Below are positions 1-64,000 of a stretch of DNA of 64,000 nt, piece by piece. The DNA is from Ceratodon purpureus (taxonomy: Eukaryota; Streptophyta; Bryopsida; Pseudoditrichales; Ditrichaceae). Below the pieces are notes generated by a model. It made no database searches. It saw nothing but the letters and a program-made list of their open reading frames with translations, and was not told the origin of the DNA. Every line of letters begins with the position of its first letter. The stretch's first letter is position 1. Location: assembly GCA_014871385.1 (NCBI GenBank), contig CM026433.1:8083930-8147929 (forward strand), given 5' to 3'. The position numbers and the translations under genes were made by a program.

Positions 1-1238
1 ATATGTATGTGAACATCCCAAGCAGATCGGGTATGGAATAAGGTACGCGGGTGCTCTGCTTCAAAAATGAGTTCGTGTAGCATTAAGTTATGTGGCTTGA
101 CAATATTTTCTTCTCAATAGGTAATGTGTCACATGATATAACTATTCTTCGCACCTAATCTGTCCCTGATCATATCCATAGAGCTACAACTTCAAAACAT
201 TTTTTCATGGCCAACCGCCTCCAGTGTGTTCAACTGTCAAATCATGCTTCTACTATTGTCAATGCCAAGAATCTCAGGCCTCTCTCTTAAGGGGATACGG
301 GACAATGGGTCTTGCAGGTTCAAGTCACTGAAGTTCTTGTGTCAATGAAATCCAAACTCTTGTGTTTCAAAGCGCTTTGAAAGAATCTTGTGGAGGGTGG
401 AGTTCATGGCAGGCACATACATATCGTCACATTTCTTACTTCACGTCCGTGGGTTGCAGAAAATGCAAGTAGCTAACCGAGTGACGGTCGTGTCCGACCA
501 CCTGAAGAATAAGTACGTCACCTATTTCGAAGGCAGTTGAGTCTAGAAAACATGGCACTTAGTATCAAATTAACAAAGCTTTCCCGTGCCTGGACAGTGG
601 GTTCTCAAGGAAGTCCACAAGAATAAGTTATTTCATCTGGATTGTCGCGGTATCGACCGCTGAAACTCTGTATAAGATCATGTTTAGAAAACTTGCAATC
701 CTACATAGAATGGCAACTAAACTAAAGGTGAAGCATTATTAGACATAAACTATCACATGCAGCTCACATGGGCTGGCTATGCAAATGCCTCCAATTATCG
801 TGTAATCCCACATGTACTCTGCGCTCTTTCTATTAAAATGTAAGATGGTCAAATGCCACGGACCCATGCCTGTAAAAAATGTATGCGTACCATTGGAAAT
901 TAGGAGTGGTGAACATGAAAATTAAATGTAAGAAAACAGAGTATCTCATTCAATACTACCGACAAAGAATTCAGGAGCACAACGTACAGCATCGAGAAGT
1001 AATTCAGCAGATTGGGCAAACGTTCAAAGCACACAGATATACCATCATGTGCTGTATCTACGCTTTCGTAAAGCATTCATTATTCAAAAACTGATGCTCA
1101 AGGAAATAAGCAATGGTTGCAAATATAGTTCTAAGCTTCATAACGAAAATAAATTAAGTTCAAGCAGTGGATCCACTGCCGCTACTATGCTGTCGAAATA
1201 GCACCCTGTGACCAACACAGTTGGTTATCACCTTGCAC
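1..1238. other. No recognised gene; 3' flank of TIM9
   Basis: This stretch lies downstream of the minus-strand TIM9 stop codon. It is less AT-rich than the introns further right. The only sizeable open frame (about 70 codons near 879-1094) has no motif I recognise. Part of it is presumably the TIM9 3' UTR, but no clear polyadenylation site could be fixed. Confidence 0.5.
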
Positions 1239-2186
1239 CTAGTCAGATGTAGGGGCACCCTGGTTTAATTCTGCGAAGCGCATGCTAACCCGCATGGAAT
1301 GCTTCAAGTACTTCTCAGCACACCGTTTGACACAGGTCTCCTCCTGCTTGTCCAATGTCTTCCTCCGGAAACTCTCCACACAGTGACAGAAGCACCTCTC
1401 TACCAAGGAATTGTACATCTTCAAGCTGCAACACCCAAGATAAACCACATCAAAAAACGCCGTTGCCAAGATAATTCCAGTCACCATACCATAAACCCTA
1501 AAAAACATCACGATCAAATACAAAAAAACTCTCTATTCTCAGCACCCTACAAAACCAAGCACAACAAGATACCCTTCCACATCGAACACATATCACGAAA
1601 AAACGACAGAAAAAGAAAACACCACATGACTACAAATCTAAAATTCCCACATTCACAAAAATTCCAGACCACACTAAACCCTAATTCAAACTTTCAGACC
1701 ACACACCGGATTCTCACATACTCAAGTAAAACACAAACCACCAATCACTATCATCAACATAAATCCAAACCACTCACAAGTAAAAAAGAGCCAACTTATA
1801 ACACACAAACCAACACTCAACCAACACATAACACACATAACCTTCACAATGCCACTAAATTTCGAAACACCCATTCTTTCTGCCTACCATTACCAAAAAA
1901 ATCCTCAATCCTCTCTACCACATAAACCTCCAAATCATTCACACCAGAAAAAAATTTAAAAAATACAACATCTCAAAAAACCCACATTATGCGAAAAACC
2001 CCTAAAAACCCTAAAATCCAGACAAGCATCGGAAACCCTAAAAGACGATGAACCCAACTGAGGAAAGCACGCAATTGAGGGGGAATGGTGAGACACGGAC
2101 CTGTCGCGGACTTGGAGGTGGTCGATCATGGTGGACATGCGGTGCTTGTCCTCCTCCGGCAGGGCCTCGAAATCTGCCGCCTCCAT
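1239..2186 (-). CDS. TIM9: TIM9 small mitochondrial import chaperone (2 exons)
   Basis: Two minus-strand exons, 2186-2101 and 1425-1239, join in frame to give 90 aa, close to the family's usual length. Exon 1 starts at ATG 2186 and carries the N-terminal LPEEDK and MIDHLQVRD motifs. It ends AG before a GT donor, and exon 2 resumes as SLKMYNSLVERC. The twin CX3C motif is complete: Cys40/Cys44 and Cys60/Cys64, separated by 15 residues, followed by the LKHSMRVSMRFAELNQ helix. Tim9 pairs with Tim10 in the mitochondrial intermembrane space and escorts hydrophobic precursors to the TIM22 complex; the cysteines form two disulfides. The sequence reads like land-plant Tim9. One oddity is an extra cysteine (Cys42) inside the first CX3C. 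The 675-bp intron contains four teloboxes. Confidence 0.95.
1493..2041. promoter_or_regulatory. Four telobox motifs in the TIM9 intron
   Basis: Exact AAACCCTAA motifs lie at 1493-1501, 1676-1684, 2006-2014 and 2033-2041, all inside the TIM9 intron; the last two are within 100 bp of the splice donor. In plants, teloboxes are known cis-elements close to transcription starts of translation-related and other housekeeping genes. A regulatory role here is inference. Confidence 0.5.
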
Positions 2187-2337
2187 GGCTGCTGAAACCA
2201 AATGCGGTCGAGAACTTGCTCAATGTGCAGGTGAGGAAGGCGATTGCAATGGCAGTGGCAGTGGCGATGGCGATGGAGGAGGGTGATGAGTGAAGCGATC
2301 GGCGCCGGCAAAGTGCAACTGATGCAGCTGCCGAATG

Positions 2338-2930
2338 TCTGTGTTTTGAAAAACCCTCTCTTCACTAAACCCCCATTTTTCACCCATTTTTATCATTTTA
2401 CCATTTTTACCATTTAACTAAACCTCCTACCTTCACCACACTAATTATCTGATTTGGTGTGGTCTACATTCTTTTAATGTAAATATAATTTTGATTGGTG
2501 TGGTGTATACTATTTTCATGTAAAAACTAGGGCTACGCAATGCTATGGACAACCGTCGACGAAAATCACAATTTTTTAATTTGAATATAAATTAGCATAT
2601 TGATATTTCACAATGAAGTGTGTATTGGTAAATTGCTTGAAGACTATCTGTGCTCTGAAAAACCCTCTCTTTACTAAACCTCCATTTTTCATCCATTTTT
2701 ATCATTTTATCATTTTTACCATTTAACTAAACCACCCACCTTCACCGCACTATTATCTGATTTGGTGTGGTTTACATTCTTTTAATGTAAAAAATGATTT
2801 GTGTTGGTGTGGTGTATACTATTTTCATGTAAAAACTAGGGCTACGCAATGCTACGCACAATTGTTGACGAAAATCATAATTTTTTAATTTGAATATAAA
2901 TTAGGATATTTCACAATGAAGTGTTTATCA
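2338..2930. repeat. Tandem duplication, 309-bp period
   Basis: Copy 1 starts at 2338 and copy 2 at 2647. Both begin TCTGTG, run through a run of pyrimidine-rich ATTTTT/CATTTT blocks, then a GGTGTGGT segment and an AGGGCTACGCAATGCTA segment, and end in CACAATGAAGTG. The copies differ by scattered substitutions and small indels. They lie just upstream of TIM9. A diverged relative sits at 6284-6640, so this is a dispersed repeat rather than a simple local duplication. Confidence 0.8.
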
Positions 2931-3117
2931 AAAAAATCAGAACTAACAATTAAGAAATGAAAGGTGTTTGTATAAAAATGAAATAAAATAATTTTAGAAG
3001 TTGAACTTTGCTTTTGTTTTTGAAATATGTCAATTGATTTTTAAATATTAATATTGTTTGAAATATCTTATTGCCATCTATATAATCTATATAACTTTTC
3101 AAACAACTTTTCAAGTT

Positions 3118-3263
3118 TTCAACTCCAACTTCGATTTCTTTTTTCTTTTCACGTCCATATAGGACTAATAATACCAAAGGACATGACAACTTTCAACTCC
3201 AACTTCAATCTTTTCTTTCTTTTCACGTCCATATAGGACTAATAATACCAAAGGACATGACGA
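3118..3263. repeat. Tandem duplication, 74-bp period
   Basis: Two near-identical units start at about 3118 and 3192. Each contains CAACTCCAACTTC, a T/C-rich run, then ACGTCCATATAGGACTAATA and ATACCAAAGGACATGAC. No function is evident. Confidence 0.8.
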
Positions 3264-3438
3264 CGTAAAAAAAGTGAGGCTTTATTTTGTGTGTTATTCA
3301 AAAAAAATATGAACAATTTCATAATTTAGAGCATATTAAGGTGTTTCTACAATGCAGTTGACCAACATCCTACTCCAATATTGCCAAATCAAAAAAAAAT
3401 CATCTAAGTTATTTTTAGATTAATCTTTATAATATTAA

Positions 3439-4302
3439 CCTCTAAAGTTTGAGGGTATTTTTCATCAAAACTTGCCTCAAAACAGCCCCTCTTCTAAGCA
3501 AGGTGGATTTTGCAAACTTGGGATCTTAATTAGTACATCTAACCGTAAGATCTTGTAGCTAACTTTTGTGTCTACATGTCCACCAAATCTCACATACCAA
3601 ATCTTATTCCTCACCAATTGCAAGATCGTAACGTTCAAAGTTGAAAAACAAGTGTTTTTTCCTTGCGCAAAAAGGGAAGTTACAGCAGAGTTTTGAGAGC
3701 CCAAAAAACCATTTTTGAAAGTAGATATGGAATGAGTCTCTCCATATTCTTGTTCCTAAGTGAATTAGGTACATGTCCAAAAACTATTCAAAAAAGTTGT
3801 GGAAGGTTGCCAAAAAAATCATTTTCCGCTAGGGGTATACTGAAATTATCAAACAAAGGCCGTTTTTTACAATAAAAATAGCATATGAAAAAAAATTGGA
3901 TTAAAAATCCGAACGATGGGAACATGCTCTGCTGCCTTCTCTATACACAGAAATTTTTATTTTTAAATAATATCAAAATCTCAATTTTTGGTGGAATTTC
4001 AAAGTTTCGTCTTTGGGCAGATTTTGGTAATTTTGGGCAGTTTTTGGCAGAATTTGCTACATCCACTATCATACTTATTGGCTAACTTACTTTGCAAACC
4101 TGCCCTTGGAGGAGCATTTGAGGTTCAGAGGTGTATGAATTTTTACTCCAACGTCGGATTTTAGAATAAAAAAATATCGACACGAAGCTCTCACCGAGGC
4201 CCACTTTCATTATAATTTTCATAAAATATGAGTTTAAATTGCATTTGCAGGTACATGCCCAAACTCCAAAAAAGCCCCACATTGCCAAATTGTCCTTTAG
4301 GA
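3439..4302. mobile_element. Non-autonomous piggyBac-like element (864 bp)
   Basis: TTAA flanks both ends (3435-3438 and 4303-4306). The ends read CCTCTAAAG on the left and, in reverse complement, CTCCTAAAG on the right, close to the CCCCTAAAG ends of the piggyBac element at 7765-13525. The left subterminal region shares CCTCAAAACAGCCC and AAGATCGTAACGTTCAAAG with the right subterminal region of that element. No transposase frame is present. It is best read as a non-autonomous relative lying in inverse orientation to the full element. Confidence 0.7.
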
Positions 4303-5204
4303 GTTAACATAACTCAAAATTACACATACTATAGGTGATGCCAAAACACATTTGGCTTGGACAAAAAAAATTGGGCTTCAACAAATAAAGGATAATATAA
4401 AACATTCTCATACATTTCCTATAAATTGGGTTGATTATCTACTACTTTTGAAAAAGATGCATTTAATAAACTTATAGTTTGCACTAGAATTCCTTTGACA
4501 TAAATTATTAAGTACGGGCTATATGAAAACCACAACCACAAATTAACCATTTTCTATGTTTAAAAGTTCTTTAGAAGTTAATATTTATTCCTCTAAAAGT
4601 TATTAGATAATGGACCTAGTTAGTGTTGAATTTCCTTTTAACTGAAATAATCAATTCAATAAATGGATTTGATGTTTCAGAAAAGGATTGAGTTGGCATT
4701 GGCCAATTATTTTTAAATAGGGGTTGGATATTTCACTCTAAAATATCATGATGAATTCTAACGGTGAGAGATCATAATAATTTTGTTTCCACAAAACTAA
4801 AATCCTACACAGTCACAATTCCTTTTTCTACATATGACCCACTGTGTCAACCAATTAGCTGAAGGAAATGTAATCCCAAATTTTTCTCCACAAAAAAATC
4901 ACTACATATTTTCATACACCTTAACAACAAAACATCCCATTCTATTAGATTGATCACTTCATCATTATAGAAAACTTCAAAATATAAGCATCGCTGTCAT
5001 AGAATTTAAATTAAATATCTCTTTTCTACCACTTGTGAATTTACTCACTGCCTCGAATTTCTCGCCACCTGCGCTCCACTCTATACTTTCTTCCTGTGAT
5101 ATGAGTGGCTGCTCCGACTCAATTCTTTATCTGATTTTCTTCAATGTGCGGTTTCTCTCCCTTCTTTGTCTCTCTTCTTCACGAACTTGCTCCTTCGTAA
5201 CTCT

Positions 5205-5375
5205 TCAACCTACAACGTAACTCTTCAACATAATTCTTCAACCTACAATATAACTCTTCAACCTACAACATAATTCTTCAACCTACAACGTAACACTATA
5301 ATCTACCTTCAACCTACAACGTAACACTATAATCTACAGCTTAACTCTTCAACCTTCAGCATTTTGCAACGTTCA
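5205..5375. repeat. Degenerate short tandem repeat (CTTCAACCTACAA)
   Basis: The motif CTTCAACCTACAA recurs with spacers of TAACT, TATAA or CATAATT, followed by two copies of a unit reading ACCTACAACGTAACACTATA. Local slippage or unequal exchange is the likely origin. Confidence 0.7.
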
Positions 5376-6283
5376 AGCCCTCAATCATGCAACATTCAAA
5401 ATGTTTCTAGATCCAAAGGCAAGCCTCGAACAAGGAACAGAAGATGTTACAAACACATGCAGCCCTTCATCAACAAGTGATGTTCCAGCAACAAGCCATG
5501 GTTCAACAGCAAGCCATGATCAAACACCAAACAATGATTCAACACCAACACGCCACGGTCTAGATGGCCATGCAAACCATCTGACATCACCTTTCAAAAA
5601 GTCAGCCCAACAACATGTTTAAGCATCACACCATTGCAGTACTATTGGTTCACGTGCAACTCGACCCAACCCACATGTAAACCATGATCCATGAACGTTC
5701 CATTCTCCAACGCCGGTTCCTCTTCGCACCAAGTTGATGAAACCGACAAGTGAACCAATCATGAATCATAGAGCTGCCATGGTTAACAAAATAAAGATAA
5801 CCACAACAATTTCTGAAATTTGGCTTATGACCAATCACAATGTCCGATTGTTCAAGCACCAAATTCAGCAATAAGGTAAGATTCATTGATCAATCATAGC
5901 AAAAACATCTTTCATTGTTGCCTTACACAGAATGTTTAGAAAGCACTGAAAGGTGAGAGACAAAATCTCCTACGTTGATTTGTCACTGATCCTACGATTT
6001 AAGAGAAATTGCCTTTGAGAGATTTTAGATGGCATAGAAGTTGAAGGTGTAGAAAATGGCCTTCCGACTCTTACATACTCAAAATTTTGTGTCCACATTT
6101 GCCCTTTGGAATCTCTACAATCTCTATATGAGAGGTTTTTTTTCAGAGCCTAATTACTCACGGATGAACTCAGAATCCATTGACATAGAGAATGCAATAT
6201 CACAATACACACAAGAAAGAGACGGAGGAAAATGGAACATCCAGCCTTTATGCACGCCTTCTACAATAACGATCTCAAAAATT

Positions 6284-6640
6284 GGCACTAGGGCTTCGCA
6301 ATGTCACGCACAACCGTTGACAAAAATCATAATTTTTTAATATAAATTAGAATATTTTTCAATGAAGTGTTTATTGGTAAATTGCTTGAAGACCACTTTG
6401 AGAAAAAAATTCCAAAAAATTCAAAACTAATAAGTAAGAAATGAAAGGTGTCCATATAAAAATAAAATAAAATAAAATTTACACAAAAAATGAACGAAGT
6501 CAAGCTCTGCTTTTGTTTCTATAATATGTCAATTGATTTTCAAATATTGTATGAAATAAGTTTTGCAATATTCTTTTGAATAGCCATCTATAATTGATTA
6601 GTGTGGTCAACACTCTTTCAATGTAAAAACAATTTGAATC
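6284..6640. repeat. Diverged copy of the 2.3-3.1 kb repeat
   Basis: The segment contains CTAGGGCTTCGCAATG, CAATGAAGTGTTTATTGG, AAGAAATGAAAGGTG and ATATGTCAATTGATTTT in the same order as sequences between 2840 and 3060. It then has a GTGTGGTCAACACTC block like the one at 2750. It is a dispersed repeat family member with no coding capacity. Confidence 0.65.
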
Positions 6641-7760
6641 CGTGTGGTCTCTACAATTTTGATATAAAAATATTTTTTCTAATGTATAAGTAGCCACATC
6701 CAAAATAAAGTAAAATGTTTGCAAAATTTCAAATTTTGATATTTTGCAATTAAATTTATTTTTATTTTTTAAAAGTTGACTTTTCAAGAAATAAATAATT
6801 TTAAGCCACTCTATGTAAATAAGTGAGAGTGACTTAAACCAAATACATGAACCTATGGAACACTATCAATAAATCACTCATTTATAAATTCACAATAATT
6901 ATGTATGAGTTTATTCCTGACATGAAAGATAGCAATGGAGAGGTATTGACACATGTCATTGTTGTTATTCTGTACTCCTAGTTTTGAAATTTTAAGCCAA
7001 AATTTAATTAACCCTGAAGTCAAGACACCTTCCAAAATCTTCTTTGTAAGTGGGCATTATATTATTCAAAGACATACTATGATCTTTCAATCCAACTATC
7101 TAATCTTACCAAGGTTTAATGGATTGTCAAATGATTTACATATGTTTAATTTTATACAATTAAATATCATAAATAGAATCATTTATTTCTTAAAATCCTT
7201 CAACTATGGTTTCTCCATAACCAATCTAGGCTGTAAAGGATTAAAATTAACATGTCAAATTACCATTGTTTCAACAATGTCCAGGGGTTTTTCAGAACTT
7301 TGATGATTAGCTTATATTTTGCCTTAAACACCAATCCATACAATTATTGTCTGAGTTGAGTATTGTATTAAGTATCACATATTTTATTTTGGTTTCTAGC
7401 CAAAGGCTTTGGATATCAATCGATTTTTAGTAAAATTAATCAACCAATCTGTAAGTAGCTGCCATCTGGTTCATTGTTTTCAATGTACATGTTTGCAATC
7501 ATCGTACATACTTATGAAAATCCAATTAATACATCTATCTATGAAAATACCATCTTCTATTGCAATTTCTTGTGCATAACCACATGATTTCCATTAAACA
7601 GTAATGATGGTGCTTCAAATAATACCTCTTTCATATTTTCCACAACATCCCATAATATTTCATGGATTGGAAAATTGAAAGCATGATATCTTTATGATAT
7701 CTTTATGTGTAGTGGCTCAAGATTACAAAGCATTTTGAAACACTTTTGAACAATTGGAAT

Positions 7761-7776
7761 TTAACCCCTAAAGCAT
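7761..7776 (+). repeat. piggyBac left end: TTAA plus 12-bp TIR
   Basis: Reads TTAACCCCTAAAGCAT. It is identical to the reverse complement of the right end, including the TTAA target duplication. Confidence 0.9.
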
Positions 7777-8524
7777 CAACTCAACACTTTTGGTATGATT
7801 TGGGGTCTGGGCAGGCTCCCTATGATTCTATTTTTACCGGATGAAGCTGTAACTTTGGCACAGCATGGGAAATTGACATATCTTTCTAACAAGACCAAAT
7901 TTTACATTCATTGGGCCCGTAGTTAAGAAATAATTCGTGTTTAAAGATCAAAATTCAATTCAGGGCAGTTGGGGCAGGGTCATGGCCAATGGGAGTGAGG
8001 TGGAAATTCTGCCCTTCTTGGAGGGAAGGGGCTTTGAAAAAAGGGTTGGGCAGCGTTTGTAGGGGGTGACGGCAGGGGCTAATTTTGGTTCCCTGTGTCA
8101 TGGGATTCGAAACGGTTGACCTTGTTAGTGAAGAACATGTCAAAACCTCAGCAGAAACCATATGCAACTTAGAGGTGCAAATAATGTACATAAAACAAAT
8201 AATGCAAATTATGCAAATAATGTACATTCACTCAATACAAACAGAATCTGGTCATCAAAAAGGTAAGAAAATATGCAAGCCAGTGACCAATCAATTATTT
8301 TGAAAAATCTAAAAATGCTAACGACAATGTCAACTGAGTCTGTGCACATAGATAGACAGACCAATCAATTACAGTCAGAAAATCAAAGATGCTAACTACA
8401 ATGTAAACTCAGACAGAGTAGTCAATTCCACTGAAAATTTCAAAGATACCCACTACAATGTGAACTCAGCCTCATGTACACAAACAAAGAGAACATAAGG
8501 ATTTTGGGGTCCAACTGCACAGCG

Positions 8525-8960
8525 GACCGGGAGTCAAGTACACCGAGCAGCAGCATAAAGGGGCAGCATCAAGCAGTTGCAGCAACCAGCATCAGCTGCA
8601 TCACCGGAGGCTGGGCGGTGGTACATCTGGGACTGGGATAGAGAATCATCTGCAGCACGTAGGTGAGCATCCTCTGCAGCACCGGGAAGAGCACCATCTG
8701 CAGCACCGAGAAGAGCATCATCGACAACATCATTGAGAACAAGATTTGGTGGACACATTAGCATCGACGGCAGACCATCAGCATCGACAACAAGGCGGAC
8801 CGTCAGCATCGACAACAAGGCGGACGTCGACCATCGGCATCATCAAAGGCGGCAGCATCGACAGGTTCCATCGACTTCGAAACCATCATCAACACCAGCA
8901 CCAGATCAAGGCATCGACGGCATTACCAGCAGCATCGACCGGGGCAAGTGGGAATATCAC
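8525..8960 (+). repeat. Low-complexity GC-rich leader of the piggyBac element
   Basis: Imperfect repeats of about 24 bp built on GCAGCACCG and GAGCATC are followed by many copies of CATCGAC with variable spacers. The composition is very unlike the AT-rich flanks. It precedes the transposase start, so it is probably leader or promoter-proximal sequence of the transposon. Confidence 0.6.
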
Positions 8961-9066
8961 CGGCGAGCGACTAAACCATCTGCATCGACATCGACACAAG
9001 TGGGAGTGTGTAGTGAAGTGAGGTGTGCCGGCATCAAGTACACCAGCCGACAGGTAAGTGCTCTTC

Positions 9067-11877
9067 ATGGCGCCAAAAAGGAAATACAAGCACCATGCCG
9101 AGGTGGTGCGCCGCAGCATGCGCCTTGCAAACCAAGAAACTCTTCCTTCTTCTTCATCTCTGCTTCCTCCTATTACGCCTACCAGGGAATCCACACCTCC
9201 ACCTCCTCCCTCTACACTTTCAGAAGCAGAAAAGTCAGCCATAAGGAACATGAGTATGAGGGAAGTACTCGGGCTAGATGGTTTTTTTGAGTATGACAAT
9301 ACAAATGATGAGGAGTGGGGGAGGGAGTCATCTTGTGATGCCGAGTCTGAACCAGAGAATGATGAGAGAGTCATGCAAGGGGGTGGGTTAGAAGACATGA
9401 CATGGCCTCCTGAGCTACTCCACAGACCAGAGCCACGACGTCAAAAACAAAGCACACACATTCGAAGAGAAGATGGGCAGGGGAGAGGACAACCTGAGGA
9501 CAGTGTTCACGCTCATGACATTGCGGAAGGAGAAGGGGGATCTGGATCAGGTGTGGGAGGCAGGGGTTCAAGGTGCGAGGAGAGGGCGGGAGCAGTGGCC
9601 GAGCATATGCATGCGGAGGGATGGGCGGGAGAAGGTGCTCTCATGGAAGAGGAGGACAGGGCGGGGGAGTTTGAAAGTGGGCTGCATGGGTTGGCGGGTT
9701 TCGGGAGGGGGATGACTGCGGATGGCGGGTCCGTTGGGGGAGGTCGAGAGCCAAGGAGCGGGGTCGGGGAGTACCAGGGAGGGAGCGGGGGTTCTAGTGA
9801 GTTCCCGAGAGGGAGCGGGGTCGGGGAGCGCGGGGTGGGATCAGAGAGTCCCTAGGCGGGGTGGAGTCCTGGACCGGGGTCGGGGAGTTTGGATGCCGTG
9901 GGAGGGGAAGCAGGGTTGGGGACTGGGGAGGGTGGGCGGGGGCCATCGAGGCGGAACAGGGAAGTGGAGCCAGGCACCGGGGCAGTAAGGGGGGAGGAAG
10001 TAGGGGGTGACATTCCGGGGAGGGAAAGGGTGGTTGCCGAGGGTGGGTTTCCAGAGGCAGGCATGGATGGAGCGGCGTGGGGGACAGATGACCAAGGGCC
10101 TGATGGGGAAGAGAGGGTAATGGGGCATGATGGAGTTCCTAATGAGATTGTAAGAAGACCAATTCGGAGGAGACTTCGAAGGGCAGCAGTTTTTGTCGCG
10201 GAACTCAGTGATAATTCAATGGATTACGATGATGAGTATGAAAGTGGGGATGAAAGTGAGGGAGGATTGAGTGAGGGACATCGGAGAGAAGTTGATGAGG
10301 ATAATGTACGGGATGAATACGGGGATGAGTTTTGGGGCCAAGACCACTATACATATGAACCCGTTCCAAGTGCATTTCATGGAGTTAGTGGAATAATCCG
10401 TTTTTACGAAGATATGCCTACAGTATTGACTCTTTGGGAACTATTTTGGCCTTACAATTTACTCCGCAAAATTGTAAGAGAAACCAATCGGTATGCAAGT
10501 TCCATTAGAGATGTTGTGGGGAACACACTAGGGGGGAGAAATTGGATACCAATGACTATTGGAGATTTTAGAGCCTTTTTAGCTATTCACATTTACATGG
10601 GAATGAAGAAACAACCGAACATGAAAACATATTGGGAGAAGGCAGGTTCTATTTTCCATTGTCCCATAATTTCTAACATCATGACTTTGGCAAGGTTTAG
10701 GGAATTGAGAAGGTGTATGCACATTACCAATCCTGAGACGTACCGGGACATTGAGCGAGGCCAAGTAGGATATGACAAAATGCGACAGGTTCGGTGGCTC
10801 GTAAATGATATTAGGGATGTTTGCATGAGTGAATGGGCTTTAGGGGAATATGTTACTATAGATGAGATGATGATCCGATATAAAGGTTTATATTGCCCCG
10901 CAAGACAGTGCATGCCGAAGAAGCCACAGAAATGGGGCATCAAAGTTTGGTGTTTAGCGGATTCTAAATCAAAATTTGTGTACAATTTTGATATATACTG
11001 TGGTCGTGATATTGAAGAACAAATCGTGGTTGGGGTACCTAGGGGTGGGCCAAGTGTTCCACATAGGGTAGTTATGAAATTGATAGAAGGCTTAGAAAAC
11101 AAAGGCCATTGCGTGGTTATGGACAACTACTTCACATCAGTGCCTTTGTTCAAGGAATTGGCATCCATGGGAATTTTTGCAACAGGTACAACTCGGTCTA
11201 ACCGCGTTGGGCTTCCTACGTATTTGAAAACTCCTCGAAATTTTAGGAGATACCCTCAAGGATTTTTGGAGTGGAGAATGCATCGCAGTCGTGCCATGTC
11301 TTGTGTTATGTGGAAAGACAAGCGGCCAGTCCTCCTTCTATCTTCTCATGCGAATCCCATTTCTTCTCCAAATGAGCCACAAGTTGTGGTACCTCGGAGA
11401 AACGGAGCCATTAGAGAAGATATTCCCACATCCCCGGTTTTAGTGGAATACACAAAGTATATGCGCGGCGTAGATGTAGCAGATCAGCTCCGTGCATCAT
11501 ATTCCAGCCAAACACGAAGCCACAAGTGGTGGCATCGTGTTTTTTGGTTCCTAGTTGACACAACGGTGGTCAACATGTATGTGATGTATCTCAACCAACT
11601 TTCTCGTGGTAGGATTGTGGAGTCTCCCATGACTCACTTGCAATTCAAGACTAAATTATGCGAGGAGCTTCTTGAGCATTATGAACTACGATCGGACCGC
11701 GAACACGCTATTCGAGCGCATAGACCGGGTGTTCACATATTATCTCATTCAGAAATGAGGAGAACATGTGTTGTGTGCAGAGCCCGGGCGGTTCGTACAT
11801 ACTGTTTTCAATGCGACGGCCAATTCATGTGTTGGAGAAATCCAAATTGCTTTGAGATGTTCCACACGAACATCTAA
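9067..11877 (+). CDS. piggyBac transposase, one in-frame TAG at 9853
   Basis: One frame runs from ATG 9067 (basic start MAPKRKYKHH) to TAA 11877, interrupted only by TAG at 9853-9855. An in-frame ATG at 10063 could start the downstream part alone. The N-terminal third is acidic and Gly/Arg/Glu-rich, encoded by a G-rich strand. From about 10360 the DDE-type domain is complete. The catalytic aspartates are in TIDEMM (codon 10861), VVMDNYFTS (11122) and GVDVADQ (11473). It ends in a cysteine-rich zinc-binding domain (CVVCRARA, YCFQC, CWRNPNC), as in canonical piggyBac. The enzyme excises and inserts the element at TTAA in the nucleus. The stop could be a real defect, a sequencing error in a GC-rich stretch, or removed by splicing. 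A CAG/GTAAGTG donor-like site lies 14 bp before the ATG. Confidence 0.88.
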
Positions 11878-12271
11878 AAATCTCCCGCGTAGTGTACCCC
11901 GATATATAGTAGATATGTTTTATCTCCGTGTTTTCTTTCTTTTTACTTTATTTATTTTTATTTACAGTTCTCGTACTTCACCAACACATTTGTTCGATTG
12001 TAGCGTTATTCTATATTTCATATGTTGCGAATATTCTATTTCATATGATGTCCCTTATTATGTTTTTGATCAATTTATCTTTATAAAAAAAAATTAAAAA
12101 TTACTAAAATATATTCATTTAGATTTTTCATGAGTATCTAAATTTATTTTTGCCACAGACGGGACTGTCTGTTAGAGTCAAAATTTGTTGTGCAGACTCT
12201 AGGCTCCTCTTCCGGGGTCACAGCCCAAACAGGAGGGTGGTGGCCATCAGAAAAATTGAGTGGGGCGAGGT

Positions 12272-12324
<53 letters not shown>
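12272..12324 (+). repeat. G homopolymer, 53 bases
   Basis: An uninterrupted run of 53 G, followed by T and further short G runs. It lies inside the piggyBac element between the transposase and the right end. It could form G-quadruplex structures. The exact length is unlikely to be reliable in any assembly. Confidence 0.85.
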
Positions 12325-12325
<1 letters not shown>

Positions 12326-12770
12326 GGGGGGTAGAGGGGGCTTCACTGTCCCATGCGGGATTACCCGCCCCCTGGAAATGCAGAAGGGGAGGACCACGAG
12401 GGAGCGACAGAGTCCCTGGTCGGGAGGCCGCGCTGCAAGTCGGAGGCGGGGGGCTCCCACACCGAGAGCGGGTCGGGCAGTTCCCGGATGGGAGCGGAGT
12501 TGGGGAGCTCTGGGACTGGGCGGGGACAGTTTGGCGGGGTGGGGTCGTTGGAGCAGGTGCGGGGAGGCCGGGGAATGGGTGGCGGGGAATTTCCTAGACG
12601 TACGGGGAGGTTGGGGATGGGAGGGGACCGGGAAGCCAGGGTGGTATACTGAGCTGGGAAGATGATGAGCTGGGGAATGGGGCCGCATGAGGGTGGGTCC
12701 GATGGAGTGTATGAGGTGGCACTGGTTACTTTATGGCTGTCTTCCTTGGTGGCCAACGGCTATTCTACAT
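12325..12770 (+). other. G-rich segment resembling the transposase N-terminal coding region
   Basis: The G-rich strand repeats phrases seen at 9720-9860: GAGGGAGCG, CAGAGTCCCT, GGGAGCGG and TTGGGGAG/TCGGGGAG. It looks like a diverged internal duplication of the low-complexity N-terminal coding region. Open frames in several registers are a by-product of the composition and no protein is proposed. Confidence 0.5.
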
Positions 12771-13513
12771 ATCCATGAATAAAAAATCTTTCCAAATCTC
12801 CAATTAGAGTTCATTGATCATGATAATGCCTTCGCATTCATCTATCCAATTTTACTTTCATTAGTTGGCAGTTAGTATTTCCACCTCTAATCTCGGGTCA
12901 CCCTCTCCACCCATTTTTCCTTCACTGCCCCACACCAATTTACTCCACTAAATCACAGTATATGCTAGGAAATTCATATCTTTTATGGATTTGATCTTTT
13001 TTTGGTTTTTTTTTTTCCATTATTTTTTTTTAGTAGGAAGGGATGTTTTCACCGTTTGGATTTTGCAAATACAAATTTCAGGTTTGGCATTTCTACACTC
13101 ACAAAAGAGGTAGTGTATGTGTGTTTCTTGTGACCCTAATCACTTCAAATGTGATTTTTGTATACTTCCTAGTGTTGTATGGTCTTCAAATTTGGGGAGT
13201 ATACTCCTAACTGACTTTGAAAGGAAATCAGCATTGTCTCCACTCCTAAAAGGGTCGAAAAATTAGCTTATTTGGTGTTTGAATGGTGGCTGTCCCTGCC
13301 GGGCAGTACAGAAAAAAACTTTTCCATTGACTTCAAAGTTTATGATCTTGTAAATGGTGAAGACTTACAACCTGAATTTTTTTTACACATACATAAACAA
13401 GTTAGTTACTAGATCCTATGGTCAGATTCCTCGAAATAGGTGCGAATTTGGTAAATTATATTTCGAACCAAAACAGGGCTGTTTTGAGGGAAAATTTCAT
13501 GTTTTCATGCCAA

Positions 13514-13529
13514 ATGCTTTAGGGGTTAA
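13514..13529 (-). repeat. piggyBac right end: 12-bp TIR plus TTAA
   Basis: Reads ATGCTTTAGGGGTTAA on the plus strand, the exact reverse complement of the left end. Confidence 0.9.
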
Positions 13530-14142
13530 ATTCATATGACGGATCAACAAAAAGAGAATATCTTTATATATGCCAAATTATGATTCGTAAACTTTAAAGT
13601 TTAATTTACTTCTTTGCAAAAATGTGATCAACAATGTAGTAATTTACCAGTGAAGGTTGTGAACCTTTTATTAAATCTACTTTTGAAGTAGTTGTAGATT
13701 TCCACCAAAATGATGTGTAAAATACAGTGCCAAATTCATCTACTTGAGGAATTTTCATAGAAGCTTTATTTATTTTTAAGAATTACTATATTCACTTTTG
13801 AGTCATGAATACTAAAAATCCTATTCATATAATAATTTTTTGGTATTATCCTAAAAAAATTTAACTTTAAAATGTAAATAATCAATAAAGAATTTAAAAA
13901 CTACAATTACTGCATCTTAAAAGTTTATGCAACAGAATTGACCAAGAATCATAACAACTGTACATTTAAACATTTGATAATTGAATAATATTGCTATAAT
14001 GAATTGAATTTCGTTTTATTTTTGAAGTAAAGATTCATTATTTGCGTGACCATTTTAATTTTTGGTAGTTTCACAATTCTGTATAAAAGAGTCTACATGC
14101 ACAAAGGACCAATAATCTTTTTCAAATTGAATACTCAAGAGA

Positions 14143-14238
<96 letters not shown>

Positions 14239-15286
14239 TATGTTGATCAAAAATAATTGAAAAACAATAAATTAAAAGATTTCCAATTTATTATAATTAT
14301 TTTATTTATTTTGTATTGAACTTGTAAATTTGATTTTTTGAAACTATCATAAATTGGTTGTTGACTATATACCTGTCAACATTATTCTCTATTCCATATT
14401 GAAATGTTATCATAGCATAAGTTAATTAAAATTAGAATTTAGAGAAAAAATATTGTTTAAATGATATTTCATAATAATAAATATAAATCAAATACTTTAC
14501 ATAATGGTAATAAAATGTTTTATATAGTTTTATAAACTTCTTAATATATCATCTAAGTATTTTTTACTTGAATTTAAATTTTTGATATTAAATTATAAAT
14601 GGATCACATAATTTGAATTCACCCATCAATCAATTATGATAATTTACATATCAATTCATCAGATGTATAAGTCTCAATTGATTTACAAAACTGATGGTTA
14701 ATATATGCTATGCTTATTTTTAACTTTAAAAATTCATGTCATTCTTACATGCACATGTTTATTATAGATTTTTACAGTAGGTATTATAATTGTTTTTACA
14801 AATGCTGATCTTTAAATCCATGATAAAATACCTAAATTTATGTATAATTTTTTAGATGTTTATTGAAATTTGATATATTAGTGTATAAGCTCAATTCAAA
14901 ACACCATATTTATTTTATACAGAATTTGAAGATATCAATCTAAAATCCTTCTTTTAATATTATTCATTGATTTTCTATTGTCATTATTAATTGTATTAAA
15001 AGGTCTTTAAAGGCTTAGAAACTTAATTCCATTTGAATATCTGATTACTTGAACTCCATCTCTAGAATCAAATGTTTGACCATCTTATATCATACAAAAG
15101 TGAGTTTTGATTTAATCTTGAATAATGATCCAATTAATTTGAATATTCTACCTTCCAATTAAAATATTTTATTTATATGTTTATTAGAAACTAAGGAAAT
15201 GCAAAAAGTAGGCATACAATTATGTTAGTAGTTTCATTTGCAATTAAATGATTAAGTTTCGTACATCACTGAATCCAATCGATCCA
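13530..15286. other. AT-rich intergenic DNA downstream of SF1
   Basis: No gene is recognised between the piggyBac right end and the SF1 stop codon. It includes the long TA microsatellite at 14147-14235 and presumably the SF1 3' UTR on its right side. Confidence 0.6.
14147..14235. repeat. (TA)n microsatellite, about 88 bp
   Basis: An almost perfect alternating TA run. The open frame of alternating Tyr-Ile through it is an artefact of the repeat. Confidence 0.95.
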
Positions 15287-18200
15287 TTATGTAATCCCCA
15301 CCGAAGCCATTAATTTTTCATATTCTACATCAACAGGTTGGGTATCTGTAAAAGAAGGTGGATTCATGCGAGAATGAACCATCAAATTTGATTGTTCACT
15401 TGCCATATGCCTTGCATTGTTGAATAGTTTATTATGCAAAGCTACACTTGACATATTTATATTTTCTTCCATTGAATTAGAACTAGTAACATTATTTATG
15501 TCGCTATTTGATTTTGTATTCGGTATATGACTTTGGGTTGTAAAAGGAGTTTGAAAAGTAGATGTTTGTGGATTCAAAGTGGTTGAATTTTGAGATTGCA
15601 AATCCATAATATTACTTTCAGATTGAATATTTGTTGATGGATGAGGTTGGTTGCCATGCCATGTTTGTACGCCATTTGTAGAATTAACGGGGATTGATTG
15701 CCAGTTTTGAGAAGGAATTTGAGAACTTGATAATATTTGTGATTGTTGGGAACTGCTCGTTGCTTCGGTACTAGTATGAGACGCGGGAGCCATAGCTTGT
15801 GGCCAAGCACACATTTGGCTTTGAGTTTGTAATGAATTTGGCCGGAATGATCCTTGAAACGATTGAAAAGAAGATGGCCGTTGATGTGGCAATATCACTT
15901 GGGTATGAACAACATTCATAGGATTGACAATTCCATGGGAAGGTCGTTGAATAATTCGGATTTGTTGACATCCCGGTTGAGATGGTATACCTGATGGAGG
16001 ACGCAATGTTTGATATATTGGTCTTATCATTTGTTGAGGACGTAACCCCAACGCATTTGGATATGTTACCATCCTTATCGGATTGTAGGGCAATCTTGGA
16101 CCACTTTGATTAGTTTCCATTGTTGAAGTTGGACTTTGAACATATTGGATTGTCTTCTCGGATTGTTGAGTTGTATTGTAGTTAGTTGGAATAGGTTTTG
16201 TATCATTTCCTGATCCGGGTCCATGCGGTCCATTTGTGACTTGGGTGATACACATGGGTCTTTGCTGGATGGCATTTCCATTTGAAATTCGTATTAATTT
16301 TGTTCCAGGTCCTTGGGTTTGAAGTCCGTTTATGCCTCCCCATGGCACTGGAGCTCGTATGTAAACAATTCGCGGTTGATTCATAATTGTAGGCATTGGT
16401 ACCGGAGGTTGCGAAATTAAAGTATTATTCAATGTAATTGGTGGTCTATTAAATACTTGAATCTTTTCCCCGCCACTTACAGATGTATTTGTACCTGACA
16501 ATTCTGTACAAGGTGGGATTTTTAGTAAAAAAAATCATTGTAGAAATACATGCCAAGAACCAAACTTGCATTCAAAATAGAAAAATGCTTGAAAAAAAAA
16601 ACATAGAATTTGAAAAAAAATATGTCGTTCTATTGTTTGAAATGGGCATAATTTCAAGAAAAATGTCATGTATTGTTAAAACCTATACCTGAAGAAGTGG
16701 TGTTTGTTGCCATTGCTGAACTTGATGCATTGCTGACAACACCCAATGACCCATTATTTAATTCCTTTAAAAATTTCATGTACTCTGTATCAAGTGTTTG
16801 ACCCTGGAAGAAAAACAATGTAATAAAGATGAGACCAAGGTATTATTTAAAAAATTATAACTTCATAATTTTATCATAAGATATGCATATGTTGAAAATA
16901 CATATGGACTTGATTCATACATTATAATATCTACAATATAAATGAATTATGTACATCTAAATAAATTGCATTATGTAAATATCTTCAAAGATTTTAGTAT
17001 CGTTGAGTCTTTCAATTTTATATATTTTTTGATTTGCGTATATAAGACAAGTCTAATAGAAAAGTATTGCTTAAAATACCTGTGTGGATCCAGATTTCAA
17101 ATTCTTTTGTGGACAATCAATAGATGGATGACCACCATTTCCGCATATAGTACAAACAACCTATTCAAAATTCAAGAAAATAAAGATAAGTAATTTTCTA
17201 TCAAACTAAACATAATATCGCCTCTTTTTATCAAATTGTATTCATAATTTTTTTTAATATTTCAAACTAAGGCTGACTAAATAACATCATATTTATATGA
17301 CTGTAAAACATCTAGTATAAGAACAAACTCAGTAGTTAAACCTCCACAAAAATTTAATCTGAACTCATAACTTTGTCCACACATATTGATAATAAAAAAA
17401 TTAGTAAAAATTTGTTTAGAAGTTTTGTAACAATAAAATAATAGTATTTTGTTAATGCATCTTAAAAAAATTGTATTATCATTTTATTATCCCTAATTTA
17501 CTTCAAATCATTCTATATATTTGTATTTAAATAATTTCAATATCAACCACAAATCTCTACATATATGTGAATCTAGAAACAATCACAATATTTGACATAC
17601 TTTAGATTGGAAAGTTATCAAAGCTTCTTTTGAACATTGCCAATCATGATGACCAACTTCTCCACAAATTGAACAAATTTTAGGAAAATCCCGCATAGTT
17701 CCTATCATAGCATTAGTCATGTTAATAAGATACATAATCAGAAAACATTGTATAAAATATACAAAAATATTTTTTAAATCACAAATCCAAATCTATCAAA
17801 CTTCAAAATGATTATAAACTTATTTAATCAAATATTGGGATTGAAAATAAATAAAGCATCCACTCTTTTCCAATCAAAAATATAATTTCATACACCTTAC
17901 CATTCATTTCAGCAAGTTCTCTGAGTTGTTTCCGTTTATGCATATTTTGAACTTCCTACAATCACGTTGGAAAACTTGCTATTTGAAATGTTCCTCTAAT
18001 TTTTTCTAGTAAATGTTACGGTTGAATATGAATACTTATCATAAATTATATGATTAAACATTTATTTTTTAATTTAAAAATAAATAAATTGTGTATGGTA
18101 TGAAACATACATCAACTGGTGTCAAAAGAGGTTCAATAAGGGCAACAGCTGCATCAACTTTTTCAATGCAATCAGCTGTTATGTGAACATGCAAGTCATC

Positions 18201-20501
18201 ATGAAAAGCTTCCAAATCTTTATCGCGGCGACCTGTTTGGACAGGACGCTGACCGAAAAAAAACCAAAAAAAAAAAAAAAAACACAAATACATATATGTA
18301 AGTGTTTTTGAAATAGTTGTTGTAGCTTTAGTTTTATAAATTTTGGGTTTAAATAAATTTTATTATTTTCACTCAAAATTTTGATTATAAGCGTCATTAA
18401 ATTATCATGTTATAATTTTTTACCTTTCCTTCTTTTACTGCGCCTCGTCCTCGGATGGCTATCTTAGTTCCTGTTTCCTAAATTAATAATCAAAGCAAAA
18501 CATCGTTTCATCTTTTAAATTTTATTTTTTAAACAAATACAAAGAGTTTTTATTAATTTACAATTTTATCCTTTAAAATGATCATTAGCTTTATTATTTA
18601 TTTAAAAATATACTTCTGTAAAGGGTAAAAGTCTGTGTAATTTATGACAATATACAATCAAAACAGTATTGTTTGGAATGAATTAGAATATTATAAAGAT
18701 ACGAAGTTCTAATTTTATTAATTGATGTAATTTTAAATAATAAACAACCTGCTCCATGCGTTTTTGAGTATTTCCGCGGGGACCAAGAATAAGTCCAATG
18801 AAATTATAGCCAGGATAATTTTTAACCTACATGAAAAACAAGATGTTTTGATATTGATAGTAATGAAAAAATCAATATTTATTATATAATATATTACAAA
18901 TTCAGCATTAATATAAATTTATTCAATATCACATATTTGAAACTGAAAGATATGTTTTCGATTGATCTTACTGGGATAAAAAGTTTGGCTTCTTTATAAA
19001 CTGGTTTAAAGCCGGCAGGTGGCTTGTATAATGGATTCAAACGCATACATTCACCTGTATTTTCAAAGAAAACTTGATTATTCATCATGATAAAAGACTT
19101 TTAAGTGGTGTCACAAAAAAAAAACATGAATTTTTACTGCTAATCAATCATATAATAATAACAATAGATATCAATAATATCTATAAATGAAATTTTGTAG
19201 ATTTTCAACATAATCTACCAATGGCCTCTCGTCTCTCTATTTCAAGTTGTTCACGTCTCCTTCCCTGTTGCAAATTCCAAACATGTTCAATGAATTAGAA
19301 TATGATTCTTTTGATAAATTATGTTAATCACCAAAAATTTAGAATCACAAAATTGATTCATCAAAAAAACATATATTTTTTTCATTCAAACCAACCCAAG
19401 AACCTATAAGTTATAAAAAGATATTTATACCTCACGCGTATTAGTTCTTTGTCCATTGGAATCATAAATTGGAGGAGGTGATGGTGAACGCGGAGCATCC
19501 GTTGTCTCAATATCCAAAAATCCTGAATCCAATTGAGCTGCAATTTGCTCTGCCCGAGTCTGCTCAAAAGTCGTCCCACCAATAACAGGCATCCATATCA
19601 CTAAATGCCTTCACCTGGATATGAGCATTATATTTTTTCCCCTCTTAGGTGGAATAACACCACATCTTTTTTAAAATGTACTTTGTCTTGTATGCATTGC
19701 ATTTTAAATATGCTAATGGTGATCCTGGCTTTATCATTATACTTCATGTAATTGAACATTTAATAATTTAATTCTTTGTAGAGCAAAAATTATAGTTAAT
19801 AAAAATTTTGAAAGTAAAATTCATCATAAAAAGGACCAAGATTTGATATTTTAACATATATATGTGTGTATGGAACATTTGTTTTTAAAATCAAGAACTT
19901 TTAAATTATATAAATAGACTAATAACAAAAACATTAGCGTGTTTTATATTTGTATGAAAATCTAACAATTTATAGAAAATAAATTATGATTTTATATTAC
20001 AACAATCAATTCATTTTTTTGAAGTAGTATTTTGCAATATTTTTATGAATTACTTACTTGCAATGCGAGTGCTAAGCCACGTTTAACAATGGGATCATCT
20101 CTTGGATCAGGGCCCCATTTGCTTTTCTTAATAGGCTTTTTCTCCACATCTTCTTCTTTATTGAGAACATTAGAAGTTGTTTTTGATGGACAATTGTGAT
20201 TAATAGGAACAAGAGCACCAAATAATTTGTTTTTTGGGATGACAAAAGTAGAGCGCCCATTTGACACAATTGATGGTTTGCAACCCACTCCATTATCTTT
20301 ATTACAATTAGGATTTTGAACATTTTGACCTATGTTAGCAGACGCATGTGCCGCCATAAGTGCTGCAGCTGTTTTTTGTGCGGCCGCGGTAGCGGCAGCA
20401 ACTGTAAGCTTAAAATCAGACATTGTTGTATTTGAAGACATATCTTCTTGTGTTGTTTGAATAACCGTATCCTTTAAAGCATCTCCATTTTCGATCTCCA
20501 T
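15287..20501 (-). CDS. SF1: Splicing factor 1 / branch-point-binding protein, 12 exons, 861 aa
   Basis: Exons (high to low): 20501-20054, 19600-19431, 19264-19219, 19054-18972, 18826-18749, 18477-18424, 18248-18111, 17955-17901, 17701-17601, 17160-17080, 16803-16689, 16503-15287; the sum is 862 codons including stop. SF1 binds the intron branch point in early spliceosome assembly in the nucleus. Visible domains: a U2AF-ligand motif KKSKWGPDP (Trp about 129); [10 protein letters not shown] and NTRE; the KH domain with its [11 protein letters not shown] loop (about 245-340); a QUA2 helix [14 protein letters not shown]; two CX2CX4HX4C zinc knuckles ([28 protein letters not shown]); and a long Gln/Pro/Asn/Ser-rich tail ending [11 protein letters not shown]. 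Two zinc knuckles and this tail match plant SF1, but the RRM that follows the knuckles in Arabidopsis SF1 is absent. The exon 2 acceptor was chosen because it alone keeps the frame. Confidence 0.93.
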
Positions 20502-22049
20502 TTTGAATACTATAAGTTATTTATTTTCAAGAATCTTCAACTTTTATTTCTCAAAACCTACATTTCAAATTTTGAGTTAAATATAATCAAAAGGCTTTAA
20601 TTTGTAACGCTATATATTATCAAGTCCATAAGCCCTAAAAATTAGGTTTAAATAATAAATAATGGTAATGTCAACTCATTGAAAACTAGTTATATTAATA
20701 TTATTTCAAACACATTCTGTACATTTTGGGAAAAATTTGATCCTTAAAAATAACTTTTCATAGGATGAAATGTGCAAAAACAACACATATTTACTTAATT
20801 TATTTTTGAACATCATATTTCTTCACAAATCAATTGACAAATTTTATATTCAATAGTGTATTATAATAAATAATTTTTTTTCAAATTAAACACGTACATG
20901 ATACAAGCTTTACATCATTTCAATCTTCTTCAGTGTTGTATTTGATGAATTGACGAAATCAAAAATTATAACATGATAGTACGACAATTTGAAACAAGTA
21001 GTGCTTGCAATCGCAATATAAAAAGACTTGATTCAACAATGGTTGAGTTTAAATCAATCAAATATAATGGTTTTTTTGAACAAAATTAAATCTACCGTGA
21101 GCATATGTCAATCTTTATGACCTAATTTGTTATATACATATTCCTATTTTTGCTGTTGTATAAAATGTAACCATCATTGAGAATATAATGTATCAATGAA
21201 ACCGCAACCAAAATGTTAAAAAACTAAAATTAGTTATGAAGTGTATTAAGTAAATTTATTAACAAATTAAAGTCATTTTAATACCCTTTTTACTATTTTA
21301 AATTTTTTAAACATGTATCAATTTTTGAAATATATACATTTCAAACGTAAATATACCACATTTGAACATGTATTTTATTTTATTATGTTTTCAACATTTT
21401 AATTCAGATTTAAATTCTATAATAATTTATTTCCAAACTTTCCTTCTATAATTCTATGACTTCTACGGCCTATACAATCCAAATGGTTTAACATGGCCCT
21501 ATGTGACTTTAACGGAGGCACTACATTGTAACTTTTACACTATGTTTTATATTTAATCCTATATTTTGGACCTATATTCATTATCGGAGAAGTAAATACT
21601 ATTTATACATTTCTTAATTAAAATATTTGTTCAATAAATAGCAACCCTACTATGGTAATATTTTACATTGAACACGCAATATACTCTACATTATATCCTA
21701 CATAATCCTATAGATTCCCTTGATTTCTCTTCAAAGGCAATAGAAAATAATTATTTTGTAGAGGTTTTTAGTTGAAATAAAGATTCATGTAAGATGCAAC
21801 TAAATGGAATAAATTAGGTGCCTAATATGTGGACATAAAGTTTGAGATGTTAGAATCATCAATGAGTCATTTGAACTTTTGAACATAAAATAAATTAAAA
21901 TAAAAAACAATTGTTCCAAAGTTTTACCCTTCACCAAATCAAATACAAACATCGAAAAACCAATCTATGTTTGTTTGGAAATACATACTATTGGACATCT
22001 CTTCAAGTTGTGATTAAAATTGCTTTACATTTGCACAAAGTCAGAATTC

Positions 22050-22370
22050 TGTTTGATATCTTCTAGCTCTATTTATTGTTGGAGTATATTTATCTTCTAG
22101 CTCTATTTATTCTACTTTTGTCTCAATCTTGAAATATTTTTTGATGGCTTCAAAGACTTCGAGTCCATAGTGCTTTTAAACTTGAATATAGGGTAATATT
22201 TAAATTGTTGCATTTGGATGGATGAAAACATTAAATAATTTTACAAGTATCTATTTATTTATGGAATATATCTATTTATTTATGGAGTATAAAATATCCT
22301 ATTTAAAGAAGATACTTAAATTGTTTCATTTGGATGGTTGAAAGCATTAAATAATTTCACCTTGGTAGTG
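22050..22370. repeat. Local direct duplications
   Basis: TATCTTCTAGCTCTATTTATT occurs in near-identical form at about 22060 and 22090. ATCTATTTATTTATGGA occurs twice near 22250-22285. TTTGGATGGATGAAAACATT near 22210 recurs as TTTGGATGGTTGAAAGCATT near 22330. No coding potential. Confidence 0.6.
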
Positions 22371-22479
22371 TCAAGTTTCAAATCTCAAGCCTAGAATTCA
22401 AGTAAAAAATCCAAGATCAATAAGATGAATATACGAGAGTTTATAGAAATTTGAAATTTAAAAAAATTTAAAAAATTTA

Positions 22480-22484
<5 letters not shown>

Positions 22485-22543
<59 letters not shown>
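22485..22543. repeat. (TA)n microsatellite, about 58 bp
   Basis: An uninterrupted alternating TA run. Confidence 0.95.
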
Positions 22544-22545
<2 letters not shown>

Positions 22546-23538
22546 ACAAATGTTTTATTATTGCAAAGAAATTATGGCCAATTGAGATTTGGCTTTATAT
22601 GAATGAATACAACTCTGAAACAAATGAATGTGAAAGGATTGATTAATAGTGTACGGTATGGTTTGTAGAGGATGATGAGCCATTCATAGCTCAAGGTTCT
22701 TGTCTTTTTATAACATCAGATTCATTATATCGGAAGATTGTGAGCCTCTAAATTTAATATTTGTGTTGCTCTCCAAGCTCTAAAATGTATCCAAAATGAA
22801 GGTTAAAGTTGAGTTGAGCTAAATGTATACTGCATCAAAATCATGGAATTTTCCTAACATAACAAATATGGTGTTTTATGCATACTTTAACAAATGGATT
22901 AGTTGTATTCACACCAAAATTCACAAAAACTATTGCCATAAAGGTGCATTGAAGGATGCCACATTTTGGATTTTGGGCTCTAGTGTGCAATCAATAGTGT
23001 TGATTTTTAACATTCCTACAGTTTGATTGGTAGATTCTTGGACTTTTGACCTTCATCCTTAATATAAAGCGGCCCTTATAGTTACTAATTTGTGCTCTTT
23101 GTATTCACCAAGTCTATAAATATTTAGATAATAGAAAAGATATGTACCTTTGAACATTTTTTGTTTAATATGTGTACAATAAAGAAGAACTTATGTGAGC
23201 TATTGTAGTTGACGTTGTAGTATCTTTGCAAAATGTAGTAGAATAGATTACATTAGCTTCAAATACTTAGATTAAATGTCTAGTTGTATAAAGAGGAAAT
23301 ACATCTTTTTTCATTTGAAACTACAATTCCATGACCTCTCTTCGCCTCTATCTCTCCAATCCAACTTCAAATCAAACAACATTGACCTACATCTTGGAGT
23401 AAATTTTCTACTCCAAAGAGGTAGAGTTCAAAGTGATAGCTTCTGGAGTGAACTGTGTTGCTTCTGAAGTGCTAGTGCTAGATTTTTTGTTTGAATTTGA
23501 AATAAGAGACATTAGTTATGAATCATTTGATGCCTTAA

Positions 23539-24469
23539 TCCATAATCGGCCGTGACCATTTCTCACCAAAAACACTCTAGAAACTATCATTTCAAAAGCA
23601 AGAATAAACAAAAATAAAAAATAAAAAATCTCGCATCTCTAACCTTATGATCTGACTTAAGACTCTTAAAAGATCATGCACAAAAAAAGTCAAATTTTTT
23701 TACCACGTAGATTAGAAGATTATAGAGTTTGAAGTAATAAACATTTTTTTTTTAAAATGCTTTTAAAACATGATCAGTTGGCTTTGACTTCTCTTTGAGT
23801 AATGTTTTTGCACTATACATGTTGGAGGTTTTGAACTAAAATGATGTACATGATGTTATTTACTTATGCACCAAATTTTAGATTTAACAAAAAGCTGTAG
23901 CATTGTGAAAAACATTGTATAAGGAACACAAGTTCATATTATCATCAATACTAATGTTATTTTTTGACAAACCATTTTTTGTTAGAATTAAAATCCATGC
24001 GGTCAAAACAAAGGTACATGTCTATTCTTGGATTGGAAAGAAAGAAGAGAAAAAAAGAACAAAATATCTATCTTTTATGTGATAAGAAAAAGTTTTTCTA
24101 ATGCTTGATCAGGAAAAATGATAAAACTTTGGCTCCTTATAGAATGAAAATCTTTCACAATATAAGATTTTTTATTTATTATTTTTTTTAATCTTAAAAA
24201 TCAATCATGATAGTTACTTGCACTAAAAATCCCAAAGGTACTTGAAGGGTGTATCAAAATTTTGGAGCTACCCGAGAAGTAGGAAAAACGGCTTTAGACA
24301 CCATAAACATTTTTTTCAATGTCTTATGCATAAAAAATTATACTCCCGCAAAGCTCTTGCAATTCCCTTCATCTACAAAAAAATACATAAATTTACATCC
24401 AAAATTGACATCGTAAGAACTTGCCCGAAATTTCAAAAAGCCCATTCTAGGACTTTGGCCGTTTAGGGG
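23539..24469. mobile_element. Non-autonomous piggyBac-like element (931 bp)
   Basis: TTAA flanks at 23535-23538 and 24470-24473. The right end in reverse complement reads CCCCTAAACGGCC and the left end reads TCCATAATCGGCC, agreeing at 10 of 13 positions. Inside, TGGGCTTTTTG followed by TTTCGGGCAAGT parallels GGGGCTTTTTTGGAGTTTGGGCATGT of the 3.4 kb element when read in from the right end. The left end is eroded, so the boundary there is less certain than the right. Confidence 0.5.
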
Positions 24470-27400
24470 TTAAAACTAAGTTATAGTTAAGGCGATTCCA
24501 ATAATAATAATTTTAAAATTATGTGGTGGTTTTTTTATCAAACCATGTTAAAGGCAACTATGGTGATACTAGAAATATAGTTAAAGAGTTGAAGTTGGAA
24601 TAATTACAATTTTTTTGAAATTTTAAAAATAATTGATTATACCAAAATTCTTCAAACTTAATTATAGAATGTGAATGTTACAATAGACATGTTACTATTA
24701 AAATTTAAAGAAAAAACACTAAAAGTCAATCACCTTCATTTGACATTGTTGTATTTAACAATTCTAAAACACTTAGTAAATTGATTATCATGGGAACGGC
24801 TTCAAAAGAGAAATTTCCCTCAAGAAAAAACTAAATAATTTTTTTTTCTAAATTACATAATGTATAATATCATTCATAACATGGGAACAAAATATGTTCT
24901 TTTAGCATATCTTCTTCCAAATCACCCGAACTTCTTTTATTTTGTTAGGTTTTTAAACAAGACATTGGAAATTTTTTCCAGTTGTTGTACAAAAATGTAT
25001 TGTTGTAACATATGTATCATGTAGATTTACTTTAATTATTTGAAGTAGCAATGTCAAATTTTCAAGATAGTCTTTTGTATATTATTGAGAACATGAATTG
25101 ATAAAAATCAACAATGTAAATGTTTTAGCACATTGTAAGTATTTAGTTTTTTTAAACATTATTGTATATTATAGAAGCTATCAATTTATACTCTTGAGGT
25201 AGTTTTCTTTGTAAACTAGAAGAAGAAAATCAAAAGCATATTATATGAAATGAAGCAATTGAATTTGTGAAAGAAAAGGCAGTTGAATAATGGCACAAAT
25301 GGAAATTTATTGTCAAAATTTATCGATGAAAAGACAAAGATTAGTTGTATTTATTTGAAATATCAAAGGTAAGCTATTAATCCTATATTTTTATACTCCT
25401 CTATAATTTTATAATAATATTAAATAAATTGAAAATTATGTTAGAAATTAGGTTTGTGAAATTATTGTGAAATTTAATAGAGATGGAATTGTGGTCTTTT
25501 ATTGAATGAAAAATGATTTTGAATTTTTTTTGTGTATATAAGAAAGAGCTAGATCACGTAATTATAACACATGCATAAATTATACATACAATTTCTTCAT
25601 TTGTTGTCAACATTATTTTTTTAATACTTTTTAAGTTTAAATTATCAAAACCTTCATTGTGTCAAGTAACCTAACTATTCTACAAAATTAATGAAGAGAC
25701 TTACATTTAGGGTTTCAAATACCATAAATTTAGGACACGTTATTATGTTGAGTACATGTATATGTAATTTGATAAACCCTATACTTATTTTTAATAGTTA
25801 TTGGCAAATAGATTGTTGTTTTCAAGTTTCAACGTCGATTTATTTTCTTAGTATATAAAAGCACAATATTTGAATTTTCAAATTTTAGCGTTTTAAAACA
25901 TTACATAATTATGTACAGATATACTCTCCAAATAAATTCACAACCTTAAAGCATCATGTTTGAACGGTAGATTGGGAATTGTAACTATATATATTGTTTT
26001 TAGATTTTTGCTTTCAATTTTTTTAATTTTTAAGGTCAAAGTTAAATACTATGAAAGAATATGATTTATTCCTTAACATTTTATTGTTGAATAAACAAGT
26101 TTCAATTTAATCACAAATGTAAATATTCTCTCATGCTAATTTCTATAAAAAATCAATTTAAATACTTTAATATGATATTGTTAAAATCCTAAATGTTTTT
26201 CTAAAGTATTAAAAAACTATTTTAGGATTTTTAAAATATACACTAAGATTTAAGAATACATTTCTTAGGGTTTAAGGATTGTATTTTTAGGATTTTAAAC
26301 CATGTATTTTAGGTTTTAAAAATATGTATATTAAAATTTAAAGGTATGTATTCAAAATAATAGAGTATGTATTCGAAGATCTAATTATTCTGATCTAAGA
26401 TCTATGTATTTCTATTCAAGTTGTCTCATTTGTCTACCAGCAACATGTTCACATAAAGTATTTATTATAATCTAGAAATTATAAAATAAAATTAAAATTT
26501 TCTAAATTCAATATATATTCGATTATTTATGTATCAATGCGATTGTGGATTTTTTTTTCCATAAGTGTATAATTTTAACATATTTTAACATATACAATTA
26601 TTTGAATCTATTTTACCCCTTTGTTTTCATTATCATAAAAGATTATTTTGAATCTTAAATTTCTTAAATTTTGACATATTTTCAAAACAATTTAATACCT
26701 TTACAAATGAAACTAGCAAATACATTGTGATTCAATTTACTACATAATAGTTGAATTAGTTTATGTAGAGATTATTGAGCGCATTGGTAGAACTATAAAT
26801 CATGGTTGGATTCCATGATTTTCAACATTCTTTTTAAAAGTAGTCAAATTGTTTCAAACCCTTCATTATTTAATAATAAAAATAAAATATTATGATTATT
26901 TCGAATTTTTGTCAACAAACATTAGTACACATTCAACACCAATATTTTAGATTTCTATAGAATAATGTGTTTCTTTTAAAACTATGGCTCTATGTCATTT
27001 ATAAACAATCTTTAATTTTTAGTAGATATTTTTTAGTTTTTTCAACATGCAAATACTAAAAAATTGTTGAAATTAAAATATTTCAATACTTATGTGGCAC
27101 TTCAATATTAATTTAACGTAATTATTTTATCTATATAGATATGTGCAATTATTCATCCAGACATTGCACTTTATTGGTAAAAAAACAATAACAATTATAA
27201 TTCAAAAAAGGTTTTAAAAAATATATAGACATTATTATTATCTATACAATCTTTTGAAACAAATTAAAATATTCCACTTGATTTTTCAATCCAATAAATC
27301 ATAATTTCAATGCATGTTAATATTTTTGGAGAACTTTCAAGGTATGATAATGCATATAGAAAAATGTCACTATGTTTGATCTATAATGTAATATCAAATA

Positions 27401-27552
27401 AATAATTTATTAAAGCATTGAATTAAAAATGCCAAACTATATTGTATTTCTTTGGAATTCAAAACATTATATCAATTTATTAGTTGTGTACCATTACATA
27501 ATTGAATAATGGCATTGCTTATATATATACAATATGTTATTTAGTATATGGT

Positions 27553-27881
27553 ATTAGAGTTATCTTTAAATGAATTTGGTATTTAACATGGATACCATGA
27601 ATTTTATTAAACATAATCTTATATGCTTGCTCTGAATAGTTAATAAACATAAAAAGCTTGGTGGTCTTTAAACTTAGGAATAATTAATTTTTAAGGATCA
27701 AACAAAATCAAAACTAGTTTTTCTTGATTTAAAAAACCACCAAGATTTTACACGTCAAGCACAATGAGACTTAGAAGCTCTTCTATGCCTCTCAACCATT
27801 TGAAGTAAACAATAATAATACAACAAAACATAAGTATAGTATCTTTAAAACCTCAAGGTGTCTTTAAGGATAACTCTATTG
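27553..27881. mobile_element. Putative MITE, family with a copy at 40923-41163
   Basis: The left end ATTAGAGTTATCTTTAAA is matched in inverse orientation on the right by a sequence whose complement reads CAATAGAGTTATCCTTAAAG. An internal inverted repeat, CTTGGTGG/CCACCAAG, brackets about 95 bp. A sequence in a dynein intron shares ends and the CTTGGTGG block. No target duplication was identified. Confidence 0.4.
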
Positions 27882-28547
27882 TTAAGTACATGATAGTGTT
27901 TGGTTGTATTGAATGAAGTTGTAATAATAAACTATAAAAATATGAAATAATTATTGATACGTAATGTATATATTGAATTGCAAATGTTGATTTTGCATGT
28001 ATGGAATATGTTCAAATCTTAAATTTCATAAACCCTGATGCAATGAACAGTTTTTTATATCACTAGCTTTTGTAGAATTTCAATAGTGGGAATTATTATA
28101 ATTTTATTTACATATTCTATTTAATATAATACAAGATAGAACACTAAATCAATTATAAATTATATTATAAATTAGTACTTTAGATATTTTTCAAGCAAAA
28201 ACTTTTGTTGAAATGTTTTTTATGAAGCTTCTCAAATTTGAGTTATATTTTATCAGGATGAGAATTTTATTATAATCCTTTTGTATACATATTCATCAAT
28301 ATGACGCTCGATTTCTTTGAAGCATTTGAGATATCATTGGAAAAAAGGAGAACTGTAAAAATACCTACATCCAAATATTATTAAATTAATTTGATGATTA
28401 CTATTCATACTTAAATATGAAAAGATTAAAATAATATTTCTAGAATTTTATTGATTTTGTTTGAAGTATAATTTTTTCACACTATATTTTTTTAAATTTC
28501 TATTTCAGGAAATAAAGGCCTTTTTACCCAATGAAACACCCTCTATT

Positions 28548-31500
28548 ATGAGCGATGAAATGATCTTTACAAGATCAATCATTGCTAAAGCGGATAGAGA
28601 AAGATATAAGTATTTGCCTTCAAAGAGAATAGCATCATTATACTCGTAAGAAAAAAATATATTTAAAAATTGCTTTCAATATCCTATTATTATAAACAAT
28701 TCAATTGTAACTGAACAATTTGATTAATAGTTTGGTGCACATATTAATCTTTTATAGAAATTTTAAACTTAATACAATAAATCAAATAAAAACCAAATAA
28801 ATTTTGATGGTATGAATTTAATTATTTTAGAGCTGGAACACAATCTTTTGGCATTCAACCAATCAAAAGATATAAACATTATATTCCTCCACATGATATC
28901 AAATTTGACCATTGGCGGACTCCTTTAGATCGAAATATTGAATGGAAATCACAAGATTTTCATGATGCAATAGATAAAATTGAACCATATAAATATGCAA
29001 GACGCAATTCTGTTGAAAAAACAAAAAAAACAGAATCTAAAGAGAATACAAGTTACAAATCTTCACCTATTATATCTTCTAAAGAGTTTAATATTGAATC
29101 GAGTGTAGAAGCTAAAAAATCCAATACAAAGAAAACTGAGTCTTCTCCAAGTAATGTTGGTATTGTAGAAGATGACAAGGTATTAATATTAATTATATAG
29201 AGTAGGTTCTATTATATTTTTAATATGCAATGATATTTTTTTATTTGGAGTATTTTTTATTCAAAATTCAAAATCATATTAATTAATACATAATATTAAA
29301 TTTAAAGGTTGATAAAAAAGACATTCCACTTGATTTATTTTACATAGAAGATAAATCCTCATCACATGATCAAAAACCAATGGAAATTCAAATCAGTTAC
29401 TATCCTCAACCAAATGTTGTTCATAGTCCTCGAAGTAAGAGAGCAGCAAGAAAACGACCAAAACCATTAGATCCAGACAAAATTCAAAATCTTGTAGATA
29501 GTGTATTGAGATATCAATTTTATTTAGACGGAAGTGTTCATGATAAATTTATTACTCCTCTACGTGAAGCATGGCTAACAAAAGCAACAAGATACATTGG
29601 CCAATATTCAAGACATATGGTATCGGCTGACGTTTATCATGAAACTATGATTACAGTTGTTGGAGAACTTAATAAAGTATATAAGCGAAGCATGCGCCAA
29701 GCTATTCTTGAATATGTTTTAGAGGTAGATAAATTCACAAGATCTTAAATATGTATTATCTACCAATTAATATATTCATTAATGGGCTTGTTGATTTGAT
29801 TTATAATAAACTCAAAATTTTCAAAAATGAATTATCATAAAATACTAATTGAAATAGAAGTATCATTTGATTTTATGAACTAATTTCAATAATTCCTTTA
29901 ATTATCCAATATAATGCATTAAAATGAGACAATGGCTTAAGTTCATAGGTATGACTAAATCTAATAAAAATAAAATTTTAAATTTATTCATTACTTGAAG
30001 AAATGATATATTACTTAAAAATCAATTAAAGTACTTATGCCACCTATTTTAATTCTCAAAATTAAATTTGACTTTGGATGGTTGCACAGTACAATCGCCT
30101 TCTTTTAAAATTTCAAATCCACTATTTTGGAATGTGTATATCTTATACATCAAAATACAATTTTTCAATTTTTTTAGAATTCAAGATTAAATAGACCGTT
30201 TAGTTCTTGAAAGAGAAATTTGAAAAACCCCTCCATTACAAAAATTCATCAAAGTGTAAGAATATGATGTTTTATAATAGAGTATTTTTTATCCTACCTT
30301 CAGCAAAGCAGAGTTTAAAAATTGAATAATGAATATATTTTAAATTAATTGATAGTACTTTAAAAAAAATTGTTTTCCTCCATCCTATTCCAGGAATTCT
30401 GAAATATAATAGCAATAATTCCAAGCATCAAAAATATTATTTTTCTAATTTGTTTTGAAAAAAAATCTATTTTAGACTTAGTTAGGCTTGCTTTTAACTA
30501 TATTTCTAATGACTATATTATATTAATTTATTGTAATTATGTGATTCATTAAATTTTTAAAAAGTTAATGTAATTTGATTTAAGAAAGGAATTTTGCATC
30601 TAATAAACAAAAACAACTCAAGGCATGAAATGATATGTTTTTTTGGTAGAGTACTTGGTATACAATTATATTTACACTAGGTTTAGGTAACCATAGTGTG
30701 CAATTAATATCTTTTATATTAATATAAAGGATATATTTAATCATTTAGAAATTTTTCAAGACATTGTAGGACGCAGAACAAAGAAAAGAGTTACAAATGG
30801 AAGGCATTGAAAACGTACTACGACCAATATGTACCGGATTTATTGGACCGGATAACACTGTTCAAATTTTACCTCAATCGTGGCGTAACGCAGTTGCAAA
30901 AGCTTTGGATTCAGTATCAAGAATAATGAATAGATTGCTTCCAATTTCTATTGAAATGGAATCACATTGGGCGAGGATGTATGGAAGTAGACTTATAATC
31001 AATATTGAAACCGTGGAAGTTTATGACCAACTTCCTTTAGACTTGAAGTCATTTGTTGCCGAACAAAAAAGCCGTGCTGATGATAAGAGGTTGTTTATCT
31101 TTATATGATTTTATAAAATATGTGATTTAGATTACATTAATATTAAAATATATTATTCAATAATTTTTGAATCATTAAATTCAATTTGGAAGCTTTCAAA
31201 TTTATTTAAATCTAAATTAATTATATCTTGTGATTTATTGATAATATATTTTAAAGTGTATTAAGGTCATGGATTCAAGGGCCAAATTAAAGTTTTACAG
31301 CATGGACTAGTATGTTTGTTTGTCATGCCAATTGCAATAAAAAATTATAATTTTTTACTAGGTGAAGAAGTTGATTTAACCATCAATTTAGGGTCTAAAA
31401 TATTTATTTATGATTAAATTATTTTTAACAATATTATTTTTAACCATAATATCTAATATGAAAAATCTATATATAGATGAATGCATTCATATAATACATT

Positions 31501-34500
31501 TATGAGTGGATCAAACATTGATATTTGAATTTTCATAGAGAAGCAATTTTGAAGGAATATATTCCATGGCTTGCTGATAAATTTGTATATGCAATACCTT
31601 TGAATATTGATGAACGTGGATTTCACGATGCTATGGCTATACAAATTGGAAATCAAATTCGTCGCTTAGTTCAAGAGTCAATAATTTCTATAGTTAGGTA
31701 CTATATATTTTTTTTATTATATATTCCAATATATCTTATTGAAAAATATAAATTTAATTCTAATATTACTTTTTGGATTAAAAAAAAATATGAGTTATTT
31801 GATGACAATAATCCAAAATTTATATTATAGGTTTTTAACAAAGTACAAATTTGATCCAAAAGCCACTTTTGGTAAAGAATCATTATATGGATATAGTCCA
31901 GAAACATTGAAACGTTTATTTGGATTTATTCCAAGAACAAAAGATGAACCATCTTCTAAAGATCACAATTCTCCTCCATTCTTTATTAATCTTAAAAATG
32001 ATATGGGAAAATTTAGGTATTATTACGTCAAACTTTCATATCTTCTATAACTTAAAATCGTAGATTTATATCAAAACTATGTTTTCATTTAATCCAATTA
32101 AAATTCTATACAATGTTATTCCTACTATGCAGTACTGAGCCATCATTTAAAGAAATAGAAGATCAACTTACAAGTGTTATTGATTATATTGTAATCCAAT
32201 CACAAGGTATTGTACGTGTTGATAGTAATAAAATTGAGCCATCAAAATCAATACTTCCACATATCAAACTTGATGATGAAATAGTGATTGTTGCTAAAGA
32301 CATTATTAGACAGGTTTTATTTACTTTTCATTTTTAAAACATATAGTTCAATATAAAAAACCACTAATCTTAAAATTATTAGTTTTTTAGAATTAAACTC
32401 TATCAAAATATTGGATTTGTAAAAGTATTTGACTTGAATTTCTACTTATGAGATGCAGGTTGTTCAATCTAATGTTCCAGGGCCGCAAAAAATTATGGAT
32501 CATTATAAAGATTTTAAAGATCTATTTATATTAGATATAAATCAATTCATGAAAGAATTTTCAATGCTTGAACAACCATTATCAGGATACACTGAACAAG
32601 TAGATGAATTCCATGCGAGAGCTTTGGAAGCCGAAAAGCATTCAGCTAATGTTATTGATAGTACACTTGTAAGATGTATAGTCACCGGTTTCAAACAAAG
32701 CTTTATTGATCGAGCAGAAGAAGTTTGTACAAGGCTCAAGAACCATGTACAACCGCATTTTTTTATAACCATATTTAAATAATTATGTAATAATCTACAC
32801 ATTATACATTATAACATTGAATGTTAAAGAGGTTGAATAAAAGGCATTAGAATCCAATTCATTCATTATTAGGATAATCATTTAAAACTCAATTGGTATT
32901 TTTATTTTTTTTAAAATACCAGGTTTTAGACGCATTTAACAAATCAAACAAAGAAATTGTTGATAAATATAATTACATAGCTGAGTATATTGCAATGGAA
33001 CCCACAACTGTTGAAGAAGCTACTTCTCTTAAAAAGTTTGTCATGATCTTATTCTTTTTCAATTCAATACATATATTATCCAATGTTATAGTAATATTAT
33101 ACATGTATTTTTTTGTATATGTTTTTGATTTAAAATTTGTATAATCTTATAATTATTTTTGATGAATTTTATCAGATTTTGGTCAGGTGCTGCAAATGAA
33201 ATGTCGTTATTAGAAAGAATGACCCTAGAAAATAAAATAAGAGAGGCTTGGCTAGAAGGTGTAATTCATCCAATTCCAGATGATGACTTTGCGGTAATGG
33301 TTGCGGGAATGGAATGGCCTAAGCGCGTAAGAACAATACTCAATGTCCATCAAAAAAGAATACAAGATGAGTATGACCATTATGAAGGTGCTTTCAAGAA
33401 AAAACGTACTGAATTTCAAGCTCTTCTAGATAGGTACATATCAATTATTTTAAGTGAATCGTAATCGGATGTCATTTAATGAATATTACAATTTTGTTTT
33501 TAATTGTATTTATCTTCAAATTATGTTTAAATGAAATGAACATTTTAGATTTATAGATTATTGATATTTTGACTTTGAAGTTATGAGGATCAAATCAAGA
33601 TATTTGCAACTTATGGAGACATTGAGATGGCAGCAAAGCTGGGAAAAGATATGCGGGTAGGCTTTTAAGTACAACCAATTTTTTTTTTTTAATAGGAGTA
33701 TATGAAATTATTTATATTTCAAACATAAGACATTGAATTATAATATTAAAAATCAATGCAAGTGTTTGAGCAAAGCATGTGTTTGAAGCTTAAGTAAACC
33801 ATAATGGTCCTTTATAGTAGTTTTTGTTGGTCAAAATTTCTTTTCCAAAACATTATTATATAGCTTTTGAAAGATTGTCGTTATGTACTACAATAATGGA
33901 CTCTCACCTAATCCATACCAAGGTGTTGTTCCAGTTTATGTCAACTATAACCATGGTCTTATTGAGAGTCCTTCAACTTGTCTTCTAACCCAATCTTTAA
34001 CTTCTATAATGTAAATTCAAGTTTGGCACCTAACTGATTAAGTCTATACAACAATGTCCGTCTTCGTAGCATTAGGTGAACATTTTTTTAAATATTCTTT
34101 TGAATTCCCCACTTGGTTCATAAGTAATATAGAATTCTCCTTCCAAGCAAATATTTCAATTCATCCTTTTCTTTTACCTTCATTGAACCTTTTCCTTGTC
34201 CAAATTTCCTACACAATTGAAGCATCTATTTAGGCATTTTCCTCTACACATTCTACATAGAAAAACAATACATTTTTGAACCTTTGAAGTAAATAGAAAA
34301 TATCATTCAAAATAAAAACGATGAGAAATTATTCAAAACCTCCAAAAACTTTCACACCAGCAATTATCATTTTCAGATTATATTATGGAATTTATTTTGA
34401 ACATGCAATCCATATGACATTGTACCATAAACTATTAAAATTAACAAAAATTTAACAAATTCATGACTTGAACCTTGCATTCATATTTTATATATTCACT

Positions 34501-35565
34501 ACATTACTTTATTTTGTGGAAAAATATTTTAGGCTATGCATAAAGGACTAGAAGGTGCAAATGATGTTGCTGATAATATAAATGCTGAAGAGCTGATGTT
34601 TGGCATGCCTTTGACAAAGTTTCCGCAAATTCAAGTATTAACAAGTGCAATTGTACCATTTTTTCAATTGTGGACCATTGCGGATGCTTTTAAAGTTAAT
34701 GAAGAACATTGGATGACAGCAAAGCTAAATACTCTAGATTCTGAGAAAATTGAAAATGAGGTTAATATTTGTTGATTTAGTTCATAAAATGGTTTTAAAT
34801 TTGTACTTTCAATTTATTTTTTTGATAATGTAAAAACATTATTATATTTCTATGTAGTTCATAAAATTTTATAAATTTTATATAAAATAAAATAATTGAT
34901 TGAAAAGTCATGATTTTGATCTAGAATTTCATTTTGACTACATTTTGACGACAATTTCATTTTAAAACTCGTGATTTCAAATTAATATAATTAATGATAT
35001 ATAAATCTTGTTTAATTTCTATGTATTTTACGAAATCAATAATTTTAAATAATGATTCAAAAATAAAATTATTGAATAAAAAACTTATAAAAATAAAATT
35101 ATTCTACAATTTTGTTTTGATTACTAGGTTATGAATTGGTTTCGAGTGGTATTCAAATTGGTTCGATCATTTGAAGACAAATTACCTGAACCATTAAAAG
35201 TTGCAACTCAGTTAAAAACAAACATTGAGAGATTTAAGGAAACTTTACCTTTATTTCAATGTTTGTGCAATCCAGGTTTACCCACCTGCTATGTCATTTG
35301 TATAAGATACAGGTTTTAAAAAATATACAATGATTTCAAATTTAGAGTATAAATTTATGAAATTATTTGAGGATAAATTAATTGATGCATTGAAAACATA
35401 TTTATATATATTTATGTTTCAAAATGTATTATATGATAGTAAATTACGTGATTATCTTGAATTGTAGGATTAAGACCAAGACATTTTGTTAAAATATCGG
35501 AAGTAGTTGGATTTGAAGTAAGAAATGATGATGCCACACATTTTCGGCAATTATTACGGCTTAAT
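28548..35565 (+). other. Dynein stem (exons 1-14)
   Basis: Exons 28548-28645 (open to 28509), 28831-29179, 29308-29724, 30770-31089, 31539-31697, 31831-32016, 32133-32313, 32459-32746, 32923-33035, 33176-33433, 33581-33656, 34533-34760, 35128-35275, 35468-35565. This is the N-terminal tail, which binds intermediate or light chains and the doublet. After a Lys/Ser/Glu-rich low-complexity part in exon 2, the helical stem begins. Sequence conservation in this region is low across dyneins; continuity of frame and splice sites is the main support. The donor after exon 8 (CAT/GTACAA) is the least certain. Confidence 0.85.
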
Positions 35566-38500
35566 GTAAGTAGAAAATCAAATCTCAAATATGAACATAA
35601 TAAAATTCCAAATGAAATAATTGCACAAGAATATTCTTCATGTATTTAAATTTAAACTTGATATTTAAAAAAATTGAAATGACACTTACTTTTAGAAAAT
35701 GACGTCTTTTATATTTGAAGTATAATTTTTTTAAATAGATGTAATTCGATTTTTTTGATTGAATGATGTTATATATATATCTAATTGGTTACATTTAATA
35801 ACAGACATTATAATAAATTGATTAGGTTCATGAGCATATTACAAAATTACAAGAAATAAGTGAGTTTGGAAGTAAGGAATATTCATTGGAACGAGCTCTT
35901 GCTCAAATGGAAAGTGATTGGCAACCTTTGATATTTGAGGTATATAAATCTATTTCTACAGTACCACAGCAAGGCCAATTTCTTTTTAGCAAAAATCAAT
36001 AAATGTGACCTCAAGGGGCTTTAAAATAGCTATTTAAAAAAACTAAAAATCCTTCATTGTTTTATTCATTTCATTTGTTTATTATTATTTATAAATAAGT
36101 TTTACGCGGCCTTGCTAAGGTTCTATGATTACAAATCAATATTTAAAAAAAAAATTGTAAAGAAGAACTTGCAAAGCTATAAATCAGTTCTTCAATTTGA
36201 AAATAACGATCATTTAAAATTTATATAAAAAATTGCATAGTTATGTTTTTGTGATATTTTATTTTATATAAGTATATAATGTACTTCAATAAAGTATTAC
36301 TAAATATCTAACATTAAATATTCAAATATAGTATTCATTATACAAAAATACGGGATGCAACATTCTTAAAGGTGGGCCAATTGAAGAAGCACAATTATTA
36401 TTGGATGAACACATTGTCAAAACACAAAATATGTTGGCATCACCCTTTGCTGCACCTTTTGAAGAACATTTAACTAGATGGTTGAACTCAGTAAGTATAA
36501 CATAAAAGATTTATTAATCATGTATTTTAAAATTGAATAAAAAAATTGAATAAAAAAATCATTCGGTTATAATCTTTTCATTTCTCATGTAATCTAAATA
36601 GATATAACATGAATTGTTTCACACTCGTTCAAGTTTAGGATAATTATAGTTGTATTTTTTACTCGTAGCTTTTATTTTTGGATATTCCCTTTGTGCATAT
36701 TGTTGACAGAGTTATTCTAATTGTTAAACAATGATGTTTTTTTATAGTTGGTAAAATTACAAAAGATTCTATCAGAATGGTTAAGATGTCAAGCGTCATG
36801 GATGTATTTAGAGCCAATTTTTGGATCTCCTGATATTATTGAACAAATGCCACGAGAAGGATCATTGTTTCATGTAACCAACAAAGTATTCCGAGCACTT
36901 ATGGCACATGCTGAAGCCAACTTTCCAAGGATGATGGATGTATGTCATATTATTACTTCAAATACATAATAAAGTATTTTTTTAAGACCATAATTGTATT
37001 ATGATAAATAGCAAGAAATATTAAATGAGGTTTTAAGAAATATGTTTCTATTTAACCATATAGATGCTATACAAAGTATGTTTTTTTTTAAATTCCAGTG
37101 GATTTTTAACATAGGCACCCGCAGATCCTGATCTCCTTGAACAATTATATTCAAGTAATGAAAATCTAGACATTGTACAAAAAGGACTTAATCATTATCT
37201 TGAAACAAAACGATTGGCTTTTCCAAGATTTTTCTTTTTATCTAATGATGAACTATTGGAAATTTTATCGGAGACTAAAGATCCACTTCGAGTGCAACCA
37301 TTTTTAAAGAAGTGTTTCGAAGGCATAAATGCATTAACATTTCAAGAAAACTTGGATATCACTCATATGTTGAGTGTTGAAAAAGAAATTGTTGAGTTTA
37401 CAAGAACTACTAATCCAAGAGCTGCTAAAGGCAATGTTGAACGTTGGCTAATTGAAGTTGAACGCATGATGCGTGAAACATTAAAGGTAGTGGTTGTTTC
37501 AATTTAATGAATAAAAACTCAATGAATAATACATATTAATTAAAAAAATATATAGACATATATAGAAAATTGATCATTATAATTTAGTGTGTTATTTTAT
37601 TATACTATATATAATAATAATAATAAATGATTTAATATAAGATTTTAAGATTATTTTTTGGGATTATTTGTTGTATATCAATAGGTGGTGGTACAACGAG
37701 CAGCCGCGGATTATGCTGTGAAAGAACGTGGGGCATGGATTCTGATATGGCCTGGTATGATTGTATTGTGTGGTTCTCAAATGTATTGGACAAGTGAACT
37801 TGAAGAGGCAGTTGATGCAGATGGTGTCAAAGGTCTTGCAAGATATGAAAAACAATGCACTATGCAATTACAAGAACTAGTTCAACTTGTAAGAAATGGA
37901 TTTATACACAATTGCATAATACAACACTTATGAAAATATTTCTTTCTCCAAATTCTAACATTATTCGAAATTTTACCTATCATTGTTTCATTATTTATAT
38001 CATTTGAAATAGATCATTTATTCTCAATAATTTCATTTAACCCCTAACTATCCTTAAAACCCAAAAAGGGTTTTTGCAAATTTTGGGCAGCCTAGATGGG
38101 GAGGTTAAAAGTAATATTTTTTTTTCAATATTTTTATTGTGTGTTCCCTTTATGGTAAGGTCCATGTAGTAAAATTTTTGAAACCGGATTCCAATTTCAG
38201 AACCTTCATCTAGAAATTTTAGGTTTCAAGTCCAAAACGGGCAATCTAAAATTAGGTCTTTTTAAAAAAACAAAAATTGAAATATGTTCATAACCAAATG
38301 GTCCAAATCACTACTCAAATTCCGTAGTGACTAAAGTCAAAAAGTTTACCAATTTTACAAGGGCAGCCTCCAAAACTTACAAAGACAAGCTTCAAAGTTT
38401 TTAGTAATTTTTTAGTATTTCCTTTAATTTTTTTTCAAAATTCAAGATTTTTGAATTTTTCAAAATCTGATTTTTTTGAAAATTACAAATCTATAAAGGT

Positions 38501-41500
38501 ACCTACTCACTGTTCACTTTTTTCTAAGCTCACATATTGTTTTTGTAATGCATGTTTTACAATTTTGTCAATTTTATACCTTCTTATAGAAAATAATTTG
38601 CATGAAGGTCTAAAAAGCGTTTTGAGTCCCTAAACTTTTGCATGAGCATACCTAACCTAGTTAGCTACATGAAAATTATATGACCAAAATGTTTGAGGTA
38701 ACAATCTTCAAGTCTCCCTTTGCACCGTGGAAGCAATGCCTCTCAAGCAATGCCAAAAAAAACTTTTGCACAAACTTTGAATGTTACGATCTTAAAAACG
38801 ATAATCATCCAACGGCCAGTTTTTAGAACTAGAACTACAAATAGGCTTAGATTCAAGATCTTACAGTTGAAAGTCTTTAAAAAACATTTAAAAAAAATTA
38901 CACCCTTGGAAGTGCATAGAGGTTAAAAATCGCAGTTTTGAGGTTTCAAGCTTCCAAAAACACAAGGAAAGTTAGGGATTAACAATATATTTGAATTAAA
39001 ATATATATATATATATATATATATAAATGAATAGTATTTTATTCATATTACTAGCTTATTATACATTTAAACTATGTCCAAAGGTTCGAGGAGATTTAAG
39101 CAATATGGAAAGGTTAACTATAGGAGCTCTTGTAACTATTGATGTCCATGCTCGAGATGTTGTAACATTATTGGTAGAATTGGGAATTGATAGTAAACAA
39201 GATTTTGATTGGCTAAGCCAACTGAGATATGCACTAGAAGATGGAAATGTATGTATTAAATTATCAAAACACATATAATTCATTTTTGATACTATTTGAA
39301 GTTATAACTATATAAAAATATAAAAATAAAATCAATTAAAAATGAAAGACTTTCTAAATTATTGTGTTATTATTCATTATTATAAGATCTAATATTCGAG
39401 AGTATTTTAAAATAAATAAATAACATTCATCATACTATTTATTAATTAATATTAAAAAACAAAAGTACATAGATTTCTGAATTATTTTATTTTATTACTA
39501 ATTGCAGTGTTTAGTCAAAATGGTTAACGCATGCCGAAATTATGGATATGAATATTTGGGTAACAGTAACCGTCTTGTCATTACACCTTTGACCGATCGA
39601 TGTTATCGCACATTGATGGGAGCATTGCATTTGAATCTTGGAGGAGCTCCAGAAGGGCCTGCTGGTACCGGAAAAACAGAGACAACAAAAGATCTTGCAA
39701 AGGTGATATAGTACCAAAAAAATACGCACAATATGAGATATTAGCACTTTTTATTCATATAAATTTTACTAAAATGTTCATTAAATTCCCAAATCTTTCT
39801 TCAATACTCCACTTTCAATCAAATTCTTGAACATGACAACACAGTCTATGTAGAACTCTTAATAACCTTCACAAAATAACCAATAATAATAAATAAAATA
39901 ACCATTTAGAAAGGTATTTAAAAATGATTATGAACAGATAAAATTGGAAATGGGATCTATAGATGGAGCCACACCACCAATATTGTTTTTGCTTCGTTAC
40001 TTAGGGCCACATGGATTCAAGCACAATCAATCTAATGTTTTCTTTATTGTTTTTCCTTCTAGAACATTGCTTGTACTAGAGAATATCATTTGTAATCATG
40101 ATGTATGTTATTTTATGTATTTAATTTATTTTAATAAATGAAATTAGATATTTTATTTTAAAAAATCGAGTTTATTCATAAATGATTTTCATATAATAGT
40201 TTTTGAAGACATTTCAAATACCATGGTCATATTTTTAAATGTCAAACATATAATTCAATGTTAATTCATGTATTTTTGAACGTTTAAAAATAAATAAAAA
40301 TCAATAGGTTATTTAGTCAAAAGTTTCTAAAATATATATTAATTATTTCATAGACAACTCACGTCTTTTTTCATAAAATAGGCTTTGGCAATGCAATGTG
40401 TTGTATTCAATTGCTCCGATGGTTTGGACTATTTAGCAATGGGAAAATTCTTCAAAGGTTTAGCTGCATCGGGCGCATGGGCTTGCTTTGATGAATTCAA
40501 TCGAATTGATGTTGAAGTCTTATCTGTTATTGCACAACAAATTTTAACCATTCAAAGAGCAATCATGGACAATGTTTCACATTTTATGTTTGAAGGAACA
40601 TACTTACCACTAATACCAACATGTACAAGTTTCATTACCATGAATCCCGGTTATGCGGGACGAGCCGAACTTCCAGATAATTTGAAGGCTTTGTTTCGAA
40701 CAGTGGCAATGATGGTTCCTAATTATGCTATGATTGGGTAAAAAATAACATGGGTTATATTTTAAAATAAGTTTTTGACAAAAACATTGATATTTAGCAA
40801 GTATAATATGCCAAGATAGCATGACTTGGATTCTATGTTTTTTCCTTATAATTTGAGTTTTATTTTTTAAATAAATTTAAGGCTCATCAAACTAAAGGGA
40901 TTTATCTATAAGAGGTTTATCTATTAGAGTCAATATTATATACAAAGACCTTGGTGGTTTCTTAATTCAAAGAAATCTAGTTTATTTATTTTTTTATTTT
41001 TTTTGACCGCATGATAAATATCTTTAAATTCATAAAACTACTGAGCTCATTTGTACCCAAAAACGACTCTGGTAGAAAATCTACCAAATTCTTTTTATTT
41101 ATATTGTTATTTAGAGAGAATAAAATTCATGGTGATTTTGCTGAATTTAGAATAGCTCTATTGTAAATGATACATAATTTTCAAAATGTTATAGTTTCAA
41201 CTATATTAAAATTTAATAAAAATTAAACACTTGTTTTGTATAATTCCAGAGAAATTACATTATATTCTTTTGGATATTTAGAAGCTCGAGACATGGCTAG
41301 AAAGTTAGTAGCTACTTATCGACTTTGTAGTGAACAATTATCATCACAGGTATTGAATAATTAAGATTAATAATGATAAATTTTTTAATACTTGTTATAT
41401 CTGGTTGATTAATATATAAATTTTATAGAATTTAAACACCATTTTTTTTTTTTTAATCAGAAAAACCTTGCAACTTCCCAAGATTTTAATGAAAATTTGT

Positions 41501-44500
41501 ATATAAAATCATTGATTTGAGAAAAAATATTAATATTCTAATTTTTGTACAAAATAGGATCATTATGATTATGGTATGCGAGCTGTGATTGCTGTTTTAC
41601 GTGCAGCTGGTAATTTGAAAAGAAGATATAGGGATGATGATGAATCAATATTAGTTTTACGTGCTATACGAGATGTAAATTTACCAAAATTTTTGTCTCA
41701 TGATATCCCCATGTTTGAGGGTATCATGTCAGATTTATTTCCTGGAGTGGTATGGCTAAAATCTTCTATACACATTTATCTTAATTATTTTTCAAAATTT
41801 TAAAATAACCTTGTAATTACCTTTTAAAAACGCTTCATTTTCTAATGCAAAGATTTTGTTTTAAATAATTTATTTTCTTTCAACAAATTTTGAATTCGTA
41901 AACATGTATTGAACTTTCAAAGAAATGTTGGTTTTTTGAAATGGCAGAAACTACCGCCACCGGATTACGTTAATATATTGATTATGATTAATCGTAACTG
42001 CATAAAATTCAATTACCAAAATGGTGAAGTGTTCCTTAGAAAGATTCTTGAATTATATGAGATGATAATTGTGCGCCATGGCCTTATGTTAGTGGGATAT
42101 TCATATGGAGCTAAAACTGCTGCATATAAAGTTCTTGCAGATGCCTTAACTGATTTGTTTCACGAGGGTTTAAATGATGAAAATATAACTAGGTATATAA
42201 TTTAAAAATATTATTGTTGTTTCAGACTAAATGTCAACTGTTTAATATTACACGTAAATTTCTTTGGGGTTCAAGCAATTCCCTATTATAGTTTCCCGGT
42301 TAAGGAATTCAAGCCCCCTCACGTCTAGTAAATGAGTGTTGGGAAACCTCCGGGGTTTTTTCATGAAATACCTCCCACACTCAAAAGCCCCCACGTAGGA
42401 AAACTTGGGCAGCATGGGCAGCATGGTGTGAGCACCGGGGTTACGAGAGAAGAGCCCTTGCCTATCAAAGCTCACAAACTAGGACGTTGCCCTTTCGCTC
42501 ATGACGGGCTTCGCCCTCGCCCTTTGCCTCGGGCGCTCTCCCTGCCCGTGAGCCCCTCCGAAGATGGGCTCTTCCTTTACAAAATGATGATTTAATTTAT
42601 AAATCATCTTCTCAAAACAAGATTATTATTTGATTGCATCTACTTTAAATTCATATGATAAAATCAAATAAATTTTAGTATTTTCATACAATTACCATGA
42701 TATAAATTTGTATAAAAAAAAAAAATAAAAAAAATGTTGAAATTTTATTGAATAGCTAAATGGATCAGATATGATATTTTGAATCCAAAGTCAGTAACAA
42801 TGGGGCAATTATATGGTCAATTTGATCCGGTATCGCATGAATGGACGGATGGAATTCTTGCAGTAACATTCAGAGACATGTCTGTTGATACTAGTCCGCA
42901 GCGTCAATGGCTTCTATTTGATGGACCTGTAGATGCCATTTGGATTGAAAATATGAACACAGTTAATACACAATATCATATTTATCAAAATTGTAAAAGA
43001 CCATGATAATTTGTAATCAAAATAAGCTATTTTGTATACTTGATGTGAGTTAAGAATTTGAAGTTTTTTTTTAATATAATTTAAGAAAAACTAAATTTGT
43101 CAAATATGGGTATATTGTATTGTTTAGGTTTTGGACGACAACAAGAAACTTTGCCTCATGAGTGGAGAAATTATTCAAATGACTAGCCGTATGAATTTAA
43201 TATTTGAAGTAAGAGAAAAAATTATCTACATATGTGTGTACATGATATATATATTATATATAAGTATATGTTCAGAAAATAATACAAAATTGTAAAAATT
43301 TAAATTATAATTGACCAATCAAGTCAAATCAAATATAAATAATCCTAAATTTTGATATATAATTGTATATCTATCTGTGATATTTAGCAATTGGATTCTT
43401 ATTAATACAAAAAAACATATCAATTTGATTCTAATTGTCTGAATATTTATAAAGAAAGTAGATTCATACATATCCACAATTTAGAAATTAATTGCTAAGT
43501 TAGAAAAAATCTTTGATATCTTTAAATAAATATTAAAAATTCATTTTTTGATCAATAATAATACATGAAAAAATATTTCCATGTAATACAGTCAGTTTAA
43601 AATTTATAAAAAAAACATATAAAATAATATACATTAAAACAGTAGTATATCACTGCAGGTACAAGATTTAGCAGCTGCCTCACCTGCTACTGTGTCTAGA
43701 TGTGGTATGATATATGTTGAACCAGTTGCAATGGGATGGCGTTGTATTTTCATATCATGGTTACAAGACCTACCAGAGTTACTTCAAGACCCATACCGTA
43801 CTCAAATCCAGAAATTAGGCGAGTGGTTACTGCCTCCAACATTGCGTTGCGTACAAAAGAATTGCAAAATGACCATTGCTATGCAGGTATTTGGTAATGC
43901 ATTGCTTTCATGTAAAAATACGGAACTTGTTTGTGACATATGTTCTTTACATAACTTTAGTTTTGTATGTTTAATTAAAGACATAGTATTTTTCATTTGC
44001 AATTTAATTAATTTAAAATATAAATAATGACTTTTTTTGTAATTAAAAGTAGAAGTATGTTGAATTTTGAATAATATAAATTTTGGTTGTCACATTATAG
44101 GAACAAAATATGATTGTGAGTCTTCTTCGGTTGATGTTGTCACTCTTTGAACCAGAATTAACTGATAGTAAGTTGTTTTACAAATATACGATTGGATAAA
44201 TGAATGATATATGAAATGTAATACATGAAATGTGATATATGAATTATTACAAGATGAATTAATATTTTTGTTTACTATGAGCAGAAGCAAAAGCAGAATT
44301 GTACGACGACAAAACAAAAATTGCATGGGTTGATTGCATATTTTTGTTTTCCTTGGTTTGGACAATAGGAGCATGTACAGAAACAGCTGAACGTCCAAAG
44401 TTTGATAATCTATTAAAAAAAATGTTGGTGAGTGATTATGTTTTAGAGCATTGTTTCATTTCAAAATAATGTGTGAAATTTTCATCCGCTTATTATACCA

Positions 44501-47500
44501 TTTCCATACAACTTAGAATCATCAATAAAGTTCATTTTTAATATGTTATCAACTATTCTAAAACATTCTATCATGATGATGCTATTTTATTTTACCCTAC
44601 TTTTTTTGATAATATCTTCATCAGATGTCTTGAATGATAAAAACTAAAATAAAACAAAAATAAAAGTTTAAAAAATATACCCAATATACATGTTAATGAT
44701 TAATCTTTTTTTTTTTTTTTTTTTCATATTCAGTATCATACAAAATATTTCAAATAAATATTACACAAAAAATACAGAATATTTAAAATTATCAAAAAGC
44801 TATAATTATTTATTGGAAAGTGTGATTTTCTTTTAATTATTGAAAAAACTATAGTTTTTTTACTGTAGGCAAATATGCCACCACCAGAATATGCACAATG
44901 GATTGAAACAAATGCAAGAAAAGTGTCTGCTCCATTTCCTGATGGAAAATCAGTGTATGATACAATGTTTAGTAAAATGAAAGGAAAGTGGGGCTTATGG
45001 ACAGACTTAGTTGATGACACTATGGTACCATTTGACTCCAATTTTGAAAGAATTATTGTACAAACAGCTGACTCAGCAAAGTATACCTTCTTAATGGATA
45101 TTCTTATCAACCACAATTTGCCAATATTGTTTGTGGGTCCCACTGGAACTGGAAAAAGTGTTTATGTGAAACAATATTTAATGAGATTGGATGCGGAAAA
45201 GTATGTGTTTCTAGTAAATAGCACTAATAATCATTTATATTTCAATATTTGATATTTTATATTACAATTAATATGAAATTGAATAAATTCAAATATTTTG
45301 ATATTGATTATGTTCTAAGTAACAATAGGTGTATATTTTTGTTTAGTTGAAATTCATTGATAGATTAAACTTTAGGTGGCAATCGGTTTTTTTCAACTTT
45401 TCCGCCCAAACAAGTGCAAATCAAACTCAAGATATTATTGATGGTAAATTGATAAAAAGAAAACCTGGAATATTTGGACCGCAGAAGGGTAAACAATGTG
45501 TCATTTTTGTGGATGATCTAAGTATGCCTGCCATAGAAAAATATGGTGCTCAACCACCTATTGAACTTCTTCGCCAATGGATGGATCATAGAGGATGGTA
45601 AATATATCTAAGGATTGAACTAAAAAAAATACAATATAAAAATACAAATAATAATATCATGATGTAGTTATCTAATTTATTTTTTTCAAATTATCTAGGT
45701 ATGATCGATATGAACTTGCATTTCGTAGCATTATTGATGTGCAATTCGTCTCAGCTATGGCTCCACCTGGAGGAGGAAGAAACTCAGTTACAAATCGTTA
45801 TTTACGACATTTTAGTGTAGTTTGTGTAAACGCATTTTCAGATATTACTATGAACAGGTTTCTTTCCTATATGCTTAAATATATATTTTTTGATTAATAT
45901 TTTATTTTTTTCTATATAAACTAGCATTAATAATAGCATAAAAGTAACATAATTTTAATAAAATAATCATAATTTTGTCCAACAGAATATTTTTATATCT
46001 TGTTGATTTTTGGATGAAACGAGCTCGTTATAGTCCATCAATCACAAAATTACGAACAGCAATGGTGACGGCGACTATTGAAATTTTTCAAACAGTTCAA
46101 GCAGAATTGCTACCAACACCTGAAAAATCACATTACACTTATAACCTACGTGACATTGGAAAGGTTTGGTTTTATTTGATACAATGGGTTCTTCTATATT
46201 TTGATATTTAGAAAAACTGCAAAAGTATTTTTCCTTTTGAATATACAGATCTTCTGGAAAGGATTATTAAAAAATCATGACATTCTACAAAAAATAATAA
46301 AATAATAAAAACTAAAAATAAAGATACAGTTAACAAGAAAACTTAGTATTTGGGTTTTTAAGTGGACAATTAAAAATTGCATAATCTAATTAAATATATA
46401 TAAATAATGATATGCGATTTAGAAATTTTATACATCCATTAAAAATTAATATTTATAACTTTATCTAATTTTTGAATAGATTTTCTTGGGATTACAATAT
46501 GCACCCGTTGAACTTGGAGATGATTCTTATAAAGTTATTCGGTTATGGGCAAATGAATGTTTACGAGTATTTTATGACCGTTTAATTAATGATTTTGATC
46601 GGATTTGGTTTTGTAATTTAGTTGGTGATATGATTGAAAAACATTTTAAAGAACGTTTTGCAAAGGTTTATGCCAATTTTATACATTCAGAGGTTAAACG
46701 AACTGAAATCACGCCAACACTACTTCAATATTACATGGCAGGAGACTTCATGGTTCCCGGGGCGGAACCAAGTATTGTAAGAATTAGATTGTTCGTAACT
46801 TTTATTTCAAAATCAAAATTGTCATTGATTATAAATTTAATGCATATTTTTTCTAATCTACTTAAGTAAATGGTTGAACCTTACATTTTCAAATAAAATA
46901 ATTTTATTTCAATTCGAGTGTATAGTTTTGACTCAATTTCAAAGTTACAATAGAAGTATCAAAGAAAATAATATTATATTCTTCTTTTTATATAAAATAA
47001 AAATAGAGTTTTCTTTTGGATTTCTTGGCTTAAAACATGGTAACTATAAATATTACAGACAACTAAGTTCTCTTGTATCTAAAGATAATAATTTAACAAA
47101 TCTAAATTAATAATTAATAAGTGCATTATTAGGCACAATCCTAGTATGGGGGGCTCCCCGTGATTCAATAATGGACCCTACACAAATAATGGGTGGTGAG
47201 TGACTAAAAAGAGATTAGTGAGACTTGAGACTTGAGTACAAATAATGGGTGGTGAGTGACTAAAAAGAGATTAGTGAGACTTGAGACTTGAGTACAAATA
47301 ATGGGTGGTGAGTGACTAAATCTGAAATAGAGGAAAACACACCCAAATAGCGGGTTCTCTCACCCGGGGCCCCCCATACTACGATTGTGCCTAATAATGC
47401 ACTTATTTAATCAAAATGTGGTATTAGTCAATGTTTATGTGTATTTATAATTTAAGTTGATGAGGATAAAATCCAAAATATGTATTGACTATAAATTTGG

Positions 47501-50500
47501 GCTTCAACTTTACAGTATGATGAGATTCCTGATGAACACCAATTATTAAAGATTATGCAAGGATATTTGGAAGATTACAATGAAATGACAAACAACCCTA
47601 TGAATTTGGTGTTATTCCAGTTTGCAATTCAACATGTAGCCCGTATTTGTCGTGTTATTAAACAACCACAAGGAAATGTGTTATTAGTCGGCGTAGGTGG
47701 TAGCGGTCGTCAAAGTCTTGCAAGACTAGGAGCATTTATTCAACAATTTGAGATTTATCAAGTTAAAAAACTAATAACTCACGATATAAATCATTTCAAA
47801 ATAATATAAAACTTTGATATTAAAACAAAATGGATATGTGTAGTACTCAACTATGATAATACATCAAAAAATGTATAGGATTATAAACCTTTATAATTAT
47901 ATAGGATTATAAATCTTTATAAATATATAGGACTATGTTTCTTCATAAACATTTCTAAATTTTTGCTGCAAATTTTGCACAATTAGGTAGAAATCTCAAA
48001 GAATTTTGGAATGCCAGAATGGAGAGAAAGTATTGGAATCATGCTTAGAAAAGCTGGAGAGTTAGACAAAAAAACAATGTTTTTATTTGTTGATACTCAA
48101 ATTAAAATGGAGGGTTTTGTTGAAGATGTGAATTCACTTCTTAATACAGGAGAGGTAATTTGATTTTTTAGGATGAAGGTATATAACATGTGGTGTAGTC
48201 AATATGTAATGCAATGAACTTTCAAATCTTCCTCAAATTTCAAAATGGTTTGTTGTCATTGCTTAATAATAATTATCTAATTCTAAAAAATATCATTAGG
48301 TTCCAAATTTATATGATGGTGGCGATTTAGGAGCAATTTGTGAAGGAGTACGTCCACGAGCAAAAAGAGTTAAACGTGATGGCTCAAGAATGGAACTTTT
48401 TGCATTTTTTGTTGATGAATGTGCTAAAAATCTCCGAATTGCTTTGGTATGAACATTAATGTGTATCAGTTTAGTAATCCACATAAAATCATACAACATA
48501 GACATCCATTTATTGTATGGATGATGCAAACTTTAGTTATAATAAAATACGTTAGCATGCACTTTGTAGGTCCTGGTGGCATACTTAGTATCACTATCCC
48601 CAACAGACACTTCATTCACGCGGGCCTTCGGCCCGAGTTACTCTCTCTCTAATAAAATACACTCGTATTTTAAACGCATCATACAAATACATAATTGAAT
48701 TTTTTTATTTTTTTTATTGTGAGTACATATATGAACCATACATGAATTCTTCCATATCGTTCTTCTAATATTTCTATTATAAAAACTTTAGGCATTTAGC
48801 CCCATTGGAGATGCTTTCAGAGATCGTCTACGAAAGTTTCCTTCATTGGTGAATTGTACTACAATTGATTGGTTTAGTGCATGGCCAAGCTCGGTAATTT
48901 CTGATTTTTGGAATTTTATTTATTTATTTAAAAATTCTTGAATATCTTCATTGATGTTATGGTGTTTTCTTTTTACCATATAAAAATTAAATTGTAATAT
49001 TGTAAATCATTTTTTATGTAATATAGGCGCTTAAGTCTGTTGCAACACGATTTTTAGCTGAAGTAAATGTTGAAAAAAAACTTATCCGCGAACTTGTTGA
49101 AATGACAGTGTTTTTCCACACATCTGTTCAGGTAATATTTTTTCTAAAAAAAATCTAGTAATTTGACCATGCAAATATCTGGTTCTGAAGTTATGACCAT
49201 CAACACTATATACTAAAAATTTCTTTTAAAATCCAGGATTTGGCCATCGAATATTTTAAACTAGCACGACGATATTGCTATGTTACGCCTACAAGCTTTC
49301 TTGAGCTTATATCTTCCTTTAAGATTTTATTGGAACAAAAACAAATTGAAACAACAAACTTTAAGAAAAGGTGATTCATTTCCAATGCAAAATATTAACA
49401 CTTGTTTTCATTTTTTTTTGTGACTTTACTTTTAAAGATAAAAAACTAAATAAGTTATTCTAAAATAAGAAAAAAATCAAAGAAATTTATGTGGTTTTAA
49501 ATAATTTCCGTTCATTAAATCATTTTTAAATACAATTATAAAAAAATCAAGAAATTAAAATTAAAAAAACAAATCTGCTTCATATATAAAAAATAATTCA
49601 ATTCTTACTTTTGAACTTTGAAGATTTTCATGGTTTGGTGCACTAATTGAAAACCTGTTGAACTTGGTAAACTAATATAAATGACTAGCAAAAGTAATGT
49701 ACCAAAATTTGAAATTGAGATTAATTAACAAAATTGAACTTAGAGTTTTTTTAATATCATAATATTTTGATCTTGTCCAAAAATTGACAAAGTGTCTGAA
49801 AAAACATGATGAGTACATAAAAATAAGTTGCTGATAACAACCTTAACAATATCAAAATTTTATTCAAAACCTTATCATACTATAGCACTAGTAAAACATT
49901 TTTAACAATGAAAATATGTTCATTTGAATTATAGAATCATTAACATTTTGCTTTGAATGATCTTTCAACTTCAATAAAAATATGTATTATTTGAAAATAA
50001 AACAATAATTTATAAATTGTAGATCTTCCAAAGAAGCTCCAAACAACATATTTTATACCACTAACAACTTTGAATACTTTTGTAGAAAAATTGAGTAATC
50101 TTGAGACATGCTGAATATAAAAAATATAATCTAACCTTCAAGTTCTAAGAATCAAACCTACAAAGGTTAAATTTTCAAAATCAAAAAATAATAGTTTACA
50201 TTTGTTCTGTTAATAAAACATACCTTTATTATTCATTATTTTTTAATAGGTATGAAATGGGTCTCATGAAGCTTGAACAATCCGCGAATGATGTGAATGC
50301 AATGTCACTTGAGCTTGAAGCCCTTCAACCAATGCTGCAAAAGTCATCAAATGAAGTCATGGATCTTCTTAAGGTTTGATATCTTTTTATATTATTTAAA
50401 CATATGAAACAAAGATACATTTGAGTTCCATCAAATAACATTATGCCGAGGTTTTATAATCAATGTTCACATATAAGGTAAATAATTGTAAATAGGACCA

Positions 50501-53500
50501 CAATTTCCAAAGTTGAATATAATATAATTATGGTATACAATGATTATAATATGATTCTTTAGAAACAAAATATATATTCATGAATTTTAAATTAATTCTA
50601 AATTCCAGTATATCCTAACAGCCATGCACAATTTTGAAATCATGCTTAAAAATATATATTTTTTAATTAAATTGAATTTTAAATTTTAAATTTTAAATTT
50701 TAAAAAAAAAGACGAAATGATTGATAAAAGTGCTTATATATTACCTTTTTTGATTATAAATTGAAATTAAATTGAACAATAAATCACATTGAAGTAGTTG
50801 TGTATATTTTGAATCAGGTGATTAGTAAAGAAACTACGGAGGCAAATAAAGTGAAAGCAGTAGTTTTAGTTGAAGAAGCAGCTGCTAATGTTAAAGCAGA
50901 GGCAGCATCAGTGATCAAATTGGACACGGAAGCAGAATTAGCTCTTGTCATGCCTATATTGGAATCAGCTCTTAAGGTAACAATGCATGTCATGTAATAA
51001 TTTTAATTTAATTTTAATTTTTGAATTATATTAAAGATTCAATTTAAATTCAATTTATAGCCTTTGCGTAAATCCATGTTGGGATTCTCCCTTAATGGAT
51101 TTAAAAGGGTTATAACGCGGAATTCCTCCACCAAAGGAAATTCTTCAGAACGCCTCCGCGCGGGGAATTTTGAGGAATACTCCACAAAATTCAATGCTAG
51201 CCACCCGGGTTTGAACCCACATTTGCGTTGCGGGAAAATTCAACAGGGATTTATAGAGCAAAAAGCCAGTGCCTTCGGGAATTCCAGCGTCGAGAAAACC
51301 CTAATTGGCTTCGGGCATCCCCTACAACCTTGGGGTTCTCCTGCGTGGAATTCCCTCTGGCTGGGGCTCCCTCCTATACAAAACTTCTATTCGTATAAAT
51401 TGGAATATTGCCCCATGTTTCACCGGCTTATTAGTCATCTTTCCATCATTGAATCCATATTTACTTGAAGAAATTCAAATTTACTAAAATCATTATTTAT
51501 GATAATTTAAACTCATCATAAATTGATATCCTAAAAAAATACACAAATTGCATATATAATTGACATCATTTGATAAAAAAATTGAAATTTTGATTTAAAT
51601 TTGTTTGAAATCTTTTTTCCAGCCGTAAAGTAAAATGAAAAATACTAATTGTGCTTTTGTGCAGGCATTGGATACATTAACCAAAAATGATATATCGGAA
51701 TTGAAAGGAATGAAAAGTCCTCCAGCAGGTGTGAAGCTTGTCATGGAAGCTGTATGCATTATGAAAAGTGTTAAACCAACTCGAATGAAAGACCCTGGAG
51801 GTTCAGGAAAGGTAATTAATAATGTGATATAGAAAAAATAACTTTAAAATCTTATATGTCAATAGTGGGTCTGTTCATAAATAATTCAAAATGAAACCAT
51901 ATGTCTATAGTGGGTTCATTCATAAATAAATATAAATAAAGAAAACCAAAAAATAGATGGAAAAACAAAATTATGAGAAATTGTTTTTTGAGATATTTGT
52001 CTATTTTTAATCAATATAAGGTTGGCTATTTATTTTTATTTTTTGAAAAAAATGTTTTCTTTTTGTTTTTGGGAGATATACCTTAATTTTTCCAAAATAA
52101 ATATTTGTTCAAGGATGAATGAACATGCTATCAACGTACAAAGGCTATATTTATTTGAAGTCACGTAGAATACATTTTAACATCATATTGAAGCTTTGAA
52201 ATTTATCATTACTGATGGATTAACTAATACTAAAATTTAAGACCATGAAGACATTTCCAACTCATATTTGTATATTTTGACAAGTAGATGGTTGAAGATT
52301 ACTGGGAGAGCAGTAAAAAAATGTTGACAGACAATGATTTCTTGAAAAGTTTAAGAGAATATGACAAAGATAATATAGCACCTGAAATCATTTTGATGAT
52401 TCGACCGTAAGTAGAATATACTATATGTACATTAAATCTTATTTACTTCTTTATAGATTCTTTTCTTAACAACCATATATACATTGAAAAAAACATCATT
52501 TGTACAATAAAATAAAATATTATTTATTCATTAATGAGCTCATTACATATAAATTTTTGTGTCAAAATTTCATCTTACATACACTTTTTTGGCATCTTTC
52601 ATCTTTCTCCACTATTCTTGTTTAAATAAATTGATTCTAAGCATCTTTCAAACATCCTTTTAATTTTTAGTATTTTTAATTTATAAGCATGATAATCAAT
52701 ATTTATTTATTACATGGAATTTTTGAATCTATGATTTTAGGAGAAGTTGTGCAATCATTTTTTACTAAACAATGCTGAGTATATTGTCTCATTAATAAAA
52801 CTTTAGTCTTTTCAATTAACTGGTCCAATCAGGCATCTAACTTAAAAACAAGAATAATACTAGATATTTGATCTTCATTGAGTTTTAATTACATATATAT
52901 GCTATCAAATACATTTTATATAATGCTATATTACAGTGTACATCTAATACAATATGTTATCCAAATATATTATCATTTAGAAAAACCTTATTACGTTTAG
53001 ATTATAAACTATATTGGATATTTTGAATATTGATAGACTTTTTGAAATAAAATTGAATACAACACACACATGACATTATTGAATCAATTAAATGGAAATG
53101 AAAATAGGTACTTGGCCAATCCTAGTTTTGCCCCGGAACTGATTAAAAAGATTTCAAAAGCCGCGTACGGTTTATGTTGTTGGATTGGAGCTATGGAAGC
53201 GTATGATACAGCAGCTAAAATTGTTGCCCCTAAAGTCGCTGCTTTGAAAGCTGCAGAGGCTGAGTACAATGAAGTGATGGCACAACTAGCGCTCAAACAA
53301 GCGGATTTGAAAGTGGTATGTATCCTACAAATTTAAAAAAATATTCATTCAAATCCATGGGCATAGCACATTTCATAGAACTACCGTAACACCATAGCAG
53401 GTTTGGACGAATATACATTTTTTTTTGGAAAAATTCAGGTTCATTTAAAAAAAATCAAATTAAGATTTTATTTTTTTTAAGCAAAAAATTAGCAAAATGA

Positions 53501-56500
53501 CCTTAAATGGCTTAGAGATAAAAAAATATTGCAAAAACTAATTCATTGTATTTTTGTCTTTATGTCTTTATAATTTTATTTTGTTATGTTTTTTTTTATA
53601 TTTATAACTATTTAAGAACAAACTTGCTATGGTGTTATGGTACCTTATCAAACTTCTCATTCATCTCACTTCTCATTCATCTCACTTCTCATTCATCTCA
53701 GCCCGTGGACTGATTTTCTTTTTTTACTTAATAATCAATTTTAACTTATTTCAAATAGAATATTACATAGTTTAAATGCATAGTTTGACCCGTTCACCAT
53801 CAAGTTGTCCAATCAATTTTTGTCATAAAATATTGCTCATATAAAAATCGAAATTCTACAATTCAATTGAAATAACTAAAATACATACACCCATAAATAA
53901 AATAAAATATTCTTTCCATTTCATAAACATCACAAAAACCTCACAAAACCCCAATTGGATATATCGATATTCAATTGATTCTCTTAAATGGTATTTTCAA
54001 ATTATATATAATTTCTTATTTTTTAAGAACACCAAAAATAATGAACATTTTACTACAACCCGTAAACTAGGTGGAAGACAAATTAGCTGTGTTAGATGCT
54101 GAATTAAAGGGAGCACAAGCAAAGAAGAAGAAGGTGCAAGATGAGGCTGATTTTACACAAACCAAGATTGAACGCGCCAATCAATTGATGACTGGTTTGG
54201 GGGGTGAAAAAACCAGATGGACTGCTTCAGCTGAAATGTATGGCAAAATGTATATCAAGTTAACGGGCGATATTCTACTTTGTGCTGGAATGGTTGCTTA
54301 CCTTGGAACTTTCACGCCCATGTTTCGAGATAAAATAGTAGATGTACGTAACCAAATTCTTGTATTTAATTTGTTAATTGATGAACTTGTGTTTCTTATT
54401 AATCAAAGTGGTAATTATATGGAAATGTCGTGATTAATACTTAGAATTGGAATAGTATGTTTAGGGACGTTCCATGTGTTGTAATGAGAAACAATTATGT
54501 CAATTAGCCATTTTATTTTATTTTTCCTCTTTTTAAAATTAAGTAATTAATTGAAAATAATAATAATTTAAAAAGACATTGCACCATATTTCTACATGAC
54601 AACACTATTAAAAAAGGAAGGTTAATTCTATAGTATGATGTATATAGCTTAAAGTATTTCTTCTTCAAAATAAAAATAAAGATTGCCGTATTGCGTTGAA
54701 ATTTCATAAATAAGTCTTGTGAGATTCTTGTCATCCTTTTATTACATGAGATTTTTCTAACATATTATCACTATGTTAGTCAAGATATGAATTTGTGTTC
54801 AATTTTCTTGAAAAATAATTTATAATTATAAATATTTAACGACATTGTATTCATAATTTGATTTTGATAATGATTTAGAATTGGCTGACCACTTGTAAAG
54901 CACGGAAAATTCCGTGTTCATCAAATTTTTCTTTGAGTTTGATCCTTGCGGATCCGGTGCAAATTCGAGCATGGAACATTGCTGGATTACCAAAGGATCA
55001 AAGTTCTGTAGACAATGGAGCAATTGTTTCAAAGTGTCGGCGTTGGCCATTAATGATTGATCCTCAAGTAAATAAAATAACGCTTAAACAAAAATAACTT
55101 AAACAATCATAACAATATCATTCAGTATTTTATGTTCATTGATATCAAAAGCTAAAATTCATGTACTTGTAAATATGTATCTAGCAATAATATAAATCCG
55201 TGATGAGAAATTTATTATATTCAAGAGAAAGTTATTCATGTATAATTTTTTATTTTTTTGATAACATGTAAATTATGAAGGCTTGGTTCTAGAATTTAGA
55301 GTAAAAATACAAAGTTGTGTGTTTAACAGGGCCAAGCAAATAAATGGATTAAAAATATGGAAGGGGCAAAATTGGTTATAACAAAATTAACAGATGGAGA
55401 TTTCTTGCGGAAACTTGAAAATGCTATTCAGGTAAAGTCCTTAATTAAAGCTACTTAAAGTTTTGAACTCTCTTATCATGGTTAGTGTGGAATTTTCAAA
55501 CTATTTATTAATTTAGCATATTTATATTTTGTGAATTTTAAGATTTTCTTTGTAGATACTAACATTTTGTAGTGACAAATTATTTTGGGTGATTCTTGAA
55601 GTAATTAAATTTGTGCTAATTTAAAATTCTCTAATGTGTAGTTTGGTAAACCTGTTCTTCTTGAGAATGTGGGTGCTGAACTTGATGTGGCATTGGAACC
55701 TTTGTTATTGCGTCAAACATTCAAACAAAGTGGGTCTATTTGTATTAGACTTGGTGATAATGTTATTGAGTATTCAGATCAATTTCATTTATACATTTCA
55801 ACCAAACTTCGAAATCCGCACTATAGTCCGGAGATTTCTGCAAAGGTTTATATTATATCATCAAGTCTATTTATTTTGGATGTTATTTTATTAAGTGTAT
55901 CTTTGTTACTCAAAATATATGGTTGAGTTTTAACTCTAATTTAAAAAATAATTGCATGCATTTAATTTATTCAATACGTTTTGATTTGTAAATTTATGGG
56001 AAAAATTACCCATCTTGAATATGCCAATAGTTTTTTGAATGAAGACGAGAAACTTCAGTCTTTGAAGGAGACCAACGTGAATGAAGTGTTTGTTTGTTTT
56101 ACCCCTAGACCTATGTCCACGGGACAAAGGAATAAAAATAAATAACTACTCCCCCATTTCAAGAGTAGACACTATAGTTTTTTTTTGAATGAGGTAAAGA
56201 GAGCCTTTATATCATATTTACAGTATTCTAATGAACTTAGACAATGACTCGTATTTTTACAGGTCACTCTATTAAATTTCATGATTACAACAGAAGGTCT
56301 TATTGATCAAATTTTGGGAATAGCTGTTGCTAAAGAAAGGCCGGATCTTGAAAAACAGAAAAATGAATTGATCATACAAGGAGCTCAGAACAAACAAATG
56401 TTACAAGAAATTGAAGACAAAACTTTGGAAGTGTTATCCCAAGAAGGCAACATTCTTGAAGATGAAACTGGAATTCAGGTATAAGAAATTTTTTGATAGC

Positions 56501-59500
56501 TATTATTTAACCCTTAAACGACATTTTGGGTCCTGGGTGGGCAGCCCGGACAGAATCGAAATTTTTTTCCCCCAAAAAACAGCTCTGCAGTGTACTGTAG
56601 CGCCGCACTGTAGCACTGTACCATTGGAGCAGAGCTCAACTTCAGCTGCCCCAACCTCAAAACTTGTTCAATTTGATAACTTTGATTGCTTACCAACGAT
56701 TCCACAATCTCTCAAATGAGGCGAAAATTTGGAATCTAGATGGCTTTTTCAATAGCTTTCCAATGCAACAAGTCTTGCTTGATTTGGTTGAGAAATGAAT
56801 CTTCTCCCTCCAATTATTCCTTTAAACCCAGCCCCTCGGGCTGGGTCTGACGTTTAAGGGTTAATAAAGACTATGACTAAAAGTGATGTTTGTGATGAAT
56901 ACAATACCGTACGTTGATAGCAGTTTTGTTCATAAATGAAGGAAAAAAATAAAATAAAATAAAAAATTAATGATGGAAAAACAAAAATATCATAAATTAT
57001 TCTATGTAATATTTGTCTATTTTTAATCCATCTAAAGTTACTTTTAGTGTTTTTTAGAAATAAGCACAAAAACCAACAAATTAAATTTTTGGGAGATGAA
57101 ATTATTTTTCCATTAAAAAATATATATTTATTCAAGGCTAAAAAAACCTCCTATTAATGTACAGTAGATTGTAAATCATGTAATAATCCAAATAATGTAG
57201 ATTTTCTTAACTAGACAAAACAAGTTTAACTGCAACAAATTCATGCTACGAATATTGCAAATATTAAATTATTTTTAAAAATTTATTTGAAAATTTAACA
57301 AGCTTATATGATTCGTGGAGATAATTTTGTGCTTGAGTTAACCATACCATTGAATTGTAGGTTTTGTCGCAATCAAAGATTCTAGGAGAAGACATTCAAG
57401 AAAAACAAAAGGTAGCTGAAGTCACTGAAAAGATTATTGATACGACTAGAAATTCATACGTCCCTGTTGCTTTTACAGCTACAATTTTATATTTTTGTGT
57501 AGCAGGTAAAACAAACGAAAACTATATACCTTTAAAAACAAATTACAAAAAAAAAAAAAAAAAAACTATAGACCTTGATTTTTCTAGTGTAATAATTTTA
57601 ATTTTACACAATATATAATAGTACAAGAAAAATGTTTAACTTTTTAATTTTGCATCAACAGAAATGTGCAACATAGAACCTATGTATCAATATTCACTTC
57701 CATGGTTTACGGATTTATTCATATTTTCGATTGCGCATAGTGAAAAATCCAGTGATCTTGATACGCGGTTGAAAATACTCACTGAACATTTTATCTACAA
57801 CTTGTATTGTAATATATGCCGATCTTTATTTGAAAAGGACAAAATTCTATTCTCATTTGTTATGGCTATAAGAATGGAATCAGCTGCTGGAAAAGTGGAT
57901 ATGGAAGAGGTTCTATTTTTCACATTTTTGTTTCTAATTCTTCAACTAATATAAGAGATTTGACTTTTTAAGTTTATTTTATTATTTAAAATTATATTGT
58001 TTCAAATACAAGTGGTTTACACAAGTGTAGAAGTTTAAAATTCATCCATTGGGTTATTTGATACAATTAATTTGGCTTTGACTAAAATGAGTTACAATGC
58101 TGAACCATTTGAAGAACAAGGTAGTTGGCCTTGCAAGATCAGTAGATAGTAGGTTCAAAATGTTGTTAAGAAAAAAAGATCTCATGAATAATTTATATGC
58201 AAAAAGATATACGTGTTGTAAATTTATCATGAATTCTTGATCTTTCCTTGTACTTGTATAAAGGGCATGTTTACACCAAAAAATAGGCTCTAATCCAAAG
58301 TCACAAGTAATACCTTGGTCTTCAATGGGAGCATTATAAGTGAAATATCATTCTTGAAACAAGGAAATTTTACTTGAGTTGTCGCCCAATATTTTGATGT
58401 AGATCCAAAAATAATTGTTACAAACCATAGTAAAGGAATGAAAATTATAAAACAATAGTTTTTTTTAAAGAAAATCATGAATCTTTAAAAATTCAAAAGT
58501 AATTTTTGATTATTCTCAACTCTGTTGTCTAATTTTACCATCATATTTTTATTTTCTGGATTTTTTTCCTTGCTCTTAGTAGATTGTATAAAAACAAAGC
58601 CCAAAATGTTAAAATTCATCCTGCTAATAATTCTAATCAAATTTTTCATTACCCAAAAGTAGCTTATAAAAAATCTCTTTCTATGAATATGTCTACGTTT
58701 CTCATTATTTGATGACAATATGAGTTTCAAAACCAAAAATAAATAAATAAAGAATTGGGTTGGAGCCAAAGAAAAAAACGTGATTTACTTTTCAGATATA
58801 GGATTTCAATCGGATTTTTCAACAACGAAATAAATCATGAGGTCCAGTGCTTTTTTTTATGAAAACCTGAAAATAGGAACAAAAGATATTTATTAGAGAA
58901 CACTCTCCACTTCTCTTGGCATGAATAGGCCTTGAGATTCTTTGTACAAAAGTTTTAAAATTGCATGGCCAAATAGAAAATGAGTGCACCATTACTATTG
59001 CAAAGAGTCATGATTACTTAAGATTATTTTGAGCCTTCTCTTTTTAGGAATCTCAATTTTTAAGGTTTGAAAAATGCACAATGTAGATACTTGAGACTCA
59101 TGTTTCCAAGTGATTTTTTTCAATAATAATTTTGAAATATGATCTGATTTTTAATTGGTGAATCACTTTAATATGAAATGAAGCATTGGTGAACCACAAA
59201 TTTTCTCTTCTAAACAAATTTTTAAAAAACAGAGTAAATTTTCCATAAAAATTATAGAGTACATCTGGACTGCAAAAATTGACTCAATTCATCATCATCG
59301 AGAATATGATTATGGATTAGGTACAAGGATTAAATCAAGAATCATGAAAATCAAACAATTGGGAATTTAAAATTTAATATATATTTATTAAAATATTATG
59401 TTATCATTTTCTTTCGGTCACTAAATACAAATACTTGGATATATGGGTTTTGTAGTTTCGTTTTCTTCTCACTGGAGGCATAGTTCTTGAAGCAGAGCCT

Positions 59501-62500
59501 CCAAAACCTGATATTCCATGGCTTACAGAAAAAATGTGGGGCGAGTTTTTTAGACTATCTAAGGTAAAAACACAACCACAACAAAAATAAAAAATAAAAA
59601 TATTAATGACAACGATGATAATATATTCTAAAATAATTAATCATTGTTATATTTGATTTTGAAAAAAAATGTAATAGACTAATAGCATTCATAGTTATGG
59701 TTTCAATTACTAGAACTCTAAAACATAAACCCTAAAACTTAATAATTATTTTCCATTTTTTTGACTAAAAAATAAACAAAGGACTTGTACTAATAAGTAG
59801 TTTAAAAATTTAAAAATATGTGCATCTATGTAGTTTTTATTTTAAATTAAATACTTTTAGTTGCTATAACTCAAAGTTGGAAACACATTATTAACTTTCT
59901 AAAAAAATTGCATTAATATGAATCATTAAACTTTAGACTAAGAATATGATGTATTTTATATATTGGAATTTGAAAACCAAAAATTAAAAAAATACTATGA
60001 CATATATTATTTGTGAATTGGGTTCTTTAATAAAATTTATATGAAGTAATTATACCTTCCACAATGATTTTGATTTAAGAGTCCCAAATGAAAGTCATCA
60101 TGTTTAGACATGACGTATATTAAATACATTTATGATAATGAATGAGACATGAATTTTGATGCACTTTTTATTAATCTATAAGCTTATTGTTAATATACAC
60201 ATAGATTTTTCTAAGATATGTTATTAAAATCACTAAATATAAAATATAACCATGATTAAATTAATTAGAAAATACCAATAAACTTACTTGATGACATTTT
60301 CTATTAAAAATCATGGATTTTTAGTATGTATATGATGAATGTTTCTAACTATACTAATATCTATAAATACTTTTTTGTGGCTTAGTTTAAACCTTTCATG
60401 GACATTTATCAAGATATTGAACCAAAACAAGAACTATGGAGGATAATTTTTGATAGCCCATCACCCCAGGTGCGTGTGATGTTATTGATGGGTTGTATAT
60501 ACATATGTTTTATAAAATATTCAACTTCAATTTATATAACTTATTAAACCATATAAAAAATCTATACATAATTATATTTGTATTATGAGTTTCATAAAAT
60601 TCACGAGATTAATTTAGAAAATTTAAATGATGGAATATAGAACGAGAAGTGGCCTGAACCATGGAATGAATGCTTATCTTCATTTCAAAAACTTTGTCTT
60701 TTACGGTGCATACGACCAGATAAGGTTTCAATGATCTGTTTCAAAAATATATTTTATTTTGATATTTATAAAATTGAGAAGTTATGAATAATTTTAAAAA
60801 AATTCAAAGTTATAGTCTATTTTTCAAATAATTTAAATTTATAATAAATAATTATTTGGTAGATTGTTTTTTGTATTGCTTTAGTATATAGAAAAATTAT
60901 AAAGAAACTGGGTTATTAGGCTTTTTATAATTCATGAAAAAGAAGGAAAACAAGTTCATTTTTAATCGTGACCATTTGAATTCTAAAGTATTATTTTATA
61001 TTTAATTATTCAATGACATTTATATAATAATACCAAAATTTTAATCTGATTCATTTTCTTTCATCTTCATTTGGTGAGCTTATACAGATTGTACTTTCGG
61101 TGACCAATTATGTTGCCGGAGCTATAGGTCAAAGATTTGTTGAGCCCCTTCCTTTAAATCTAGAAGCTTGTTATAAAGACTCGGGAAGTGTTGTTCCTCT
61201 TGTTTTCATTTTATCGGCTGGTTCCGATCCCATGTCAGCATTATTAAAATTAGCTGCAGATAACGGTGCAAAATTACAAACAGTTTCACTCGGTCAAGGC
61301 CAAGGACCTGTAGCAACGGCCATTTTGAAAGAAGCAACAGCTGATGGATCATGGGTTGCGCTACAAAATTGTCATTTGGCAATATCATGGATGCCCACAT
61401 TTGAAAAATATTGGGAACAAGAATTAACAAGTAAAGAGAAAGTGCATGATAATTTCAGATTGTGGTTGACAAGTTATCCGTCGGAACATTTTCCGGTAGC
61501 TGTGCTACAAAACGCGGTCAAAATGACAAATGAACCTCCAAATGGATTGAAAGCAAATTTGACCGGAAGCTATTTGATGTATCCCATTTCAGATGAGGAA
61601 TTCTTTGGAGGTTGTACGAAAGGAAAAGTGTGGAGGCGCATGCTTTATGGACTATGCTTTTTTCATGCTTTTGTGCAGGTATTATACTTGATGTTTTTTT
61701 CTTCTTCAAAATAAATAACATGTAGGTTATAAAAGTTCATTGGTAGAATGTTTTTTAGAAATTGAAATAAAAAGATCATCGTTAAAAATATATCAACAAT
61801 GTTCTGAATTTTTAGATAGTGAATCGACACTTTAAGTTAATCATATATATATATTTTTTTGAAAAACATAATTTTTTTTAAATCAATAATAGTTTTCATT
61901 CTCATCTTCAAAGTATTAAAGGTGATTGAAAGTTATTTATTGCAACATATATAATAATTGGTTTATGTTTTGACAAATTTAATAACTATGTTTGAAAATA
62001 GGAACGAAGAAAATTTGGTCCATTGGGTTGGAATATTCCTTATGAATTCAATGAATCTGATTTGCGAATCAGTGTTCGACAACTACGAATGTTTTTGGAA
62101 GAATATCCAGATTCGGTAAAATTGAAAACCATAGACTAGATTTCATAAGAATTCATATAATTAAATATAAAATGGATGGAAACATTTCTTGAATTCTTTG
62201 TAAAATCAAAATAAATCATAATGTGCTCTATATAACAACAGGTGCCGTATAAAGCATTAAATTATCTTACTGGTGAATGCAACTACGGAGGGCGTGTAAC
62301 GGATGATCACGATCGTCGTACCCTTGTAACAATACTTGCAGCATATTATTGTGAAGAAATTAATAATGATGATTTTTCTTTTTCAGAAAGTGGAATGTTT
62401 CGAGCTCCACCAGATGGTAAAAATAAAATAGTGATTTTTCAAGATTAAAATTGATATATTATGCAGTTGTTCAGTCATATTTCTTTACAAAAAAAATATT

Positions 62501-64000
62501 ACTTAAGTTACGTTATAATCATTAGATGAAAACATTACTTACTTAGAAGTCAGTTAATAACTGTCTAACAAATGTGAGGTCATTTCACTGTTGATATTTT
62601 AAAATACTACTGTTTTCACAACCATGTGAAAATTTTAATATACTCATAAGCTAATGATATTATTTTTTGTAATTCAAATTTCATTAGATCTTATTTTATT
62701 TTTACTTTTAAATTTATTATCTGATGTATTCATATTGAAGAAACACTGCAATTTTTTGTTTAAAAAATACAATGCTTCAAGATAAGTATCACAAACAAGT
62801 GAATGAATGAATAAAAAATTGCAATTCTTGAGTTGTTTTATCCATATCAAAGTTATATTATAACAAAATAGTTAATAATTTTATTTTTTTCAAGACCAAC
62901 GGCTATTATACTTGGTGTTTCTTAGGATTGAGTAGAACAACAAAAAGCTATTATTGTTTCTATAGTCCATTGTAATGGGAAACAATATTAGAAAAATTAA
63001 AATGTTATAAATTGGAGATAATAGAGTGAAGTATGGAACTAATGAAAAGAGTTATTTGGTTGTTGTATTTTTTTCTTTTTCTTTTCTTTGGGGTGAAAAG
63101 GTAATAAAAGGAAAACCATAAAACCAATTCAAACATCATTTGAAATTATAATGAAAGTAAAAAATTCACAGAATGAACCAATGGAATTAAAGAAAAGAAT
63201 TGATGATGAATGGAAAAGGAAAAATATAAAATAAAATGGAAAGATGTATTAATGACTGTAGGCACGGAATATTTTAAAGGAAATAAGACATCATTGCTTT
63301 TAAAGTGTTTTTGGTGTACATGGAAGCAAAATTTAGTCATTTCAACTGTAGAGTCTTCTAGCAAACTTATTGTAGAGGATATGGATCAAATTTTGACTCA
63401 TAAAACTTGAAGGATTGGAAATTTATATTTTTTGATATCAAAATTTTAATGTAAAATTTGGTTGCTAGCACTTTGGAGTTGAAACCCTATTATTAAATAA
63501 TTTTGAATATAATAACCTCTATTTGCAAAAATATTAAAAATCATATAGAAACACATTGATACCAAAAAATCCATTCAAATGATAATATGTCCAAAATTAC
63601 TCATCTTCCTATAAATTTACACGTACAATCATTTTGGATAAAATGGCACATTTGATCAAGAGCCACTACAATGTACAATTTATTTATGATGTTATTCTTC
63701 CATATTACATCAAAATTGTTGGACCATGTCTACATTGCAGGTGATTACAATAGCTTCCTTGAATTCATCAAAGGCCTACCGGCTCAACCACAACCGGAAG
63801 TGTACGGTTTTCACAGCAATGCTGATATTTCAAAAGAAAATACGGAAGTGAACAGACTACTAGCTTCGCTTTTACTTGCAGTTACTATTGAAGACGCGAA
63901 GGAAGAAGAAGAGGAAGAAGTAGAAGAAGAGGAACCAACTCATGAAGAAGAAGAGGAAAAACACGAGGGTGAACATGTTGAAGGCGAAGGCGGTGAAGCA
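28548..64000 (+). CDS. DHC: Axonemal inner-arm dynein heavy chain, DNAH3/7/12 class (60 exons, 3' end beyond window)
   Basis: Sixty exons, detailed by domain in the following entries, splice in a single frame for 3855 codons with GT-AG introns throughout. The product is the motor subunit of a single-headed inner-arm dynein that slides axonemal doublets using ATP. Four P-loops are seen at about residues 1425 ([11 protein letters not shown]1), 1706 ([11 protein letters not shown]2), 2065 ([11 protein letters not shown]3) and 2430 ([12 protein letters not shown]4); AAA5 and AAA6 lack P-loops, as is usual. The AAA6 and C-terminal motifs ([43 protein letters not shown]) resemble the DNAH7 group most closely. 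With the missing C-terminus the chain should reach roughly 4.2 thousand residues. The start chosen is ATG 28548; the exon may extend upstream to an acceptor at 28509. The class assignment is from memory of motifs, not a tree. Confidence 0.93.
33657..34532. other. Intron 11, no feature recognised
   Basis: An 876-bp AT-rich intron. I saw no inverted-repeat element or open frame of interest. Confidence 0.6.
35959..36127. mobile_element. Small MITE in dynein intron 15 (family shared with 53382-53642)
   Basis: The terminal inverted repeat is imperfect: left CAGTACCACAGCAAGGCC and right (complement) CATAGAACCTTAGCAAGGCC. Internal phrases AGCAAAAA, TGACCT and AAAAACTAA in the same order occur in the element at 53.4 kb. 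No target duplication was identified. Confidence 0.5.
38041..38978. mobile_element. Non-autonomous piggyBac-like element in dynein intron 19 (938 bp)
   Basis: TTAA flanks at 38037-38040 and 38979-38982. The ends read CCCCTAACTATCCTT and (complement) TCCCTAACTTTCCTT, two differences in 15. The right subterminal region in complement shares CCTCAAAAC and AAGATCGTAACATTCAAAG with the 3.4 kb element and, more loosely, the right end of the full piggyBac element. Flanking exons remain in frame, consistent with an insertion removed by splicing. Confidence 0.75.
39000..39025. repeat. (AT)n microsatellite
   Basis: A short alternating AT run just before dynein exon 20. Confidence 0.9.
39508..41749 (+). 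other. Dynein AAA1, main ATPase site (exons 21-24)
   Basis: Exons 39508-39702, 40382-40737, 41250-41349, 41558-41749. Walker [11 protein letters not shown] is at 39655, Walker B is CFDEFNRID, and the sensor loop is [16 protein letters not shown]. All catalytic signatures of the principal hydrolysis site are intact, so the motor is predicted to be active. Confidence 0.95.
40923..41163. mobile_element. Putative MITE in dynein intron 22
   Basis: The left end ATTAGAGTCAATA is matched on the right, in complement, by CAATAGAGCTATTC. The internal ACCTTGGTGGTTTCTTAA block matches the inner repeat of the element at 27.6 kb. Ends are diverged and the boundaries are approximate. Confidence 0.35.
41948..44427 (+). 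other. Dynein AAA2 (exons 25-30)
   Basis: Exons 41948-42192, 42769-42961, 43128-43208, 43659-43886, 44101-44167, 44285-44427. The P-loop is [14 protein letters not shown]2 binds nucleotide without turnover in dyneins. Further signatures are [36 protein letters not shown] across intron 26, and [15 protein letters not shown]. The exon 26 acceptor was set at ATCAG (42768); the nearer AATAG would put a stop in frame. Confidence 0.93.
42290..42595. other. GC-rich island inside dynein intron 25
   Basis: About 300 bp of much higher GC than the rest of the intron. It contains the repeated phrase GGGCAGCATGGGCAGCATGG and a hairpin-like segment, GGGCTTCGCCC. Its open frame does not fit the dynein frame and matches nothing known to me. 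It is presumably a transposon-derived insertion, but no terminal repeats or convincing target duplication were found. Confidence 0.5.
44869..46776 (+). other. Dynein AAA3 (exons 31-35)
   Basis: Exons 44869-45200, 45376-45597, 45699-45857, 45986-46163, 46480-46776. Walker A GPTGTGKS is at 45136 and Walker B is IFVDDLSMP. Also seen are [24 protein letters not shown] and the arginine-rich RYLRHFSVV segment. AAA3 is the regulatory ATP site of dynein. Confidence 0.95.
47117..47406. mobile_element. Harbinger-like MITE in dynein intron 35 (290 bp)
   Basis: A long terminal inverted repeat starts ATAAGTGCATTATTAGGCAC and continues for about 35 bp with one mismatch before small indels. It is flanked by direct TTA duplications (47114-47116 and 47407-47409). 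A 3-bp TWA duplication is characteristic of PIF/Harbinger elements. The interior holds 2.5 copies of a 56-bp tandem repeat. No coding capacity. Confidence 0.85.
47182..47320. repeat. 56-bp tandem repeat, 2.5 copies
   Basis: Units start at 47182, 47238 and 47294 (partial). Each begins ACAAATAATGGGTGGTGAGT. The two full copies are identical. Confidence 0.95.
47516..49131 (+). other. Dynein AAA4 (exons 36-40)
   Basis: Exons 47516-47761, 47987-48154, 48300-48446, 48792-48893, 49027-49131. Walker [15 protein letters not shown] is at 47690. The Walker B region is [10 protein letters not shown], followed by [20 protein letters not shown] and TIDWFSAWP. The next segment leads into the stalk. Confidence 0.94.
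48551..48650. mobile_element. 100-bp insertion with 10-bp target duplication, dynein intron 38
   Basis: The direct repeat AATAAAATAC is perfect at 48541-48550 and 48651-48660. The 100 bp between is GC-rich and contains the hairpin CGGGCCTTCGGCCCG and a terminal CT run. The duplication length and lack of terminal inverted repeats would suit a short retroposon-like insertion, but no pol III boxes or poly(A) tail are clear. Confidence 0.6.
49371..50249. other. Intron 41, no feature recognised
   Basis: An 879-bp AT-rich intron inside the stalk region. No element ends or open frames of interest were seen. Confidence 0.6.
51061..51470. other. GC-rich insertion in dynein intron 43
   Basis: About 410 bp near 50 percent GC in an intron that is otherwise very AT-rich. 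An uninterrupted frame of about 130 codons (51064-51468) has no known motif and is out of the dynein gene model. The minus strand carries GTGGGTTCAAACCCG, which fits a pol III B-box, but I could not find a matching A-box. Origin unknown. Confidence 0.5.
53382..53642. mobile_element. MITE in dynein intron 46 (about 261 bp)
   Basis: The left end TACCGTAACACCATAGCAGG and the complement of the right end TACCATAACACCATAGCAAG differ at two positions in 20; both continue with TTTG. The interior is AT-rich and shares ordered phrases with the 169-bp element in intron 15. The target duplication is unclear. Confidence 0.65.
54879..57505 (+). other. Dynein AAA5 (exons 48-52)
   Basis: Exons 54879-55067, 55330-55431, 55642-55845, 56263-56478, 57361-57505. 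Typical AAA5 motifs are [44 protein letters not shown] and the helix ending KERPDLEKQ. There is no P-loop, as expected. Intron 51 holds a 350-bp TTAA element. Confidence 0.94.
56511..56860. mobile_element. TTAA-flanked MITE in dynein intron 51 (350 bp)
   Basis: TTAA at 56507-56510 and 56861-56864, with perfect 10-bp inverted ends CCCTTAAACG. GC content is well above the intron average. The interior includes GGGTGGGCAGCCCGGACAG, repeated CTGTAGC/CTGTACC phrases and a hairpin, CCCAGCCCCTCGGGCTGGG, near the right end. The ends differ from the CCCCTAAAG family, so this is a separate piggyBac-like family. Confidence 0.75.
57910..59455. other. Intron 53 (1546 bp), no feature recognised
   Basis: This is the longest intron of the gene placed here. 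It is AT-rich, and I found no element ends, duplications or known coding sequence. Confidence 0.55.
59564..60385. other. Intron 54 (822 bp), no feature recognised
   Basis: AT-rich intron. It contains a single ATAAACCCTAAAA phrase but nothing else of note. Confidence 0.55.
62002..64000 (+). other. Dynein C-terminal domain, partial (exons 58-60)
   Basis: Exons 62002-62115, 62242-62416 and 63741 onward. Motifs are [38 protein letters not shown], a [13 protein letters not shown] segment and [18 protein letters not shown]. After SLLLAV the frame enters a Glu-rich tract (63895-64000) that is still open at the window edge. The remaining C-terminal beta-barrel lies outside. Confidence 0.92.
62417..63740. 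other. Intron 59 (1324 bp), no feature recognised
   Basis: AT-rich intron between exons 59 and 60. A frame at 63210-63410 has no recognisable motif and is not supported as an exon. Confidence 0.55.

Follow-up and report, generated by a model that had tools for sequence, protein, structure and literature searches.

A recently mobile piggyBac transposon with an interrupted transposase frame in a land-plant genome, most likely that of the moss Ceratodon purpureus

PiggyBac elements are best known from animals, in whose genetics they serve as a standard tool, whereas accounts of the group seldom include plants. The T. ni piggyBac element is about 2.5 kb long, against 5.8 kb for the element reported here; it targets TTAA and has ends starting with CCC, as in the present element, and it contains internal 19-bp repeats. 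T. ni piggyBac also has asymmetric subterminal repeats, which are not treated as defining for the piggyBac superfamily.

For land plants, a 2015 survey recorded PiggyBac as one of the superfamilies present in every group it covered, among them land plants (PMC4438587), and a review listed PiggyBac MITEs in angiosperms (PMC10004981). The initial annotation of the locus described here had regarded piggyBac as unusual in land plants; these listings weaken that view, although full elements in land plants are not described in the parts of the two sources available. As far as the available part of the review goes, the angiosperm MITEs resemble the short moss elements treated below in being non-autonomous and assigned by ends and target-site duplication, whereas the moss genome also holds full-length relatives with matching ends (PMC10004981).

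The locus lies in a 64-kb window, meaning the whole stretch of DNA that was analysed. It very probably represents a cut-and-paste DNA transposon of the piggyBac superfamily, resident in the nuclear genome of a land plant whose most likely identity is the moss Ceratodon purpureus. On this reading the copy arrived recently; it carries one in-frame stop and is probably non-autonomous.

Boundaries and coding capacity

The element spans positions 7761-13529 of the window (5,769 bp; Table 1). TTAA is present on both sides and the 12-bp terminal inverted repeats are exact, as the initial annotation had reported. The repeat CCCCTAAAGCAT has just two exact copies in the 64-kb window, one at each terminus and on opposite strands, and they form the window's sole exact inverted pair of the type TTAA-12bp...12bp-TTAA within 10 kb. 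No such pair arose in 45 of 50 Markov-1 resamples of the window; the ends alone are modest evidence because the other five gave one. The element call is settled by the transposase between the ends together with a 5,789-bp sibling having the same boundaries. The first 233-237 bp of the window element show about 91% identity with non-autonomous relatives, and a search for exact matches in the terminal 200 bp found no repeats of 9 bp or longer beyond the 12-bp end.

Table 1. Coordinates of the piggyBac element's parts and of the short piggyBac-type elements in the window.
Feature	Position	Strand	Remark
Probable non-autonomous piggyBac-type element, 873 bp	3435..4307	-	End 4307 like left ends of L027, L031, L029; end 3435 degraded
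Left TTAA target-site copy	7761..7764	.	
Left terminal inverted repeat CCCCTAAAGCAT	7765..7776	+	
5′ non-coding part	7777..9069	+	
N-terminal part of transposase frame	9070..9852	+	261 codons from ATG 9070
In-frame stop TAG	9853..9855	+	Sibling L034 open here
Remaining transposase frame	9856..11877	+	Gly-rich stretch, then DDE_Tnp_1_7 catalytic domain; stop codon 11875-11877
Catalytic Asp 1	10861..10863	+	Aligned with T. ni D268
Catalytic Asp 2	11122..11124	+	Aligned with T. ni D346
Catalytic Asp 3	11473..11475	+	Aligned with T. ni D447
Fourth conserved Asp	11482..11484	+	Aligned with T. ni D450
C-terminal cysteine-rich (Cys/His) domain	11767..11874	+	Sequence alignment
3′ non-coding part	11878..13513	+	Contains 53-base G run at 12272-12324
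Right terminal inverted repeat CCCCTAAAGCAT	13514..13525	-	
Right TTAA target-site copy	13526..13529	.	
Non-autonomous piggyBac-type element, 939 bp	23535..24473	-	Terminus 24473 like left ends of L025, L024, L010 and others
Non-autonomous piggyBac-type element, 946 bp	38037..38982	+	Right part like right end of L030
piggyBac-type MITE of another lineage, 358 bp	56507..56864	-	56507 corresponds to right end of L018/L019

The predicted transposase of about 935 aa would comprise a long low-complexity N-terminal region, followed by the DDD catalytic core and, at the C terminus, a Cys/His domain. Such an enzyme would be expected to recognise the termini, cut the element out and reinsert it at a TTAA, giving a TTAA on each side. 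The match to Pfam DDE_Tnp_1_7 is strong (E 1.1e-71). All three catalytic aspartates named in the initial annotation are present and, with the fourth, they align with residues D268, D346, D447 and D450, which we take to be the catalytic residue numbers of T. ni piggyBac; each of the four is D in 28 of 28 sequences (same-genome relatives, T. ni piggyBac and piggyBat). The cysteine-rich domain claimed earlier was located by sequence alignment, and six of its Cys and one His are invariant among 22 aligned proteins (alignment A1).

A PDB search with the window protein retrieved piggyBac (3.6e-25) and piggyBat (6.8e-22), the other seven of the nine listed chains having E values of 0.2 or worse; with the family profile these became 1.3e-51 and 3.1e-57, the only two at E 0.01. 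The T. ni protein (PDB 6x67, 6x68) shares the DDE_Tnp_1_7-type core, the four aligned aspartates and the C-terminal Cys-rich domain, but about 450 residues precede the catalytic domain in the window transposase compared with about 130, judged from the alignment start, in T. ni piggyBac. PiggyBat of Myotis lucifugus (PDB 9c0f), the best profile match, aligned through the C-terminal Cys/His domain and differs in host, in length and in the long N-terminal region of the window transposase. By its TTAA, CCC ends, DDE_Tnp_1_7 domain with four Asp and Cys-rich domain, the piggyBac-type identity first proposed stands; the observation of a piggyBac element is confirmed, and the element belongs to an established superfamily, as a genuine member that has been recently mobile in a land plant.

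Relatives, derivatives and recent movement

The genome (362.49 Mb) contains at least 116 piggyBac-domain matches; among the 116 listed, 93 are without a stop inside the match and 23 have internal stops. The left end of this family recurs hundreds of times in the genome. In its 26-bp form with TTAA it occurred 838 times at up to three mismatches, the reversed-pattern control giving 0, and the 100 listed among these were all exact and all on contigs C1-C5. Twenty-five loci (L009-L033), chosen partly for long frames, were looked at for their termini. CCC... was found at TTAA on both sides in 19 of them, in several of which the two ends are alike just over the first 8-9 bases, while the TTAA/CCC ends of L011, L012 and L014-L017 did not resolve.

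Several deep lineages inside the genome appear in a transposase tree of 29 genome rows and two animal proteins. The branch uniting the genome rows received 87/91, the animal branches exceed 7 changes per column and L008 and L016 are long; the tree thus documents diversity within the genome but, having two animal comparators, says nothing on the origin of the plant lineages. A scan of IMG/VR with the family alignment gave 48 stretches matching a pattern and, by tblastn, no relative.

The closest sibling, L034 on C10 (5,789 bp), has TTAA at both ends and flanks unrelated to those in the window; it differs by 61 mismatches in 5,738 aligned bases (98.9% identity), and its transposase frame is open over 935 aa. 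When the left part was searched as DNA, just one other match was as close (97%) among the 40 of 915 candidates scored, the rest being at 77-94% and mostly partial. L018 and L019, on C9 and C10, are 99.1% identical over 3.9 kb. For L018, of another lineage and inserted within a repeat of this genome, a single TTAA marks the empty site in 4 of 4 fetched paralogs; for the window insertion, whose flanks are single copy, a genome search with the joined flanks gave no empty site. The recent activity suggested in the initial annotation is therefore borne out as recent mobility in the genome by the 98.9% sibling in an unrelated flank, the near-identical pairs elsewhere and the L018 empty sites. The window copy would be a recent arrival, and it or its source would have gained the one in-frame stop.

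Five piggyBac-type elements lie in the window, the full element and four short ones. In a search with the 358-bp MITE, 38 of 40 matches cover query positions 1-358, all at 92% or more (40 of 305 candidates scored, the window's own included), and five of the 40 are on C6. Such derivatives may be mobilised by the transposases described here. The window also holds a dynein gene, at 37115-61711, backed by Pfam matches.

That the family is a dead fossil, with no member now active, is a possible but unlikely reading. It would account for the TAG in the window copy, the 23 matches with internal stops, the three 1.08-kb derivatives that are 90-92% alike and the listed 358-bp MITEs at 92-95% identity to the window's. 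Against it are the pairs with open frames at 98.9-99.9% identity, and stop-to-stop frames of at least 906 aa in 25 of 25 loci L009-L033, with the reservation that these were picked partly for that property. The family may well be active today.

The in-frame stop and constraint on the transposase

The TAG, which the initial annotation overlooked, splits the frame into 261 codons upstream and 673 downstream. The element is full as to its ends and catalytic core, but its transposase frame is broken, and because of this stop the window copy is probably no longer autonomous, judging from its sequence. Its ends would remain movable by a related intact transposase. The N-terminal part of the frame contains a GRESSC...LEDMTWPPE motif with counterparts in some relatives; a script found it in 7 of 21 frames searched (L010, L022, L025, L027, L029, L034 and the window).

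Some piggyBac genes in other settings are spliced, and the stop sits in a Gly-rich low-complexity stretch with conserved parts on both sides, as might be expected were it spliced out or read through and full-length transposase still made from the window copy. We consider this improbable: L034 and the 25 loci L009-L033 (the latter selected in part for frame length) retain a single long open frame, as coding sequence would.

Between the window copy and L034, 10 synonymous and 17 replacement changes were counted in the coding sequence, too few for a firm selection test, and in the N-terminal part dN (0.0112) exceeds dS (0.0045). Over the last 620 codons, dN/dS was 0.11-0.37 in 9 of 12 compared pairs, 0.61 for L016/L017 and undefined in two pairs without synonymous change. 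Constraint of this kind would suit a domesticated, piggyBac-derived host gene, but it is also expected of transposases staying active, and at the window locus domestication is very improbable, being contradicted by the TTAA and exact inverted repeats around both the window copy and L034, the unrelated flanks, the many copies and the stop.

Host genome and wider significance

Chlorophyll a/b-binding domains (PF00504) gave 85 genome matches, including one on C13, the contig carrying the window (1.0e-39), and the LEAFY domain SAM_LFY (PF01698) gave 7, the best at 9.4e-28 and that on C13 at 1.2e-7. LEAFY is a marker of land plants and related algae, and the plant-lineage host assumed from the outset is supported on the window's own contig. 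Three contig ends (C1, C2 and C6; 400 bp each) held no telomere array, the C2 end having three TTAGGG. A contaminant or chimeric scaffold, with animal, fungal or algal piggyBac DNA joined to a plant assembly, might explain why the GC content of the element (0.45-0.50 in its three parts) is above that of window positions 14000-64000 (0.27), but it is highly implausible and the worry is answered because C13, like other large contigs, carries these plant genes; the 116 listed domain matches spread over C1-C13 and C53, the listed left ends over C1-C5, the 358-bp MITE has apparent exons of a gene in the window on both sides, and L018 lies inside a repeat of this genome.

Beyond the window copy as a recently arrived transposon, we lean slightly towards a broader picture in which piggyBac is long-term, diversified and still mobile in this land-plant lineage, with several old transposase lineages that have a long N-terminal region, some of them with fresh copies, which together gave rise to many small TTAA-flanked elements; the giant C6 (110.5 Mb), probably a sex chromosome, would carry fewer copies than expected from its length. 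If true, the natural range of piggyBac would be extended by a moss rich in derivatives and in near-identical copies with open frames; this moss would also supply a plant-adapted transposase for testing and a marker for the gain and loss of mobile DNA in mosses with giant sex chromosomes.

The window element and its sibling

The transposon had been recognised in the initial annotation by TTAA on both sides and identical 12-bp ends, and both features were borne out when the boundaries were read directly. Two exact copies of the 12-mer are present in the window, and the sole exact TTAA/12-bp inverted pair within 10 kb is the element's own. Such a pair was present once in 5 of 50 resampled windows, and the ends alone are therefore insufficient as evidence.

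Features of the window and the sibling element
Feature	Position	Strand	Description
piggyBac element	7761-13529		TTAA, 12-bp end CCCCTAAAGCAT, 5.7 kb, inverted 12 bp, TTAA
Transposase frame	ATG 9070 to stop 11877	+	between the two ends
In-frame TAG	9853-9855	+	interrupts transposase frame
Non-autonomous piggyBac-type element	3435-4307		0.87-0.95 kb range
Non-autonomous piggyBac-type element	23535-24473		0.87-0.95 kb range
Non-autonomous piggyBac-type element	38037-38982		0.87-0.95 kb range
piggyBac-type MITE	56507-56864		358 bp; 41-42-bp ends 85-90% identical to L018/L019
Dynein heavy chain gene	37115-61711	+	DHC_N2 and D6 domains (Pfam, 37115-37504 and 61031-61711)
Sibling L034	C10:16398803-16404591		5,789 bp; TTAA at both ends, unrelated flanks

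A DNA query of positions 7765-9040 gave 47 listed matches (best 40 of 915 candidates scored), among them the window itself and a match on contig C10 of 97% over the whole query. The other listed matches were weaker, full or partial (75-94%), and 18 were restricted to the first 227-233 bases of the query (91%). The C10 sibling, L034, was 97.5% identical to the window element by BLAST with gaps counted and 98.9% identical in the MAFFT alignment (61 mismatches in 5,738 aligned bases), with all indels located outside the reading frame. A moss substitution rate of roughly 9e-9 per site per year puts the split between the two copies on the order of 0.5 million years ago. A run of 53 G in the 3′ part of the window element (12272-12324), 18 long in L034, reflects slippage or assembly error.

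The transposase and its premature stop

The second part of the transposase frame matched DDE_Tnp_1_7 in Pfam (1.1e-71), with Phage_lipoprotein as a weak second match below its own cut-off, and no Pfam match was found for the first part (261 aa). A PDB search identified the Trichoplusia ni (T. ni) piggyBac (3.6e-25) and bat piggyBat (6.8e-22) transposases, the remaining seven of the nine chains among the matches listed having E 0.2 or worse. The profile A1, made from 22 aligned proteins of the window and genome, matched the same two chains at 1.3e-51 and 3.1e-57, respectively, and no others at E 0.01. The catalytic aspartates and C-terminal cysteine-rich domain noted initially were confirmed: the four piggyBac aspartates lined up between the window protein, the two animal transposases and 28/28 same-genome relatives, and six Cys and one His of the C-terminal domain were invariant across A1.

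The window copy is not intact, carrying an in-frame TAG that was not noted initially. This stop separates an upstream N-terminal motif from the downstream catalytic core, and a full-length transposase is therefore not expected from this copy, barring splicing or read-through. The frame of L034 is open (935 aa).

Relatives and non-autonomous elements

DDE_Tnp_1_7 was found at at least 116 places in the genome (116 scored of 998 candidates), a lower bound because the window's own copy is missing from the list; 93 of the 116 listed matches had no internal stop by our count. Twenty-five loci of about 10 kb each (L009-L033) were drawn from this list, in part because their frames were long or their scores equal. 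All 25, so selected, had a frame of 906 aa or more between stops, and 19 had CCC... termini flanked by TTAA at both ends. Of eight shorter loci (L001-L008), such a frame was found in L004 and L007, the places of L009 and L010; the frames of L005, L006 and L008 were shorter, and L001-L003 were missed by the motif used in the frame search. Locus L011 on C1 contained a tandem pair of open 951-aa transposase frames, 5.3 kb apart.

Nearly identical pairs included L018/L019, full-length relatives of another piggyBac lineage (99.1% over 3.9 kb, C9 and C10), L013/L020 (99.1% over 5 kb, C1 and C5) and L012/L013 (99.9% over 5.9 kb), the last possibly a local duplication since its members, both on C1, are separated by about 13 kb. 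In a 31-row tree the window element grouped with L034 (100/100), and several deep lineages were seen. Crude dN/dS ratios over the last 620 codons were 0.11-0.37 in 9 of 12 pairs (window pair 0.27), 0.61 for L016/L017, and undefined for L012/L013 and L012/L020 with zero synonymous changes there; the whole-frame ratio of L012/L020 was 1.16, from ten changes.

Empty TTAA sites, suggested initially as a check, were found for L018 and not for the window insertion. The L018 element is inserted within a repeat. A query made by joining the sequences on either side of it at a single TTAA gave 41 matches (best 40 of 253 candidates scored), 40 of which span the join, and in 4/4 fetched paralogs the sequence was continuous through a single TTAA. 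The same search of the genome with the joined flanks of the window insertion matched its own two flanks alone.

A genome search for the same ends, likewise proposed, gave 838 occurrences (430 + 408) of the 26-bp left end of the window element's family with up to 3 mismatches, against 0 for the reversed pattern. Among four inspected left-end-only copies, three were elements of 1,074-1,094 bp whose ends match and are bordered by TTAA; they were 90-92% alike among themselves, with open stretches of at most 82 aa. For the fourth, L042, the right end was not found in the 1.25 kb fetched.

The 64-kb window contained four further piggyBac-type elements, three of them TTAA/inverted-end pairs in the 150-1,200 bp range, of which 97/100 resampled windows had none and 3/100 had one. 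The ends of the three 0.87-0.95-kb elements resemble different full-length lineages of the genome, those of the element at 3435-4307, the one outside these pairs, being degraded. The MITE, a short non-autonomous element, had 39 further copies among the best 40 of 305 candidates scored (window's included), all at least 92% identical and 38/40 covered from base 1 to 358. It sits between two apparent dynein heavy chain exons, read by eye near 56484 and 57361; such a gene fits a plant with swimming sperm. With the elements masked, the flanking sequence of the fetched loci, 101,755 bases in all, contained four further termini in three loci, 3/4 starting with TTAA.

The contig C6 (110.5 Mb) makes up 30.5% of the genome. 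Among the matches listed, it held 19/116 domain matches (35.4 expected, binomial p 0.0008) and 5/40 copies of the 358-bp MITE (12.2 expected, p 0.015), fewer than its length predicts, which is a lead only because the counts come from best-scoring lists and not censuses.

Host genome and plant literature

The assembly of 362.49 Mb in 151 contigs contained 85 chlorophyll a/b-binding matches at E 0.001 and seven LEAFY-domain matches (best 9.4e-28), and C13, the window's contig, carries both. A review puts the Ceratodon purpureus genome at 360 Mb, its U and V chromosomes each exceeding 100 Mb (PMC8000587); another publication gives sizes of 358 and 349.5 Mb (PMC13120521).

No description of moss piggyBac elements was found among top-ranked literature search results. 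PMC10619864, the one paper found in which both terms occur, was rejected as a piggyBac report for Ceratodon, the word used there being piggybacking. Absence of land-plant piggyBac from print is not claimed, since passages elsewhere mention plants: PiggyBac stands in land-plant tables or lists (PMC4438587, PMC10004981), including a fern with 1,230 pieces amounting to 122 kb (PMC6890710) and a grass with one 75-bp piece (PMC8319324), and plants too are named as a source of isolated piggyBac (PMC10813416).

The window element is a real piggyBac, ordinary in kind and interrupted in this copy; what makes it notable is the host in which it lies and how numerous its relatives are.
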